64,000 nucleotides of DNA. Source: Cladocopium goreaui (taxonomy: Eukaryota; Sar; Dinophyceae; Suessiales; Symbiodiniaceae). A program made the position numbers and the translations under genes. The notes beneath the pieces are model-generated. The model did no database searches. It had not been told where the DNA came from and worked only from the letters and a program-made list of their open reading frames with translations. The DNA is taken from assembly GCA_947184155.2 (NCBI GenBank), contig CAMXCT020006646.1, positions 62,001-126,000 on the forward strand, given 5' to 3'. Below are positions 1-64,000 of the stretch, in pieces; position 1 is the first letter of the stretch, and the number at the start of each line of letters is the position of its first letter.

Positions 1-252
1 ATGTCACTTCCAAATACCTCCAACACATTTCAGCTCACTTTTCCAAAGTCTCTGATGAAACATGAGCTTAACATGTTTAAATTAACACGTGAGAACTAAC
101 CCATTGATAGTAGTGATTCGCCAGTTTCCCACTAAGCCAATATTCGCGAAAAAATCACGAATTATAATATATAAGTTGATACTAACTTAAACATCTATCC
201 CAGCAATGAAAATGTTGCTATCTTCACGACTTTTACCCTTACCCATATGCGA
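1..252. other. No recognised feature
   Basis: AT-rich sequence with no exon-like GC-rich patch and no copy of the repeat families defined elsewhere in this window. Confidence 0.5.
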
Positions 253-445
253 ACCATGGTGCTGGAAGATTTATCAAGATTTACCCAACATAGATCACCC
301 AGTTTAGTAGGTAATTATACCATAGTTACTACCTGGTTGGTGGTTTGGAACGTGATTTTTATTTCTCTATTCAGTTGGGAATGTCATCATCCCAACTGAC
401 TTTCACTCCATCATTTTTCAGAGGGGTAGGTATACCATAGTTCCT
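253..445. repeat. 193-bp tandem duplication, copy 1 (family C + family B)
   Basis: A family C element (from ACCATGGTGCTGG) is followed at 333 by a family B element (CTGGTTGGTGGTTTGG). The same C+B pair recurs exactly 193 bp downstream. The right end of this B copy is missing: it stops after AGAGGGGTAGGTATACCATAG. Confidence 0.8.
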
Positions 446-640
446 ACCATGGTGCTGGAAGATTTATCAAGATTTACCCAACATAAATCACCAAGTTTTG
501 TATGTACATATACCATAGCTACTACCTGGTTGGTGGTTTGGAACATGTTTAATTTATTTCTCCATTCAGTTGGGAATGTCATCATCCCAACTGACTTTCA
601 CTCCATCATTTTTCAGAGGGGTAGGTCAACCACCAACCAG
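446..640. repeat. 193-bp tandem duplication, copy 2 (family C + complete family B)
   Basis: Second copy of the C+B pair. Family B spans 526-640 and is complete here, ending AACCACCAACCAG as the inverse of its left end. Confidence 0.8.
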
Positions 641-809
641 ATAATTTTGGGTTCAAGTTCCATTTATAGATGATTTTCCCAGCTATAAACCTCCATTTAT
701 CATCAAGGATTTTCCATGGCTATGTCGGCTATGTAGGTAAATATACCATAGTTACTACCATACATGGAGGATGTGGGTGCACCAATCTTAACTCCTTCGC
801 TTCGCCAAG

Positions 810-880
810 CGGTTGAGGTTGTGCTGGATGCGGTGGAACGACAGTTGAGTCCTGTGATCCAAAGCTCCACGGCCTCGCAG
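810..880 (+). CDS. Candidate exon, unknown protein
   Basis: A 71-nt GC-rich patch preceded by CGCCAAG and followed by a GTGGTT donor. Read in phase 2 it gives AVEVVLDAVERQLSPVIQS followed by STASQ, with mostly G/C third positions. The peptide is an amphipathic helix-like stretch. The open frame extends upstream to 764, so the left edge is uncertain. No family is recognised. It could belong to the same long + strand gene as the thioredoxin exons downstream, but nothing in the sequence proves the link. Confidence 0.4.
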
Positions 881-965
881 GTGGTTTTGGCACCTTGGAT
901 CACCTTGGATCACCTGGGTGCCGGTCGAAAGCTGGAAGAATATGTGGGATATACCCTCTGGTTAT

Positions 966-1114
966 GACTAACATAGCCATGGTATAGATGTCCCATTTAT
1001 AGATGGTTAACATGGTAATATTAGTGGGAAATCTATGGAAATATCATTTATCCACTAGAAATGGAGGTTTTATATTGGTTTATATGGGAAAATCATGGGA
1101 ATATTAGTGGGATA
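966..1114. repeat. Module upstream of family A (copy 1)
   Basis: About 150 bp, ending ATGGGAATATTAGTGGGATA directly before a family A copy. It recurs at 13009-13166 and in part at 22378-22462 and 55562-55624, each time directly abutting the left end of family A. Confidence 0.75.
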
Positions 1115-1233
1115 TACCCTCTGGTTATGACTAACAGTTCGCCATGGTATAGATGACCCATAGAAATAGATGGTTTACCGTTCTTAAAAATGGTGGATCT
1201 TTCCATGGCTATAATAGTCATAACCAGATGGTA
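1115..1233. repeat. Family A element
   Basis: Begins TACCCTCTGGTTATGACTAA and ends TAACCAGATGGTA. The arms pair as an imperfect palindrome. No coding capacity. Confidence 0.8.
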
Positions 1234-2044
1234 TAACTAGCATAATTGGCAAACACGGATTTGTTTTGCTCTTTTTTGGGGGTCAACCGGGAATTGCTGG
1301 TTGATCACCGGTTTATCACTATATGAATAGATTACGAATTTACTGATTATTACTATAAATCACCTGCAGTTTTTTCTCTTGACTGAATCCATTGAAGCTC
1401 CATTTTTTAAAATTTTTGGTGTGGTAATGCCATTTTCTTTGTTGCTCTTAAAGGCAGCCTACCAACTGGGATATGTCTACTTCGAGCAGAGGTACAGGTC
1501 GAGGCCTCAGTTTTTCCTTTTTTGCAAACCAGGAGTCATGGCAATCCCCCAAGGGATACTGGTAAAAACAAGTGGTATCCTATAAGAATAATCTACAATG
1601 TAGTGATTAAACTCGCTTTCATACCCTTTGGGGGTTGCAACTCGTTATGATCTATTGAGAAAATTTGACTCAGTGATGACAGGACTGATACTGTACCACT
1701 GTACCAACATCTTCGGAGAGCATGTGGTGCTGGTATGTTTTCCAGTTCTTTACATTCAGCAGTTGGTTGGCATGTGCTTTTTTACAGTTGCAGCAGGATG
1801 CGGAAACAAAGTACAGTGTTTGTAGCATCAACCAAGTGGCCTGAAAGGCACATGTACAGAGTTAATGGATGCACAGGGTCAAGTTGAGTTGTCATGTGTT
1901 TTTTCCTGCAACCTATAGTCTCAATCAATAGTCACCAGTGCTTGTGGCTAGTCACCGAAACCAACGGGTGCTCCAATGAACATGGAACGCCCGCCATTCA
2001 TCGTTTGCCGAAAGGATGGGTTTACCACGTCCATAGAAATCATA
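1234..2044. other. Unassigned stretch
   Basis: About 800 bp with no repeat family copy. Short open frames lie at 1379-1585 and 1628-1825 on the + strand, but their codon use is AT-rich and they lack the G/C third-position bias of the better exons. I assign nothing here. Confidence 0.5.
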
Positions 2045-2163
2045 TACCCTCTGGTTATGACTAACAGTTCGCCATGGTATAGATGACCCTAATCGAAATA
2101 GATGGTTTACCTATTAAAAAGGGTGATTTTCCATGGCGAACTGTTAGTCATAACCAGAGGGTA
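2045..2163. repeat. Family A element
   Basis: TACCCTCTGGTTATGACTAA at the left end and TAACCAGAGGGTA at the right, with palindromic arms. Closely related to the copies at 1115 and 13167. Confidence 0.8.
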
Positions 2164-2511
2164 AATCACATTGAAATCCCAGAAAATCCCAGCAATTCCC
2201 ATGAGAATCCTGAGGACTTCACCATTGGAGATTTTCGTGGACTGTGCCTGGACAAGATGAGGATTGCCATAGAATTTCCATGGGATTTCTGGATGATTTA
2301 TGGGGATTTATAGTTGGTTTAAGGGATTTCCATAGGATTTTTTTATGGCTGAATTATGATATAGCTAAGTTGGTTTAGTTCACTAGCTGAATGCTAGGGT
2401 TTTTACTGCGTATCAACTGTATCGAACTAGTTATATGACGGGGCGCTCTGTCCAATTTTTTGAGATCGAAAAGTCGGGAAACCTGGAAATATGAAAGAAG
2501 TATCATCGAAT

Positions 2512-2621
2512 TACCCTCTGGTAATGACTAACATAGCTATTGAAAATGACCATTAATAGTGGATCTTCCCATTAAAAATGATTATTTTCCATATATAGTT
2601 ATGTTAAATTACCAGAGGGTA
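2512..2621. repeat. Family A element
   Basis: TACCCTCTGGTAATGACTAA to AAATTACCAGAGGGTA, both ends intact. Confidence 0.85.
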
Positions 2622-3017
2622 ACATCATGGTGGCACAATTGTCGACATTTTTATAGGGTTGCTTTTTACAATGGAAATCTTAGGACATCGGATAAAAATA
2701 GGTTTGCCCGTTTTTTAACGTTTGGCACTATCTTAAAACATACAAACACATTTGACCCGAACTTTCCTACTAGAATACTGGCTAACTTCACCTTTTCTGC
2801 ATTTTTATGCGGGTGCTATAGGCAAGAGTTGTGCGTAATTTAAGTATAAAGTATCACTCCAGTCTTAAAGTGCTTGTGACCCCAGTTGGATGTTGAATTT
2901 TTCAAAACCCACCGATTCTTTGTTCTTGAAAAAAACAGTTGGTTTATTCATTCTCCTCGTTTTTGTCGCCAAACAAACCCAATTTTTTACTGGTCTAAAT
3001 CCCATTGCGTTGTATCA

Positions 3018-3175
3018 TTGTCGTCGTCGTCATCATCATCATCGTCATCGTCATCGTCATCGTCGTCATCGTTTTTATCAACATCATCATCATCATCCTC
3101 CTCCTCCCCTCCTCCTCGTCGTCGTCGTTGTCGTCGTCGTCGTCAGCGTCGTCAGCGTCAGTGTCATCGTCATCA
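3018..3175. repeat. TCG/TCA/TCC trinucleotide repeat
   Basis: Degenerate trinucleotide array (TCGTCGTCATCATCATC and similar). It opens several low-complexity Ser, His or Asp frames on both strands, which is expected of such an array and is not evidence of a gene. Confidence 0.9.
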
Positions 3176-3403
3176 CCATCTTTCAAATAATGTTTCGAAA
3201 ACCTGAGCTGAGGCGATATTGGGTCTGCGTTATCTCAAAATCCTAGGTAACTTTTCCCGGTTGCTTTCAAGCTGTTCTGTCATTATCAACCCTAGAGTCC
3301 AGAAATGTCCTCAAATATGGATGATTTGCCCATTGAAACAATCCATTATAATATGGATATACAGGGATGATGATCCCAACTGACATGATTTTGATTATAT
3401 ATA

Positions 3404-3503
3404 CTGGTTGGTGGTTTGGAAAGATGTTTTATTTTCCATATATGGGGAACAATCATCCCAAGTGACTTTCATATTTTTCAGAGGGGTTGAAACCACCAAC
3501 CAG
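3404..3503. repeat. Family B element
   Basis: CTGGTTGGTGGTTTGGAA at the left and AACCACCAACCAG at the right, with the shared core ATTTTTCAGAGGGGTTG. Confidence 0.85.
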
Positions 3504-3585
3504 ATTATTATTCACCATCATTAACCATATATTAACCATTATTAACCATATATTAACCATTGAAATCCCATTAAAATCCCATATG
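3504..3585. repeat. ATTAACCAT short tandem repeat abutting family B
   Basis: Repeats of ATTAACCATATATTAACC begin a few bases after the right end of the family B copy. Equivalent arrays flank B copies at 5564, 28719, 32587 and 43257. Confidence 0.7.
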
Positions 3586-3622
3586 TTACCCATATATTCA
3601 CCGGCTGTGGCACCGACATCAG

Positions 3623-3680
3623 TGAGTTTCTGGTGAGGTGGAATCGTCAGCCAAGAGGAGATGCAGAACCCCCAGGCGGG
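3623..3680 (+). CDS. Candidate exon, unknown protein
   Basis: A 58-nt patch between an ACATCAG acceptor and a GTAAAA donor. In phase it reads EFLVRWNRQPRGDAEPPGG. The frame continues open upstream through TGCGTDIS, so an earlier start is possible. No family is recognised. Confidence 0.4.
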
Positions 3681-3767
3681 GTAAAAAAAATGACGACCGG
3701 TCACTTAGACGACCGACTTAGACGAAAGAAACCATACCCGGCCTGGTAAACATACAAAAAACGATGG

Positions 3768-3969
3768 AAAATCACCATTTTTAATAGGAAAATCACCATT
3801 GTTAATAGGAAAATCACCATTGTTAATGGGAAAATCACCATGCTACTAATGGGAAATCACCATGCTATTAATGGGAAACTAACATAACTATGGAAAATCA
3901 CCATGTTTATTGGGTAAACTCACTATAAATGGCAATTTTCAATAGCTATTTTGACATAACCAGAGGGTA
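3768..3969. repeat. Minisatellite made from the inside of family A, plus a family A remnant
   Basis: Five to six tandem units of about 20 bp (GGAAAATCACCATTGTTAAT) occupy 3768-3870. They match the internal segment of family A (TGGAAAATCACCATTTTTAA). A family A copy lacking its left end follows and closes with AACCAGAGGGTA. Confidence 0.75.
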
Positions 3970-3975
3970 AAGATA

Positions 3976-4091
3976 ATGTCAACCTTGGATTAATAAACCC
4001 CAAACGGATCCAAACGGCTGTTTAATTGATTTTAATTGGGGGGGTACCATTTAAGTATTGGATTATGACTATTGGAGGGGTGGTTGACGTT
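3976..4091. repeat. Family E element
   Basis: ATGTCAACCTTGGATTAATA at the left, GGTTGACGT at the right. Its core GGGGGGTACCATTTAAGTAT is the reverse complement of the core of the copy at 21931. Confidence 0.75.
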
Positions 4092-4140
4092 ACTAATCAT
4101 TACTAAACGTATGGGAAACCATACTATGATACTATCATAG

Positions 4141-4232
4141 AATTGGATGATGGGAAAATTTACAGGAAACCCTATATTTGATGGTAAAAACAATGGTTTC
4201 CGGTTAAGATTTTCCCTTCAACCAATCCATTG
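4141..4232. repeat. Family G element
   Basis: AATTGGATGATGGGAAAATT to TTCAACCAATCCAT, with GTTTCC/GGAAAC arms inside. Near-identical to 24059-24153; related copies are at 55190 and 62682. Confidence 0.65.
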
Positions 4233-4681
4233 ATGCTAAGCTATACTAAGCATGTTCTCTCGGCTGTTCTTTTTGGCTTCTTCCGGTTCTGAAAGCTGCG
4301 TTGCGCTTTGCTTCCGGTTGAGTTTTCACCGGTTTTTCGGGCCCAGGGCCCAGGGCCAATGGAACTATGGGGTATGTTGACGTATTTATTATGGCTCCAT
4401 ATGGAGACTGAATGGGTGAAAAAATGTTGTATATCAACAGAAAGGTGAGACTGAGGCGGACCTAGTCTGACGATGGAGAGAGGGAGAGAGAGAGAGCGAG
4501 AGAACAAACAAGTGAATGTGCAACAAATCGTGTGGCAGAACCAGCAATATTGCGGAGATGTGATGATATGTGCATGTTTTTGCAAGATAAGCGAGATGGC
4601 ATGTATCAAGTACAACAGGTACTAATACTCCGGAAAAGTTTGGGTAAGTGCATGGTGATGTTTATAGAAAAGGGCGTACAG

Positions 4682-4755
4682 AGGAGGTGAGGACGCTCAC
4701 CCAGAAGGCTAATCGTCCATGGCTATCGTCACGGGACCACGATATCAGCCGGCAG
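4682..4755 (+). CDS. Candidate exon, unknown protein
   Basis: A 74-nt patch between a GCGTACAG acceptor and a GTAATG donor. It starts in phase 2 and reads EEVRTLTQKANRPWLSS then RDHDISRQ, with almost all third positions G or C. The splice sites are canonical and codon bias is strong, so a real exon is likely. The peptide is hydrophilic and no family is recognised. Confidence 0.55.
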
Positions 4756-4867
4756 GTAATGTTCAGATGTGCTTGGCGTATGCAACAAACTCCAATGACT
4801 CTACATTCAGGGCTGTGAAAAACCCAGACATGCATAGAAACTCCATATTTGGGCTGTATATTGGATA

Positions 4868-4950
4868 ATTAGATAGATAGATAGATAGATAGACAGATAG
4901 ATAGATAGATAGATAGATCGATAGATCGATCGATAGCTAGATAGATAGAT
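4868..4950. repeat. (GATA)n microsatellite
   Basis: About 20 units of GATA with a few GATC variants. Confidence 0.95.
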
Positions 4951-5522
4951 TCATGATATTTGGATATATTTGGCAGGTACTTTGACACTGTAACGGAAAA
5001 CGGCCGTCGATTTTCCCTCTGGCAGGTGCAGTTTATTCTCATTGCCATGGTCGATGCTCAGCACCTCGATTTATCGAGTTTGGGGGTGATCGTGGGTGAT
5101 CTGCCATAAAACTACTGGGAAAATACTAATATCTATAGATTCTTTGGAAATCTTTGGCAGATGTTGGACAAATCTTGGGTGCTTATGTTGGTAAATTCCA
5201 GGTTATCTCGCACGCATAGGAGATCTTAAGGTGACGGTTTATGAGTTGCAAATAGTTGCAAACCCTGTGATTTTTTCGCGGTTTTTGGATAGTATCACTG
5301 ACATGTACATAGGATGACCCTGACTAGATATTCTGTGTTCTCCCAGTGAGGCGATTTTGTGGGTATAGGTCGCCCCCCAAAAGATCATCCTTGGCAAAAA
5401 TGGTCGTTGGGAGCTATAGCTATGGATATCCCATGGTATTCGGTCCTCCTGATCAAGAATTGGGAACCGTTGGGAGCTTTTTGCATACATCGATTTGGGT
5501 TAATACCTGGGTGATGAAACCA

Positions 5523-5563
5523 TGGTTAATGATGGTTAATAATGGTCAATAGTGGTTAATTAT
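5523..5563. repeat. GGTTAATGAT array left of family B
   Basis: Four degenerate units of GGTTAATGAT/GGTTAATAAT run directly into the B element at 5564. Confidence 0.65.
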
Positions 5564-5657
5564 CTGCTTGGTGCTTTGGATTTTTTATTTTCCCCAGCAG
5601 TTGGTCATAATCATCCCAACTGACTCATTTTTCAGAGGGGTTGAAACCACCAACCAG
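5564..5657. repeat. Family B element
   Basis: Left end slightly diverged (CTGCTTGGTGCTTTGGA). Right end TTGAAACCACCAACCAG intact. Confidence 0.8.
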
Positions 5658-6009
5658 AAAAACAACTTAACACCATGTCACAATGATGGTCAAGAGGAAT
5701 CACAGCAAAATCACGTGATATATTTGGTCTGTAAAAATTGAACATTGCCATGTCAGTTTGAAACATTCCTCCATACAATTGAGGTCGGATTGTTCCGGGA
5801 TTCATCTGCCATCATTCCAGAATTGGTTTCAGGGAAAACCTGCCGAACCCCCCCCACATATTTGGAAGATTTTGGAAGTAAAGAACTTGCTGCTTTCCTG
5901 TTAGGACTCTTTAGGGAAAATCCTGATTTCTGCATTGAAATAGAGTAGGAATAGTATAGATGAGTATGCTTCGTATCCCCATCATAATCATAGTATATCA
6001 TCCCATATC

Positions 6010-6215
6010 CTCCATGTATAGTATATTTACCTACAAAACTGGGTGATTTTGTTCGGGCAAATGTTGGTAAATATTCCAGCACCATGGTTCGCATATGGAT
6101 TATGATGAAGGTCAGCAGAGGATGGGCCCCCCCAGTTATAAGTTGGTTTATAACCCCATCTAAATATAGCTAATCAGTATCATACACTATTGTTATTGTA
6201 GTTTTGTGCACCAAC
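6010..6215. repeat. Duplicated block, copy 1 (family C + family D)
   Basis: A family C copy (6010-6087) is followed by ATGATGAAGGTCAGCAGAGG and a family D element (CAGTTATAAGTTGGTTTATA to CACCAACTTAGCT). The same order recurs at 11761-11980. Confidence 0.8.
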
Positions 6216-6363
6216 TTAGCTAAATCATAGAAAATATCATCCCTAATATGCTCCATGTATTACTATATATTTAATATATTTACCCATCATAATCATAGGA
6301 GATTTTTACCCATATTTACCCATAGTCTCCTTAAGCTGTCCCCATGGGTTTTTCATTTTCGAG

Positions 6364-6423
6364 CAAGCCTTGACGCTGAGTCTCAACGGCTGCGATCCAA
6401 ATCCACGGGCGTTGATCCAAGCA
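6364..6423 (+). CDS. Candidate exon, unknown protein
   Basis: A 60-nt patch between a TTTTCGAG acceptor and a GTGAGG donor. It holds exactly 20 codons reading QALTLSLNGCDPNPRALIQA, with good G/C third-position bias. No family is recognised. Confidence 0.5.
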
Positions 6424-6499
6424 GTGAGGACGGATGGATGGATGGAGCTAAGGAGCTAAGGAGCTAGGGATAGCTAGGGCTTTTCATGATGTTTCCTAT

Positions 6500-6638
6500 C
6501 TGGTTATTATGGTTGGTGGTTTGGAAGTTTGGAACAATTTTTTTTTGTTTCCCAGAAAAATTGGGAATAATCGAAAGTCATCATCCCAACTGACTAAGAA
6601 CTCATATTTTTCAGAGGGGTAGGTCAACCACCAATTAG
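6500..6638. repeat. Family B element, elongated
   Basis: GGTTGGTGGTTTGGAAG at the left, preceded by a partial extra CTGGTTATTAT. The right end is AGGTCAACCACCAATTAG. Confidence 0.75.
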
Positions 6639-6639
6639 C

Positions 6640-8163
6640 CTATATTTCCGGAAATTTCCATGGTAAGCCCAGATCGCCAAGGAACTACTTATAGAGTTTC
6701 CCAACCATCTGATCGTGAATCAAATGACATGGGAGTAAGCCATGGGTTATTAATGGTAATAGCGGCAACAAACCAAGGGTTATGATGGCTGCTATAATGG
6801 TTACGAGAATTGCGGGGAGTTTTCCGGACCCATATATGGTCGAAAATTGACAGGAAATCCCTGATGGATTCCCCCGCGGCCACCCACTCTATAGGAAGTC
6901 ATTAGTAACCTACAAGAAATCCATACTGTCATACTATGCGCCATTGCACATATCTGAGGATCCATTGGATCCCTGATGATCAGGATTTGCAGGGGATCAT
7001 CCCAATCATGACTAAACATCATGTTTATTTTGATTATACGCGTGCGATGGCTGGATAATTTATATATATATATTATATATATTACATATTTATATGTATG
7101 AATCATATATATATATATACATATTCATATCCATACATAGCAACAGTAAGTGGCCAATGAATCAAATATACGTAAAACATCATTCGATTCATTAGATGCA
7201 TCCCATGGATGGAAAATGGGTTGTTTATTCCACATGCAACTGTTAGCTACCACTGGGTAGTTGTTTTGTTTTTTTGGGCCAAGATTTGCCACGAATCATT
7301 GCCATCACAGCTGGGAACATATGTTCATCGGGATCCAACCCAAATGTGACCCCGGCAACAAAGGATTGAATCAGGGCTTATGAACCCCACCAAGCACTAC
7401 TAACAAGGTCTTATGAAGCATAGCCCAACCTAACCCGGACCAGTTGCGAGTTAGGGAAGAAACATGCGAATACCTGGTGTTGTAGTGTGTATAATGTGCA
7501 TCTCATTGCACGCAATGGTAGAGGAGGTTTGGATACCTGACCCGGCTGAGACACAACTGAGAAACAAGGACCATGAGAAGGGTAAAGGTGTAAGCAAGAC
7601 AAAATCTAAATACACATGACTGTGGAGAGACATGATTGGAACATATTGGAAAAACACCTGGTGCGTAAGATCGAAACTTTGATTGTTTTAGTGACTTCAA
7701 CACACTTGCACCTGGTTTTGGCCTTGGGTTTTCACAAAGTTGTCACCATGTGTTCATTGGATTGTGGACCTGAGTCAGGGGCAATTATTTTTTTCCTAGA
7801 TGAATTGTTTTTTTTCGACATCATTTCCCTGAAAAAAACCTAAGTAGCATTGATTTTTTGCCGAAAGACGGTGCATTTTTGGACCCAAGGCTAGGCTTGG
7901 TGGAGCCCTAACAGCCACTTTTCCGGTTCTTGATGATTCAAATAGCCATGTTGCGTTACTTAAAGGCTGATCAATCGCAACTGTTTTGGTTGAATATATA
8001 AGATTATATAAGTTTGTATTCCCTTAAATGTGTTTTCACACCCAAGGCCAAACACTTCCCCAATCTGAAAAATCTTGTTCCCTACTTAGTGCACTTAGTA
8101 TTAGAAGCAAGGATGCCTGATGGGGTGCATTACTGATGAATCCCGGTAGGTTGATCCTCATAC
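6640..8163. other. Long stretch without a supported gene
   Basis: About 1.5 kb with no clear exon and no family copy. A TA-rich tract lies near 7060-7120. Overlapping open frames occur on the minus strand at 7411-7703 and on the plus strand at 7616-7843, but none shows the codon bias of the better exons. Confidence 0.4.
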
Positions 8164-8277
8164 TACCCTCTGGTAATGACCAACAGTTTGCTATTGAAAA
8201 TTGCCATTTAGTTCGTGGATTTACCCATTGATAGCATGGTGATTTTCCATAGTTATGTAAACGTTTACCAGAGGGTA
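8164..8277. repeat. Family A element
   Basis: TACCCTCTGGTAATGACC to TTTACCAGAGGGTA. Confidence 0.85.
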
Positions 8278-8442
8278 ACTGGGATGCACAGCCAAGTATG
8301 GATTGGGTTTCCTTCTGCGATTAGGTCTATACGTTACTGATAGTGAGAATAATGATCAACAATGACTAGTGAAGATGATACTTGTATATGGAATATAGTT
8401 GTGCCAAGGCATGTTCATGTTTTTTGTGCCACCTTTCCGCAG

Positions 8443-8518
8443 CGTTTTGGGCTTAGCACTCTCTGGGCTTAGTACTGTTTGGGACGACGGATCGGGCCCC
8501 GATCGCGGGCTGCACCAA
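8443..8518 (+). CDS. Candidate exon, unknown protein
   Basis: A 76-nt patch between a TTTCCGCAG acceptor and a GTGACC donor. The only open frame gives VLGLALSGLSTVWDDGSG then PDRGLHQ. Splice sites are canonical. No family is recognised. Confidence 0.4.
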
Positions 8519-8767
8519 GTGACCTTTTCACTTTGGCAGCTAACGCATCAAAGCAGGTGGGGTAATCAACTCCTGGGATTTTGGGGCTACCATGGCTACC
8601 ATCTTCCCTGTTCTCAGACCATGTTTAGTTGGGCAAGTTGACCTGGGATCGCAGGGTGGATGCCTTTCGACGTTTTTGAGGTTTTTGCATCCGAAGACAT
8701 TGAAGATCATTCAAGATTTTAAGTTGATTAGTATTGAACATTGAACATTGAACAACATTGAACAGAG

Positions 8768-8871
8768 TACCCTCTGGTAAACTAACATAACTATGGAAAA
8801 TCACCATTTTTAATGGGAAAATCCATTATAAATGGCCATTTTCAATAGCTATGTTAAATTACCAGAGGGTA
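8768..8871. repeat. Family A element, canonical copy
   Basis: TACCCTCTGGTAAACTAACA to AAATTACCAGAGGGTA. The arms ATAGCTATGTTA/TAACATAACTAT pair almost completely. Confidence 0.9.
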
Positions 8872-9041
8872 TTGATGTCAAATGTAGGAAGAACTAGGCT
8901 GAACCATCCGTATATTTTGCCGGAACTGCTTCGAGTGGGGAAATCTACAGGAAGCCATAGAACGAGCTGCACAAAAAACTAGTGGGGGTCGCAACAGCCA
9001 TGGGCTAAACCTGGCTGAACTTTGAAAAGCTTATCAATGGT

Positions 9042-9145
9042 TACCCTCTGGTAAACCAACATAGCTATTGAAAATGGCTATTTGTAGTGGATTTACCCAT
9101 TGAAAATGATGATTTTCCATAGTTATGTTAGTTTACCAGAGGGTA
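9042..9145. repeat. Family A element with flanking direct repeat
   Basis: TACCCTCTGGTAAACC to GTTTACCAGAGGGTA. The bases ATCAATGGT occur immediately left and right of the element and may be a target-site duplication of about 9 bp. Confidence 0.9.
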
Positions 9146-9451
9146 TCAATGGTTATCATAGTATACTATGGGTATACTATGGGTATTTGGACAATCTATC
9201 CAAATATTGGTTTGTCTGAAAATAGGGTGCCCCTAAATCATAGATGCATTGGTTGATCCGGTTAATCATGAAAATTATCTCTATTTGAGTTGCAAGTTGC
9301 AACTTTCAAGAATTTCAGATATCTAAAAAGGGCATACCTTAGCTAAGGCATACCCCATTTTCAGACCAAACCCACATATATGCGAGCAAAGTGTGTATAG
9401 TACATACGTGATACATGCAACACGAACACCCACCGCACTGTCAACTGGCAG

Positions 9452-9527
9452 GCACGTGCCACCAATTTTGGTGGACCAGTTCCCCTTGCTCCAGGGTGCC
9501 AAGTTCGCGAAAATGGCTTGCGTCAAC
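9452..9527 (+). CDS. Candidate exon, possible thioredoxin-like segment
   Basis: A 76-nt patch between a CTGGCAG acceptor and a GTACCA donor. It reads HVPPILVDQFPLLQ then GAKFAKMACVN with strong codon bias. The segment KFAKMACVN resembles strand beta-3 of protein disulfide isomerase thioredoxin domains, where the pattern is K-F-A-x-V-x-C-x-N. Taken with the exon at 10952, which reads DANCKDRYHLG, it could be a diverged thioredoxin domain upstream of the two clear ones. The direct junction between these two exons is not in phase with the obvious splice sites, so a further small exon may lie between them. Confidence 0.5.
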
Positions 9528-9962
9528 GTACCAGGGGCTTTATTCGGGTCGGATGTTCCGGAATGCCTGAGTGTGAATGCATTGACAGTGACACCTCGAC
9601 TTATCCACTACATTATTCCATGTCCTATCCTATCCATGGTGATATGATTGTATTGGTTGTTTATATATCCATGTGTTTTCATTGTTATGATTATTGTTTT
9701 TTATTTCATTTGCATCTGCGTCCCATACAAATATATGCATGTGAGCCACAACAAAAACTCTGGCAATATACTAAACATGTAGGTGACGGACATCGATTTC
9801 TGGACATTGTAAAAACAAGAGGTAAGCGATGGGACCTTTCCAAATGGCGATGCCCCCTGGAAATGTGTCATAGCTGTGCACGTACGTAATTATCCTTTAA
9901 GTTTTCTTCCGGCTTAGGCTTAAAGCCCTTTAAGCGATACCCCCGAAGTTTGCCATACCTCA

Positions 9963-10060
9963 TCTGTTTGGTGGTTTGGAACATTTTTTATTTTATATTG
10001 GGAATAATCATCCCAACTGACTTTCATATTTTTCAGAGGGGTAGGTATACCACCAACCAG
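9963..10060. repeat. Family B element
   Basis: CTGTTTGGTGGTTTGGAACA to TATACCACCAACCAG. Confidence 0.85.
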
Positions 10061-10167
10061 TCATATGTTTCGTGTAAACGTGTGGTTTTTCAGCGATGGG
10101 ACCTTCCATTTTTTTCTGGATGTGCTTCCCGTGAACCTGGAGTTTCCATGGGTTTCCGAGATTGCTC

Positions 10168-10274
10168 GGGGGTTTCCTGAAATGGAGATATCCCAAGCTC
10201 GCTGGATGGTTTATTTCATGGAAAATCCTATTCAAATGGATGATTTGGGGGTACCCCCATTTCAGGAAACCCCC
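10168..10274. repeat. Family F element with perfect 18-bp inverted ends
   Basis: GGGGGTTTCCTGAAATGG at 10168-10185 is the exact reverse complement of 10257-10274. This is the best preserved member of family F. Confidence 0.85.
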
Positions 10275-10401
10275 ATATATGACCACATGTCACATACACC
10301 CGTTTACAAACGTGCGACCCCTCATGCTTTATCGAAGAGTGTGGCTTCTGACTTGATACAGGAATTGGTTGCGCTGCATTGGCTGGTGATTCCCTTGTGA
10401 T

Positions 10402-10402
10402 G

Positions 10403-10434
<32 letters not shown>

Positions 10435-10440
10435 CCGATG
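10402..10440. repeat. (GAT)n microsatellite
   Basis: About a dozen GAT/GCC units. Confidence 0.9.
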
Positions 10441-10951
10441 CCAACGACAAGGACGATGGTATAGTACATGTGATCTCTATATATTATATATGTGATATGT
10501 ATGTGTGTGTCCAAATTTATCATATGTTGGAGTATATATGGATGATGGGTAAAGATCCATTAACAATGCTGCTGACACTGTAATGGATCCAATGTTCGCA
10601 AACCAAGCCTTACCACCATGAAACTGGTGGACGTGCCCTCCGGTACATCAACGTAGATATGGATAATTGGGAATTTCCACATGACGATATTTCAATGGTA
10701 CAGGGGAAATTTCAAAGCATCCCCAGTTGTCCACACATATTATATGTAATATATGATAATATATGTATACATGTTGTATATTAATGTGCATTAAAACACA
10801 GGGGTGTTCCTGTTATGATCATTCACCTAGTGCCGGTCAATTTTTTCGATCAGGTCCAGTGGTAGACATACGTCACATTTCAATCATCGCCAGCGCCAGG
10901 CCAAGCCTTAGCGCCCATCTCTAGGTTGATGGCCCGGGTGTGGGGCAATAG

Positions 10952-10984
10952 CGACGCCAACTGCAAGGACCGCTACCACCTGGG
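10952..10984 (+). CDS. Candidate micro-exon, thioredoxin-like (CKDRYHL)
   Basis: About 33 nt reading DANCKDRYHLG. This matches the part of protein disulfide isomerase domains just before the cis-proline (C-x-x-Y-x-V/L-x-G-Y-P-T). The acceptor may be the AG at 10950-10951. The right edge GG|GATTGG would be a GA donor, and it joins in phase to the exon at 11164. Open sequence continues upstream (WGNS), so the left edge is uncertain. Confidence 0.5.
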
Positions 10985-11163
10985 GATTGGATGATGACCT
11001 CTGTGTTAAAAGGTCATCTAACACAAAAAAAACTATGGAAAAGCACCATTTCAATGGGGAAATGTGAAATAATCATCTAATAAACTACATAGCCATCTTC
11101 CATAGCTATGTGAGTTTGCTGTAGCGTTTTTCTATTCGGGGTGAGTTTACACTTGTCCAAAAG

Positions 11164-11254
11164 CTCCAAAAAGCGTTCGCTGGCGAAGGAGGCGAAGGTG
11201 GCCTTGAAGCCAAAACCTGAGCCTAGCGAAGAACCCGAGAAGCGTCGGATGAAG
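11164..11254 (+). CDS. Candidate exon, charged Lys/Pro/Glu-rich linker
   Basis: After a CCAAAAG acceptor, 91 nt read SKKRSLAKEAKVALKPKPEP then SEEPEKRRMK, with strong G/C third positions. The right edge would be a GC donor (AAG|GCGCTT). It follows the exon at 10952 in phase. The composition suggests a flexible charged linker or a basic targeting segment, and no fold is predicted. The frame stays open past the proposed donor. Confidence 0.5.
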
Positions 11255-11760
11255 GCGCTTTTTTCGCGTTGGTTTTTTGGGGGCTGGAACGATTTGTTCA
11301 TTGAATTCCTCCAGAAAACCCCGTGGGGCCCCCATGATTTTCCAATGAATGGGCACTAGTTGCAGTGCAGATTCGATATGAACATCAACCCTTGGGATTT
11401 TGGTCAACGTTGCGGTGTTGTTTGAGCCACTGAGATTTTGATGTAGTGGACTAAGCTAGAAAAAAGTGGCCGACAAATTCCGGCCCTCAGATTTTGGATG
11501 CGGATTTGGTGGATCTGCTTCTTCAAATTTGTTTGGTGCGGCTTTGTATGTGAAACCATGACATGGTTATTTACAATCATGGTTATATTTGACATCATTT
11601 AACCATTCGGACTCGTTGGTTTGAATTCCAGAGCCAAACTATGAGTGAAGCATTAGTTGGTAATCCCATCACCCTGTTATTCAACACCCCAATGGATCCC
11701 AAAATCAATATATCATTCAATAAACCGGGGGTTCGTTTGGCTGAAACAATTACCCTTATG

Positions 11761-11980
11761 CTCCATGTATGGTATGTTTATCTACATTTGGGTGATTTTT
11801 AGAGCAAATGTTGGTAAATTTTCCAATATATGGAGCAAATGGATTATGATGAAGGTCAGCAGAGGATGGGCCCCCCCAGTTATAAGTTGGTTTATAACCC
11901 CATCTAAATATAGCTATAATAGCTATAAGTATCATACACTATTGTTATTGTAGTTATAAAATGTTATGTGCACCAACTTA
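11761..11980. repeat. Duplicated block, copy 2 (family C + family D)
   Basis: Same content and order as 6010-6215, including the identical run GGATTATGATGAAGGTCAGC between the C and D parts. Confidence 0.8.
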
Positions 11981-12141
11981 GCTAGCTATAGGGCCCCATC
12001 CTGCAGAGGCTACCTCCTCCTTTCTGAAACAACCCGGCTTTGCAAAATCACAGGAGGTGAAGATCGACTCCACCACCAACATTCCTAGTGACCTCTATTG
12101 GCAACTTGGCCAGGGGAGACTCTGATCTGTGACATATCTGC

Positions 12142-12173
<32 letters not shown>

Positions 12174-12206
12174 GTATGAATGTACGATATATATATATAT
12201 ATATTT
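12142..12206. repeat. TA-rich tract
   Basis: Two (TA)n runs separated by a short ATGTATGAATGTACG segment. Confidence 0.9.
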
Positions 12207-12901
12207 GTGTGAAATAGTATTAGTGTTAAATCATAGGTGCATATCAGTTTATGATATTATTCAATATTATTCATATCTGCATGTGCTCATTTTCATCATT
12301 CTATAGTTTGTAGCTACTGTATGACTCGTAGGCAACACAAACTCCCGGCCTTGGTGGGTGATTTTTTGTGGACCGTTGGCATCCGGTGCATTCTATGATT
12401 CCCCAATATATGTATAATTCGTACAATAAACAGATGAATACATATGAATAATAATACATACATAGATAAATAGGAATTAATTATAATTAATAATAATCAA
12501 TAATGATTAATAATAACAAATGATAATGATAATAATAATATTAGGCATATAAATACTGCAAAATATATAATATAGACTACCATTCTAACGGGACATATCC
12601 ATATATTTGAGGGACCGGTTTCTCAATGTTTGCTTCATCAAATCCCAAGTTATGGTGGCTGAACATCCGCATGTTTGGTGGGTTACCTCCAATGTACCAA
12701 GTCAAACCTCCCATAAATTGGTGTTTTTGTTGCTGAGTATTTGATCTGGAGATTATATAAATCTATATAATGTCCTATTTTGCCAGGTGAAATCTCCTTT
12801 TTTTGTTTTTTGCCAGGTCAGACCTATACCATATTTGCAGAGTATTTTGATCCATTCTGGTGAACTTTCTCTGCTGTCAGCTGATCAGCTCCGAAAAAAA
12901 G

Positions 12902-12968
12902 GAACCTTCTCCGCGCCGGGGAACGTGCCAAGAACGGAGGGCAACACCGCTTGAAGGATGGCACCCGA
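12902..12968 (+). CDS. Candidate exon, unknown protein
   Basis: A 67-nt patch after an AAAAAAAG acceptor and before GTCGCG. It reads NLLRAGERAKNGGQHRLKDG then TR, and nearly every third position is G or C. An alternative donor a few codons on would add VAG. No family is recognised. Confidence 0.45.
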
Positions 12969-13008
12969 GTCGCGGGTTGTCAGTTTTAATGGTAAACTGG
13001 TGGTTGAT

Positions 13009-13166
13009 TCAACATAGCCATGGTATAGATGTCCCATTTATAGATGGTTTACCGTTCTTAAACATGGTAATATTAGTGGGAAATCTATGGAAATATCATT
13101 TATCCACTAGAAATGGAGGTTTTATATGGTTTTATATGGGAAAATCATGGGAATATTAGTGGGATA
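13009..13166. repeat. Module upstream of family A (copy 2)
   Basis: Repeats the 966-1114 segment with about a dozen changes and again abuts a family A element. Confidence 0.75.
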
Positions 13167-13284
13167 TACCCTCTGGTTATTTAACATAGCCATGGAATAG
13201 ATGACCCTAATCGAAATAGATGGTTTACCGTTCTTAATGCCATGGTGGATCTGTCCATGGCGAACTGTTAGTAACCAGATGGTA
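13167..13284. repeat. Family A element
   Basis: TACCCTCTGGTTATTTAACA to GTAACCAGATGGTA. Confidence 0.8.
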
Positions 13285-13502
13285 ACCAAAATAGTAGTAT
13301 AATATGCTACGGCAAAATGATGTATTTTGAGGACGGGAACACCTTGAACATTGAGATGGTCCATCTGAATGAATTTGATGACCGAACCCGACATAACAGA
13401 GGAATGATGGTTGTAGGGTGGGTTATTAGCCCTGTTGGGGGAGGTAGTTTAGAAACAGAAATGATTGTTGGGCCGATTGTTGGGCATGGGTAAGTTTACA
13501 AT

Positions 13503-13613
13503 TACCCTCTGGTAAACTAACATAACTATGGAAAATCACCATTTCTAATGGGATATGTATATCAACTATAAATGGTCATTTTCAATAGCTATGTTAGTCA
13601 TTATCAGAGTGTA
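13503..13613. repeat. Family A element
   Basis: TACCCTCTGGTAAACTAACA to CATTATCAGAGTGTA; the right end is diverged. Confidence 0.8.
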
Positions 13614-14223
13614 ATATATAATTATGTGACTGTTTGAAAACGAAAGATCAGCGACGGAAGATCGTTGGGGAAGAGAACATCCAGCTGTTCTAGCTATGTT
13701 GATGTGAACAGAAGGGGTACGAAGGTTTGGGCTCGTACCTTCCTATAGATTTTGGTTTATGTCCGTCTAACCTTCAAAGGTTGTTCATTTCCGGGACGTT
13801 TTTTTTTTTTGGGGGGGGGTTATATACCTTGTATATTTTGATATGATACATAGATGATGAAGTAGAAGTAGTCAGTAGTCCAAAAAAAAACTGGGGAATC
13901 CAAAAAGTCCCTCCCAGTGGTGAGTGCAGTAGGAACAATTGTGGCTATTATGTGGGTAAAAACAAAGCAGAAATTAGCGCGAAGACAACGCAGTTCGACA
14001 CCAAGTGTTGCTAGTTACATCCGAAGTACAACAAGCAACCTCATTTGTTCTATATAATCGGTGCAAACTGTTTCTCTTCGTTCTTTCGTGATCGTAGACG
14101 CCCCATGTTGCTGACAGAATTCAGCTGCGTACAAAGAAAAACATGTGGAAAAACAGCAACAACACATACCAGCAAACTGATTCCAGTATATTCCAGTACC
14201 ACAGTTTTTTTTCTTCATATTTG
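13614..14223. other. No supported gene
   Basis: About 600 bp containing a poly-T/poly-G run at 13800-13820 and short weak open frames on both strands near 14015-14260. No family copy and no clear exon. Confidence 0.4.
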
Positions 14224-14320
14224 GAGCTTTCCTAAAATGAAGGTATCCCAAATCATCCATTTTAATGGGAATTTCCCTAATAAACCATCCATTTTTGGGA
14301 TATTAATGGAAACCCCCATG
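14224..14320. repeat. Family F element
   Basis: CTTTCCTAAAATGAAGGTAT at the left with AATGGAAACCCCCAT at the right. The inner arms AAATCATCCATTTTAATGGG resemble the copies at 20927 and 50697. Confidence 0.65.
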
Positions 14321-14379
14321 TCACTGGTTGATCCATTGTGGAGAGCTATAATATATAGATATATATATATATGCGGTAA

Positions 14380-14602
14380 CGACATTTAAATATGTGGAGG
14401 GCGGGCCAGACCGCGACGCCCCGAAGGTAGTATGAAATACCAGTTCGTATATTTAAATGTAGTTACCGTAACGTTTAAATTAATTGGATTCCGTATGTTT
14501 AAATGACCGGGCGGGCCAAGGAAAACTTTCCCGGAGGTAGTCTAAAATACCTGTTCGTATATTTAAAAGTCCGTATATTTAAATGTAGTTGCCGTGTGTA
14601 TA
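14380..14602. repeat. Two diverged direct copies of a GC/AT-mixed element
   Basis: GGGCGGGCCA, then GAGGTAGT..AAATACC, then GTTCGTATATTTAAA and GTAGTTRCCGT occur in the same order in 14398-14470 and 14508-14602. The outer edge CGGTAACGACATTTAAAT is the inverse of ATTTAAATGTAGTTACCG. Confidence 0.65.
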
Positions 14603-14718
14603 TATATATTTATATTCCACAATTCAATGCTGGTTAAATGATAGTTTCATATAGTTTAATGGTTTCATTAATGGACATACCCATTATAATTATCCATTTA
14701 TAGATGGTTTTTCCATTA

Positions 14719-14827
14719 TACCCTCTGGTGAACTAACAAAAAGCAATTGAAAATGGCCATAGAAATAATGGATTTTCCCATTAATAGCATGGTGATTTTC
14801 CATTGCTATGTTAGTTCACCAGAGGGT
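14719..14827. repeat. Family A element
   Basis: TACCCTCTGGTGAACTAACA to TTAGTTCACCAGAGGGTA. A matched A-to-G/T-to-C change is present in both ends. Confidence 0.85.
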
Positions 14828-14888
14828 AAACCAACCATTTGGGGGTTACCCATGGTTACCCCCATATTTCTCTCATGGCTTCACCCAG

Positions 14889-14927
14889 GAGCGTCGAGGA
14901 CCCCCTCATTCCCCGCGGCCTCACCTG
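14889..14927 (+). CDS. Candidate exon, unknown protein
   Basis: A strongly GC-rich patch after a TTCACCCAG acceptor. It reads SVEDPLIPRGLTW with C in almost every third position. A GTGCGG donor at 14928 closes the minimum exon. The frame stays open and equally biased as far as about 14985, so a longer exon is possible. Confidence 0.45.
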
Positions 14928-15049
14928 GTGCGGAGTTGACCCCGCCCGCGGCACCGGTGCCGATGCCGGGACATCGTTTTGTAGCACCAGAGAATCAGAA
15001 ATAACATGAAATAACTATGTTTTTTTACACTGACTGAATTCATCTGACA

Positions 15050-15325
15050 CACACACACACGCGCACACATAATGTGACACATAATATAATATGATATAAT
15101 ATAAGATAATATAAGATAATAATATATATATACTATTAATGACTATATCTAGGAATTTAATTTATTGTAGTAATATATAACAATATAAAATAAAATGTAA
15201 TACAATTATATGATACATGCAATATAATATAAGAAAAGTTAATTTAGCACATAATATGATATAAGATCATATCATATCATTTAATATATGTTAATAAAGA
15301 ATATAGAATATATATATATATAATA
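15050..15325. other. AT-rich and simple-repeat tract
   Basis: (CA)n followed by ATATAATATAAGATAAT-type repeats. No coding signal. Confidence 0.8.
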
Positions 15326-15439
15326 TCATACGTATGATGGTTGGCGGTTTCCCATATTTTATACGGTATGTCCATGTATATCCACTGTTTTCGGGGATGA
15401 TTGTCCAAATTGAGTCTATTGAAGCTCCGCAACTGACAG

Positions 15440-15560
15440 TAGCACTGGTGCAGTGTTGCTGGGGTCATCGCGGTTGATCGACCTACGGATCGTTTCGTTC
15501 CAAGTGCTGGTGTCGAGGCTTCACAAAGCTTTCCAAGTGCTAGAAATTTCTGAAATTTCA
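15440..15560 (+). CDS. Possible exon, strand uncertain
   Basis: After an AACTGACAG acceptor the + strand reads STGAVLLGSSRLIDLRIVS and onward with reasonable codon bias. The minus strand of the same DNA also gives an open, plausible frame (KLCEASTPALGTKRSVGRS). I cannot decide between them and no family is recognised. Confidence 0.25.
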
Positions 15561-15640
15561 AGCATGTCGGGAGGATTTTGAGGGTAAGAACATGGGTTTT
15601 CGCAAGTGTCTATAATGCGGTTTGGGGATAATGAAGACTC

Positions 15641-15883
15641 TCATTCGACTGTATTCTTGTGCCAGTTTGAACCACCAATAAGCTCGTTGTCCAAGTAGAA
15701 GCGATGGGTAAAACCAACATAATTTGACTGACTGGTGAACGATAGTTTCACGTTTTGTTTTCCATTAAGATTTGTACTGCCACGCCAAAAAGCGATGCCG
15801 ATTGGCAGGGCCTCTGAGATAGAATGACGAGAACATATATGAGCAGTGGCTGCTACCCCGCTACCCCCCTTGTTGGTTGACAT
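15641..15883 (-). CDS. Possible minus-strand open frame, unknown
   Basis: An 80-codon open frame with balanced composition, for example NVKLSFTSQSNYVGFTHRFY, ending in TGA. It could be the last exon of a minus-strand gene or chance. Codon bias is weaker than in the better exons and no family is recognised. Confidence 0.25.
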   Translation of the reverse strand: MSTNKGGSGVAATAHICSRHSISEALPIGIAFWRGSTNLNGKQNVKLSFTSQSNYVGFTHRFYLDNELIGGSNWHKNTVE

Positions 15884-16034
15884 TATATGGGGTTATACTA
15901 CCTGGTTATACTATAGGGTTATGTTTATTGATGTTTATTGGGGATTCTTACTACCTAGACCCTCGATAATTACTTCCAATATTGTAAAAGTACTAAAATC
16001 AATGGGGTAACTTCCACCATTTTGATCGGGACAG

Positions 16035-16170
16035 TCCTGGAGGCGAAACAACGGTCTTGGGAAAGGCCACTCAGCCATGATTGCCAACCAGATTCGTGGG
16101 AAGATCATCTCTGCAGGGGATTGGCAAGCGTCCATCCCCGTTGCACGCAGCAGCAGACACGGGCACCCGC
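16035..16170 (+). CDS. Candidate exon, unknown protein
   Basis: A 136-nt patch between a GGGACAG acceptor and a GTGCCC donor. It reads SWRRNNGLGKGHSAMIANQI then RGKIISAGDWQASIPVARSS. The frame is open throughout with good codon bias, while the antisense frame is less biased. The peptide is basic and glycine-containing, and no family is recognised. Confidence 0.5.
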
Positions 16171-17499
16171 GTGCCCGTTGAAAGCCATGCTTCCCTGGTG
16201 CCCAAAATATCCCCAAGGTTGAATGGCTCTTGTTTCAGCTTGTGAGAAGTTTATGCATCAGCCTCCATTCTGAAGCTTATTCATGGTTGTAGCTGATTTC
16301 AGTTGTGGATTTGGACGATTTTATAGGCATTTGAAATGTACACCTGCCCAACATCCAAAATATCAAAATGGGGCATGACTGACAACAATGGCATGCATAT
16401 TTTGTATATGTGTTGTATCCTGCGCATGCACATGAACACATGTACAGATTCACGCATAATTGATGTGCATACACATGCATGAGTATGTGACAAATTTGTC
16501 ACATGCACAAGAAAGTAGAGGGCTGTTTTGACCTATATCTGCCTTCAAGAAACCATCAATACCGACAAATAAACGACTCAGTACCAATACCCTTAAAACC
16601 GACGTTGAAAAAACAACTCGCAACTCACAACCGATAGGGAACGACCCAGGTTTGATCGTGGCATTTACGGGTATAATATAATAATATATAAGATCGTCCG
16701 GTACATATCTGTATCATTTCTGTATATCTGATTGATATATGATATGATTGTGTTGTATGGGTGCAGCATGTGTAAAACATAGCTTTCTTTGCCGTCAAGA
16801 AACACCAAGGGCAGCCGGGCAGTGGATCTCGGCCATACCAGGCCAGTGAGTCGTAGCACATTGATGGTGCGGTCGACCGCACACTGCCGTGAAAACAATA
16901 GGATCCAACATCAATGACCCAACAGTCTGTCATGGTTCTGGGTAAATTAGAACGACCTCACTGATCTCCCTCACTGGAATCATGGTTTTTATAGGGAAAT
17001 CATTCCCAAATGGCCGCAAGATTCAGGTTGGTGAATTATTATAATTTACCCAGGTTGGTCTAAACTATCAATATGGGTGGTTTATGACAGTGCTTTACCT
17101 TAATTATGATATTTGATTTGTGTTCTTGCTGTTTTTGTTTTTATACTGTTTGTGTTCAACTATTTCTGTTTTTATACCGCAATTCCTGATATGCGTGTTT
17201 TCGTTCCTGATTCAGTTTTCTTTGGGTGTTTGTTTTCTTTGGGATTGGACAAAGATGTTCACTACAAACAATGCTAGCGTGTCTCAGGCTCTTCCTGTTA
17301 GTTTTGCAACACCTTGACTCACTACCATTGATGGGATGAACATAGAATCTGAAAGACCGGTCATCACACCCTTTCACCTATGATAAGAAATACTCCCTTC
17401 CATATGTGAAGTGTAGCGCAGGAACAGACCGGCAAGAAAGTCCTGACCTTTCAAAATTTGGATTTGCCCAAATTGAGTTTGGAACATGCAAGGTGTAAG

Positions 17500-17848
17500 C
17501 ATTCAGGTTCAGTGAAAATTATGTGGTAAACCCAATTTCATAAACGTGTAAGGGGATCCTTTTAGATTCTCCCAGCTGTGCATCCAATATTCAACCCAAC
17601 TGCTTCAAAGTGTGTATTATTGGGTTTGCCGTATCAACAAGGGATTATCTTGGGCAGCTTGTTTTATTCCCATGTTTTCACCATGTTGCGTCGCGGAGTG
17701 GCAGCCACAGCAGTGTGCAACTTCGGGCCTCACAGGACACCAGACTCAAACAGTTATGGCTCAAAATGAACGGAGAGTCGTGATACGAATTCGTCGTTCT
17801 TTGTTGGAAACTTCGCGAAACGGGATGCTTCGGGTAAACCATGATTGA
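17500..17848 (+). other. Ambiguous coding-like patch
   Basis: Several frames are open around 17612-17848, with peptides such as QTQTVMAQNERRVVIRIRRS on the + strand. No consistent splice signals or clear frame preference. Confidence 0.25.
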
Positions 17849-17860
17849 TGATCTTTTATA

Positions 17861-17976
17861 TAGATGGGCCATGGAGTTAGTTAACTAGTAAATGGATTAT
17901 AATTGGGATATAGAGGGTAACAGGGTAACAAATCCCCAGTTACTAACCAGGAATCGTCAATCCCATGGCCCATCTA
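17861..17976. repeat. Palindromic element H, forward copy
   Basis: TAGATGGGCCATGG at the left and CCATGGCCCATCTA at the right. This 116-bp element is the reverse complement of the next copy over nearly its whole length. Confidence 0.85.
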
Positions 17977-18090
17977 AGTAGTTTTAGTTTTTGGCCACTG
18001 GACCTTTTGCATCCTGCATCCGCAGCAGCTAGACATACACGTCATACACCCAACCTGCGGAGTCCAGCAATTTCAAGAGATGATGGGCCC

Positions 18091-18216
18091 CTACTTAGAT
18101 GGGCCATGGGATTAACGATTCCTGGTTAGTAACTGGGGATTTGTTACCCTGTTACCCTCTATATCCCAATTATAATCCATTTACTAGTTAACTAACTCCA
18201 TGGCCCATCTAAGTAG
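18091..18216. repeat. Palindromic element H, inverted copy
   Basis: Perfect 19-bp inverted ends (CTACTTAGATGGGCCATGG at 18091-18109 against 18198-18216). The interior is the reverse complement of 17861-17976 with very few differences. The two copies lie about 115 bp apart in opposite orientation. Confidence 0.9.
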
Positions 18217-18709
18217 CAAGACCTGGCAGCTTTCCATAGCTTTCCGTTCATTTTGAGCTGTCAAATGGAAGAACTGTTGCACGTTCCCTCCAGGATCAGG
18301 TTCCAGCGGTTGGCTCTTCGTGGTCGCTAAAATGGTGGGAACCAGTTTTGGGGTACCGGACTTAGGCCCAAGAATTTGTTTGAAAAAAACATGTAATGTT
18401 GGATCATAATGGGAAGACCATGGTGTCGTATGTTTGCGGGTTAATGTTCAAACCTGTGGTTTAAGGAGTACTGAGTAGTACAACTAATGCTGTTCCAAAA
18501 CTATCAAAACTGTTCCATATCTAATGCGTGTTAGCTAGGGCATTACTAAGGCATTATCATGATTGCCTTTTCTTGTGTGTTTTTATCGTGCGTTTCAAAG
18601 TCCTCCCGTACGATTTCCATGTTTTTGTGGTGGCTCATTGGTTTGTGGCAACCCCCAAATAGACAATTAGACAAGTTGAAAATCTGAAAAACATGAAAAA
18701 CACATGATA

Positions 18710-18798
18710 TACCCTTTGGTTATGACTAACATAGCCATGGAAAATCACCATGCTATTAAGAACGGTAAATCCACTATTTCTATGGCCATTTTCAATAG
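18710..18798. repeat. Family A element, right end missing
   Basis: Starts TACCCTTTGGTTATGACTAA and breaks off after GGCCATTTTCAATAG. Confidence 0.8.
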
Positions 18799-19587
18799 GG
18801 TAGAACATCCAACCGACCCAGACGGATGGTGATGATTTCGCTCTGCAAAGGGCTGGAATTTGATCCTGCTCCGCAAAAAACTCAGCCTCTGGCGTGCCGG
18901 GCGACCATGTGAGGTGATTGTTGCGGAATCTCTATGAGCGAATTCACCGTGTTATCGCTATGGTGGGCTATGGAGGGAATTCATTAGATTTCAGATTTTC
19001 CGGGCTCTGTGATGTTGATGTTGATTTAATCATTCTCATATATGCATGTATAATATAGATATATATATATAATTATATATAATTGTTAAACACCACCCAA
19101 AAACCATGGTTTGCCAGGAAATCTAAACATATTTGGGACATTTTTTTGTTGTGTTCAATATTAGGGGCATGTTGATTTAGTCAAAATAAATCCGTGATGT
19201 TTCTGCTTTCTTCGAATCAGAGCGTACGGACAGGGGTGATGTGACCTGTGACTAGTGACTAGTTGGTGTTTCTGCTTGATGTTCATCATGGTCCGTGCGT
19301 ACCTGGGATTGTCAGTGATTGATTTAAGCTTACACCGTTATAAAATTTTGTGATTTGACATCAGTTCTGAGTACGTACACCTTGTTTCATTTGGAAAAAA
19401 ACGCAGAAATTCTGATCGTATTTGACGCTGCTAAAACCAACCATGGGAATCTGATGAATTTGATTCATGTCTATTGTTTTTTTTTATTTTACCCGCCCCA
19501 GCACCAAAAAAAACAGAGAGAGATGGCGCTTAAGCGCACTACAAATGGAGCAGCGCGCATCGAATCCATTGCACGTGGATCGCACAG

Positions 19588-19680
19588 TACCTCCGTGGTG
19601 CCGTCCCGAGCATTGCTGCGCCGGCGCAGCGGCTGATCAACCAGGATCGATGTGCAAAATGTGCCCAGCTGGAAGTGTTG
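19588..19680 (+). CDS. Candidate exon, Cys-x-x-Cys-containing peptide
   Basis: Exactly 93 nt (31 codons) between a TCGCACAG acceptor and a GTGCGA donor. It reads YLRGAVPSIAAPAQRLINQD then RCAKCAQLEVL. The CAKC pair could bind metal or be redox-active, but a single pair in a short exon is weak evidence. Two other frames are also open nearby, so the frame is a best guess from codon bias. Confidence 0.45.
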
Positions 19681-19738
19681 GTGCGAGGATCATCCACTTC
19701 GGGTCAACTTCGAAGAGAGTTTTAAGATGTTTTAAGTA

Positions 19739-19848
19739 TATACTCTTTTTATGGCTAACATAGCTATGGAAAATCACCATTTTTCATGGGTATATCCACT
19801 ATTTCTATGGCCATTTTCAATAGTTTTTTGTATGTTTACCAGAGGGTA
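19739..19848. repeat. Family A element
   Basis: Left end decayed (TATACTCTTTTTATGGCTAA); right end GTTTACCAGAGGGTA intact. Confidence 0.75.
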
Positions 19849-20162
19849 GTTGATATTTTTTCCCGGGATCTGACATTGGCAATGGTTTTTAATGGGCACA
19901 AGAACGCCGACAAACCGACTCCGGTTTTTCACGCTTTTTCAAAGGGATCAACTGAGTTTTCAGTGGGAAAGCCGAGTTGACAGGGTTGCTTTAACGGGAC
20001 ATATGACTATACAAAAGTTGGTGACATTGGATGTTTTGCTTGGTAATCAACCCTTGGTAGATTGTTGGTTCATATTGGTTCGATGAGTGTTTAGTGGGAA
20101 ATGCGATCAGTAAAACTGGAGAAATGAATTCATGTGACAGAATGTCGCGCATTTTCTAAACT

Positions 20163-20271
20163 TCCCCTCTGGTTATTCAACATAGCCATGGAAAATGGTC
20201 CATTTATAGATGGTTTACCTATTAAAAATGGAGGATCTTTCCATGGCTATGTTAGTCATAATCAGATGGTA
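20163..20271. repeat. Family A element
   Basis: CCCCTCTGGTTATTCAACAT to TCATAATCAGATGGTA. Confidence 0.75.
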
Positions 20272-20411
20272 TCAATACTTTACTTATCAACCATCCCCAC
20301 TAGAGGTTTGTGGCGGCTTACCACCTTACCTGGTAGCTGACTTCTTAAAGCAAGGCCTCTTTTGAGGTCTTTAGACAGCTTTTGAACGGCCACTGCCGGC
20401 AACCTGAGTCC

Positions 20412-20587
20412 TCATTATACATATATATTATATATATACATATTATATATAACAATATAATATATAGTTTATTATATATATAATTATAATATATATTATT
20501 ATATATGTATATATATATATTATTATTATATATGTATGTATAATTATATATATAATTATATATCATTATCTATATATATATATATAG
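20412..20587. repeat. TA-rich tract
   Basis: About 175 bp of ATATAT, TATTAT and AATTAT repeats; self-complementary. Confidence 0.9.
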
Positions 20588-20849
20588 TGTGTGTTGTGCC
20601 CATTGTGCCCACATTTTCCTGATATGATCACGGGCATATTCCCGTGGAATATTAAGCGGTTTTCATGGAATATTGGATGAATCCTGGTCTTGGTGAGACC
20701 AAGCTACGTTTCGCGTTTTTTTGTTTTTTCATGTTAAATGTCACATGTGAGTCAATCATTTTAACATGTTGAACCCATGAAATCCAATTTTCAGGGCTGA
20801 AATCCATGATATGTTCGTTTGACGCTTCCGCTAGGAGCTTGATACTTCC

Positions 20850-20907
20850 AGATGAAAAGATGGCCTTAGATGTGCCGGGGCGCCCCGCAGAGTTGAAGGA
20901 TGATCAG
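20850..20907 (+). CDS. Possible exon, unknown protein
   Basis: After an ACTTCCAG acceptor the + strand reads EKMALDVPGRPAELKDDQ with G/C third positions in most codons. No clear GT donor lies at the right edge, so the end is approximate. Confidence 0.35.
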
Positions 20908-20926
20908 GGGATATCGGTGTTTTTTG

Positions 20927-21040
20927 GGTGGTTTCCTACAATGGAGGTACCCCAAAATAGTTGGTTTATACTGGACGAGTCCATGAAAACTTCATTAAAA
21001 TGGATGATTTGGGGGTAGCCACATTTTAGGAAACCTCCAT
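20927..21040. repeat. Family F element
   Basis: GTGGTTTCCTACAATGGAGG at the left and CCACATTTTAGGAAACCTCC at the right, an imperfect inverted pair. Confidence 0.75.
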
Positions 21041-21109
21041 ATAGTGGTATTATGGGACTGTTAAATTAGTAAATGAGTGATTTCTATACTGTAGTGGTTG
21101 TCTTGTGGA

Positions 21110-21330
21110 ATGTAGTGTGAATCTAGTGGGAATATATCATGAATATAGTGGGTGGGAATAAAGTGGGAATCAAATGTGAATATGAAGTGGGAATATAATT
21201 AGTTGGAATAGAATGGAAATATAGCCGGGCTATATTGAATTGGTGGGAATAAAGTGGGAATATAGTGGGAACATATGGAATATGCTGGATCTTTAGTAGA
21301 TGTAATATATCCGACAGACATGGCATGAAA
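21110..21330. repeat. GTGGGAATATAGTGGGAAT degenerate tandem repeat
   Basis: Multiple units of GTGGGAATA(T/A)AGTGGGAAT spread over about 200 bp. Confidence 0.7.
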
Positions 21331-21412
21331 TGATCGGTATTTCACCAACTAATATAGGAATTTAATCATATAACATGGGGATATAGTGGGTATCCAACCA
21401 AAGTGGATCTGG

Positions 21413-21658
21413 CTAGGGACCATTTTTCACCCTATTTGGAATGATCCGAGTTGACCAGAAGAATACCTTTGTCCATTGGGAGAGATGATCTTCGTGATTC
21501 TTTCCAGAATGTGCCGGTGCTGTTTCGGCTGTACTTGCATTTGCTCGTTTTTCCATTATTTTCTGCAATGTCCCCTGGTATTTCCAATTCCAACCGTTTG
21601 CGCCCAGTTCAGGAGAACAAGACTCGACGACCAAGGTGTTTGTAAAGGCTGATGCCAC
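21413..21658. other. Coding-like patch, strand ambiguous
   Basis: The + strand reads QNVPVLFRLYLHLLVF and further, with a GTGTTT donor at the right. The minus strand reads a hydrophilic alternative (LQKIMEKRANASTAETAPAH). Either may be an exon; I cannot choose. Confidence 0.3.
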
Positions 21659-21930
21659 TTACCACTTTTGATGTTAAATTGAAGGAGAGTTGCCGTAGGA
21701 TGCAGCGGTATTCCCAGCGACCACGTCCAAGCTTTTACTTTGGAACCTTGCAGAAAAAACATGCAAGATGGTCCCAGTGATGTTTGTCGGCTTCTTCACC
21801 CATCTAAGAACTCTTGTTATATAGTACAATCTAATGGTGAAAAATCATAAACAAAATATCATGTTATATTTATGATTACCGATAGGCAACGGCAAGCTCT
21901 GGAGCCCAAATATCTATAGAGATCTATATA

Positions 21931-22059
21931 ATGTCAACCCCGGATTAATAAACCATGGGCTATTATTTAGGGGGGTACTCCTCCAATAGTCATAATCTGA
22001 TACTTAAATGGTACCCTCCCAATTAAACAGCTTAGGGGTTTATTAATCCAGGGTTGACA
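21931..22059. repeat. Family E element, complete
   Basis: ATGTCAACCCCGGATTAATA at the left and TTAATCCAGGGTTGACA at the right; nearly identical to 32399-32528. Confidence 0.85.
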
Positions 22060-22090
22060 AAAAAAATGATTCTACGCTACTTAAAACACA

Positions 22091-22176
22091 TACTCTCTGG
22101 TAAACTAACAGTTAGCCATGGAAAATCACCATTTTTAATGGGAAAACTCACTATTTCTATGGCCATTTTCAATAGA
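22091..22176. repeat. Family A element, right end missing
   Basis: TACTCTCTGGTAAACTAACA to CCATTTTCAATAG. It breaks at the same internal point as the copy at 18710. Confidence 0.75.
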
Positions 22177-22196
22177 ACACTACCGTTGCTACACAG

Positions 22197-22278
22197 CTCA
22201 ACCAGTTCACCAAGACAGCCGAGGTCGGGCGAGCCGAAGGCCTATTTTTGCTTCGCCACCTTGGTGGCTGTTTTGAAG
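22197..22278 (+). CDS. Candidate exon, unknown protein
   Basis: An 82-nt patch between a TGCTACACAG acceptor and a GTCCGG donor. It reads LNQFTKTAEVGRAEGLFLLR then HLGGCFE with good codon bias. Its acceptor lies only 20 bp after a truncated family A copy. The frame stays open for another 14 codons if the donor is not used. No family is recognised. Confidence 0.5.
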
Positions 22279-22377
22279 GTCCGGTTGAGACCTGGTGCCC
22301 GACCTGGTTCGCCCTGCCATCAAAAAACCACCAACGACCAGGGCTGAACACACCAGCCATAGAAAAATCATAGGAAA

Positions 22378-22462
22378 ATGGAGGTTTATCCATGTTTATC
22401 CACTAGAAATGGAGGTTTTATATGGTTTTATCTGGGAAAATCATGGGAATATTAGTGGCATA
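22378..22462. repeat. Module upstream of family A (partial copy)
   Basis: Right half of the 966-1114 module (CCACTAGAAATGGAGGTTTT and onward) ending at a family A copy. Confidence 0.7.
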
Positions 22463-22581
22463 TACCCTCTGGTTATGACTAACAGTTCGCCATAGTATAG
22501 ATGACCCATAGAAATAGATACTTTACCGTTCTTAAAAATGGTGGATATTTCCATGGCTATGTTAGTCATAACCAGATGGTA
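22463..22581. repeat. Family A element
   Basis: TACCCTCTGGTTATGACTAA to CATAACCAGATGGTA. Confidence 0.8.
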
Positions 22582-22639
22582 TCCATTGATTATTCGTAGT
22601 GTTTTTGGGATGGGTTGTTGGGTTTAATATAATGGGATA

Positions 22640-22739
22640 CTGATTCGTGGTTGGGAACATGACTTTTATTTTTCCATATATTGAGAATAATGATCCCAAC
22701 TGACTAGTATGTTTCAGAGGAGTTGAAACCACCAACCAG
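22640..22739. repeat. Family B element
   Basis: Left end diverged (CTGATTCGTGGTTGGGAACA); right end GAAACCACCAACCAG intact. Confidence 0.75.
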
Positions 22740-23128
22740 GAATATGACATGTACATAGTGAAGATGAAATCAACCGTATGGTTGATATCGAAGCCATCTC
22801 AATGACTTGATTGATCCCCATCTCTATAACCGGTTTTCCCGGTGCCAGGTGATAAGATTGTTATGGCAAACCACTATAATTATACCTGCAAGGAGATAGA
22901 AAGCTCCACCATCCTCATATCCAGTGATCATATTGATGATTTATATTGATGTGATCATCAAATTTTATGGATAGAAGAAGAAACAATAAGAAGCACACGC
23001 GCCAAGTAACGATCTTTCAGTGGAAGATGATCATTGAGCCGTGGATACCATGGAAATTAGCCCATTTCCCGGCAAAGAGCACCATAGCCTGCGACTATGG
23101 CAAGGGTAATAACATATAGATACATATA

Positions 23129-23240
23129 ATGGCAACGGTCTATTAATCCAGGGGGACCACCTGTTTTAAAATTGCATTTTTTTTAGGGGCAGTAGTGGTT
23201 GATTAATCGGGAGGGATTAATTAATCCTACCTTGACATTA
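23129..23240. repeat. Family E element, diverged
   Basis: ATGGCAACGGTCTATTAATC at the left and CCTACCTTGACATTA at the right. Confidence 0.6.
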
Positions 23241-23570
23241 GTAATATCATCAAATAAGTGAAAAGTTGCAAAGCTTGAAATTACAGAGAAAACATATGAA
23301 CACATTGCCTATGAACATCCTCTACCATCCTGTATGTTTTTTTTTTCCCGGCTTTTTTTTCGCGGGTATTTGACATATGACCCGACACAGCATTGCAGGA
23401 CTTGGGTTGGAGCAAAGATGAGCTTCAGCCTGGCTCCCCAAGATTGGAGCGATAGATCTTGGTATGGTAAATGGTAATTCGAGGGGAGAATCATCTATGA
23501 ATACGTGATATGGTTTTTGTATCATGGTTTATTATATTTTATTATATGGTTTATAAAATATAAAGGGATA

Positions 23571-23683
23571 CCGGTTGGTGGTTTCGAACATTTTTTGTTT
23601 GTCCATATATATATATTATTATATATTGGGAAGAATAAACCCAACTGACTAATTTTTTCAGAGGGGTTGAAACCACCAACCAG
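23571..23683. repeat. Family B element with internal TA insertion
   Basis: CCGGTTGGTGGTTTCGAACA to GAAACCACCAACCAG; about 12 extra TA-rich bases in the middle. Confidence 0.8.
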
Positions 23684-24058
23684 GATACTCGTGGGATAAT
23701 AGTTGAATAATGGATTCACCTCTCGTAATCAAACCTGGTTTCATGAAAAAAGTGATGGTTATAGCTGGGAACATCATGTCATGGTGGGTTTTCCGAACTG
23801 CCACATTTGATTACCGGAGGGTATGGGGTATATCATGGGATAATGGGCATATTAATGGTTAATAATGGTTGTTTTCTGGAATTTCATGGAGTACATACAA
23901 TAGTCATATGATACTTGGATGAAATTAATCTTGACACCACGTCGTGACGTGACTGGAATGATGCTTCATATTTGGGGTACCTATATGTAACTATCCCACC
24001 ATGGCCAATTGTTTTCTGCTTGATATATGTTGCTTATCATCATTTGTCAATGTCATAG

Positions 24059-24153
24059 AATTGGATGATGGGACAATTTACAGGAAAACCCTATATTTGA
24101 TAGTAAAAAACATGGTTTCCGGTGTAGATTTTCCCAACAAAACCAATCCATTG
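24059..24153. repeat. Family G element
   Basis: GAATTGGATGATGGGACAAT to AACAAAACCAATCCATTG; near-identical to 4141-4232. Confidence 0.7.
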
Positions 24154-24181
24154 TCAATGATTGCTTTTCTTGAATGTCCAT

Positions 24182-24286
24182 TACCCTCTGGTAAACTAAC
24201 ATAACTATGGAAAATCACCATTTTTTCATGGGAAAACTCTGTATAAATGGCAATTTTCAATAGCTATGTTAAATTACCGGAGGGTA
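24182..24286. repeat. Family A element
   Basis: TACCCTCTGGTAAACTAACA to AAATTACCGGAGGGTA. Confidence 0.85.
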
Positions 24287-24944
24287 CCCATGAAGATGGT
24301 GGGATTCCTACGGATTCCTGTCCATGGAGCCCACTGATCCGACATATTCTGGTGACTCCCCGGGAAATATGTCATTGAGGTGACTGGTGTTGGATACTCT
24401 CTAGTTAAAAAAAAAGATAGTGGAAAAGCCGGGATTTCCCGGCGAAAAATGAGCTGCAAATAGATACAGATAGTACATCATTTTAAATTTAGGGTATCAC
24501 CGCATGTACCAACCATTTCTATCCATTTCTTACCAACCATTTCTGATTCCAACCATTTCCGATTCCCCTGGTTCTCTAATGACTCAATGACTCGCAGGCG
24601 GGAGTATCTGATGAAAACCTGGCGGGATGTCACTGAAGGCGAGGGCTTGGGGAAGGGTAGTTTACCAGCAAGAATTGGGAGGCTTTGAATATACCAGTTA
24701 ATAAACATGTGAATATATATATATAAACAGAAAAAGGATTAAGTGGGCGAAACTTCTTGTAGGAACAAATTAAGTACTATAGCAAAAAAATGTTTTGGTA
24801 CCGGCGCCATTAGCGACCCTTAGTAATTTGAGCATCGTCCAAAAATGAAAAGAACTCAAACTCAAAACCTGCATTTCGGAGCCCTTTTCTTTGGAAGCCA
24901 ACATTGCAAGGCTTCAGATTCCTTGGTATTTGCAAGAGGGCGAA

Positions 24945-25196
24945 CATTTTATGCCTTTTCGCTAGTGAAATTGCGTGTTTCAATACTTTGTTTTTGGAAA
25001 AAAAACAGGATCACTTGTTTCCTGCAGAAAACAACATTTTTGGCTAAGTCTTTCAGCAGGTCATGGCAGTGATTGAAGCGATCTGCAAATGCCCACACAT
25101 ACTCTTGGAGTCTGGGGCTATCACGTTCACCGCAACCGCCAAACCGCCAGGCACAAACCGTTTTAACTGCCTCCAGACGTGATCTAGAGTCCCAGT
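24945..25196. other. Coding-like patch, strand ambiguous
   Basis: The minus strand holds an open frame of about 84 codons containing EYVWAFADRFNHCHDLLKDL, ending in TAA. The + strand holds an alternative starting at GTGATTGAAGCG that ends in TGA (VIEAICKCPHILLESG). Neither matches a family I know and splice signals do not decide. Confidence 0.3.
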
Positions 25197-25204
25197 GAAT
25201 TTAG

Positions 25205-25600
25205 GCAATTTATATAGATGAAGTACCACCTATGTTAGATGCAGTTAACTTGAAATAGCCTAGCATCATGTATGTTAGTGCAAGTTAACCAGAAGTAGCG
25301 TCGCATCACCTATGTACTGTAGCATGTGTTTGGTTTGCAAGTGCTATTGAACATTATTGCACCCCCCTCACTTTCCCGCCCCCCCACCCCCCAACAAGAA
25401 CAACAAGTAAGGTGGCATCATGTATCTTATCTTAGTGCAAGTCATCTTCAAGTAGTGCAGCATCATGATGTTAGTGCAAATTAACTCGAAGTAGCGTAGC
25501 ATCATCCATGTTGGATGAAGTTAACTTTAAGTAGCGTAGAATCATTTATATGTGAAATGAGGTTTACGTTGAGCAGTGTAGCATCAGCGCTGAGCAGCGA
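25205..25600. repeat. Degenerate minisatellite (GTAGCATCAT...TGCAAGTTAACT)
   Basis: About nine diverged units of roughly 40 bp share AGTAGCGTAGCATCAT, ATGTTAGTGCAA and GTTAACTTGAAGTAG. The array is interrupted by a C-rich run at 25360-25392. Confidence 0.75.
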
Positions 25601-26820
25601 AGCATCATCGTGCAATTGCTCCCCACCCCCCCACCCGAAACCACCGAAAGTCACCACCGCAACACAAGGAATAATGTGATGGTAAAATTTGCGTTTTCCT
25701 ATGGGGTCACTAACAGCGCCGTTAGCAAACATATTCGCATTTTCAGGGGTTCCACTTTTGGTTTGGGTAGTTGATGTAGTTGATCCGTTTGCTGTTTTGC
25801 TACAGATTCCCATGTTACGAACCAGACATACCCCATCCGGTAGTCAAACATGGCAATGGGAAATCCTGCAAAAAATATGTTCCAAATGGTTTTAACATGT
25901 TCATGTTTGAACGGGAATATACTGGATAATAATATGTAAATGTATGTAAATGGTGGGTTTTCATGGATTTTCCATTGCCATCCTTGATTACCACGGGGTT
26001 TTTGGGTTGATTTTCAACTCAAAGGTGATTGACATTGGCCATTCTTAACACTTTGGCCTCTGGGGGTGATTGGCCTGTGAATGAACTAACATGAACTAAC
26101 CTATGCACCAAAGCAACAATCCTAACCATTCCAACCGTATCATTAGTTATGCCACCTGCAAGGAGAAAAAATTCATCCTGCTACCCCTCCAGCCACCAGG
26201 TGTATGCCTCTTCGAGTGCCCCCTCGGGGGTATGTGTTTATTCAGCCTGACTTTCGGGTGCTGTCGTGAATGATAGCAGGGTCCATCCAAAACAGCGAGA
26301 GACTAGGATGGTATTTGGATCATTTGGGATCATGTTTCTCCCATAAATACAAGTGTCCAACCTGTTTTATCTATGAGAATCCATTACTGTGTAACATGCT
26401 TGTTGAGTTTGCTATGCTGATTGGTTTCATCAACTGGTCAACATCTTCTGCCGAGATCCAATGAGTATTGCCGCTAGTTCCGGTTCAAATCCATTAGCCC
26501 CGGCTGCGTTTCTTCTTCTCAGTGTCCCACACTCAGCTTGTGACGAAGATTAGCCCACAACACTTGCGGTAGCATTGTTGTCTTTGTTTAATTGTGTGAC
26601 AAGTAAGAAGCTCAACTTATAAAGTCTAGATACGTGAGTATCTTTTTTTTTGAGATGAAATTTAGATACAAGGAAATCTGCATGATATGTTGCACAGGCT
26701 GATCATGTGTATTTTCCGTGTACAAACGCTGCTTATTTGGGTTTGCCTGAAGATTTGTCAATCATCACTTTCCCAGCTAAAATGACCAGTGTGGGGTGTA
26801 CACCCTATGTTCAGAAACAA
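25601..26820. other. No supported gene or repeat family
   Basis: About 1.2 kb. A weak + strand frame at 25689-25895 and minus-strand frames at 25502-25813 overlap a Pro/Gly-rich, C-rich segment. I see no convincing exon. Confidence 0.4.
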
Positions 26821-26824
26821 ACAC

Positions 26825-26935
26825 CATATATATATATATATATTTTATATATATTATATATATATTATATATTATATATATATATATTATATTATATATA
26901 TATTACATATATATATATATTATATATTCATTCTG
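26825..26935. repeat. TA-rich tract
   Basis: ATATAT/TTATATA repeats, self-complementary. They create a long Ile/Tyr-rich open frame that is not a gene. Confidence 0.9.
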
Positions 26936-27001
26936 ATATTTATTATGTTATATATTGTTTGATCTATCACGTTATATCCCATGGTTTTCCCATGTTAGCA
27001 G

Positions 27002-27062
27002 CCAACACCTTGGCTGCGAGGCCATGGGCTTCGGAAAGCTGGCCACGGCCTTTGCAGATCAA
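27002..27062 (+). CDS. Thioredoxin domain 1, exon a (N-terminal helix)
   Basis: A 61-nt exon between a TGTTAGCAG acceptor and a GTGGTC donor. It reads QHLGCEAMGFGKLATAFADQ with G/C third positions. KLAT also opens the second domain (39815), which supports the assignment. It joins in phase 0 to the exon at 27850, which starts with GLELREYY. Confidence 0.7.
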
Positions 27063-27116
27063 GTGGTCAGATCATATACTTAGTATACATCGTTATCAAC
27101 CTAAAGATCTGATGTT

Positions 27117-27178
27117 GGGGGGTTTCCATAAATTTGATATAAATGGGGGTACCCCGAAATGAATGGTTTATAATGGAA
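27117..27178. repeat. Family F fragment
   Basis: TGGGGGGTTTCCATAAATTT and GGGGGTACCCCGAAATGAAT resemble the left half of family F. Confidence 0.5.
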
Positions 27179-27216
27179 AAATCCGATCATGGAAATTGGG
27201 AGGTGATGAATGGGAA

Positions 27217-27350
27217 TTTCAGGGTCCTAAAATGGAGATACGTTAGTACCATATCATATAAGGCCATATTTTGTGGGGATATATCCCCTTACATAGGCCT
27301 TGTATAGGCCTTATATATAGTAGGTACCTCCAATTTAGAATCCTGAAATG
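27217..27350. repeat. 134-bp imperfect palindrome
   Basis: TTTCAGGGTCCTAAAATGG at the left pairs with the inverse CCAATTTAGAATCCTGAAAT at the right. The core repeats ATAAGGCC/GGCCTTAT. Confidence 0.7.
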
Positions 27351-27849
27351 GCCATTGACTAAAGATCTGATGATATTATTTAACATATTTAAGTATACAC
27401 ATTATAAAACTAATATATAACGATTTGTTGATATATATATATATACTGTGTATATATATATATATGATAGCCATTTGTTGATTTAAGCATTAGTTGATAT
27501 AAGCATTTGTTGATATAACCATTTGTTGTTTTTCCATGGTCAAAGATATTTGTATGTTCGATCGGTATTGTATACAACAATATTGTGCCATTGAATGTCC
27601 CAATTGTTAACGCTCCAAACCCAATGATGGCTTGTGAAATGTCACATTTTGGTGAAGGAAATCAACATGTTTGGTAAAACCAATGCCATACACCACCCAT
27701 TTGGGAGTGGTTGGAATCCCAGCTATAAAAATGGTGATTTGGAAAATTTGGGGGATGCAAATGGCATTGTTTTACCCACATTACTTGGTTTCTTGTCCTA
27801 GGTCCGGGTATGCCCATCCCAATCTTCGAAACCTGGGACTTGTTTGCAG

Positions 27850-27897
27850 GGCCTGGAGCTGCGTGAATACTACGCCGCGGCCTGCGGTCATTGTCAG
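27850..27897 (+). CDS. Thioredoxin domain 1, exon b (active site CGHC)
   Basis: Exactly 16 codons after a GTTTGCAG acceptor: GLELREYYAAACGHCQ. This is the beta-strand plus redox-active Cys-Gly-His-Cys motif of protein disulfide isomerases, with YYAAACGHC replacing the usual FYAPWCGHC. Both catalytic cysteines are present. The intron that follows begins GATGGG, so the donor is of GA type. It joins the next exon in phase 0 to give CGHCQALAPAW, a standard PDI continuation. Confidence 0.9.
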
Positions 27898-27946
27898 GAT
27901 GGGAGATGACGATCTGGATGGTTGATATATACATATATATATATAT

Positions 27947-28058
27947 GTGCCCTTTGGTGATTTAACGTAGCTATAGACCCATCTGTAGATGATTTATGAT
28001 GATTTACCTATTAAAAATTGTGATTTTCCATGGCTACATTAAATAATCAGAGTATATA
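27947..28058. repeat. Family A element, decayed
   Basis: GCCCTTTGGTGATTTAACGT at the left and GCTACATTAAATAATCAGAG at the right. Confidence 0.6.
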
Positions 28059-28343
28059 TACATATAATTATATATAGGAAGGTATCATGGAATAACTGAT
28101 AATGGCATATTGATGGCAAATCATGGTTTTAGGGATTGAATGTGCAATATTATTTATATATATATATATGTATATGTATATGTAAGTATATTTATATGCT
28201 AGGATATCTAGATATATTCTGTGAACATTTTTTTTATTAATGGCATATCAATATAGATCAGTATGAATGGTGAATAATGGGAACCAGGTATAATAGATAT
28301 AGCTTCCATGGGTTAAACAAGTCGCCGCTTCCAGATCCTCCAG

Positions 28344-28400
28344 GCCCTGGCGCCTGCCTGGAAAGCAGCCCAGAAGGCCTACATCGGTCCGGTGACCTTC
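28344..28400 (+). CDS. Thioredoxin domain 1, exon c (APAW helix)
   Basis: After a ATCCTCCAG acceptor it reads ALAPAWKAAQKAYIGPVTF, equal to the helix after the active site (x-L-A-P-x-W) and the strand G-x-V-x-F of PDI domains. The end is uncertain: domain logic suggests stopping near TTC at 28400, while a GT donor at 28440 would extend the exon to 28439 in phase, adding RPLGLPSIVMGNM with equally good codon bias. Confidence 0.85.
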
Positions 28401-28718
28401 CGTCCCTTGGGCCTTCCGTCGATCGTCATGGGGAATATGGTAGTTATATCCTAGCATGGTTACATATAGATCTAAAACTGTATGGTAGTTATATCCTAGC
28501 ATGCTAGTTTTAGTCAAGTCTGAGAACTATGGTTACACATAGAAACCGGCATGGTAGTTGAAAACCATAGTTCTAAACGTGTATATCTACATAGATGTTT
28601 CAAACCCATGGGTGGTTAACCTAGTCGGAAAATTGTATCGACGTGAAACCGGTGGGTAACTTCCACATGAGTTTTGTATACCCTAGATCGGTGATTTTTG
28701 TGACTTCCAAGCACATGA

Positions 28719-28822
28719 CTGGTTGGTGGTTTCAAACATGTTTTATTGTCCATTTCATATATGGGATGTCATCCTTCCCATTGATGAATGTTTTGCAGAG
28801 GGGTAGGTCAACCACCAACCAG
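28719..28822. repeat. Family B element
   Basis: CTGGTTGGTGGTTTCAAACA to GGTCAACCACCAACCAG. Confidence 0.85.
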
Positions 28823-28890
28823 TATATCAATTGGATAACCATTAATAGCCATTAATAACCATTAATAACCATTAATAACCATTAATAACC
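28823..28890. repeat. ATTAATAACC tandem repeat right of family B
   Basis: About five units of CATTAATAAC follow the B element after a 12-bp spacer. Confidence 0.8.
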
Positions 28891-28922
28891 TGATGATGTT
28901 TTTAATGTGCTCCTGAGGTCAG

Positions 28923-28979
28923 ATCGAATGCCATGATCAGAACTGGAATCCCGTGCCCGAAAACACGGAGCTCTGCAAG
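28923..28979 (+). CDS. Thioredoxin domain 1, exon d (IEC strand)
   Basis: A 57-nt exon of 19 codons, IECHDQNWNPVPENTELCK, after a GAGGTCAG acceptor. It corresponds to PDI strand beta-3 (V-D-C) and the following loop up to the L-C-K of the third helix. The following intron starts GACCGC, a GA-type donor. That boundary is supported by domain 2, where the uninterrupted sequence LCKDVEAFPTIK shows exactly what should follow. Confidence 0.88.
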
Positions 28980-29825
28980 GACCGCTTAGGGTAGCCGCAG
29001 CGCTAAGGGCTGCGCCGCGTAGCTCTCCGCTACCGCAGTGCTGCTGGGGATCTCCCAGGTTTCAGAGGAAATCCCCAGAGTTGACAAGAAAACTCCTGGT
29101 TTTTGGAATTTCCGATGTAAGATGAGCAAGAGGTTTATAGAGGTTTGCTGGGGACAGTTCCGCTTATCATAGCTGTTTCACTGTATCTAAGCTTGCATGA
29201 AAGAGCATGCCGTTTATATGCGTTTCTCCTTGCTGGTAATCAATCTCTTGAAATCCATTGCATGTAATTCTTGGTTCTGAATTCATGTCAAATCCCATGT
29301 TTAAACAAACAGTGTTGATTCTTCTCCTCTCAGTTTTCAAGTTTTCGAGTACTACAGAAAACCATAATATATATCCTCCTTGAAATTTCCACTACGAAAA
29401 GGTAGGGCATATCCCCAGTACAAGGCTTGTTCTGTATACCTAAATGTGCCTAGTCCCCGAGGGTATTGCCATAACTTTTTGTATCCAGTTCATTTTTGAT
29501 AGTTGGCCTAGGTTGGGAAATTGTTTTTGCAGAGCTTTCAGCTCTATGTTTTCAGAGGCTTATCTTGGGATACCAGACCCCGGCTTAACCAAATTGTAGC
29601 AAGGTTGGTTCTGTTTTTGTAGGCTTCCATTTTGTACCTACCAAGTATGTGCATGCATAAAGCTGCATGGAGTGGATGTGCAGACTTTTTTTGGTAACAG
29701 CCTGCCATGACTCACGCTACCTTGTCAAATTCTTGCACCTCGCCCTTTCTAGATTCTAGGTAGCTTGGCTGCCCACACTGTTCCTTGCAAGATAATATAT
29801 ATATATGTATAATATATATATGTAA

Positions 29826-29861
<36 letters not shown>

Positions 29862-31465
29862 TTTTATTATTTATTATATATATATATATTATATCTTATA
29901 TTATATATATATATATTTTATCTTATGTATATATATATAATATTATATAGTTTTTACATATTATATATATATATAAATCTATGTGATTATATGTATATAT
30001 TACAATCCCTTCAAAAAAGGAAAGTCTCATGACTATGTCCATACCGTGATAGGGTGTTTCTCAATTTTGAATTGCGTGTGTTTCTCTATTTTGCATTCAT
30101 GTTTTGAGCTGCTTCTTCTTCAGCAGGCTCATTGAAAAGGATGGTTGAATGACAGTTTGGCTTACCAATGCGAAATAAAAAATCCGGCCCTTCCCAATTT
30201 GTAGCGGAGAGATTACGCGTGCGTTTGTTTTTCGATGTCTTTCGCTGCCCTTTTGTTTCACATTACATGTTCAAACACCTTGAGAAAGCGGCCGTTGGTT
30301 TCATGACTATTTCCTGTATGTTTTGGCTTGCTACATGATTTTGTGTTCTTGCTTTTGGGCAGCTGCCCTTTCGACTACGAAGCATCCTCAACAATGCTAG
30401 TTAAGAATGGTGGTGCGTGACCAGAAAACCTTGACATGCAACCTAAAAATCACTTTTTGTAGTGTCTGGATGCTGCCCTTCCCAATTTGTAGCGGGGAGA
30501 TTGCGCGTCTTTCTTTTTGCAGGCTCCTCGCTCATACCTGCGAAACAAACCATCTTGTTCCTGCGTTGATTGTTCTTTTGGCGAGCAACTGAAGAAGCAG
30601 TTTACCTGTGTCATGCTTCCATCCTGGTCATGTACTAGCACCCGGCATCAAAATCATGTGTTGCATTGCACACTTTTATCAAGCCATAAGGCAGGTTCCA
30701 TCACACTGTGCCCTGTTACCCATGTCTCCTAAGTTGCCTGTCTCCACGTCCCCAAGTGAAACCCTAAAGGTATGGAGTTCAAACAGAGAGGCAGAAGAGG
30801 ATGCTGGCCCCCAGGTCCCCCCAACTAACCCGCCCAAGTCAAACTTTGCGAGGAAAGTAGATCCAATATGATCTATAATTAGTTTAGACTAAGAACAACT
30901 CGCCTCAAACCAGTCTGGAAGGATCATTCCAGAGACTTCCAGCGGCCATAGCTACAAAAGGCAAAATATGCAAAGATTTGCCAAGAGTTCTTGTGTTTTC
31001 CTGGTTGGGACTCCTATGTCAAGATAGGCTACAAAAAGACCCTTTGGAACAGACGTCATGCCCAGGGAGCGCTAGAAAAAGAAACGACTTCGGCAGCAAC
31101 ACTGGGCAGCTACAAAAAGCACTTCTGGATTCGCAGATCCTTCTTTTGGTGGTTTTTGAAGCCATTTGGTCTGTGCCTGACCTTTTTGTATCTTAAACAA
31201 ATTGGTTTTTGTAGCGATTTTTTTTTAGTGGATTTTGTTTTCTGTATTGTTGGGGGTTGTACCCAGCCAGAAGGTACCTACATCAAGGGAAGTAACCCTC
31301 ACCCCCCAAATTTCAACGGGGATTAATATATAACCATTTTAACCATAGGCATCCACAGGCCATAGGCCCTTTTTCCGCTGAACATCCCACCATGTTGAAA
31401 TTGAACAGATTGCCCCATCGCTTCATCCTGGTTCATCCTTTTTCGTCAAAGACGACGGGAACCAG
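28980..31465. other. Long intron of thioredoxin domain 1 (candidate)
   Basis: About 2.5 kb almost free of families A-G. It contains a TA-rich tract (29790-29995), a near-identical 30-bp repeat (CCCTTCCCAATTTGTAGCGG at 30188 and 30477), and the motif GCTACAAAAA in both orientations several times. A + strand open frame at 30991-31326 (111 codons; YVKIGYKKTLWNRR, then aromatic-rich) is the most protein-like part, but it overlaps this repeated motif. Another + frame at about 30733-30809 ends at a GTCCCC donor. I do not call either a gene. Confidence 0.4.
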
Positions 31466-31494
31466 GACATCAGGGCCTTTCCCACCATCAAGCC
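31466..31494 (+). CDS. Thioredoxin domain 1, micro-exon e (FPTIK)
   Basis: Only 29 nt after a GAACCAG acceptor: DIRAFPTIK plus two bases. It carries the invariant cis-proline motif (FPT) of thioredoxin folds. The donor is GC type (CC|GCTCGG), matched at the same position and phase in domain 2. Introns of about 2.5 kb and 0.8 kb flank it. Confidence 0.85.
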
Positions 31495-32274
31495 GCTCGG
31501 ATCTGGCGATCCCTCGTGGATGGATGAAACGGATTCACAAGGATTGATTCATCATGGATATTATACATCATATTATATATACTTAAGATACACGAATATC
31601 AACCAGGTCTATTTGCAGCCTATTTCCAGGGTGTTGGTCCTTGAGAAGGAGAAACAGTGCCATTTTTTTGACACAGATCCTTTCTGATCTTTTTTTGTTG
31701 GACGCACACAATTTGTGATTTCTGAGTCATTCAGGGTTCGATGGTTCGATTCTTTCCATCCTACGGTGATCATTGATTGCCACCCACAAACCACTGAGGC
31801 AACCAAGTGCCAAAAAAAAACAATTGACCAAGCTATGCAACTTGCGCAAATCTTACCTGAAAAGTTTCATTAAAGTAACATAATTAAGTAACATCCTGGA
31901 AGTAGATTTGATGTGTTCTATCATTTGTTTGCTTACTGTAAGCCATTCCATCAATCACCCCATCCAATGATGGATAGAATCGGATAGAAGTAGCATAACC
32001 ATGCATAAACCCTAGTTACATTTACATTACTTTTGTTTACCAACTTAGCTGACGAAAACTGGGGCCCTTGCAAGCAACAAGCCATTCCATCAACCATCAT
32101 CAACCAATAGTGATTATGATTAAACCATATTTTAACCATATTAAACCCTTAAAATGACCAGATTTTTTCTGGGTAGATCACTCTTCTTCACCATTTTTGC
32201 TGGTCAACCGTTCAACCCCCGGTGTTTTTTTCCAACCAAACGGGCCGCGCCATGCACCGCACGACGGGCCCCAG

Positions 32275-32366
32275 GATGTTCAAGGACGGCAAGGAGCTTT
32301 CGGACTACGAGGGCAATCGCAGCTCCGCGAGCCTGGTGGACTTTGCCAAGCAACATGAGATCCGCA
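32275..32366 (+). CDS. Thioredoxin domain 1, exon f (C-terminal strands and helix)
   Basis: After a GGCCCCAG acceptor it reads MFKDGKELSDYEGNRSSASL then VDFAKQHEIR. This is the standard PDI end: strand, K-D-G-K-E turn, Y-x-G-x-R, and the helix L-V-x-F-A-x-x-H. The right edge is set at a GT donor (GTGGCA), and the frame stays open a little further. A family E repeat begins about 30 bp downstream. Confidence 0.88.
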
Positions 32367-32398
32367 GTGGCACAGTGGGATGGTGGCTACCATGGTTA

Positions 32399-32528
32399 AT
32401 GTCAACCCCGGATTAATAAACCATGGTTTATCAATTAGGGGGGTACTCCTCCAATAGTCATAATCTGATACTTAAATGGTACACTCCCAATTAAACAGCC
32501 TAGGGGTTTATTAATCCAGGGTTGACAT
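32399..32528. repeat. Family E element, complete
   Basis: ATGTCAACCCCGGATTAATA to ATCCAGGGTTGACATTA; close twin of 21931-22059. Confidence 0.85.
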
Positions 32529-32586
32529 TAATGATGGTTAATGATGGTTAATAGTGGTTAATAGTGGCTAATACTGGTTAATTATG
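32529..32586. repeat. GGTTAATGAT/GGTTAATAGT array between families E and B
   Basis: Five to six units bridge the right end of family E and the left end of family B. Confidence 0.75.
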
Positions 32587-32692
32587 CTGGTGGTGACTGG
32601 AACCATAGAATTTGATGACTTTCCATAGGTTGGGAATGTCATGATACTGACGAACTCATATTCTTCAGAGGGGTAGGTATACCACCAACCAG
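32587..32692. repeat. Family B element, left end diverged
   Basis: CTGGTGGTGACTGGAACC to GTATACCACCAACCAG. Confidence 0.7.
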
Positions 32693-33156
32693 GTCCAGGT
32701 ATGGCTATTTTCATGCTGTGTTTCTGGATCATTTTTGGGAATATACCGTACCCTTTGATAGGAAAATCCACGAGTTTGAATAAAAACCAAGTATATAAAT
32801 CATCATAAATCATCTATAAACGGGCCATTTTCCATGGCTAGGTTAAATAAGCAGAGGACAATTGGAATATAATGTGATAGTGTAAGCCCAATTTCATAAA
32901 CCATCCCCAATTTCACCAGAATTGCTTACGGTTGGAATTAAATGGTATTAACCATATATTAAAAGAAAAACAGAACAGGGGAGAGTGGGAGTGCAACTTT
33001 TCTGCATATTACTTCAAAACCTCAAACAAATTTGATCACAAAGCACACATGAATTAGCTTTTGAAACCTTAACCTATGTTGAACACAAACAAAAAAAACT
33101 GCAACTAAAAAACAACAAAAAAGCTAACCCTATGTCCCAGTCACTCATGGAACCCC

Positions 33157-33558
33157 ATGGGCTTGTTTTTTTTGGTGCTTGTTTGTTTGTTTGTTTGTTT
33201 TTGTTTTCTCGAGATTTTTGCAACTTCTGCCTTCTGCCCAAAATTGCCAAAAACCAATGGAAAAAATAAACAAACAATGAAGGTCTATGAGTGGTTGGCC
33301 CATGTCTACTCAGTCACATCTCATGCATATCATCCACGTGTGCATTTTTTGCTGATTTTCTCATGGTGTGTGCTGATGTTCTCATGGTTTGGGCACCCTT
33401 CCAGAAAGTTACCTGAAACCATGGGAGGAAATGCATCACAGCCGCGACTTGAAAATAGAATCGGCCAACTAGTTTCAGCATGGCCTTTGAAGTTTGTTTT
33501 CAAAACAAAATCCTCCAATACATGCCTCGTGCAGCAAGACTTTTTCCCAAGAATATGA
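33157..33558 (+). CDS. Possible open frame, unknown, low support
   Basis: A 133-codon frame starting at ATG. The first third is low-complexity hydrophobic (from TTTGTTTG repeats); the rest is more balanced (KVYEWLAHVYSVTSHAYH). Codon bias does not match the better exons. It may be chance. Confidence 0.15.
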   Translation: MGLFFLVLVCLFVCFCFLEIFATSAFCPKLPKTNGKNKQTMKVYEWLAHVYSVTSHAYHPRVHFLLIFSWCVLMFSWFGHPSRKLPETMGGNASQPRLENRIGQLVSAWPLKFVFKTKSSNTCLVQQDFFPRI

Positions 33559-33970
33559 CATTCCTTGCTGTTTCAAAATGGTTTGGCTTACCAGGGTGTA
33601 GTAATCTCTCAATACTATTTCCCCTCCACCGACTAGTTGTATTTTTTTGCTTTTTTGTTTTTTTTGTTATGGCGGCATTTTCATTTGGATGACCATTTTG
33701 CAAGAGACATTAGGCATGATGATGTGTATGAAGAATTAGCACCAACGACTTACTGTAAAACTAACAAAAACGCGAACTCCCACTGTCCCCCGCTCTCTAA
33801 AAAACTGGGTTTGTATTATTATTACTATTATGACTACGATCATTGCTATTATTATTGGGTGATTAGTGGGCAAGCAAATGGTAATGTACTGTTATGGAAT
33901 GTATTGAATTGTATGGGTTTACGGGGATATGGGAAATAGTGGAGAATATCATGGGATGTACTGGCTATTT

Positions 33971-34176
33971 GGTTGGTGGCTTAGGGCGCTTCATGATTTG
34001 ATCCTAAATATCTACTGGAGCCTAGATCGTGATGTTTTTTTTGATTCACTGGGCATGTTTGGAGCCATTGAGATATAAGCTATGTACTGGCTGATGGTGT
34101 TTCCAAGTATACTGTACTTGGTGTGATACCCAATGACGAGCATATTTGTTCAAGGGGGCATGTAATCACCAACCAG
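33971..34176. repeat. Family B element, expanded and decayed
   Basis: GGTTGGTGGCTTAGGGCG at the left and GTAATCACCAACCAG at the right, about 200 bp apart. Confidence 0.45.
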
Positions 34177-34179
34177 TAT

Positions 34180-34873
34180 AGTTTTCAACATAACTCCTCA
34201 TGCTTTTTGTAGGTGAATCTTTCGCTTCCAAACTTGGATGAGGGACGATGAGGGGAAACATTCACAGCGAGCTTCCATATGTTACCTTAAAGGCACGGTG
34301 ATGATTCCTGGCAGCTATTCTTTCGTGAGCCTACCCCATTCCCCAATGTTTGATCATTTCTTCTAGCTGAACCTTTCTCTTTCAGATTTGATCAGAATTG
34401 GAAGAAAGCTACAGTCCTACCAAAAATAAAAGATAAGAAACTACGCAACATATTTTAATATATTTATTAATACTCTGATAATTATACCAATGTTGTGCAC
34501 TAAATTGAATATTAGCAATCGGTATAAGCATTTGTAATTGGCTTCCAATCCTATTATGCCGTATTAGTCTTAGTAAAACAAGAATAAATCACCGATATTT
34601 TGATTTTGCTCATACCCATCCAAATGGTAAGTCATTGGGGATGGCGGATCCTATTGCTTTACTCGCATTCATGATTTGCTTGATCATGCATTAATGATTA
34701 ATAATTACTATGAAGTACTACTATGGCTCATTAATAGTACTATTATGGATCATTCATAATCACTATTCATCATCCATTAATGATTAATAATTTGCTTGAT
34801 CATTCATTAATATTATATAATCATTATTACATAGTTACCATTGCCTTACCACCGCACCCCAAACCCATCCAAG
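34180..34873. other. No supported gene
   Basis: About 700 bp of AT-rich DNA with ATTAATGATTAATAATT-type repeats at 34690-34820. Confidence 0.5.
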
Positions 34874-34986
34874 CCACTGAGCCCAGGAAGCTGTTGAAGC
34901 AGTCCGCCCTGCCATTGCTGGCCGCAGCTCTTCCGCCTGCCTCATCTTCCCGGCAACGTCAGGCATGGCGGCGCGGGGACCGTGAG
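34874..34986 (+). CDS. Candidate exon between thioredoxin domains
   Basis: A 113-nt patch after a CCATCCAAG acceptor and before a GTGCAC donor. In phase 2 it reads TEPRKLLKQSALPLLAAALP then PASSSRQRQAWRRGDRE, with strongly G/C third positions. Composition (Ala, Pro, Ser, Arg) suggests a disordered or linker region. A family A element begins about 50 bp after the donor. Confidence 0.5.
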
Positions 34987-35037
34987 GTGCACGAAAGCTC
35001 CAGCCGAAAACATGGGAAATGAATGGCAATTAGGGTT

Positions 35038-35141
35038 TACCCTCTGGTAAACTAACATAACTATGGAAAATCACCATTTTTAATGGGTAAATCCACTATA
35101 AATGACCATTTTCAATAGCTATGTTAAATTACCAGAGGGTA
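35038..35141. repeat. Family A element, canonical copy
   Basis: TACCCTCTGGTAAACTAACA to AAATTACCAGAGGGTA; about 95% like 8768-8871 by eye. Confidence 0.9.
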
Positions 35142-35145
35142 ACCA

Positions 35146-35262
35146 CTACCTAGACCCTCCAAGTACCAATAAACACGAGATAAAAATGGCGGTTCGCCAT
35201 GTTTTAGCCAAGTTTAGGACCTTGACCATTTTGTTCAGATATTTGGAGGGTCCAGGTATGTA
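35146..35262. repeat. Palindromic element with CTAGACCCTC ends
   Basis: ACCTAGACCCTCCAAGTA at the left and TTTGGAGGGTCCAGGTA at the right. A related left end lies at 15955 and a possible right end near 60266. Confidence 0.6.
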
Positions 35263-35403
35263 TTCTAAATGGGGAATGACTGGTGGTTTATTAGGGGAAA
35301 TATTGGGTATGTATATATATATATATAAATAGATTAGATCGATAGATAATGTTGTCAAACTGGTGTAAACCGAACATTTATATATATATATATGTATTTA
35401 TTT

Positions 35404-35432
35404 ATAGATAGATAGATAGATAGATAGAGATA
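35404..35432. repeat. (GATA)n microsatellite
   Basis: Seven GATA units next to a TA run. Confidence 0.9.
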
Positions 35433-36028
35433 GGTAGATAGCTATGAAAAATGGCCCGCTTGTAGACGATATACCGTTTTTTTCTCTCCATAGCTATGTT
35501 AGATCACCGGAAGGTATAACCCGGAACTATCCATGTTTTTTTGGTTTACAACTGAACAGTTTTTTCCTGGTTGAAGTTTTACTTGGAGGCAGCGGCCACA
35601 TGTTATCATGACATCACTGGGATGATATGTTTTTCATGTTGGTGAGTTACCGCAATTTATCCAAATAAATGTACTAAAATTTCTGGAGATAGATAAGGGG
35701 CCTATCTTAATTTTTACATGTTGATACGGTAGAGGCATTTTATGTGTATAGATCTTTAGTGCGCTTGCAGCTCACAATTTGGACATATCTTGGTTGGAAA
35801 TGTGGTGTCTTGCAGGACTTTAGCCTTGTTGGGAGGGGTAGATATACAGCAAGTTACTCGTGAATTGCTGACTGGCACAATCGCCCCAGCAACTACAAGA
35901 TTGTAGGACGCTGTCACATTATCCTTTGAATGGAGAGTCCCCAATTTACTCAAGATTTACCTATCAGATGGGGATCAAGTTCATCAGTTCGCTGCTTCCC
36001 TGGAAATGTGACTCACTTTTGTGTCCAG

Positions 36029-36142
36029 GCGGCTGCGTTTCTATAGGCCACATATCGGCGCAGAACTCGGCGCCTGGCTTGGATGCAGGCACAGATGGGT
36101 CCAAGATCCTCTGGTTCATCCTGATTTGCTCATGAATTTTAT
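36029..36142 (+). CDS. Candidate exon, unknown protein
   Basis: A 114-nt patch between a TGTGTCCAG acceptor and a GTAAAT donor. In phase it reads RLRFYRPHIGAELGAWLGCR then HRWVQDPLVHPDLLMNF. Both splice sites are canonical. A second frame is also open (SIGHISAQNSAPGLDAG), so the frame is a judgement from residue composition. Confidence 0.45.
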
Positions 36143-36443
36143 GTAAATTTGGGGTACACCCCTCATTCGGACGCCATTTGACATCATTTGACATATGAGA
36201 TCATGTGAGAATATGAAGTTGAAACAACCATTTGGGTATATGTTGGATCATCTATAAAACACCTCCATTCCGTTGTCCCAAATCTGTGGTTTCATCCCGT
36301 ACATCCCCCACGGATTCTTGTGGGTGTTCAAAATGAACCTGGGAATGGGAAAATTAACATCCTTTAAATGGGGGATTTTCCAGCAATGACTGATTACCAG
36401 AGGGTATGTGCAACATAGCCCTCAAGCCAAGGTATTTAAGTGG

Positions 36444-36564
36444 TACCCTCTGGTTATTTAACATAGCCATGGAATCCATGGCCCATTTATAGATGATTTT
36501 CCCAGCTATAAACCTCCATTTATTTTGGGGATTTTCCATGGCTATGTTAAATAACCAGATGGTA
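36444..36564. repeat. Family A element
   Basis: TACCCTCTGGTTATTTAACA to AAATAACCAGATGGTA. Confidence 0.85.
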
Positions 36565-36699
36565 TTTTGGAAAATGTTTTTTTTACCACTGTAATCCAGT
36601 GGTCTAAAAACCTCATTGCATCTCATTGCTTTCCAGGTTTCCCAATTTTATGACTATTCGATTCAACTGCCAATAAAGTTGTATGCGTAAAATTGGATT

Positions 36700-37090
36700 A
36701 TTAGTAATATATATATATATGTATATGTAACTATCATATCCTAATGTTTCATTACAAATTTTCAACTATTAGTATGTCTATTCTTGTTGGTGCTTTGAAA
36801 TACTTCTCATGTTGAATCCTGGGATGATGCTGCCCAACGACGAGCAGGCTGAAGCCATCAAGCCAGTGGTTGGACCAATTTGCTAAATTTGCTAAGTTAC
36901 TTTAAAACTAATACACGTAGGTTTTTTGGCAGATGTGTATGTATAAATATATATGTGTGTGTGTGCGTTTTGAATACACTTAGGGTTATGGTATAACTTG
37001 GTATAACTATAATATATATATATAATATTTGCAATATGCATATACGGATGCACACACACATACTGTATATATATATATACAGAACATAGA
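36700..37090. other. AT-rich stretch with TA and GT runs
   Basis: TA runs at 36708-36730, 37010-37030 and 37065-37080 and a GT run at 36954-36966. No exon seen. Confidence 0.6.
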
Positions 37091-37487
37091 ACTGCATAGA
37101 ACGGAACAGCTAGCCTCCGGTAATCAAACATAGCAATGGAAAACCACCCATTTATAGATGTGTTTTTCCATTGAAACTTAAAACAAAAAACCCTCTTTTG
37201 TAGAGGATGTTCAATTGCCTTCAATTGCCACGTTTCCAAGCTTCAAGGCCCAACCTTTACTGCAACCCCCGCTGGCCAGGCATATGCAATTGGCCCAATT
37301 TCCACGAGAGGAGGCCAAAATTCACTGCGGAAATTCGCAAACATCGCTGACTCCACTTGGTGAGCCGACTGGTGCGGACAAGGTTTATTTTTAGATATTT
37401 TTTGGACAGATGGGAAACTACTATACATATGTATAGGTTTACAGCTTTGATTAGGCTTGGAATTATTTTTCTTGTGCGTTTTCCAAG

Positions 37488-37607
37488 ATTCTCACGCCGC
37501 ACCCAACAGCAGAGCGTTTGAGTCAATCCTATGGTACGCACTGCGGCGGTTCAACCATGGTGATGTTTGCTACTTCTGGATTCAGTCTTGCAGTAGTTTC
37601 GTTGCCG
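37488..37607 (+). CDS. Candidate exon, unknown protein
   Basis: A 120-nt patch between a TTTTCCAAG acceptor and a consensus GTGAGC donor. The best-biased frame reads SHAAPNSRAFESILWYALRR then FNHGDVCYFWIQSCSSFVA. A second frame is also open (HPTAERLSQSYGTHCGGS). The exon itself is well supported; its frame is less sure. Confidence 0.5.
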
Positions 37608-37827
37608 GTGAGCAAATGGCCTTGGCCACTGTTGATACGGTCGTGTGCAAACTAGTGCTAGGTGCTACCACGAAACAGTGGAAATTAGGGTCCTACACAG
37701 TTAGAAAGACTGGTGGCGATATCCCCAGGTGTGGATACCTATTGTTAGTTAGTTGCATCCCCTCCATTGTTATGGCTCAAGTCTGTTATTGTTACTGTAC
37801 CCAACAGAACGGTATGTTATTGATCAG

Positions 37828-37936
37828 GTGGCCGGGCTGACGCGTCTCGTGACTTCGGTCAGAGGAGGAAGTATTGGATGCGGAGGGAAAAATGCCGAGG
37901 ATGCAATTACATCCGAGGACTGCACAAATGCATGCA
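37828..37936 (+). CDS. Candidate exon, unknown protein
   Basis: After a TTGATCAG acceptor, 109 nt read VAGLTRLVTSVRGGSIGCGG then KNAEDAITSEDCTNAC, with good codon bias. A GTCACC donor at 37937 closes it. Three cysteines in the second half are notable but match no family I recognise. Confidence 0.45.
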
Positions 37937-37964
37937 GTCACCAGCTTCCCATAGACATCCTATT

Positions 37965-38235
37965 ACTGAATCACCGATTCACTGAGTCATTGATTCACTG
38001 AATCATCCTTTCATTGATTAATCAGTCCATTGCTTCATTGATTCATTGAGTCACTGATTTATTGAACCATTGATTCATTCATTCGCTGTTCCATTGATTC
38101 ATTGACTCATCGATTCATTGGTTCCCTGCTTGGTTGATTCATTGAGTCATTGCTTCGTTGCTACATTGATTCACTGATTCATTGATTCATTGGTTCATCG
38201 ATTCATTGGCTCATTGGTTCATTCACTCAGTTCTG
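37965..38235. repeat. Degenerate TTGATTCA tandem repeat
   Basis: About 25 units based on CATTGATTCATTGAGTCATT over 270 bp. Confidence 0.85.
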
Positions 38236-38454
38236 CGCAGATTCTTTCATGTCAGTTCATTGGCATCTCAACCACCAGTTGCTCATTCGTTGATGCACCT
38301 CACAACTTCAACCGCTCATGACTTCTGCATCTCAAAAACGTTCCTGTAGGCCATTGATTTCTTATAGTCACCTCCTATTTCGAAGCTTCCGCCCCGGCCC
38401 TTGCCGGGCACTATTGTAGAATCATATTATATATTATATATACATATACATACA

Positions 38455-38492
38455 TATGTGCGTGCATGCGTGTGTGTGTGTGTGTGTGTCTA
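38455..38492. repeat. (GT)n microsatellite
   Basis: GTGTGTGTGTGTGTGTGTGT following ACATATGTGCGTGCATGC. Confidence 0.9.
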
Positions 38493-39236
38493 TGTTTAGA
38501 CATTCAATGAATGCATGACTGTGTAGGCCTTGGGATTGTGATGGTATGTATATTGGCTGCCGCCATTTCCTGCCCTACTTGTTCCATGATGCAGTCACTT
38601 GAAGCTAGGACTCAGGACATGAGCCAGTCGCAATCAACAGTGAGGAGGCACATAAATGATTGAATAAACTGACATTATTTCACAACATATTTCACCGATA
38701 TACCCTTTCAAGAAATCAAGTGAAGTCGCCATCCTTATTCGACCTCTCAAATCTCAGACGGCCCGCTGAACAGCGAAAATGCCAGGCGCCCCGCACTTGC
38801 GTTGGTAACTAGACAGTTCTAATCACCATGGGATTGCCAGAGTTAGCCTATATTCAAAAAAAATAGCTATCGTTGGTTTCACCTTGTATAGCATCCCATA
38901 CGGTATGGCCCATACGTAAGAAGTGTCACTCAATGATGTGTTAGTCGCATCTATTTGCCAAGGCCTTTCTTGCAGCTTGGTGGTGGATGTCGGTGGTTTC
39001 ATCCGGATGGTAGAAATCTTCACTACCAGAGGGACATTTGAAACCAACCAGCATCAAAAAACAAAGGTCTTGGGATGTCTTGGGTACCTGATCCCGACCT
39101 GTTTTTTTGCTGGCCATTCTGATCTTCATCCCTTCCGATCACGTTTTCTGGGCAGGGCTGACGTCATTCGCTGATGCAGCCATGCTCTCAGGGAGAGCTT
39201 GGGCCCAGAAGACGCGGTAGACGTCAATATTGTTAC

Positions 39237-39389
39237 TACCCTTTGGTAATTTATCAATAGCTATTGAACATGGCCATTTGTTAATAGTTGAATATAGTTG
39301 ATTGACACACACGCACAAACACACACACAGATATATATATATATAAAGTGATTTTCAATAGTTCTAGTATATTAGTTCACCAGAGGGTG
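39237..39389. repeat. Family A element split by a CA/TA microsatellite
   Basis: TACCCTTTGGTAATTTATCA at the left and AGTTCACCAGAGGGTG at the right. The middle is replaced by ACACACACGCACAAACACAC and a TA run. Confidence 0.75.
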
Positions 39390-39661
39390 CTATGTTTGCT
39401 ATGTATTACTCCTTTGGGGATCTGCAAGGCTAGCATTGAACCCAAATCGATTTGGACATGTCTGATTTTCTGTGTCAAACCCACTTAAGCGGAAGGTATA
39501 CCAGGTAAGCCCTAATCCACGGCCAGTTAGATCATATTAATATACTAGAGGTTTATCACATTCTATAGCATGTTTTATTGTCCAGATGTTTCCCATCCAT
39601 ATATACAACTTTATACAACTACTATATCAGGATCAACACATGCCAACTGCATAATGTAGCT

Positions 39662-39765
39662 TACCGTCTGGTAAACTAACATAACTATGGAAAATGACAA
39701 TTTTTAATGGGTAAATCCACTATAAATGGCCATTTTCAATAGCTATGTTAGTTTACCAGAGGGCA
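39662..39765. repeat. Family A element with flanking direct repeat
   Basis: TACCGTCTGGTAAACTAACA to GTTTACCAGAGGGCA. The flanks TGCATAATGTAG and TGCATAGTGTAG may be a target-site duplication of about 12 bp. Confidence 0.85.
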
Positions 39766-39814
39766 AATGCATAGTGTAGACCATACATAAACCATCGATA
39801 GATCCCATTTCAAG

Positions 39815-39890
39815 CTGGCCACCCACTGCTCGATGTGCAGTGAAGAGCCTAAGGGCCTGGAGCTGCGCGAGTACTACTCGGCAGCCTGCG
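39815..39890 (+). CDS. Thioredoxin domain 2, exon a
   Basis: A 76-nt exon after a TTTCAAG acceptor. It reads LATHCSMCSEEPKGLELREY then YSAAC, equal to exons a+b of domain 1 but uninterrupted. An extra CSMC pair precedes the active site. It ends within the CGHC codon block (TGC G|GCAGCC), a GC donor. Joined to 40385 it gives YYSAACGHCQQMAPAW. Confidence 0.88.
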
Positions 39891-40384
39891 GCAGCCTGGA
39901 AAAACCGGGTACCATGGGCTGATGCGAACTGAATATCATATAAGATGCATTTAAGCAACAAATCATTGGGTTAACCCATGGGCTTATGTTACTGAATTGC
40001 GACTTATAATGATTTATATATGGTAATTTTCAAAGCATAGCCTAGCTATGGAAGATCACAATTTATTTCATAGGTACATCATCTATATGAGCATATGAGC
40101 CATAGCTATATGTCAAATAACCGGAGGTTAACGATGGGAACTTGAACGATGCCACCGTCTCGTCATACCGATACCGCTGGAATGTGACAATGATCATATG
40201 GCCCATCGAGAATGGTCATAAACGCTTGGATTGGTTTCAGGAAACAAAACAAAAGGAACCCCTAGATTTGAGGGTAAAACCATGGTAATACCATGGTTCT
40301 TCAGCTAAGACGGCTAAGATGTTGCATATCTTCCCAATCCATTGGCCATCAGGGCCTCAGGGCGGCCTGGGGACGTTCCCTGAG

Positions 40385-40470
40385 GTCATTGTCAACAAAT
40401 GGCGCCCGCGTGGAAGGAGGCGGCGGCCAACTATTCCGGACCAGCTCCATGGCATCGAGGCGATCTTCAG
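40385..40470 (+). CDS. Thioredoxin domain 2, exon b (GHCQQMAPAW)
   Basis: An 86-nt exon after a TCCCTGAG acceptor. It completes the CGHC motif and continues QQMAPAWKEAAANYSGP. The remaining residues (APWHRGDLQ) run to a GTGACA donor, and this tail is less like a standard PDI strand. The acceptor and upstream donor phases agree. Confidence 0.88.
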
Positions 40471-40490
40471 GTGACATCCGTGGTTTTTTT

Positions 40491-40630
40491 CTCAACTCCG
40501 GATGAATAACCCCCTAGTTTACTAATTGGAAGGGTACCATTTATAAAGGAAAAACATACTATTTTGATTATTTTGGGAACCCTCCATATAAATTATATAA
40601 TTGGGGGTTTGTTAATCCGGGGTTAACATT
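40491..40630. repeat. Family E element, diverged
   Basis: CTCAACTCCGGATGAATAAC to TTAATCCGGGGTTAACATT, beginning about 20 bp after a splice donor. Confidence 0.7.
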
Positions 40631-40856
40631 ATAATAACCATGGGTCAATGGGTATAACCATGGTATTTAACTCCACAATTCCGGCGACAGATATCAACTT
40701 TTTTTTTGGCACTGTACCCCCAAGTAAGTAGGGTTGGGTATTTTGTATTTTTTTATGTTTAAAACCAATAAGTCTGTTACGTTCTACGAAGCAATCACCA
40801 CGAATCGACGAATCGGGGACTTGCTTACGGAGGGTTCGACGAATCGGACCTAGATG

Positions 40857-40936
40857 CTCCATGGTGCTGGTATATTTACCTACCAAACTGGGTGATTTTT
40901 GTTGGGGTAAATGTTGATACATATTCCAGCACCATG
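40857..40936. repeat. Family C element, complete
   Basis: CTCCATGGTGCTGGTATATT at the left and ATATTCCAGCACCATGG at the right, an inverted pair. Confidence 0.8.
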
Positions 40937-41044
40937 GGGCCCCCATGGGAAAAAACAAGGATCATAGTGAGTACAGTGTCATTATACTAAGGATTATACC
41001 AGTTTTCCTGGATCCTCAAGTGATTTACTAGTGTTGATCCTCCA

Positions 41045-41168
41045 AGATGTCACTTAAGGAGGACTGTAACGTGCTACGTCCCGTTGCCACGGGCCTGGCA
41101 ACGCCACGGATCCCGGTGGACTATGGGATGTGCGCTGCCCCTACCACCAGTTCAATAAATGCTCGGTA
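41045..41168 (+). other. GC-rich coding-like patch, frame unresolved
   Basis: About 100 bp inside the candidate intron between domain 2 exons b and c. All three + frames look partly coding. One frame ends at a GTAAAA donor (GGLWDVRCPYHQFNKCS) and another starts after an ACTTAAG acceptor (EDCNVLRPVATGLATPRIP). It may encode an insertion in the domain. Confidence 0.35.
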
Positions 41169-41185
41169 AAAAAGATTAGAACAAA

Positions 41186-41291
41186 TACCTTCTGGTTATT
41201 TAACATAGCTATAGAAAATCACATTGTTTTAATAGGTAAACCATCTATAAATGGGCAATGTTCAATAGCTATGTTAGTTTACCAGAGGGTA
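41186..41291. repeat. Family A element
   Basis: TACCTTCTGGTTATTTAACA to GTTTACCAGAGGGTA. Confidence 0.85.
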
Positions 41292-41410
41292 TGTTATTAT
41301 ATGTTTATATCATCTCATATCCATATGTGTATATAATCTGTATTATATATATGATTATATGATGTAATTGTTTATAACCAAATATATCAAATGTATGTCA
41401 ATGACTGTCA

Positions 41411-41555
41411 ATGTCAACCCCGGATTATGAATCCTCGGTTGATTAATGTTAAGTACCATAATGTCGGGGCACCCGCGCAATGGTAATAATTTGCTACGTT
41501 AATGGTATGTACCCACTTTCAACAGCCCAGTGGTTAATTCATGCGGGGTTGACAT
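41411..41555. repeat. Family E element
   Basis: ATGTCAACCCCGGATTATGA to GCGGGGTTGACATTA, with a diverged middle. Confidence 0.75.
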
Positions 41556-41630
41556 TACTACAAATGAGATAACCAGTCAGACTGCACTCAGCAGTCCAAG
41601 CACTGCAACACTCAGGTTGCATTTCGCCAG

Positions 41631-41660
41631 ATCGAATGCAATGATCAAGATTGGAAGCCT
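41631..41660 (+). CDS. Thioredoxin domain 2, micro-exon c (IECNDQDWKP)
   Basis: A 30-nt exon of exactly 10 codons after a TTTCGCCAG acceptor. IECNDQDWKP is the counterpart of IECHDQNWNP in domain 1. A GTGCTC donor follows directly. Joined in phase 0 to 41869 it gives WKPVEENVDLCKD, matching domain 1. Confidence 0.87.
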
Positions 41661-41868
41661 GTGCTCAGGTTGCAGTCAGTCAATATTTGAGAATAACAAT
41701 GACAGAAACTTGCTTATCAGGGTGTCATCTAAATGATGCAGTAGAAACGCGCTTTCCAACTTGTTTTTCATTTGATGGTGCTGTTTGTCTCAATCTTTGT
41801 TGGCATCTCCACAGCGGTCTTACCTTCCCATCTCTTCCCAGACATCAGCCCCATCTTTGGCCCCACAG

Positions 41869-41924
41869 GTCGAGGAAAATGTGGACCTGTGCAAAGATGT
41901 CGAAGCATTTCCAACCATTAAGAC
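41869..41924 (+). CDS. Thioredoxin domain 2, exon d (cis-Pro FPTIK)
   Basis: A 56-nt exon after a CCCCACAG acceptor: VEENVDLCKDVEAFPTIK plus two bases. It holds the helix with LCKD and the cis-proline motif. It ends at a GC donor (AC|GCTTGG) in the same phase and place as 31494 in domain 1. Confidence 0.9.
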
Positions 41925-42465
41925 GCTTGGCCACGGAATTACGGATGGCGAGCTGGGCCTGCCCAATCGGTGTCCCGAGCTCGCTCAATCCCCAGGGAAT
42001 GAAACAACCGATGCAAACCATGAAACGCCGATCTGCACGGGTTCTCACATATCTTAGCGTCCCCAAATCTCAACCAAACTTCCGGCTAAGTTTGCTCTAA
42101 TCTGAGCCAGTGTTGACTTCTGGGATATCTTGGGAAATGAATCTAAATCAAAATAATTATCCATGTTCTATATTTTTCTATGATCTAGCCACTGGTAGCC
42201 AGAGAAATCCGGCACATTCCGGCACCGGAAGACTTGCGCTGAGAACTGGGCGGGTCATAGGGGGCCAAAAACCAATCTTACCAGTCTCCTTTCAAAACTG
42301 AAGACTCACACTGAAAGATGACCTAATTGAGAAAAAAGAGAGACATGGACAAGTATAATGACAAGTATCCTTATCTTAATTACTTGACTCTCCTCAAATG
42401 GGTGTCAAGCTATAGCCTTTTAACCAAGGGAAGATGATATCGCCCCCTGCCGTGTTCCATGTCAG

Positions 42466-42499
42466 GCTGTTCAAGAACGGGGAAGAGGTCACCAACTAT
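42466..42499 (+). CDS. Thioredoxin domain 2, micro-exon e (LFKNGEEVTNY)
   Basis: A 34-nt exon after a CATGTCAG acceptor. It completes a Thr codon and reads LFKNGEEVTNY, the strand-turn-strand after the cis-proline. A GTCGCT donor follows. Domain 1 has no intron here. Confidence 0.88.
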
Positions 42500-42771
42500 G
42501 TCGCTTGGACCACCAAAAACAATGGCTACAGATGGTGGCGAGCTGACTGCGAGGGGGCCGATTGCCAGAACAACAAATCCCTTCCCCCTAAAATTAAGCA
42601 ACACCCCAGAGACCATGGTAGGGGATTTCCACATATTTGGGACCATCCAAGGGACCAATTTAGGACGTGTTTAATATTCGGATGATAAAAGTATGAAAAT
42701 ATGAGTTGGCAATTGCGAATAGCTGCCAGCACTTGGTTTAAAATATGGAAATATGTCTCCCCACAAAGTGG

Positions 42772-42875
42772 TGCCCCCCAGTTATGTTTGTTGGTTTAGT
42801 TCCCCCCTAGTTCGCTATATCTAGCATAAGCCATAGAATTAAGTGGCAAGTTCTAAGTTCACTAACTTAGCTGTC
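42772..42875. repeat. Family D element, diverged
   Basis: GCCCCCCAGTTATGTTTGTT at the left and TTCACTAACTTAGCTG at the right, resembling the D part of 6119-6215. Confidence 0.55.
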
Positions 42876-43035
42876 ATAAATCAATCAAATAAATCCTCAT
42901 CAAATACATATATATATATATATATCTAATATCATATATTTTATCATATATTATATCATATGTTATATCATATATTATATCATGTATATATAGTAACTGC
43001 TGGTTATACCCGGCACCACTGGGGGGCGCAACCAG

Positions 43036-43086
43036 GAAGGGGATCGTACTGCAGAGGGCTTCATGAACTTCGCCCGTCAGCATGAG
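43036..43086 (+). CDS. Thioredoxin domain 2, exon f (C-terminal helix)
   Basis: After a CGCAACCAG acceptor it reads EGDRTAEGFMNFARQHE, the Y-x-G-x-R-T turn and final helix. With 42499 it gives NYEGDRTAEGF in phase. The frame remains open into a Gly/Leu-rich repeat (43087-43140), which may be a linker or lie beyond a donor, so the right end is a minimum. Confidence 0.85.
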
Positions 43087-43140
43087 TTGCTTGGCGGCCT
43101 TGGCGGCCTTGCACGCCTTGGCGGCCTTGGCGTCGCTAGA
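43087..43140. repeat. CTTGGCGGC short tandem repeat, possibly coding
   Basis: Five to six CTTGGCGGC units. If translated in frame with the preceding exon they give LLGGLGGLARLGGLGVA. Confidence 0.75.
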
Positions 43141-43192
43141 GGCTTAGGTATAGATCGGTTAGTGTGGACAATGATGGGAAACTGGGTGATTA

Positions 43193-43256
43193 CCATGGTT
43201 AATGATGGTTAATGATGGTTTATGATGGTTAATAGTGGCAAATAGTGGTTAATTAA
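43193..43256. repeat. GGTTAATGAT array left of family B
   Basis: Six units of GGTTAATGAT and variants end at the left edge of the B copy. Confidence 0.75.
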
Positions 43257-43361
43257 CTGGTTGGTGGTTTGGAACATTTTTTTTCCATGGGTTGCAAATA
43301 ATCCTAACCCCATTGACGAACTCCATCATTTTCAAGATGGTTTTTTATCACCACCAACCAG
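43257..43361. repeat. Family B element
   Basis: CTGGTTGGTGGTTTGGAACA to TCACCACCAACCAG. Confidence 0.85.
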
Positions 43362-43759
43362 CTGTAGATTAGATCAACACGGGATGGTGGATCCACTGAT
43401 GCTGCTTGAAAATGATTCGTTGTTTTTGCAACCAACTATCGTTCATGAATTGAAGATACAATGAAACTCCAGTTCAACTGAATATAGTTCGTTAAATATC
43501 ACATCAGTCATGAAACTAGTCTATAGTGCATTGATTATTCCCAATAATCTGTCATTTTGCTTTATCATTCATTGTTCTCCCACCATGCACACACACAACC
43601 TATGTGAAATGCTAAAACATGTTAAAGACTTTTGTCCTTGGGTGTCCCAGTCATGGTCGGTTTCTGGCATGGTTTATGAACAACTTATTGGGTTTACCAC
43701 ATCAATGTGTTGATATCCCATTCCACCATTCCATCCTGCTTTTTCATACCTAAGAAACT

Positions 43760-43940
43760 TCCATCCCGATCATCCCTGAAGGAACTTGGCGCAACAGTCG
43801 ATGCCATTGACTGCTGCAGTTCTGCTGCCCTTGACACGCCCTGAGCGTCGAGCGACGAAACTGCGATGCAAGGACTTTCTGTAGACCAAAGTGTCGAGCC
43901 GATCCGTGACTCAGTGATGAAGATGAAGTTTGAAAGTGAT
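43760..43940 (+). other. Coding-like patch, frame unresolved
   Basis: Two + frames are plausible: SLKELGATVDAIDCCSS, ending in TGA, and PLTRPERRATKLRCKDF, ending in TAG. The first weakly recalls a thioredoxin beta-3 strand (V-D-A-I-D-C). I do not call an exon. Confidence 0.25.
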
Positions 43941-44019
43941 TGATATAACTATAAATTGATAGTGATTTATAGTGGTTTAATGGAATTTTAGAGTGATTCA
44001 ATGGGATATTAATGGGATA

Positions 44020-44100
44020 TACCCTCTGGTAATGACTAGCAGTTTGCTATTGAACATAGCCATTTATAGTTGATTTACCCATTAAAAATGATGATTTTCC
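44020..44100. repeat. Family A element, right end missing
   Basis: TACCCTCTGGTAATGACTAG to AATGATGATTTTCC, then unrelated sequence. Confidence 0.8.
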
Positions 44101-44708
44101 AATCAAAATTGGCGTAGCGAACCTTGCAATTTGCATCTCGGTCATGATTCTCAAGACAATTACAATGGCCATGGACAATGTTTGAACATGGGCGGCCACA
44201 GCTCACTTGAGGATGGGTAAACAACGACGCGTCAAATTTCCTGAGAGCCAGTTATTTTGGTATGAACGCTAGGGTCGCAGGATAGACGCACGACACATAT
44301 GCCACAAATCTATTTTTGGTGCAAAGTTTGAAGATGGACCTTGAACAAAACCTTGGCAACAGCTTCCATATCAGATAATTAGGGCATACTAGGACATGTT
44401 TTGTTTTGCCAAACCATGTGTCCTTTTACTTATTTTTGATTATATATTTGAATATATTTGATATGTTAGATCTTTGATTCATCCATCTATGTCAGATGTT
44501 ATATATAGTTAACCTTCAGTCAGCTATTAGATGTTTCAACAGCTGCTGGCTGAATTGGCAAGGTGCAGAGGTGGCACCCACGAATCTTGGGGAGTTTCCG
44601 TACTCAGTGGATAGTTAGGTTTGAGATGGTTTGAGGGGAAGAACTCAGAATTTTACCGTGACACCGTGACCCAGCTCTTTTATGTAGCAGTGTCATGTAG
44701 CCTCCAGG
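44101..44708. other. No supported gene
   Basis: About 600 bp, no family copy and no clear exon. Confidence 0.45.
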
Positions 44709-44806
44709 AATCAAAAGTGGGATGGGAAATCCCCTGCATAAATTTGATAGAGGTAGCTTTTCCCAACTGATTAATATTTTTCAGAGGGGTTGAAATCACC
44801 AACCAG
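44709..44806. repeat. Family B element, left end lost
   Basis: Right end TTTTTCAGAGGGGTTGAAAT then CACCAACCAG is clear; the left arm is not recognisable. Confidence 0.6.
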
Positions 44807-45569
44807 ATGTCAGTTGAAGCTGTGTAAAGTTTGTTATTCCACTGTTGCACCTTCTGCAACAGTCCAGCTGATTGTCACGGCAGAGAGGTTGCATATGAAG
44901 CCCTGTTCCGGAAGAGTGGAAAAAAACTGTCCGCCAATGATATGTTTGCCTAAAGGTTTTGGCTTTTGGAGGCAAATGTTGGTGATCATTTACCATAATG
45001 CACTTTAGAGGACGCTCCTGGTCAAAGTTGGTAGCGTTCGAATCCCCATTTTCGCTGATTAGAACATATTAGAATCCACAATTAATTGATGTTGCTCGGT
45101 TGGTTGGGTGAATTTGTTTTCACACTGTTGGTTGGTTTGCATTCTCAGTTTGGTGCAGGATCTAAATTCAGTGTCTAACATCCCCCAATTCTATGCTCAG
45201 AATCCCAGTCGATGCTTCAAATCTCAGAATGTTTGGCTTAGCTCCACATTGTCTAGTTGAAATCTTCAAGTTATGAATAGATCCCCACGGTCCGCACTAA
45301 GGTTTCGCTTCAAAAGAACAGGGATAGACCGAGATTTTCCAAACATTCAGAAAGCCTCCCTCCAGCACCGTGCTGGCGCTTCGACAACTTGTTCGATGTT
45401 TTTTGCCATCCCAGGTATGGCAATACCCATGAGCTAGCGACCTTAGTCCTGCAGTTTAGCAACCGAGGGCTTTGGAAGGACCCAAGGGCTTGGGGGGGTC
45501 CTAGGGATCCCCAATAGCTGGATGGTTTATTTCGAATTATCCCCACCATGACATCTATACGTTTTGTTA

Positions 45570-45875
45570 CTGGCAAATCTTCTGGCATTCTATCTGGCAT
45601 ATCTTCTGGCATATCTTATGACATTCTATCTGGCATTCTATCTGGCAAATCTTCTGGCATATGTTCTGGCAAACATTCTGGCACTTTATCTGGCATACCT
45701 TCTGGCATTCTATCTGACATTCTATCTGGCATACCTTCTGGCATTCTATCTGGCATATCTTCTGGCATTCTAATATCTGGCAAACATTCTGGCACTTTAT
45801 CTGGCATATCTTCTGGCATTCTTTCTGACATTCTATTTTGCATTCTATCTGGCATATCTTCTGGCATTCTATCTG
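45570..45875. repeat. 12-bp minisatellite (CTGGCATTCTAT)
   Basis: About 25 units alternating CTGGCATTCTAT and CTGGCATATCTT with variants. Because the unit is a multiple of three and lacks stops, frames on both strands stay open (SGIL/SGIS on +, MPED/MPDR on -). Confidence 0.95.
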
Positions 45876-45879
45876 GCCG

Positions 45880-46027
45880 TTGAGGTCCAGCGGTGCTCAC
45901 TGAGCTCGGAGGGTCCCAGGTTGAGGTCCAGCGGTGCTCACTGAGCTCGGAGGGTCCCAGGTTGAGGTCCAGCGGTGCTCACTGAGCTCGGACGGTCCCA
46001 GGTTGAGGTCCAGCGGTGCTCACTGAG
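45880..46027. repeat. 41-bp tandem repeat, 3.6 copies
   Basis: Unit TTGAGGTCCAGCGGTGCTCA plus CTGAGCTCGGAGGGTCCCAGG at 45880, 45921 and 45962, with a partial copy at 46003. Only one or two base differences among units. A related segment is at about 46585 (TTGAGGTCCAGCAGTGCCCA). Confidence 0.95.
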
Positions 46028-46099
46028 TATCCATGTATCCACAGACCTGAAGCAGTCTCGACGATGGTGATGACAGCTCTACAGTCCAGGACTCAGAAA

Positions 46100-46166
46100 T
46101 TCAGATCGATTTGGTGGTGACAGCTCTGCAATCCAGGACCGCTTCAAAAATGAGGGTTGGCATTTC
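46100..46166. repeat. Direct repeat shared with 46440-46560
   Basis: GATCGATTTGGTGGTGACAG and CAGGACCGCTTCAAAAATGA match the segment at 46440-46560. Confidence 0.85.
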
Positions 46167-46439
46167 GTGTGCGTTTCATGTATAATATTTATTCTATTTA
46201 AGATCATGTGAGTTGAATCCCTTGCAAGATGCATAACATATTTAGGCTCCTGACTTTGCCTTCGCTGCAATCATGTCGCATGGATCAATGGTGAGGAATG
46301 AGTGTCTTATTCAACGGATTTCTACAGTCCAAGACAGGCTCAGAAATAAGCAACAGATTCAGACCACTCATGTGTTGCGATCCTCTCGGGTGGATCGCTG
46401 ACTCCAGGCCACGCCTGTGTATGCGCGTGATGCCGTTCA

Positions 46440-46520
46440 GATCGATTTGGTGCTGACAGCTCTGCAGATCCATTTGGTGGTGACAGCTCTGCAGATCCAT
46501 TTGGTGGTCACAGCTCTGCA
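46440..46520. repeat. 27-bp tandem repeat, 3 copies
   Basis: Unit GATCCATTTGGTGGTGACAG plus CTCTGCA at 46440, 46467 and 46494. Confidence 0.9.
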
Positions 46521-46673
46521 ATCCAGGACCGCTTCAAAAATGAGGGTTGACATTTCGTGGGTGCCCAGTGCGCTCAGACCCTTGCAGTTGAGGTCCAGCA
46601 GTGCCCACTGCGTCCGGAAGTTGGCGAAGAGCTTGGCGAAGAGTTGGCAAGGCGGAAGTGAACATGGGAGTGG

Positions 46674-46756
46674 ATGCAAAGGTGGTGGAGGAGAAGCTGC
46701 AGGAGAGGGAGGAGGAGGAGAAGGAGGTGGAGGAGGAGGAGGCGGAGGAGGAGAAC
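46674..46756. repeat. GGA-rich purine tract
   Basis: (GGAGGA)n on the + strand. It gives Gly-rich, Pro-rich and Arg-rich frames that are not evidence for a protein. Confidence 0.9.
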
Positions 46757-46854
46757 AACTGTGATAAAATCTAACAACCCTCATCTGGTCTGGCAGGTGG
46801 GGAAAAAGGGGGCACCCCCAGTTTTGCTGAAATCCCCTTTTTTGTTTTGTGGAA

Positions 46855-47068
46855 CATATCCATCCTGTCGCCATGACCCGTGGCTTTCATCCATCCCAGA
46901 TCCCAAGTGGCTGAAACTGGCAACCATTTTGGGGATTTCAGCAGCGGAAGTCAGTTCCATCAGTGGTTCGGTTGGTTTATTGATGTTCCTAGGGATTCCC
47001 TAAATGCCTCGTATGATATTCCCCGATCTTGGCTTAGTTCTGCGTTCAGCAGATGGAATTTTCTCTAA
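46855..47068 (+). other. Coding-like patch, frame unresolved
   Basis: After a CATCCCAG the + strand reads SQVAETGNHFGDFSSGSQFH; a neighbouring frame reads WLKLATILGISAAEVSSISG. Either could be an exon. Confidence 0.3.
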
Positions 47069-47361
47069 CTATGTCCATCGCAGTGGATGGCGGCAAGTTG
47101 GTCATAGCGCAGCCACAAAAGGTCACCATTTCTCAGTCACATCCTGGGAGATATCCCTATCAACTTTTTTTTTAAACTGAAACCACACATACACACCAGA
47201 TGGGGCCTTCATTAACTCTAGTTTTATCCACCATAAAACATAGCTAAGAACTCGATTTCATGCCATGTTCATCCATTTTCTACATAAGCCATTGTCATTA
47301 AATAGAGATGGAGAGAGTTATACCCTTCTTATGCAGTTATCGAATTGTTTTCTACGTAATA

Positions 47362-47474
47362 CTGGTTGGTGGTTTGGAACATGAATTTTATGACTTTCCA
47401 TATACTGGGAATGTCATTATCCCAACTGACGAACTCCATCATTTTTTCAGGGGGCTAGGTCAACCACCAACCAG
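47362..47474. repeat. Family B element
   Basis: CTGGTTGGTGGTTTGGAACA to GTCAACCACCAACCAG. Confidence 0.85.
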
Positions 47475-47476
47475 AA

Positions 47477-47584
47477 CCCATAGGATCCATGGTGTTGGTA
47501 TATATGCTAACATAAAAGGGGTATATTGATGGGATCCATGTTACCATATATAGCCATATATAGCAGCACCATGGATCCTATGGG
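47477..47584. repeat. Family C-like palindrome with perfect 18-bp ends
   Basis: CCCATAGGATCCATGGTG (47477-47494) is the exact reverse complement of 47567-47584. It begins two bases after a family B element. Confidence 0.8.
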
Positions 47585-47658
47585 GAATAGCATTGGATTC
47601 GTCAACACTGCCCGTCTTGGCTGTGCCTATGCCAAAACTACCCCTCTACTTTTGGCAG

Positions 47659-47713
47659 GCCGCAGCCAAATGTCTCCTGCTGAAGATTGGCGCGGGAGCG
47701 CAGGATCAAAGAT
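47659..47713 (+). CDS. Candidate exon, unknown protein
   Basis: A 55-nt patch between a TTTTGGCAG acceptor and a strong GTGAGT donor. Phase 0 reads AAAKCLLLKI then GAGAQDQR; another frame reads RSQMSPAEDWRGSAGSK. The exon edges are good, the frame is unsure. Confidence 0.45.
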
Positions 47714-48129
47714 GTGAGTTTATGGTGATTATGTAGAGAATTCATATTTGTTTATGGTGATGTTTTTTGGTGAATTTGGTGATTTAATCCTATAGTTAAT
47801 ATAATTAATGGTTTAATGCTGATTTCACCGGAATTCCATGGGAAATTCATCGGCATTTATGGTGATTAAGAAGGATTAGCCACCAAAACATGGGGATATT
47901 ACCATAATGTCAGTTATCCTCTGGTAATTTACCATTAGCTATAGATGGCCCAGTTTTCTTCCATGTTCCACCAATTATTAAATAAACATGGTGATTTTCC
48001 ATAGCTTTATGTAATTACTGGTGCTAGAAAGTACCTGATTCAGAGATGATTGGTTTAGGGTAAATTGTAGAGATTTGTCCCTTGATCTGGAGCTCAAAAC
48101 CCCGTGCTCTATGATTTCTCATGTTTCAA

Positions 48130-48132
48130 TCC

Positions 48133-48169
<37 letters not shown>

Positions 48170-48172
48170 TGA
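48130..48172. repeat. (TA)n tract
   Basis: Two ATATATATATAT runs. Confidence 0.9.
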
Positions 48173-48295
48173 TGTCCATGTTTTAGGATGTTTTCGGGAT
48201 GTTCATGTGTTTAATTAAGTTTAGATTTGTATATAATTCTTTTAGTAGACGTCTGTTTAGATGAGAAATTCCAACATTTTCGGGGGGTTGCCCAG

Positions 48296-48364
48296 GTGTG
48301 GGTGGCTATGCCGGCTGTGAAGAAGCCACGAAATCCGCGCAGGAGGCATGGCAGTGTCCTGAAG
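48296..48364 (+). CDS. Candidate exon, basic peptide
   Basis: A 69-nt, 23-codon patch between a GTTGCCCAG acceptor and a GTCAAG donor. It reads VWVAMPAVKKPRNPRRRHGS then VLK with strong codon bias. The basic run KKPRNPRRRH could be a nuclear localisation or RNA-binding patch. A later donor would add nine residues. Confidence 0.5.
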
Positions 48365-49050
48365 GTCAAGGGGGAAGAATCGCTGAAGGGGTTAGACTCA
48401 ATATAACAAGGGTAAATCTACAGGAAACCTGTGTTTTTGCAGCTAAATATAGGTATATATGCGAAAAACACATAACCCTACTCCCTGGTAAATTTGGTAA
48501 TTTAACATAGCCTTGGAACATGTTGGAACATCTCCACAATAGGTAAACCATCTATAAAAAGGATAGTTGAAAACATGGGATCCCGTGACATGAATCTAAC
48601 CATCTGATCCCCCATTAATTAGTAATGGGGGTTTGATTCTCATATATAAATCAATTCACTTTAGATGTTGGACTGTAGATGTCTGGTAAGTGGGGTCATA
48701 TTGTATATATATATATATAACAAGTGTTATATGTGATATGATCGAATATGAAATATATTTTCACCAACCAGTTGATATGATCTTGTTAGTACAAATCACA
48801 TCAAATTACTGTATTTTACCCGGCGTGATCTATATGTACTATATGTTTACAAACGAGTTCCAAGAAGAATTGCTGGGCGCTTATGGTGCATTGCTACTTG
48901 AAGGATTTCTATTCAGAAGAAAGAACAACTAAGAACGTACATACAAAACAAACTGGCATTTCGTCAAGAAATTTCAAGTTTCTGCGAGTTCCAAGTCCTT
49001 GGGAAGGATGGTTTCATACTGAACTCGCTTGCCTTGATATGGGTATAGAC

Positions 49051-49165
49051 TACCCTCTGGTAATCAAACGTGGCAAGGTAAAATCCTTTGCAATGGAAAA
49101 TCCCCGAGCTCAAAGGATGTTTTAATGGGATAATCATCTATAAATGGGGTATTTTCCATGGAGGG
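49051..49165. repeat. Family A element, diverged
   Basis: TACCCTCTGGTAATCAAACG at the left; right end reduced to GTATTTTCCATGGAGGGTA. Confidence 0.6.
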
Positions 49166-49239
49166 TACACTGTTTTTTATTTGGGCGGAGTGAATGAGCC
49201 TGGCCACGGTGAAGTGATGAGTAAACCTGGTGCAGGCAG

Positions 49240-49317
49240 GAGAACTGGCCAAAGAGCCGGGCTGCCAAGGTGGCTACTGAGAGTCTCCCAGACAGCTTTG
49301 ATGGCACAATTTGTGCC
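49240..49317 (+). CDS. Candidate exon, unknown protein
   Basis: Exactly 26 codons (78 nt) between a GTGCAGGCAG acceptor and a GTACAC donor. It reads ENWPKSRAAKVATESLPDSF then DGTICA. Composition and codon bias look genuine, and the frame remains open past the donor. No family is recognised. Confidence 0.5.
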
Positions 49318-50093
49318 GTACACTCCGTACACAAAGCATATTTGTTCAGTAAAATGTGCTGCATGTATTTTTTTTACGCTACTATCAGAGCTTAGTGGAC
49401 CGCCCAAATAATTATACGTATAGTTGAAAGCATTTCAGGTTTCTGCAGCAATTTTGTGCAGGAGAATTGGTATGATTTACAAAAAATAGCAAAGAAAACA
49501 ATAGAACACCGGGGCGGCGTTTGGTGAACGGGCCATTGTGAATGCGTATCCCCATCAATACAATCAGTGATGAAGAGCTGAATGCAAATACCCTTGTTTC
49601 ATTGGTATTTAGCCAACCACCCCAAGGGCCACCCCTCCACTCATCAATTCATTATTTAATGTTATACATGGTTGAGAACCCATGATAAATCATGATAAAT
49701 CCTCATTGTTTGGAGGGTTGGAGTTGGTTGAACCTTCCTTACTAGGTCAGCGGGAAACCTTTGTCCCTTGGGGTTCTTGATTCCATCCCGATGGTTTTCC
49801 TCTACTCTGTTTCTTGAGGTTACAAGCTGGTGATATCCTCAACATTCGCATGGTCCGGGAGCCAACTCGATGCCAGCTTTCCGTAATGGGGATGTGTTGA
49901 AAAACCAAAGGAATCCCCAATGATGATGGGATGACCATGTCCTATTTCCATATTCCATGTTTTGACCATGGCTCTAACCATCAGATCAAACTTGATTGTG
50001 TGAAAGATAGTGTGTAAACCCAATGACAATCCCCACTCTTTGCCAGAAATAGCTTTGATTGAATCGGAAAGTTCGATGTTTATCTGTTTGGTG

Positions 50094-50183
50094 GTTTGGA
50101 ACAGTTTTCATTTTTCCATATATTGGGAATAATAATCCCAACTGACTAGTATTTTTCAGAGGGGTAGGTCAACCACCAACCAG
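50094..50183. repeat. Family B element
   Basis: CTGTTTGGTGGTTTGGAACA to GTCAACCACCAACCAG. Confidence 0.85.
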
Positions 50184-50251
50184 TTATCATTGCGTTTGCC
50201 ACATGATTCGATATAGAATGACTATAGATGCTTTTGGGCATGAGATTTAAG

Positions 50252-50390
50252 GGTCCCTTGTGCCCCGTCGAGGAAAGCGCCCGCCCCCCGCCTTCGCGAG
50301 GTGAAAGACAAGTGCCGCTGGCCGCAGGATGTGAAAGACATTTGGAATGCGGTGGCCCCGGTGGCTGGGGGAGAGCACGTTATCACCGAG
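50252..50390 (+). CDS. Exon of an unknown protein (first of a phased set of three)
   Basis: A 139-nt exon between an ATTTAAG acceptor and a GTACTG donor. It reads VPCAPSRKAPAPRLREVKDK then CRWPQDVKDIWNAVAPVAGG then EHVITE. Third positions are almost all G/C. It ends in phase 0 and connects in frame to 50905 and then 51199. This may be the C-terminal part of the long + strand gene. The fold is unknown to me. Confidence 0.65.
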
Positions 50391-50696
50391 GTACTGTGGA
50401 AAGGAAAAAGGAAGCCAGCTATTGACCCTGAAACCTTTCTTCATGGATAAAGTAATATCAGTGCAGATGCGTGACTTGTTACTCAGTTATCATTTCCACA
50501 TGTATCAACAAATTCATCTCGATCATGATGCCCAATGGACAGGCATGAACATGCCAATCTTGTGAAAATCAAGTATGTCATATTATTTCAGCGTGTTTTA
50601 TCATATGTGCTGCGTTATATTTTTTAAAAAAAGTATTTGCTTGGTGCACATTTTTGGCAGGTGACTTCATTGATTTGGCGATGGGGGCTCCGTTTG

Positions 50697-50890
50697 TTGG
50701 GGTTTCCTAAGAGATATAGGTACCCCCAAATCATCTATTTTAAATCGTTTAAACCATCCATTTAACTATAAACCAGATTTAAATCTGATATAAATAGATT
50801 TTAACCATAACCATCCATTAACCATAATTCTAAAGCCTCGATTTTCCATTAAAACCATCCATTTTGGGATCCATTTATGGCAACCTCCTC
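50697..50890. repeat. Family F element, expanded
   Basis: TTGGGGTTTCCTAAGAGATA at the left and GGATCCATTTATGGCAACC at the right, with tandem AACCATCCATTTAACTATA units inside. Confidence 0.55.
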
Positions 50891-50904
50891 CCGAACTTGA
50901 ACAG

Positions 50905-50966
50905 ATGCAGGGCATCGCCGTCCCAGCCCGTGCGGTGCCGTGGGCAACTCAGATCAAAATTGCCCA
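50905..50966 (+). CDS. Exon of an unknown protein (second of three)
   Basis: A 62-nt exon between a GAACAG acceptor and a strong GTAGGT donor. It reads MQGIAVPARAVPWATQIKIA and leaves two bases (CA). These pair with the first base of 51199 to make Gln. Codon bias is strong. Confidence 0.6.
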
Positions 50967-51198
50967 GTAGGTGGCTGGTTTCTACAAAAGTTCCAACGTG
51001 GTATATGTAATTATATATAATGATACATAGTGATATATCATGATATATTAATATATAATAATATATATATATGTAATAATATGTAATATGTACATATAAT
51101 TTTCGTTATCTATACATGGATATCGTGATATCATCCATGGTTTCTTGGACAAGAACATGGTGATTTTCGATCAACCCTGCGGCGCGGGACTATGTGAG

Positions 51199-51304
51199 GT
51201 CACCGAGCTTCCTGCCAACCGATTCCCTCCCGGACTTCTTGGAAGCCTTGGTCTATGTGCCCCCCAGCGAGGAGCCCTTTGTGATGTCAGTGATGTCGAA
51301 ATAA
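51199..51304 (+). CDS. Exon of an unknown protein (third of three, possible 3' end)
   Basis: Starts after TATGTGAG in the phase required by 50966 and reads SPSFLPTDSLPDFLEALVYV then PPSEEPFVMSVMSK, ending with TAA at 51302-51304. A GTGATG donor at 51290 is an alternative end (…FVMS). If the stop is used, this is the end of a + strand gene; a minus-strand exon candidate 550 bp away would then make a convergent pair. Confidence 0.6.
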
Positions 51305-51853
51305 GCCGAAGAGGTTGATGATTTAGGAAAAACATGTTTTTTTCCCTCAGGTTAGTGATTAGTGAAGTGTCATGATTAAGAATGCTTATTTTTGGACATA
51401 GTTTGCCCAGATTTGTTCATATGCTTCGCAGATTTAGTTTGTTCACACGTCATCCGATATCCGGCAGAGTTTGATCACTGCGACCTAATTTGTATGACAT
51501 CCCACGTTCCGAATGCTTTCCGCTTTTGCTGGACACTATCTACTGTGAGTAGATCGGTAGATCCATATCCAATGTTCAAAGACCTGAGAATTTGTCAATA
51601 TAAAACTGCAGTATATAAAACTGCAATATATTTGTGATGGTTGAACACTATAAAATTGCAGTAGCACAAGATTTACCAAAACTGAGTCGCCCACGCTGCA
51701 GGAGTTGACCATAGAGGTTGGGGTCTCCCAATTTCCAGGCTGTCAGGATGCCTCTATGAAAATCGAGGCTGTGTACATATCGTGCAGAACATGATTCTTG
51801 TTTCTATCAATAGTAAAGAATTATTTAACCAACTAAATATCAACATGTCTCAC

Positions 51854-51984
51854 CTCCAAATGATCCGTTGTTCGTCCTTGAAATGAGGGGCTTCGTTTTG
51901 AACATGACCAACCGTTGCACCAAAGCCGTTTCCCCAGGCCTCAAAGTTGGTTCCCTTGGCGCCTTTTGCCGATGCCATGGAGGC
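51854..51984 (-). CDS. Minus-strand exon, unknown protein
   Basis: On the minus strand a pyrimidine-rich acceptor (TCTATCCCTTCCAG) precedes 131 nt that read ASMASAKGAKGTNFEAWGNG then FGATVGHVQNEAPHFKDEQR then IIW, followed by a consensus GTGAGA donor. Codon bias is good. The + strand of this DNA has no comparable frame. This is the clearest sign of a gene on the opposite strand. No family is recognised. Confidence 0.55.
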
Positions 51985-52924
51985 CTGGAAGGGATAGACT
52001 TGGGTGGATGATGCGTAATACATCCACATATATATATATATACATACACACATTGTTTGTACTCTTATACGCAATAATTACAGATATGTGCGTATATATA
52101 TATATACACACATATGTACATATATGTATATGTGCAATAGCCCTGAAGTAGGTATTCCATTTTGTTCCAAAAGTTGTGCCTATTTTAGTGATAATGTTGT
52201 ACATTCATCAGCATCCCATATTCTTTTATGCAGTTCCCTTATATATCTATATACGTACATACATTATATATATATAAATACACTTACATATCCGGTGCGT
52301 ATGAGGGGGTTGAGGGGCTATGGCCGCAACCATATTGCCCATCGGGAGGTGAGGAGCCTCTAAGAGTGTCCCAACTTCATGATAGTGATATGTTTGTAGA
52401 TAGATTTGTGTGAAGTATGTTGATATATGTTGTTGGTCAGTATCAAGAAGAACAGCTGTAAAGGGGTATCCAAGCTTTGCAATTTAATCGCTGATTGGTA
52501 GTCCTATAGTGTTAACCAGGCATCCTCCCCCTGAAGCGATGGTCATTTTCCCCAGTTAATATGGTTGTTTGCGGTTGGAAGTAGTGTTTGCTGGTTGGGT
52601 TACAATCAGGCCTGCTGCTTGCTTTGATATGTGGGCCTTTATTTTAACCCATGCCTTTCATTGCCTTTCATGATCGAAACATCCAAACATGAGGATCGCA
52701 GGGACAACTATCAGATTTGCCACACTAACATCTAGAAGCTCCATGAACCGTATGTTTTGTTTATCAAGAATATCGCCCAACCTGAAAATAATTGAAAATT
52801 GCTTGGAGGTTCTCAAAATTTGAAGGTGGTTGAAGATATGTTTAATGATACAAAAGTAACTATACATACATATATATATATATAATGTGTGTAATTATTA
52901 TGCCTTAATTTATCCAACCATATA

Positions 52925-53110
52925 CACACAAAAATGCATAATAAATACATACATGCATGCATACATGACATGACATGACAAGACAAGACATGACATGACA
53001 TACGCACATACATACATACATACATAAATACACACATACATAAATACATACATACATACATGCATACATACATACATACATGCATACATACATACACACA
53101 CATCAATCAC
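52925..53110. repeat. (CATA)n and related microsatellites
   Basis: ACATACATGCATGCATACAT and GACATGACATGACAAGACAA arrays. They create long Cys/Val/Met-rich frames on the minus strand that are not genes. Confidence 0.95.
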
Positions 53111-53135
53111 ACACACATATGTATATATATATATA

Positions 53136-53184
53136 TATATTAATTAATTAATTAATTAATTTAATTAATTAATTAATTAATTAT
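53136..53184. repeat. (TTAA)n microsatellite
   Basis: About 12 units of TTAA in the form AATTAATTAATTAATT. Confidence 0.95.
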
Positions 53185-53237
53185 ATTATATACCAAACAT
53201 TTTTACTATATAATATACACCGGTGCCTTCTGAAAAC

Positions 53238-53318
53238 CATCGGCGTCATTTCTGCCAGCTTCTGACGGCTGCGGTCCTTCAGGATTTGGCCTGGCATCGA
53301 GGTCGCCGCAGATGGCTA
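53238..53318 (-). CDS. Possible minus-strand exon, unknown
   Basis: The minus strand reads AICGDLDARPNPEGPQPSEA then GRNDADG with mostly G/C third positions. If real it could belong with 51854-51984. The + strand alternative (SDGCGPSGFGLASRSPQ) is shorter. Splice edges are not clear. Confidence 0.3.
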
Positions 53319-54406
53319 AAAGTTTGATTTATAAAGGGGATTAATGGTGATTGAATGGAATTTATGGGAATTCATTCATGGGGTTTTATGATTTTTTTGT
53401 GGTGAATTTGGGGATGTTAGCCATAGTGCATGATGATTTCATGCAAATTTAATGGGACTTTCCATCGGACTTCGTGGGATTTTATGGTGATTAATTAATC
53501 AGGTCTTAATCAAAATGGGGACGTTCATGGGAATTATCCTGGGGTAAATTATGTACAGTAATGGTTTGCCATGGAATATTGTAAATTTAGATGATTCACC
53601 TTTTAAAATGGTGAATTTCAATAGCTATGTTAAATTACCTTACCATTGATATGGTTATATGGATTGAGTGTGCTGATGGCGCTATACACAAATCATATGA
53701 ATGACCAATAATCAATTTTTAAACCGCAAATTTCAGGTGCACTAAAATGATCAGACATGAACATTGCAGTAACCTCTTTCAGACAACGCTACATCTTGGG
53801 ATATTGAATGTGGAAAAGACAAAGCTTTCAACATTAGATCAAGTGAAATGTATTTTGGGTTCATCTTGATTTATAGTCTAGCTGTTTCGGTTTTAAAGCT
53901 GATTACGGAGAAATATGGGAAATTGGGAATGGTTTCTTGCTTGGTTTACCACATTGACTGTTGAACCAACAAATATGGGGCTTTTACCACCGAACTTGGA
54001 TACATTGCAGTGAGCGATAAAGATTTTTGGGCATATGCAACATTGGATCCTTCGCTGGTGGTATCGGCCAACACCCCCCTCCATCCCTGCTTCAGATAAT
54101 GGCATGATCACAGGTAAGTCATGTGCTTTTCCAAATTGAGTACTTGGGTAAAACCGAAATCGCCAACTAGATATGGGGATGGGTCAAAACGTGCCATATT
54201 TCGGGGAATAAACATCCAGCATCATCCAGCTATATCAGCCATCTTAGGATACCATCCGCGTTTGGCTTTGACTCGTAGCTACCGAAAGTCTCGAGATCCC
54301 ATCGTGGCTTTCTTTCGGGATCTATGATGATCGGCACCACCTATGCAGGTATACATAGAGCATTTATATAGCTATTGAAAATTGCCCATTCCAGTCATGA
54401 ATGATC

Positions 54407-54517
54407 TACTCTCTGGTAATTTAACATAGCTATTGAAAATTGCCCATTTATATAGTTGATGTACCCATTTAAAAAAATGATATTTTCCATAGCTATGTAA
54501 ACGTTTACCAGAGGGTA
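54407..54517. repeat. Family A element
   Basis: TACTCTCTGGTAATTTAACA to GTTTACCAGAGGGTA. A partial copy of its left half (TATAGCTATTGAAAATTGCC) lies just upstream at 54367. Confidence 0.85.
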
Positions 54518-54715
54518 GATGTGGTGATATACCCAAAATTCACCAATCATGTCTATTCCATGCCTCTGGCTTTTAAATTCCGTTGGCCCTGCAATGTAAA
54601 TAGACACACTGCATATCCGATTCTATCCATTATAGGCCCTGTCTATTCCTTCATGTTGCACCCGATGGTATCCCCATTATTCTTGAGTTTATCCTTGCTT
54701 TTAAATCACCATATT

Positions 54716-54823
54716 GGGGGCTTCTTAGACTGGGAGATGCCCAAAACTATGGATTTCAAGTTATGGTCATCCATGACTGGATGATTTGGGGATACCGCGA
54801 TGGCTTAGGAAACTTCCAAATAT
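54716..54823. repeat. Family F element, diverged
   Basis: TGGGGGCTTCTTAGACTGGG at the left and GGCTTAGGAAACTTCC at the right. Confidence 0.6.
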
Positions 54824-54899
54824 CACAACATCCCCCAAGAACCCAAAGATCATATATTGTTGGTGAGTTCACTTAGATTTCCATAGGATACTACCGCAG

Positions 54900-55045
54900 A
54901 AGAAAAAATAGTCACATATTATATATATGTGGCTTATGATATATAATGATATATATATAATATACGCATATATATATATATATATATTATATAATATACG
55001 CATATATATATATACATACACGTATATATATATATATATGCACTA
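54900..55045. repeat. TA-rich tract
   Basis: Repeated ATATATACGCATATATATAT segments. Confidence 0.9.
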
Positions 55046-55189
55046 AAAAATAATGAGGATATATCTTGAATTCAACATTAACATATATTATTCTTGGGTT
55101 TATCCTGAAGATATTCCAATGATATTCAAAAAACATATGATATCCCCATGATATACCTCCATGTTGTTGTATAATTTGCCAAGAAAAGT

Positions 55190-55285
55190 CAATGGATTGG
55201 TTTGAGGGAAAATCTTAGCCGGAAACCATAGAATTTCCTATTCAATATGGGGTTTTCTGGTTAAAATCTTCTCTTCAACCAATCC
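55190..55285. repeat. Family G element
   Basis: CAATGGATTGGTTTGAGGGA at the left and TCTTCAACCAATCC at the right. Orientation opposite to 4141. Confidence 0.7.
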
Positions 55286-55339
55286 TTATAAAAACCTGAG
55301 TGAAGTCCCATACTATCCATATTTATATATATATATATA

Positions 55340-55430
55340 GGTAAATCATCTATAAATCATTTATTAATAGGTAGATCATCTTACATCGCAATTTTTAATA
55401 GGTAGATCATCTAAAATCACCATATAAAAA
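55340..55430. repeat. Minisatellite based on TAGGTAAATCATCTATAAA
   Basis: Three or four units of TAATAGGTAGATCATCTAAA, resembling the family A interior near TAGGTAAACCATCTATAAAT. Confidence 0.65.
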
Positions 55431-55465
55431 ACAAATGTGTTTTTTCCCTTCGACCTCCCTTGCAG

Positions 55466-55536
55466 GCCCAGACCGCGCCATTTGGCATGTGAGACCCAGT
55501 GGGCCCAGGAAGTTGTCCCTCGGCGATTTTTGGAAG
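55466..55536 (+). CDS. Candidate exon, unknown protein
   Basis: After a CCCTTGCAG acceptor it reads PDRAIWHVRPSGPRKLSLGD then FWK with good codon bias. A GC donor (AAG|GCCGAT) is the likely right edge, and the frame stays open through ADPKRN. The other frames are closed by stops. Confidence 0.5.
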
Positions 55537-55561
55537 GCCGATCCCAAACGAAACCATAGGA

Positions 55562-55624
55562 ACATATCCACTAGAAATGGAGGTTTTATTTGGTTTTATG
55601 GGAAAACATGGGAATATATGGGGA
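55562..55624. repeat. Module upstream of family A (partial copy)
   Basis: CCACTAGAAATGGAGGTTTT and onward, ending at a family A element as at 966, 13009 and 22378. Confidence 0.65.
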
Positions 55625-55742
55625 TACCCTCTGGTAAACGTTTACAGTTTGCAAACTTGAAGCCATGGCCATAGAAAGTTCGTTGGTTTAGGCATCAAAA
55701 ATTGTGATTTTCCATCGTTTTTTGTACGTTTACCAGAGGGTA
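55625..55742. repeat. Family A element
   Basis: TACCCTCTGGTAAACGTTTA to GTTTACCAGAGGGTA. Confidence 0.85.
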
Positions 55743-55909
55743 TTTCATGGATTTAGATCTGATTTATGATAGCTGCTATAGCTGATTTCTGGGAGCTGGG
55801 TTGGTGCTGATTTCACTCCGACAACTTCTGATTTGTGGTGGATTTTTTAAGGACTAGGGGGCCTCACCTTTGTACCGGACTTGGTGTCATCAAAAATGGC
55901 TGGCACTGA

Positions 55910-56017
55910 TACCCTCTGGTAAACATACAAAAAGCTATTGAAAATGGCCATAGAAATAGTGGATTTTCCCATTCAAAATGGTGATTTTCAATAGCTATGT
56001 TAGTTTACCATAGGGTA
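55910..56017. repeat. Family A element
   Basis: TACCCTCTGGTAAACATACA to GTTTACCATAGGGTA. Confidence 0.85.
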
Positions 56018-56875
56018 ACTGCGGTTGAAACAGCTGCTTTGCAAACGTGTTTGTATAACTATTGTAACTGGGGTATCAACCCTCCGGCAGTGAAACATCG
56101 CTGGCTGGGAGATCCCTGAACCAAACGCGCAGTTCATGATGGATTCCCCAGCAAACCATGTTGGATTGCCAGAGGGTATACAACCCAATAGAGATGACTA
56201 TCTTTATAGTGGATGCTCATGGATTCTTGATGGATATGATGTGGGCAATTTTACATATGTTGTTTTTTTCCGAGAAATGACTTGTGTTTAATATAGCACT
56301 CCTTAAGTGGATACGAGGTTTCGCCAGGTGAAACTTTTCTGGATTCATGGCATTTACCGGTCAATACCGGTCAATATCTGACAAATACCTCAGTTACTCG
56401 GTAGTTTTTTCTCAGTCATATTATATATATAATATAATGTGTATATATATATATATTATGCCCTTTGGCAATTGAAAATAGCCAAAAGTTAAGGTTAAAT
56501 CTTGTTAAATCATCATTCTCCTATGATTTGGGGATTCTAAAATAGCCATATATCATATACCCATTTGAAGATGCTTTCTCTAGACTTCCATGGTAATGTT
56601 CCATGTATCCGTGGTCATTGTTCAGCCAAGAAGTTGAAGACGGTGTTGTGGTTGTGGTTTCAGTTTTAATTATAGTATTACATTACATACTTGTGTTAAA
56701 TTATATATATATATATCAGCGGTTTTTTTTAAATTTGATACATTTATCATGAACATACATCATGAACATATCATTTCATATGTGGATAACATATGATAAT
56801 GCACCACTATAAATAAATAAATAAATATATATATATCAATTGAGGATATTTTTCGGTGCCAATGTTTGATCCCAG

Positions 56876-56962
56876 GCGCGGTTTGTGGCTGGAACTCGTG
56901 CTGCAAGTCTTCGAAAGCATGGAGCGGAACTGTCCGATGTTCGCCGTGGATTGTTGGGAACT
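56876..56962 (+). CDS. Candidate exon, unknown protein
   Basis: After a TTGATCCCAG acceptor the best-biased frame reads RGLWLELVLQVFESMERN then CPMFAVDCWEL, to a GTCACT donor. A second frame is open (ARFVAGTRAASLRKHG). The run MFAVDC faintly recalls a thioredoxin beta-3 strand, but there is no active site nearby and I do not assign it. Confidence 0.4.
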
Positions 56963-57344
56963 GTCACTTCGAAACGGACCTTGCACAAATGGAGGTTTTT
57001 TTGGCTTGGAAAACTAACATGACAAGTTTGACAAGCTGCAAAGAACAGCTTTTTGTGGGTCCATTGATCTGTTTCTGGGGTCCTGAAAGGATTGGTCGGT
57101 TGTTTTCTGCATCTGGGCAGGCGGTCAGGACAGTTACTTTTGGGATCAGCTGTAGCTGACGTAGCTAGAGCGATTGGCTCAAGATCTGTTTTTAATTTTG
57201 TTGAGTGTTTTGGGAAGGCTTACCCTCTTGACCCTGAAACTGACCAATTTACTAGTCTTTCAACCCCTATCTGGCAGGGTCTATGTTAATTTATTGGAGG
57301 GTTATGATGCACCGTCCAAGCTAATTCTGCAAAGCGCATTTGAA

Positions 57345-57500
57345 AAAAAAACAAAAAAAACATTTTGAAAAAAGCAAACAAAAAACGATTAAAAAAACAG
57401 CAAAAAAAACAAACAAAAAAGCAAAAAAAAGCAAACAAAAAAGCAATAAAAAAGAAAAAACAAAAAAAAACAATTGGAAAAAAACAACAAAACACACTTG
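57345..57500. repeat. Poly-A-rich tract with GCAAACAAAAAA units
   Basis: More than 70% A. It opens Lys-rich frames on + and Phe-rich frames on -, which are artefacts. Confidence 0.9.
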
Positions 57501-57545
57501 GAGTCGCTTTCGCTGAGAATGTCATCCCACTTTTGGAGCTTGCAG

Positions 57546-57597
57546 ATGAAAGAGTATGCCTCAGATCGTGACAAGGCGCCCGGGCACATGAACTTTG
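57546..57597 (+). CDS. Candidate exon, unknown protein
   Basis: After a GGAGCTTGCAG acceptor it reads MKEYASDRDKAPGHMNF with good codon bias. It is followed by a GC donor (G|GCTAGG) or by an in-frame TAG two bases later. It lies between A-rich and T-rich tracts. Confidence 0.4.
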
Positions 57598-57707
57598 GCT
57601 AGGTTTGGGGGAAACTTTGCAGATTTGGCTGCTCCATCCGGGAAGGTGGTGAAGGTGGCTGGAAACTTGGGGGGACCCCCTCGTCTGGAAGGGGGGGTCC
57701 TCCCAAA

Positions 57708-57790
57708 TCGTTTTTTTTTCGCTTGTTTTTTTCTTTTTTTTTGCGTTTTTTTTTGTTTTTTTTTGTTTTGTTTTGTTTTTTTTCGTTTTT
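57708..57790. repeat. Poly-T-rich tract
   Basis: T runs broken by CG and G; complementary in style to the A-rich tract at 57345. Confidence 0.9.
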
Positions 57791-58017
57791 CCCAGGAAAA
57801 AGCAAAAACACAGCAAAAGAAAAGCAATTTTTGATCCCGCCTCCTCCCAGGATCCCCCCAGCCAGGTCCCGGGATAGGGTCAGCGAGGAGGTTGGACCCC
57901 CTTCTGGGAATGTCGGGTCCAGCTGAGCATTGTCACCTGCGCTTTTTCCATTGGTTCTTGCGTTTCTTGTTGCCATTGCCTGCTGGTTTCATTGCTTTCC
58001 TGGGTGTTTTTACTTGT

Positions 58018-58137
58018 TTATTGTTTTTTTTGTTTTTTTTTGCTTTTTCAAATCGCCTTTTTTGGCCTTTTTTTTCCAATCACTTTGTTTTTGTTTTTTT
58101 TTGCTTTTTCAAATCGTTTTTTTTTTTCGCTTAAAAA
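58018..58137. repeat. Poly-T-rich tract with a duplicated segment
   Basis: TTTTTTTTGCTTTTTCAAATCG occurs twice, about 60 bp apart. Confidence 0.85.
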
Positions 58138-58342
58138 AAAAGGTTTACAGGAGTTAGCTTGTATAGCAGGCAACATAACTGGAGGGTATCAACAAAAGGA
58201 CTGTACTCCAAAATGTCATGGTTGATAATCGCAGTCTTCATATAATGTCATAAAGTATCATAAAGTTGCGCATGCAAAGCCACCGTTTGGGAATGAGCGG
58301 TGAAAAACCTCGGACCCCACGAATCGTGGTGTCGGATTCCAG

Positions 58343-58432
58343 GAGTGCATTCCCTCCGACTTGGACTTGTTTTTCCAGTGCAAGGCGCGGTTCTTATGGT
58401 TCAGCCAGCTGCAGCTGAGATTGAACGACCGT
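58343..58432 (+). CDS. Exon of an unknown protein
   Basis: Exactly 30 codons between a CGGATTCCAG acceptor and a GTGTTT donor. It reads ECIPSDLDLFFQCKARFLWF then SQLQLRLNDR with strong G/C third positions, and the frame stays open beyond. One of the better supported exons outside the thioredoxin set. No family is recognised. Confidence 0.6.
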
Positions 58433-58559
58433 GTGTTTTTTGGTTTGCGGACCCGCAAACTGCGAGCTGGCCTTGTGACTGGTCATCATTTAACATTGAC
58501 TATGGCATTGCATAAGTCAGATATATACCAACAAATGACTTGGAGAAGTGGCATGGCTT

Positions 58560-60300
58560 ATATCTTTATACATTTGTGTATATATATATATACATTAATA
58601 TTTATTACATGTGTATTCACATATTAAGGTAATCAATTATATAATTAATTTTGACCAAATGTGCGGGTCCATTGGCCGCATTTTTTGAGCCATGCCTAGC
58701 TCATTGCTCTCACAATTAAACCTGTCCAATGAAACCAGAGGGATATGGATCAAAATTGCAATCTATACTGAAGAATGAACCGATCACTGCAACATATCTT
58801 ACAGAAGATAAGCTCCATAAACATCCAGAAACTCCATTAAATCTTCTATATGTTTTTCTATGGAGAGGGACATTCCTTATAGGGACTGTCCTAGAGCATT
58901 CCGTTTCATTCATTTTAATTCGAAATAATTCAATTTTGTTCCACATAATTTCATTTCATTCCAAGAAATATATATATATATATTTCATTCCAAAAAAAAT
59001 ATGGTTCATTCGATTCAATGTTTAAGGTTATTTTAAAGAAGTACTTAAATAGATTTTGATAATGTCAAAATGTTTTTTGATATTTTTTTGTGTGATATGT
59101 TTTTGTGTTTTTACTGTGTGTGATTGATTTCCTTCATTTTTCAAATTATTTTTGATTATATATATATATATATCTATTTATTATTTGTTTTCAACTTGTT
59201 TTTGATGTTTGGGATTGTATATATATATATATGTGTGTGTGTGTTTTGTTTGATGTGTTGGAGCTTTTTTGTTTTTTTTCTCATTGTTTTTGGCATATAA
59301 CATGGTGTTTTGTGTTTTTGTTGCCTTTTTTGGGGTGTTGGATTTGTCTTTTCAATTTGTTGTTGTTTTTTCAATTTCGTTTTAAGTTCTTTTTTCCGGT
59401 GGATTTGTTTTGTTGAGGTGTGGAGTTTCTTTTTGGATTGTTGGATTGATTTTTTGGAAGGTTTGTTTCCCTTTTTTCTTTTAGATATCTTTTGAAAGGA
59501 TAGCAACTTCTAGCAGTGGCCCTGTTAGTAGCCCAGGGCTCTTTAGTGCTATAAACTGGCGATTTAAACCCCATAATACCGACATTTCAAGGTGTGCGCC
59601 GTTGATGCCCCTATGACATGCACCCTATGACTTGGAACGATTTGAGGAGTGGGCTGCGGCTACTCTGCCAGAAAGCTCAGTGGGTCAACTGGCCATTGTT
59701 TCAAGGAAAACATGACGAGATACCCCATAGTACTCCATGGTTTCATCATGAGACGTTGCCCAAGACGAACCCATTTGGATGATCAATATATATAATAAAT
59801 ATATATATATAGTCATATTAGTCATGGTTTGGGGTCCCAGAATCAGAATGATACATAGATACTGGACCCCAATAGTTCATGATAGTTCATGACGGTACTA
59901 TTTTGAGAAAGTGCTTGTTTTGTTTCTTTTGTGCGTGTGGGATGCCAGATTATGCATGATCCTTCTTCATGGGGACATCCCCCAGGTTGAATCAACACCC
60001 AATTTCCTCTAGTTTCAATATACAAATGATGTGTTGGCAACATATCCCAATTCGATCCAATTTTCACTAAGTTTATTTAAGGGAAACCCCACCGGAACCC
60101 ACAGATTTACCAGCTAGCTAATGGGAAAATCCCAACTTTTTATGGGAAAATCCCATAGGGGAATCACTGAGCTACCTATACCCTCCACCCTTAACAAAAA
60201 TGATGCTTTAGCCCATGAAACTTGATACTTATACCGTTTCTTTAGGGTATGTTCATGTATTTTCAGGGTCTAGGTATACAGATTTTGTTTGAAACCCACA
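58560..60300. other. AT- and T-rich stretch without a supported gene
   Basis: Contains TA runs at 58578, 58970, 59156 and 59218 and a T-rich region (59050-59500) that opens a Lys-rich minus-strand frame. A short GC-richer patch at 59590-59700 shows no clear exon. Confidence 0.5.
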
Positions 60301-60330
60301 ATTTCCATCCAATTATCATGTTTTTCCCAG

Positions 60331-60400
60331 TCGATGTATGGCCACCTTGAATGGCAAGGGTCGCCGCGGAATGTTGAACCGAGGCCGGAAACAAGGACCA
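60331..60400 (+). CDS. Candidate exon, unknown protein
   Basis: After a TTTTTCCCAG acceptor the + strand reads SMYGHLEWQGSPRNVEPRPE then TRT with good codon bias. The right edge is approximate: the frame runs on through a duplicated CCGGGTTGGA to a stop near 60450. Confidence 0.45.
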
Positions 60401-60559
60401 CCGGGTTGGACCGGGTTGGACCGGCCTGTGGGACCTGGTTCTTTTTCTGAGCTAAGTGGAGCCACTAGTCATTCCTAAAGCTGGCAGGTCCCAATGTGGA
60501 AATCCCCAACAGAAAACACCATGGAAAGAGTATCTTAATATCCATGATGGAAAGGGACC

Positions 60560-60680
60560 TGGGATGACACTTTTTTCCATCATGGTTCCCAATGTGGAAA
60601 TCCCTTTCTATTCCGGGGTGGTGTTTTGAATAGAAAGGGGAAGAGATTGGGAAGCCATGATGGAAAAAAGTGTCATCCCA
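60560..60680. repeat. Hairpin with perfect 26-bp inverted repeat
   Basis: TGGGATGACACTTTTTTCCA plus TCATGG (60560-60585) is the exact reverse complement of 60655-60680. A second inverted pair (CCCTTTCTATTC/GAATAGAAAGGG) is nested inside. CCCAATGTGGAAATCCC also occurs at 60489 and 60588. Confidence 0.9.
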
Positions 60681-60885
60681 GTGGCTTGAGCTAGTTAAAA
60701 AGCCACGGAAAATAATCTTAATATCATTCTGGGGCACCACCTTGCACTGAAATGAACTGAATATGTGTATGTTTATATTATGTTATATAAAGTTATATAT
60801 TTATTATAACTTATTATACATGAAATTATTTTCCATTGCGATATGTCGTTTCTCTGTTCCTATCCGCCCTCTTCCTTTTAACCAG

Positions 60886-60943
60886 GTCATCTTCGCCCCG
60901 ACAGGCGCAGCAACGGACCGACTATTCCTGGAGTCATTTGATG
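60886..60943 (+). CDS. Candidate exon, unknown protein
   Basis: After a CTTTTAACCAG acceptor it reads VIFAPTGAATDRLFLESFD in phase 0. A GC donor (G|GCTTTT) or an in-frame TAA at 60949 follows. No family is recognised. Confidence 0.45.
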
Positions 60944-61052
60944 GCTTTTAAAACCACTCATAAACAATTCATATACTATCCAGTCAGTAGTTGGGATCCA
61001 CCAAGTATGCCCCCTACATCAACACTTGCTAGGGTTTGTTGTTTGTGTCCAG

Positions 61053-61197
61053 CCTTTCTTGGTCGAAAATCCACATGGTTGCAAGTCCTATCATCGGCAA
61101 GTTGTCACGAGCCCTGGGATTCAATGCCGCATCAAAGCTGATGGCGAGAGAGAAAGAGATCAAAGAGCTCCCTTCTGTCGAAGATGAGATTGAATAA
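61053..61197 (+). CDS. Possible terminal exon, unknown protein
   Basis: After a TTTGTGTCCAG acceptor one frame reads LSWSKIHMVASPIIGKLSRA then LGFNAASKLMAREKEIKELP then SVEDEIE, ending in TAA at 61195-61197. The acidic, helical C-terminus looks genuine. It would be the end of a + strand gene running from about 55.4 kb. Another frame is also partly open, so the frame is a judgement. Confidence 0.5.
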
Positions 61198-61435
61198 TAT
61201 AATATATATATATATATTGACAATAAGTAGCAGAACTAAACCCCCAATGGGTTTCAATAGGACCTGCACACTTTGCGGTTGCAAATGCCACCGGTGATTG
61301 ATCCCCCAGAAATTCACAAATTTTGATTCCAGCGAGGCACTGGAAAAAGCACCCTGTGGCTCCTCCTTCATGCTGTGACTTGGTATTTTTTTTCTGCGCC
61401 GGGAAGTGGCGAGTAGCGACTCAAAGCTGAATTTA

Positions 61436-61548
61436 CCCTGCAACAAACTAACATTGCTATGGAACCCATTGGTTTTTGCAAAAAAGGATCTACAAATTCC
61501 ATAGTTTCTTTCATATGTGTGTTGGGTTACTGGAGGGCAAACGTGTTT
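61436..61548. repeat. Family A element, decayed
   Basis: ACCCTGCAACAAACTAACAT at the left and GGGTTACTGGAGGGCA at the right keep the element's length and arm order. Confidence 0.5.
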
Positions 61549-61563
61549 TTTACATGCAAAAAG

Positions 61564-61714
61564 CGTTTGCCAAGATGTTCCCTGCGGTGACATGAACATG
61601 GTTGATAAGTGGGGACGGGCCATCGGAATACTCTTCCTGAGCTCAGAGACCATGGAACTTCCCATATTCCATGGAGACTCTGCACTTGACCTGTATGGTT
61701 TAGCAAAGTTGCTC
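61564..61714 (+). CDS. Candidate exon, possibly thioredoxin-fold-like
   Basis: After a TGCAAAAAG acceptor the frame reads VCQDVPCGDMNMVDKWGRAI then GILFLSSETMELPIFHGDSA then LDLYGLAKLL, to a GTTAAT donor. The run of strand, E-L-P-I-x-x-G-D and a final L-x-x-L-L helix resembles the second half of a thioredoxin domain, but the cis-proline is missing and no active site was found. An internal CCAAG acceptor at 61574 is an alternative start. It follows a stop at 61197, so it may open a new gene. Confidence 0.5.
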
Positions 61715-61739
61715 GTTAATAACCGTATTTGATTGGTGG

Positions 61740-61833
61740 CTTGGAATTTGGAACATTTTTTGTTTTTCCATATATTGAGAATAATGATCCCAACTGACTA
61801 ATATTTTTCAGAGGGGTTGAAACCACCAACCAG
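61740..61833. repeat. Family B element
   Basis: TGATTGGTGGCTTGGAATTT at the left, GAAACCACCAACCAG at the right. Confidence 0.8.
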
Positions 61834-61898
61834 GTATGAAATATGTTGAAAATGGCGGATGTCTTCCCCAAGGGCCGGATTTTCCATGGGTTCGGAAG

Positions 61899-61958
61899 CT
61901 CGCCCAAAAAAGGCGCTTGGTCACCCTGAAGTCGTGGTTGAAGCGTTGGGTCACCCAG
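61899..61958 (+). CDS. Candidate exon, basic peptide
   Basis: Exactly 20 codons between a TTCGGAAG acceptor and a GTGGTG donor: LAQKRRLVTLKSWLKRWVTQ. It joins 61714 in phase 0. It is strongly basic and helical with high G/C third positions. The frame is also open upstream (PDFPWVRK), so the acceptor may be further left. Confidence 0.5.
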
Positions 61959-62054
61959 GTGGTGGACGTAATTTTTAGGTGACGAAACGGTGACCCATGA
62001 CGGAGACCCATGGTGAAACAATAGGAAGATCAAAAAACATGATTTGTATGATGT

Positions 62055-62170
62055 GATTATGACCTATTGTATACATATATATATATAAATATCACATATA
62101 TATATATCATATATATATATGTGTAAATATATGTAAATATATGTAAATATATGTAATAAATGATTATTAT
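62055..62170. repeat. TA-rich tract
   Basis: ATATATATAAATATCACATA and ATATGTAAATATATGTAAAT repeats. Confidence 0.9.
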
Positions 62171-62578
62171 ATGATTATTATATGATCATTTTTTGAAAGA
62201 TTGATTGATTTGGGATAATCATTGAAGCGGTGGGGAATCAACTTTGAAAATATTCTTGTGGACTCCTTATCCTTTGTGTGATTGGATTGATGAACATGTA
62301 GATGGGGCCAGCAGATATGGGCAGCATGCCGTGATACGCAGTCACTTGACCAGGCCGCAGTCCAAGGATGACAATGGAATAGCATGCGGCCAGCAATTGA
62401 ACCAAGCATAAGATTAGAAACAGGAATCAGTTGATGAAATTGTTTTCGTAGATCCAAATGATTCATGTATTTCATGTATATATTGCTGTTAATGATTGAT
62501 GAATATTGATGATTCAACATTGATGATTGATGATTCATGAATATTGATTGATGAATATTGATCAATCATTGACCATAT

Positions 62579-62676
62579 CTGGTTGGTGGTTTCAAACATT
62601 TTTTATTTTCCATAATATATGGGATAATCCTTCCCATTGACTAGTATTTTTCAAGATGGTTAAAACCACCAACCAG
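62579..62676. repeat. Family B element
   Basis: CTGGTTGGTGGTTTCAAACA to AAAACCACCAACCAG. Confidence 0.85.
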
Positions 62677-62681
62677 ATATT

Positions 62682-62753
62682 CAATGGATTGGTTCAAGGG
62701 AAAATTTACAGGAAACCATCGATTTTCCCATTAAATTTACAGGAAACCATTGA
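62682..62753. repeat. Family G fragment
   Basis: CAATGGATTGGTTCAAGGGA, with AAATTTACAGGAAACCAT present twice. Begins six bases after family B. Confidence 0.6.
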
Positions 62754-63129
62754 TGATTATTGATCCATTTTGATGTCCCATTTGGTGAATCCTGAAATCC
62801 CCTTGGCACGATTCATCCCTGGGATGATTTTTCGAAATATCACGACCTGGCACTCTTTTTACCTTTCGGTGAACCAGCATCCACACACAGATATATAGAT
62901 ATATATATATATATACATACATACCCTATTTTGGTTGTGTTTTTGTAGGGACCCAATTTGAAACCCTGAAATGTCGATTCCTCATATGTTGCCCAAAAAG
63001 GGAACGCTCAACCAATGGGCCTGCGGACCAAGGACTGACTAAACAAGATGAACACAGTTTGGTCGTTAGCCCCGTAACTGATTCCATTATTATATAATAT
63101 TATTGTCATTTTTTAGTAAGAACAACCTT

Positions 63130-63296
63130 GAGTACTCGGGCATTTCCCATGTCCATCCAAGTCATCTTTCAAATACCAGCAAAAAAAACCGTGGTTGGCT
63201 TGCCACAACCCGAAGATGTTGGAAGATGTTTGAAGAAAACACGACCAAGGTGTATACCTTGCCAAATTGAAAGATTGCACTTTCCACCAGTTCCAG
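63130..63296 (+). CDS. Possible exon, unknown protein
   Basis: The frame reads SIQVIFQIPAKKTVVGLPQP then EDVGRCLKKTRPRCIPC, to a GTGGGT donor at 63297. Codon bias is only moderate and the acceptor is unclear. Confidence 0.3.
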
Positions 63297-63568
63297 GTGG
63301 GTTTGCTGCCTTCAAGAGTGGACGTGTACATAAAATTATGATAATTATATATAATCATGTGCATGTGCATATATAATAGTAATAAATACTAATATTGATA
63401 ATGATAATGGTAATAATAATAACAATGATAATAAGTATCATTGTTATTATTATGTAATTATATATATATACACATGCGTGTACACTTTGGTAGTGGCAGC
63501 CATGTCAAAAATAGATTGTTTTCAGTTTCGCCGGGCGCTTTTGAAAAAACCCGGATGGTTTCTGGCAG

Positions 63569-63637
63569 GTGATTGTTCAGCACATGCTCAAGTGCAGCAT
63601 TCCGGAAAAGGCGCCGTGGAATCCTCGATGCCCCTCG
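63569..63637 (+). CDS. Candidate exon, strand not certain
   Basis: After a GGTTTCTGGCAG acceptor the + strand reads VIVQHMLKCSIPEKAPWNPR then CPS with good codon bias. The minus strand of 63458-63649 is also open and protein-like (RRLFRNAALEHVLNNHLPE), so the strand is not settled. Confidence 0.4.
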
Positions 63638-63656
63638 AGATGTTCCCATGATGGCT

Positions 63657-63777
63657 CCATGGTGGAAGATTTATCAACATTTACGTACCCAACATAAATC
63701 GCCCAGTTTTGTAGGTAAATATGCTAAAACATGGAGCATTTGGTATAGTAAATATATGCAAATATACCAGCACCATG
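63657..63777. repeat. Family C element, expanded
   Basis: CTCCATGGTGGAAGATTTAT at the left and ATACCAGCACCATGG at the right; carries CACCCAGTTTTGTAGGTAAA-like sequence as in the other copies. Confidence 0.75.
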
Positions 63778-64000
63778 GCGTATTTGGGATGAGTTCTTGG
63801 AGATGTCACACACCACCTGGCTCTGAGCCGGTAGATATGATAAGGTGTCTTAAACGATGCTTGTTAGTTTTCACTTGGACCCATGTGCTGTAAAACCACC
63901 CGTTTGTCAGGGCGACATATCCGTCAATGAAATGTACACCGTGTAGATATGCTTAGATTTATATACAATGGTTCGCATGTATTTTACCATTTTATTCACA

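Follow-up and report, generated by a model that had tools for sequence, protein, structure and literature searches.

Two adjacent units of the Cladocopium goreaui genome, D1 and D2, appear from their sequences to be PDI-like (CGHC) thioredoxin-fold units, anciently duplicated and lying in tandem in a dinoflagellate nuclear genome. Our main reading, to which we give a probability of about 85%, is that each of these old units carries six introns of dinoflagellate type, a few of them at ancestral positions and the rest placed by later gain and loss. At least seven intron positions occur in one unit only, which would require at least seven gains or losses since the duplication and supports the proposal of a first-pass annotation that the two domains gained or lost introns once they had separated. 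We infer the splicing, the direction of each event and the common descent of recurrent sites. The window referred to throughout is the whole stretch of 64,000 nucleotides that was analysed.

Domain identity and predicted exons

D1 and D2 are adjacent thioredoxin-fold domains with 61 of 93 residues identical in an ungapped alignment. Both match the Pfam Thioredoxin profile well above its curated cut-off of 23.5 bits (D1, 66 bits, 3.3e-18; D2, 65.5 bits, 4.8e-18), and both contain the CGHC active site and the motif FPTIK, the proline of which we take to be the cis-proline of the thioredoxin fold. When D2 alone was compared with solved structures, the best match was TXNDC5, and PDI chains also matched. 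The Pfam match, CGHC and PTIK are thus shared with catalytic domains of the TXNDC5 and PDI type, but the active-site stretch reads EYYxAACGHCQ in place of the usual FYAPWCGHCK of the PDI family and, provided that the reading of candidate D2 exon 7 is right, the C-terminus is KDFL where the family has a KDEL type. The profile is matched only from position 21-24 of 103 onward, and its first strand is therefore either absent or on an exon that was not found. Searches of the window returned no tRNA, and no Rfam family at gathering score.

The predicted exons are listed below. All splice sites were placed from the reading frame, homology and the AG|G rule, and donor choice can be ambiguous where the following exon is not known. 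Nucleotide (nt) positions are codon-level coordinates along the aligned domain, with the phase after a slash (e.g. 194/2). Both exon 7 candidates were sought with an AG|G acceptor required.

D1
27024..27062, + strand, exon 1: MGFGKLATAFADQ, start Met putative; GT donor, phase 0
27850..27897, + strand, exon 2: GLELREYYAAACGHCQ; GA donor, phase 0 (nt 48), site also in C2145 and C1884
28344..28401, + strand, exon 3: ALAPAWKAAQKAYIGPVTF; GT donor, phase 1 (nt 106)
28918..28979, + strand, exon 4: (R)QIECHDQNWNPVPENTELCK; GA donor, phase 0 (nt 168)
31466..31491, + strand, exon 5: DIRAFPTI(K); GC donor, phase 2 (nt 194), site also in D2 and C5813
32275..32358, + strand, exon 6: (K)MFKDGKELSDYEGNRSSASLVDFAKQH; GA donor, phase 2 (nt 278)
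34887..35019, + strand, candidate exon 7: (E)KLLKQSALPLLAAALPPASSSRQ..., open up to TGA at 35020; either terminal or followed by further exons

D2
39156..39178, + strand, candidate first exon: GLTSFADA; GC donor, phase 0; with it, the two units would have the intron ahead of GLEL in common
39854..39890, + strand, exon 1: GLELREYYSAAC(G); GC donor, phase 1 (nt 37)
40385..40443, + strand, exon 2: (G)HCQQMAPAWKEAAANYSGP; GC donor, phase 0 (nt 96)
41616..41660, + strand, exon 3: VAFRQIECNDQDWKP; GT donor, phase 0 (nt 141)
41869..41921, + strand, exon 4: VEENVDLCKDVEAFPTI(K); GA donor, phase 2 (nt 194)
42466..42499, + strand, exon 5: (K)LFKNGEEVTNY; GT donor, phase 0 (nt 228)
43036..43085, + strand, exon 6: EGDRTAEGFMNFARQH; GT donor, phase 2 (nt 278)
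43782..43884, + strand, candidate exon 7: (E)NLAQQSMPLTAAVLLPLTRPERRATKLRCKDFL, then TAG (stop at 43882)

A rival reading of the 39156..39178 exon has D2 exon 1 extending upstream as ...KLATHCSMCSEEPK. The intron comparison is unaffected by whether D1 and D2 are domains of one protein or two tandem genes, and we put the second arrangement at a little under even odds. Candidate exon 7 is similar in the two units and reaches a stop in both (35020 and 43882), and the stretch between D1 and D2 yielded no evident linker exon other than the 39156 candidate, although a codon-score scan used in looking for one separated exons from noise poorly. However, D1 exon 7 may hold a donor ahead of its stop, and the paralogue C604, with two thioredoxin-fold domains within ~1.3 kb, shows that multi-domain architecture exists in the family.

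The 12 introns predicted in this way, six per unit, all end in AG|G (two of them, those leading to exon 7, having been sought that way) and have GT (5), GC (3) or GA (4) donors, the signals of dinoflagellate introns. C stood at donor position +5 in 16 of the 25 junctions counted, a position held by G in most eukaryotes. A possible GG donor motif at +8/+9 (10/12 and 9/12 in the window) was found at 6/13 and 6/13 independent junctions (P 0.10 each) and was left unconfirmed. According to the sections available of published surveys, Symbiodiniaceae spliceosomal introns have the same donors and acceptors (PMC4083563, PMC9412976), with GT, GC and GA at 36.6, 43.6 and 19.8% of C. goreaui donors and AGG at 96.1% of acceptors (PMC9412976); the D1 and D2 introns are ordinary by this standard, and their mean length is 933 nt (12 introns) compared with 839 nt in C. 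goreaui (PMC4083563, PMC9412976).

Shared and unshared intron positions

The first-pass annotation had considered only two introns to be shared, those before IEC and after PTIK. The PTIK intron does lie at nt 194, phase 2, in both units, although the GC donor ascribed to both is found in D1 only, D2 having GA. The pair near IEC does not coincide: the D1 break splits the Arg codon of FRQIEC (nt 106, phase 1, GT donor), whereas that of D2 lies 10 nt away and in another phase, ahead of VAFRQIEC (nt 96, phase 0, GC donor). Furthermore, a different position is common to both, as in each unit the Glu codon that follows FAKQH/FARQH is split by an intron (nt 278, phase 2), which leads to a similar exon 7 (34887 and 43782). 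This exon pair has a local score of 41, the highest of 47 x 23 acceptor pairs; in the control, 8 of 29,436 pairs reached 41, and all 8 were highly similar in nucleotides and are taken as repeat copies.

Of the introns once assigned to D1 alone, those after CGHCQ (48/0, GA) and LCK (168/0, GA) remain so. The one after ADQ (nt 0) may be shared, judging by the candidate D2 exon ending GLTSFADA| in phase 0. Among the 552 candidate donors of its region that end ranked first, and it was one of two among the 7201 across the window to score at least 20, so that ~0.15 would be expected in this region by chance. All three introns assigned to D2 alone held up, inside CGHC (37/1, GC), after WKP (141/0, GT) and after TNY (228/0, GT).

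In our explanation, nt 194/2 and nt 278/2 would be older than the duplication, perhaps with nt 0 as a third such position, and D1 48, 106 and 168 together with D2 37, 96, 141 and 228 would reflect gain or loss in the separate copies. The probability of at least one shared position arising by chance between four and five inner introns is ~0.07 if any site can be used and 0.16 if only sites followed by G are allowed; for at least two among six and six introns, it is ~0.006 and 0.03, respectively. The small number of shared positions could also be accounted for if one unit had begun as an intronless product of reverse transcription and acquired introns anew, and recycling of mRNA has been reported in dinoflagellates (Slamovits and Keeling, 2008, as cited in a passage of PMC5029490). 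However, 194/2 and 278/2 are common to both units in exact phase, and we regard such an origin as quite unlikely.

Some of the unshared positions could instead be the same introns moved along the gene, as the pairs 37/48, 96/106 and 141/168 adjoin one another, and the paralogue C5813 has an intron at 47/2 which, set against 48/0 in C2145 with similar flanking protein, resembles a shift of 1 nt. In D1 and D2, however, the offsets are 11, 10 and 27 nt, the first two change phase, and homologous codons are intact on either side in an ungapped alignment, making sliding highly improbable.

Intron positions in paralogues of the same genome

Paralogues of the same genome give some polarity to these events, and such a survey is a cheap way of polarizing gains and losses without recourse to other species. 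Ours took in the top 30 of the 105 profile matches. Position 194/2 recurs exactly in C5813, a distant PDI gene, and D1 48/0 (CGHCQ|) recurs in C2145 and C1884, with the introns read from both sides in each case. The coincidence at nt 48 is weaker than it appears, because C2145 and C1884 were noticed or fetched on account of a profile match that stopped just past CGHC. Ten other CGHC-type exons in the loci surveyed read straight through nt 48, as do C604 A, C604 B and one C1691 domain; L010 and L016 are also uninterrupted there, but have other active-site motifs and so are outside the ten. C1247 and C1101 have donors after CxxC, but no following exon was found for these and they were left out of the position count. 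C2145, C5997, C243 and a C1691 domain all read through 194/2 (L010 and L023, unclear there, were left out), and thus repeated gain at one site is possible.

Positions 48/0 and 194/2 are found in distant PDI paralogues and are missing from domains that look nearer, nearness being judged by eye. This pattern would fit parallel insertions at preferred sites, with introns landing repeatedly at the same codon and phase, perhaps at sites tied to the unusual donor signal with C at +5. We consider this unlikely, but not negligibly so, and if it were true, common descent could not be read from the intron positions that dinoflagellate paralogues share.

The other paralogue positions bear on the balance between gain and loss. 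C604 A breaks at ~90/0 and 202/1 and C604 B at 114/0 (both sides read), and the C1691 domains break at 129/0, 108/0 and 60-66 (one side read). The D2-only sites did not recur in the few paralogue domains read, but C604 A 90/0 may be D2 96/0 displaced by a two-codon gap, in which case D2 96 would be old. If loss alone had operated, the ancestor would have held all eight inner positions and the copies would have lost different subsets, and the recurrence of D1 nt 48 in other PDI genes does fit a loss from D2. However, making all D1 and D2 positions ancestral calls for exons of 10 and 11 nt, and adding those of C604 and C1691 brings them down to 2 nt (106-108, with nt 108 read from one side). Gains must therefore be common, and a history of loss alone is very unlikely. 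Under our explanation of mixed gain and loss, the D1 nt-48 intron is probably old and was lost from D2, and the other differing positions are probably mostly gains.

Age and possible sources of the introns

It had been suggested that some of these introns might prove recent, for which we see no sign, as synonymous sites are saturated: 8 of 25 fourfold-degenerate sites are identical between D1 and D2, the level expected by chance. The two PTIK introns retain no likeness (similarity score 19 against a shuffled mean of 20.5). Nor did the 12 introns as a set exceed background in terminal inverted repeats, with a mean score of 7.0 (7.1 for mismatched ends), or in flanking direct repeats, with 3.5 nt (3.8 nt for mismatched ends). 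The locus looks like a record of old, accumulated intron turnover. Dinoflagellate introners belong to the same lineage and are a plausible source of gains, going by the portions available of the reports on them (Roy et al., 2023, via PMC11453091; PMC9860276). However, an introner origin of the 12 introns was not adopted, neither kind of repeat exceeding background, although some published introner families are described, in part of PMC9860276, as having no terminal inverted repeats or target-site duplications. The repeats listed within the D1 and D2 introns keep at least 30 nt away from the splice sites, and other parts of the window carry them too.

Both fast intron turnover and introners in dinoflagellates have already been published, and D1/D2 is one more, small example. 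For instance, the short and long sPCP genes of Symbiodinium gained introns separately and, like D1 and D2, are duplicated domain genes with differing intron positions; as far as the available text of that report goes, other sPCP lineages are intronless and the gains could be placed on a tree, whereas D1 and D2 are both intron-rich, old and undated (PMC4201569). Adjacent paralogues control for gene-level rates, so a locus of this kind can show intron positions turning over in a domain that stays recognizable; the present pair illustrates, without extending, the published view of unusually high intron gain rates in dinoflagellates.

Finally, the introns after exon 6 share a stretch of 88% identity (32528-32595 in D1 and 43199-43266 in D2), scoring 115 against a shuffled maximum of 30. 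Inheritance from the duplication was rejected as its source: similar combinations of tail and repeat occur at 5522-5593, 3403-3561 and 28718-28883, and fourfold sites are at chance. Gene conversion might still lie behind this likeness.

Intron positions in the two domains

The window corresponds to C6005:62001-126000 in an assembly of 1.17 Gb (6202 contigs), and its sequence is eukaryotic. Reading one stretch in frame yields two thioredoxin-fold domains of six exons apiece, D1 (27024-32358) and D2 (39854-43085). Each has a Pfam Thioredoxin match (3.3e-18 and 4.8e-18), and in a structure search made with D2 only, the best solved matches were TXNDC5 and PDI chains. The domains align over 93 residues (61 identical) without a gap, and intron positions are given on this common 279-nt codon scale.

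Intron positions on the 279-nt D1/D2 codon alignment
D1: 0, 48, 106, 168, 194, 278
D2: 37, 96, 141, 194, 228, 278

Position and phase are common to both domains at 194 phase 2, in the Lys of PTIK, and at 278 phase 2, in the Glu following AKQH or ARQH, the latter recognised by tracing both units onward to the next exon. The large majority of positions are unshared. The first-pass annotation had taken the PTIK intron to be shared in phase 2 with a GC donor; position and phase hold, but the donor is GC in D1 and GA in D2. It had also placed a common intron before IEC, where we find two different sites (106 phase 1 in D1, 96 phase 0 in D2). The introns that it assigned to D1 alone, after CGHCQ and LCK, are indeed at 48 and 168 with none there in D2, and those assigned to D2 alone (inside CGHC, after W-K-P and after T-N-Y) fall at 37, 141 and 228 in that domain only.

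Splice junctions and the ends of the units

Junctions were inferred from continuity of frame, D1/D2 homology and an AG/G acceptor rule. All 12 predicted introns (208 to 2528 nt) end in AG/G, exon 7 included, although for the two exon 7 acceptors this was imposed in the search; the donors are GT (5), GC (3) and GA (4). In this they match the intron style reported for Symbiodiniaceae, for which the relevant figures are GT 36.6, GC 43.6 and GA 19.8% with 96.1% AGG acceptors in Cladocopium goreaui (PMC9412976), and splice sites of the same kind in Symbiodinium minutum (PMC4083563). The window introns look like ordinary spliceosomal introns of the lineage.

Canonical 5' splice sites carry G at the fifth intron base. 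In the window, this base is C at 8 of 12 donors (P 0.001), and it is C at 8 of 13 junctions from other genes of the genome (P 0.002; loci L046, L047, L063, L064, L074, L075, L080 and L083), both against near-donor background. The 13 outside junctions were picked by frame and AG/G, although a donor motif was suspected by the time the later ones were picked. The combined count is 16/25, and five of five further donors, kept out of it because the acceptor was either unclear or established only afterwards, also carry C. The sample is small, but C at this place may be a genuine donor signal in the lineage.

Exon 7 candidates
D1, start 34887: KLLKQSALPLLAAALPPASSSRQ
D2, start 43782: NLAQQSMPLTAAVLLPLTRPERR

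Of the 47 x 23 acceptor combinations, this one scores highest. The control set from the rest of the window numbered 29,436 pairs, of which 8 reach the same score; all eight are highly similar in nucleotides and were discounted as repeat copies. The candidate D2 exon 7 would end the protein, at 43855-43884, in ...RCKDFL, near the ER-retention tail KDEL.

At the other end, the annotation had regarded the intron after ADQ as unique to D1. D1 does break at 0, but judged from sequence matching, position 0 may also be common to both domains: of the region's 552 candidate donors, the one that closes the peptide GLTSFADA in phase 0 at 39178 gives the top match to KLATAFADQ of D1. Just one other of the 7201 window donors scores nearly as high, so that about 0.15 chance matches are expected in the region. 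Alternatively, the first exon of D2 may simply extend upstream as KLATHCSMCSEEPK, a run-on that likewise has short similarity, instead of being preceded by a separate GLTSFADA exon.

Age and direction of intron change

With random placement of four versus five inner introns, at least one position is shared in about 7% of cases (about 16% if only sites before G are allowed); with six versus six, at least two are shared in about 0.6%, or 3% under the before-G restriction. The shared positions are therefore probably inherited. Fourfold-degenerate sites are identical at 8 of 25, close to the 29% that third-position base composition predicts, and the PTIK introns of D1 and D2 have no similarity above shuffled sequence. 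The duplication is old, and none of these introns can be termed recent on present evidence.

If every position were ancestral, exons of 10-11 nt would be demanded by D1 and D2 only, and of 2 nt by all domains together. Gains must therefore have been frequent, and at least one loss is likely; the earlier proposal that introns were gained or lost since the duplication is supported by the unshared positions.

Further genes of this genome with a thioredoxin fold were used to seek the direction of change, loci being cut for the 30 best among 105 profile matches. With both sides read, contig C5813 has introns at 194 phase 2 and 47 phase 2, and C2145 and C1884 have one at 48 phase 0. The PTIK site and the CGHCQ site of D1 therefore recur beyond the pair, and recurrence of the latter suggests that D2 has lost the nt-48 intron. 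Against this loss weighs the fact that the nt-48 genes were selected because their profile match ended right after CGHC. Furthermore, nt 48 is uninterrupted in ten other CGHC-type exons (L007, L014, L017, L019, L020, L021, L023, L027, L028 and L032), in C604 A and B and in one C1691 domain; similarly, 194 is without an intron in C2145, C5997, C243 and one C1691 domain. The multi-domain relatives break elsewhere, at ~90/0, 202/1 and 114/0 (C604 and its near-copy C161; both sides read) and at 129/0, 108/0 and 60-66 (C1691; one side read). Given a two-codon gap at the junction, 90/0 of C604 might be 96/0 of D2.

One relative is compact, with two domains and SCPHC active sites. It lies on two contigs (C604:123095-124393 and C161:56530-57834), and the copies are 98.8% identical across 3045 nt, as in a recent duplicate or an uncollapsed haplotype. 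C5813:365761-385565 is a tandem array of PDI-like genes, whose 20 kb give five profile matches covering CxxC; three of these were read, and intron placement varies among the members.

The peridinin-chlorophyll protein genes (PMC4201569) offer a direct precedent in the lineage for duplicated domain genes that gained introns, and the D1/D2 locus is a further example rather than a new kind. The gene itself was not found described in the literature searched, which covered dinoflagellate PDI genes with introns only narrowly.

Repeats and intron origin

On general grounds, the most likely source of the gains is introners that inserted and then decayed. Those described in Symbiodinium microadriaticum have inverted repeats and 4-bp duplications (PMC9860276); at the window introns, neither terminal inverted repeats nor flanking direct repeats are in excess. 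Among the matches listed, every intronic repeat is at least 30 nt away from a splice site, and the families concerned occur in other parts of the window too.

The window holds many copies of a nearly palindromic interspersed element of about 106 nt (TACCCTCTGGTAA...TTACCAGAGGGTA).

Copies of the ~106-nt element (others also occur)
35037-35142
39661-39766
41185-41292
24181-24290
13502-13614
8768-8871

Two more families have lengths of about 143 nt (TGTCAACCCCGG...) and about 110 nt (CTGGTTGGTGG...CCACCAACCAG). By eye, the 143-nt element (32397-32539) is apparently inserted in a TTAA-rich repeat (32389-32560) of the intron that follows exon 6 of D1, and the intron of D2 carries the same TTAA-rich repeat without it.

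Finally, long open frames with full-length thioredoxin and GroEL matches occur on C1 (7.38 Mb) and on C2380 (0.64 Mb). Both contigs look bacterial, and the assembly therefore probably includes the genome of an associated bacterium.
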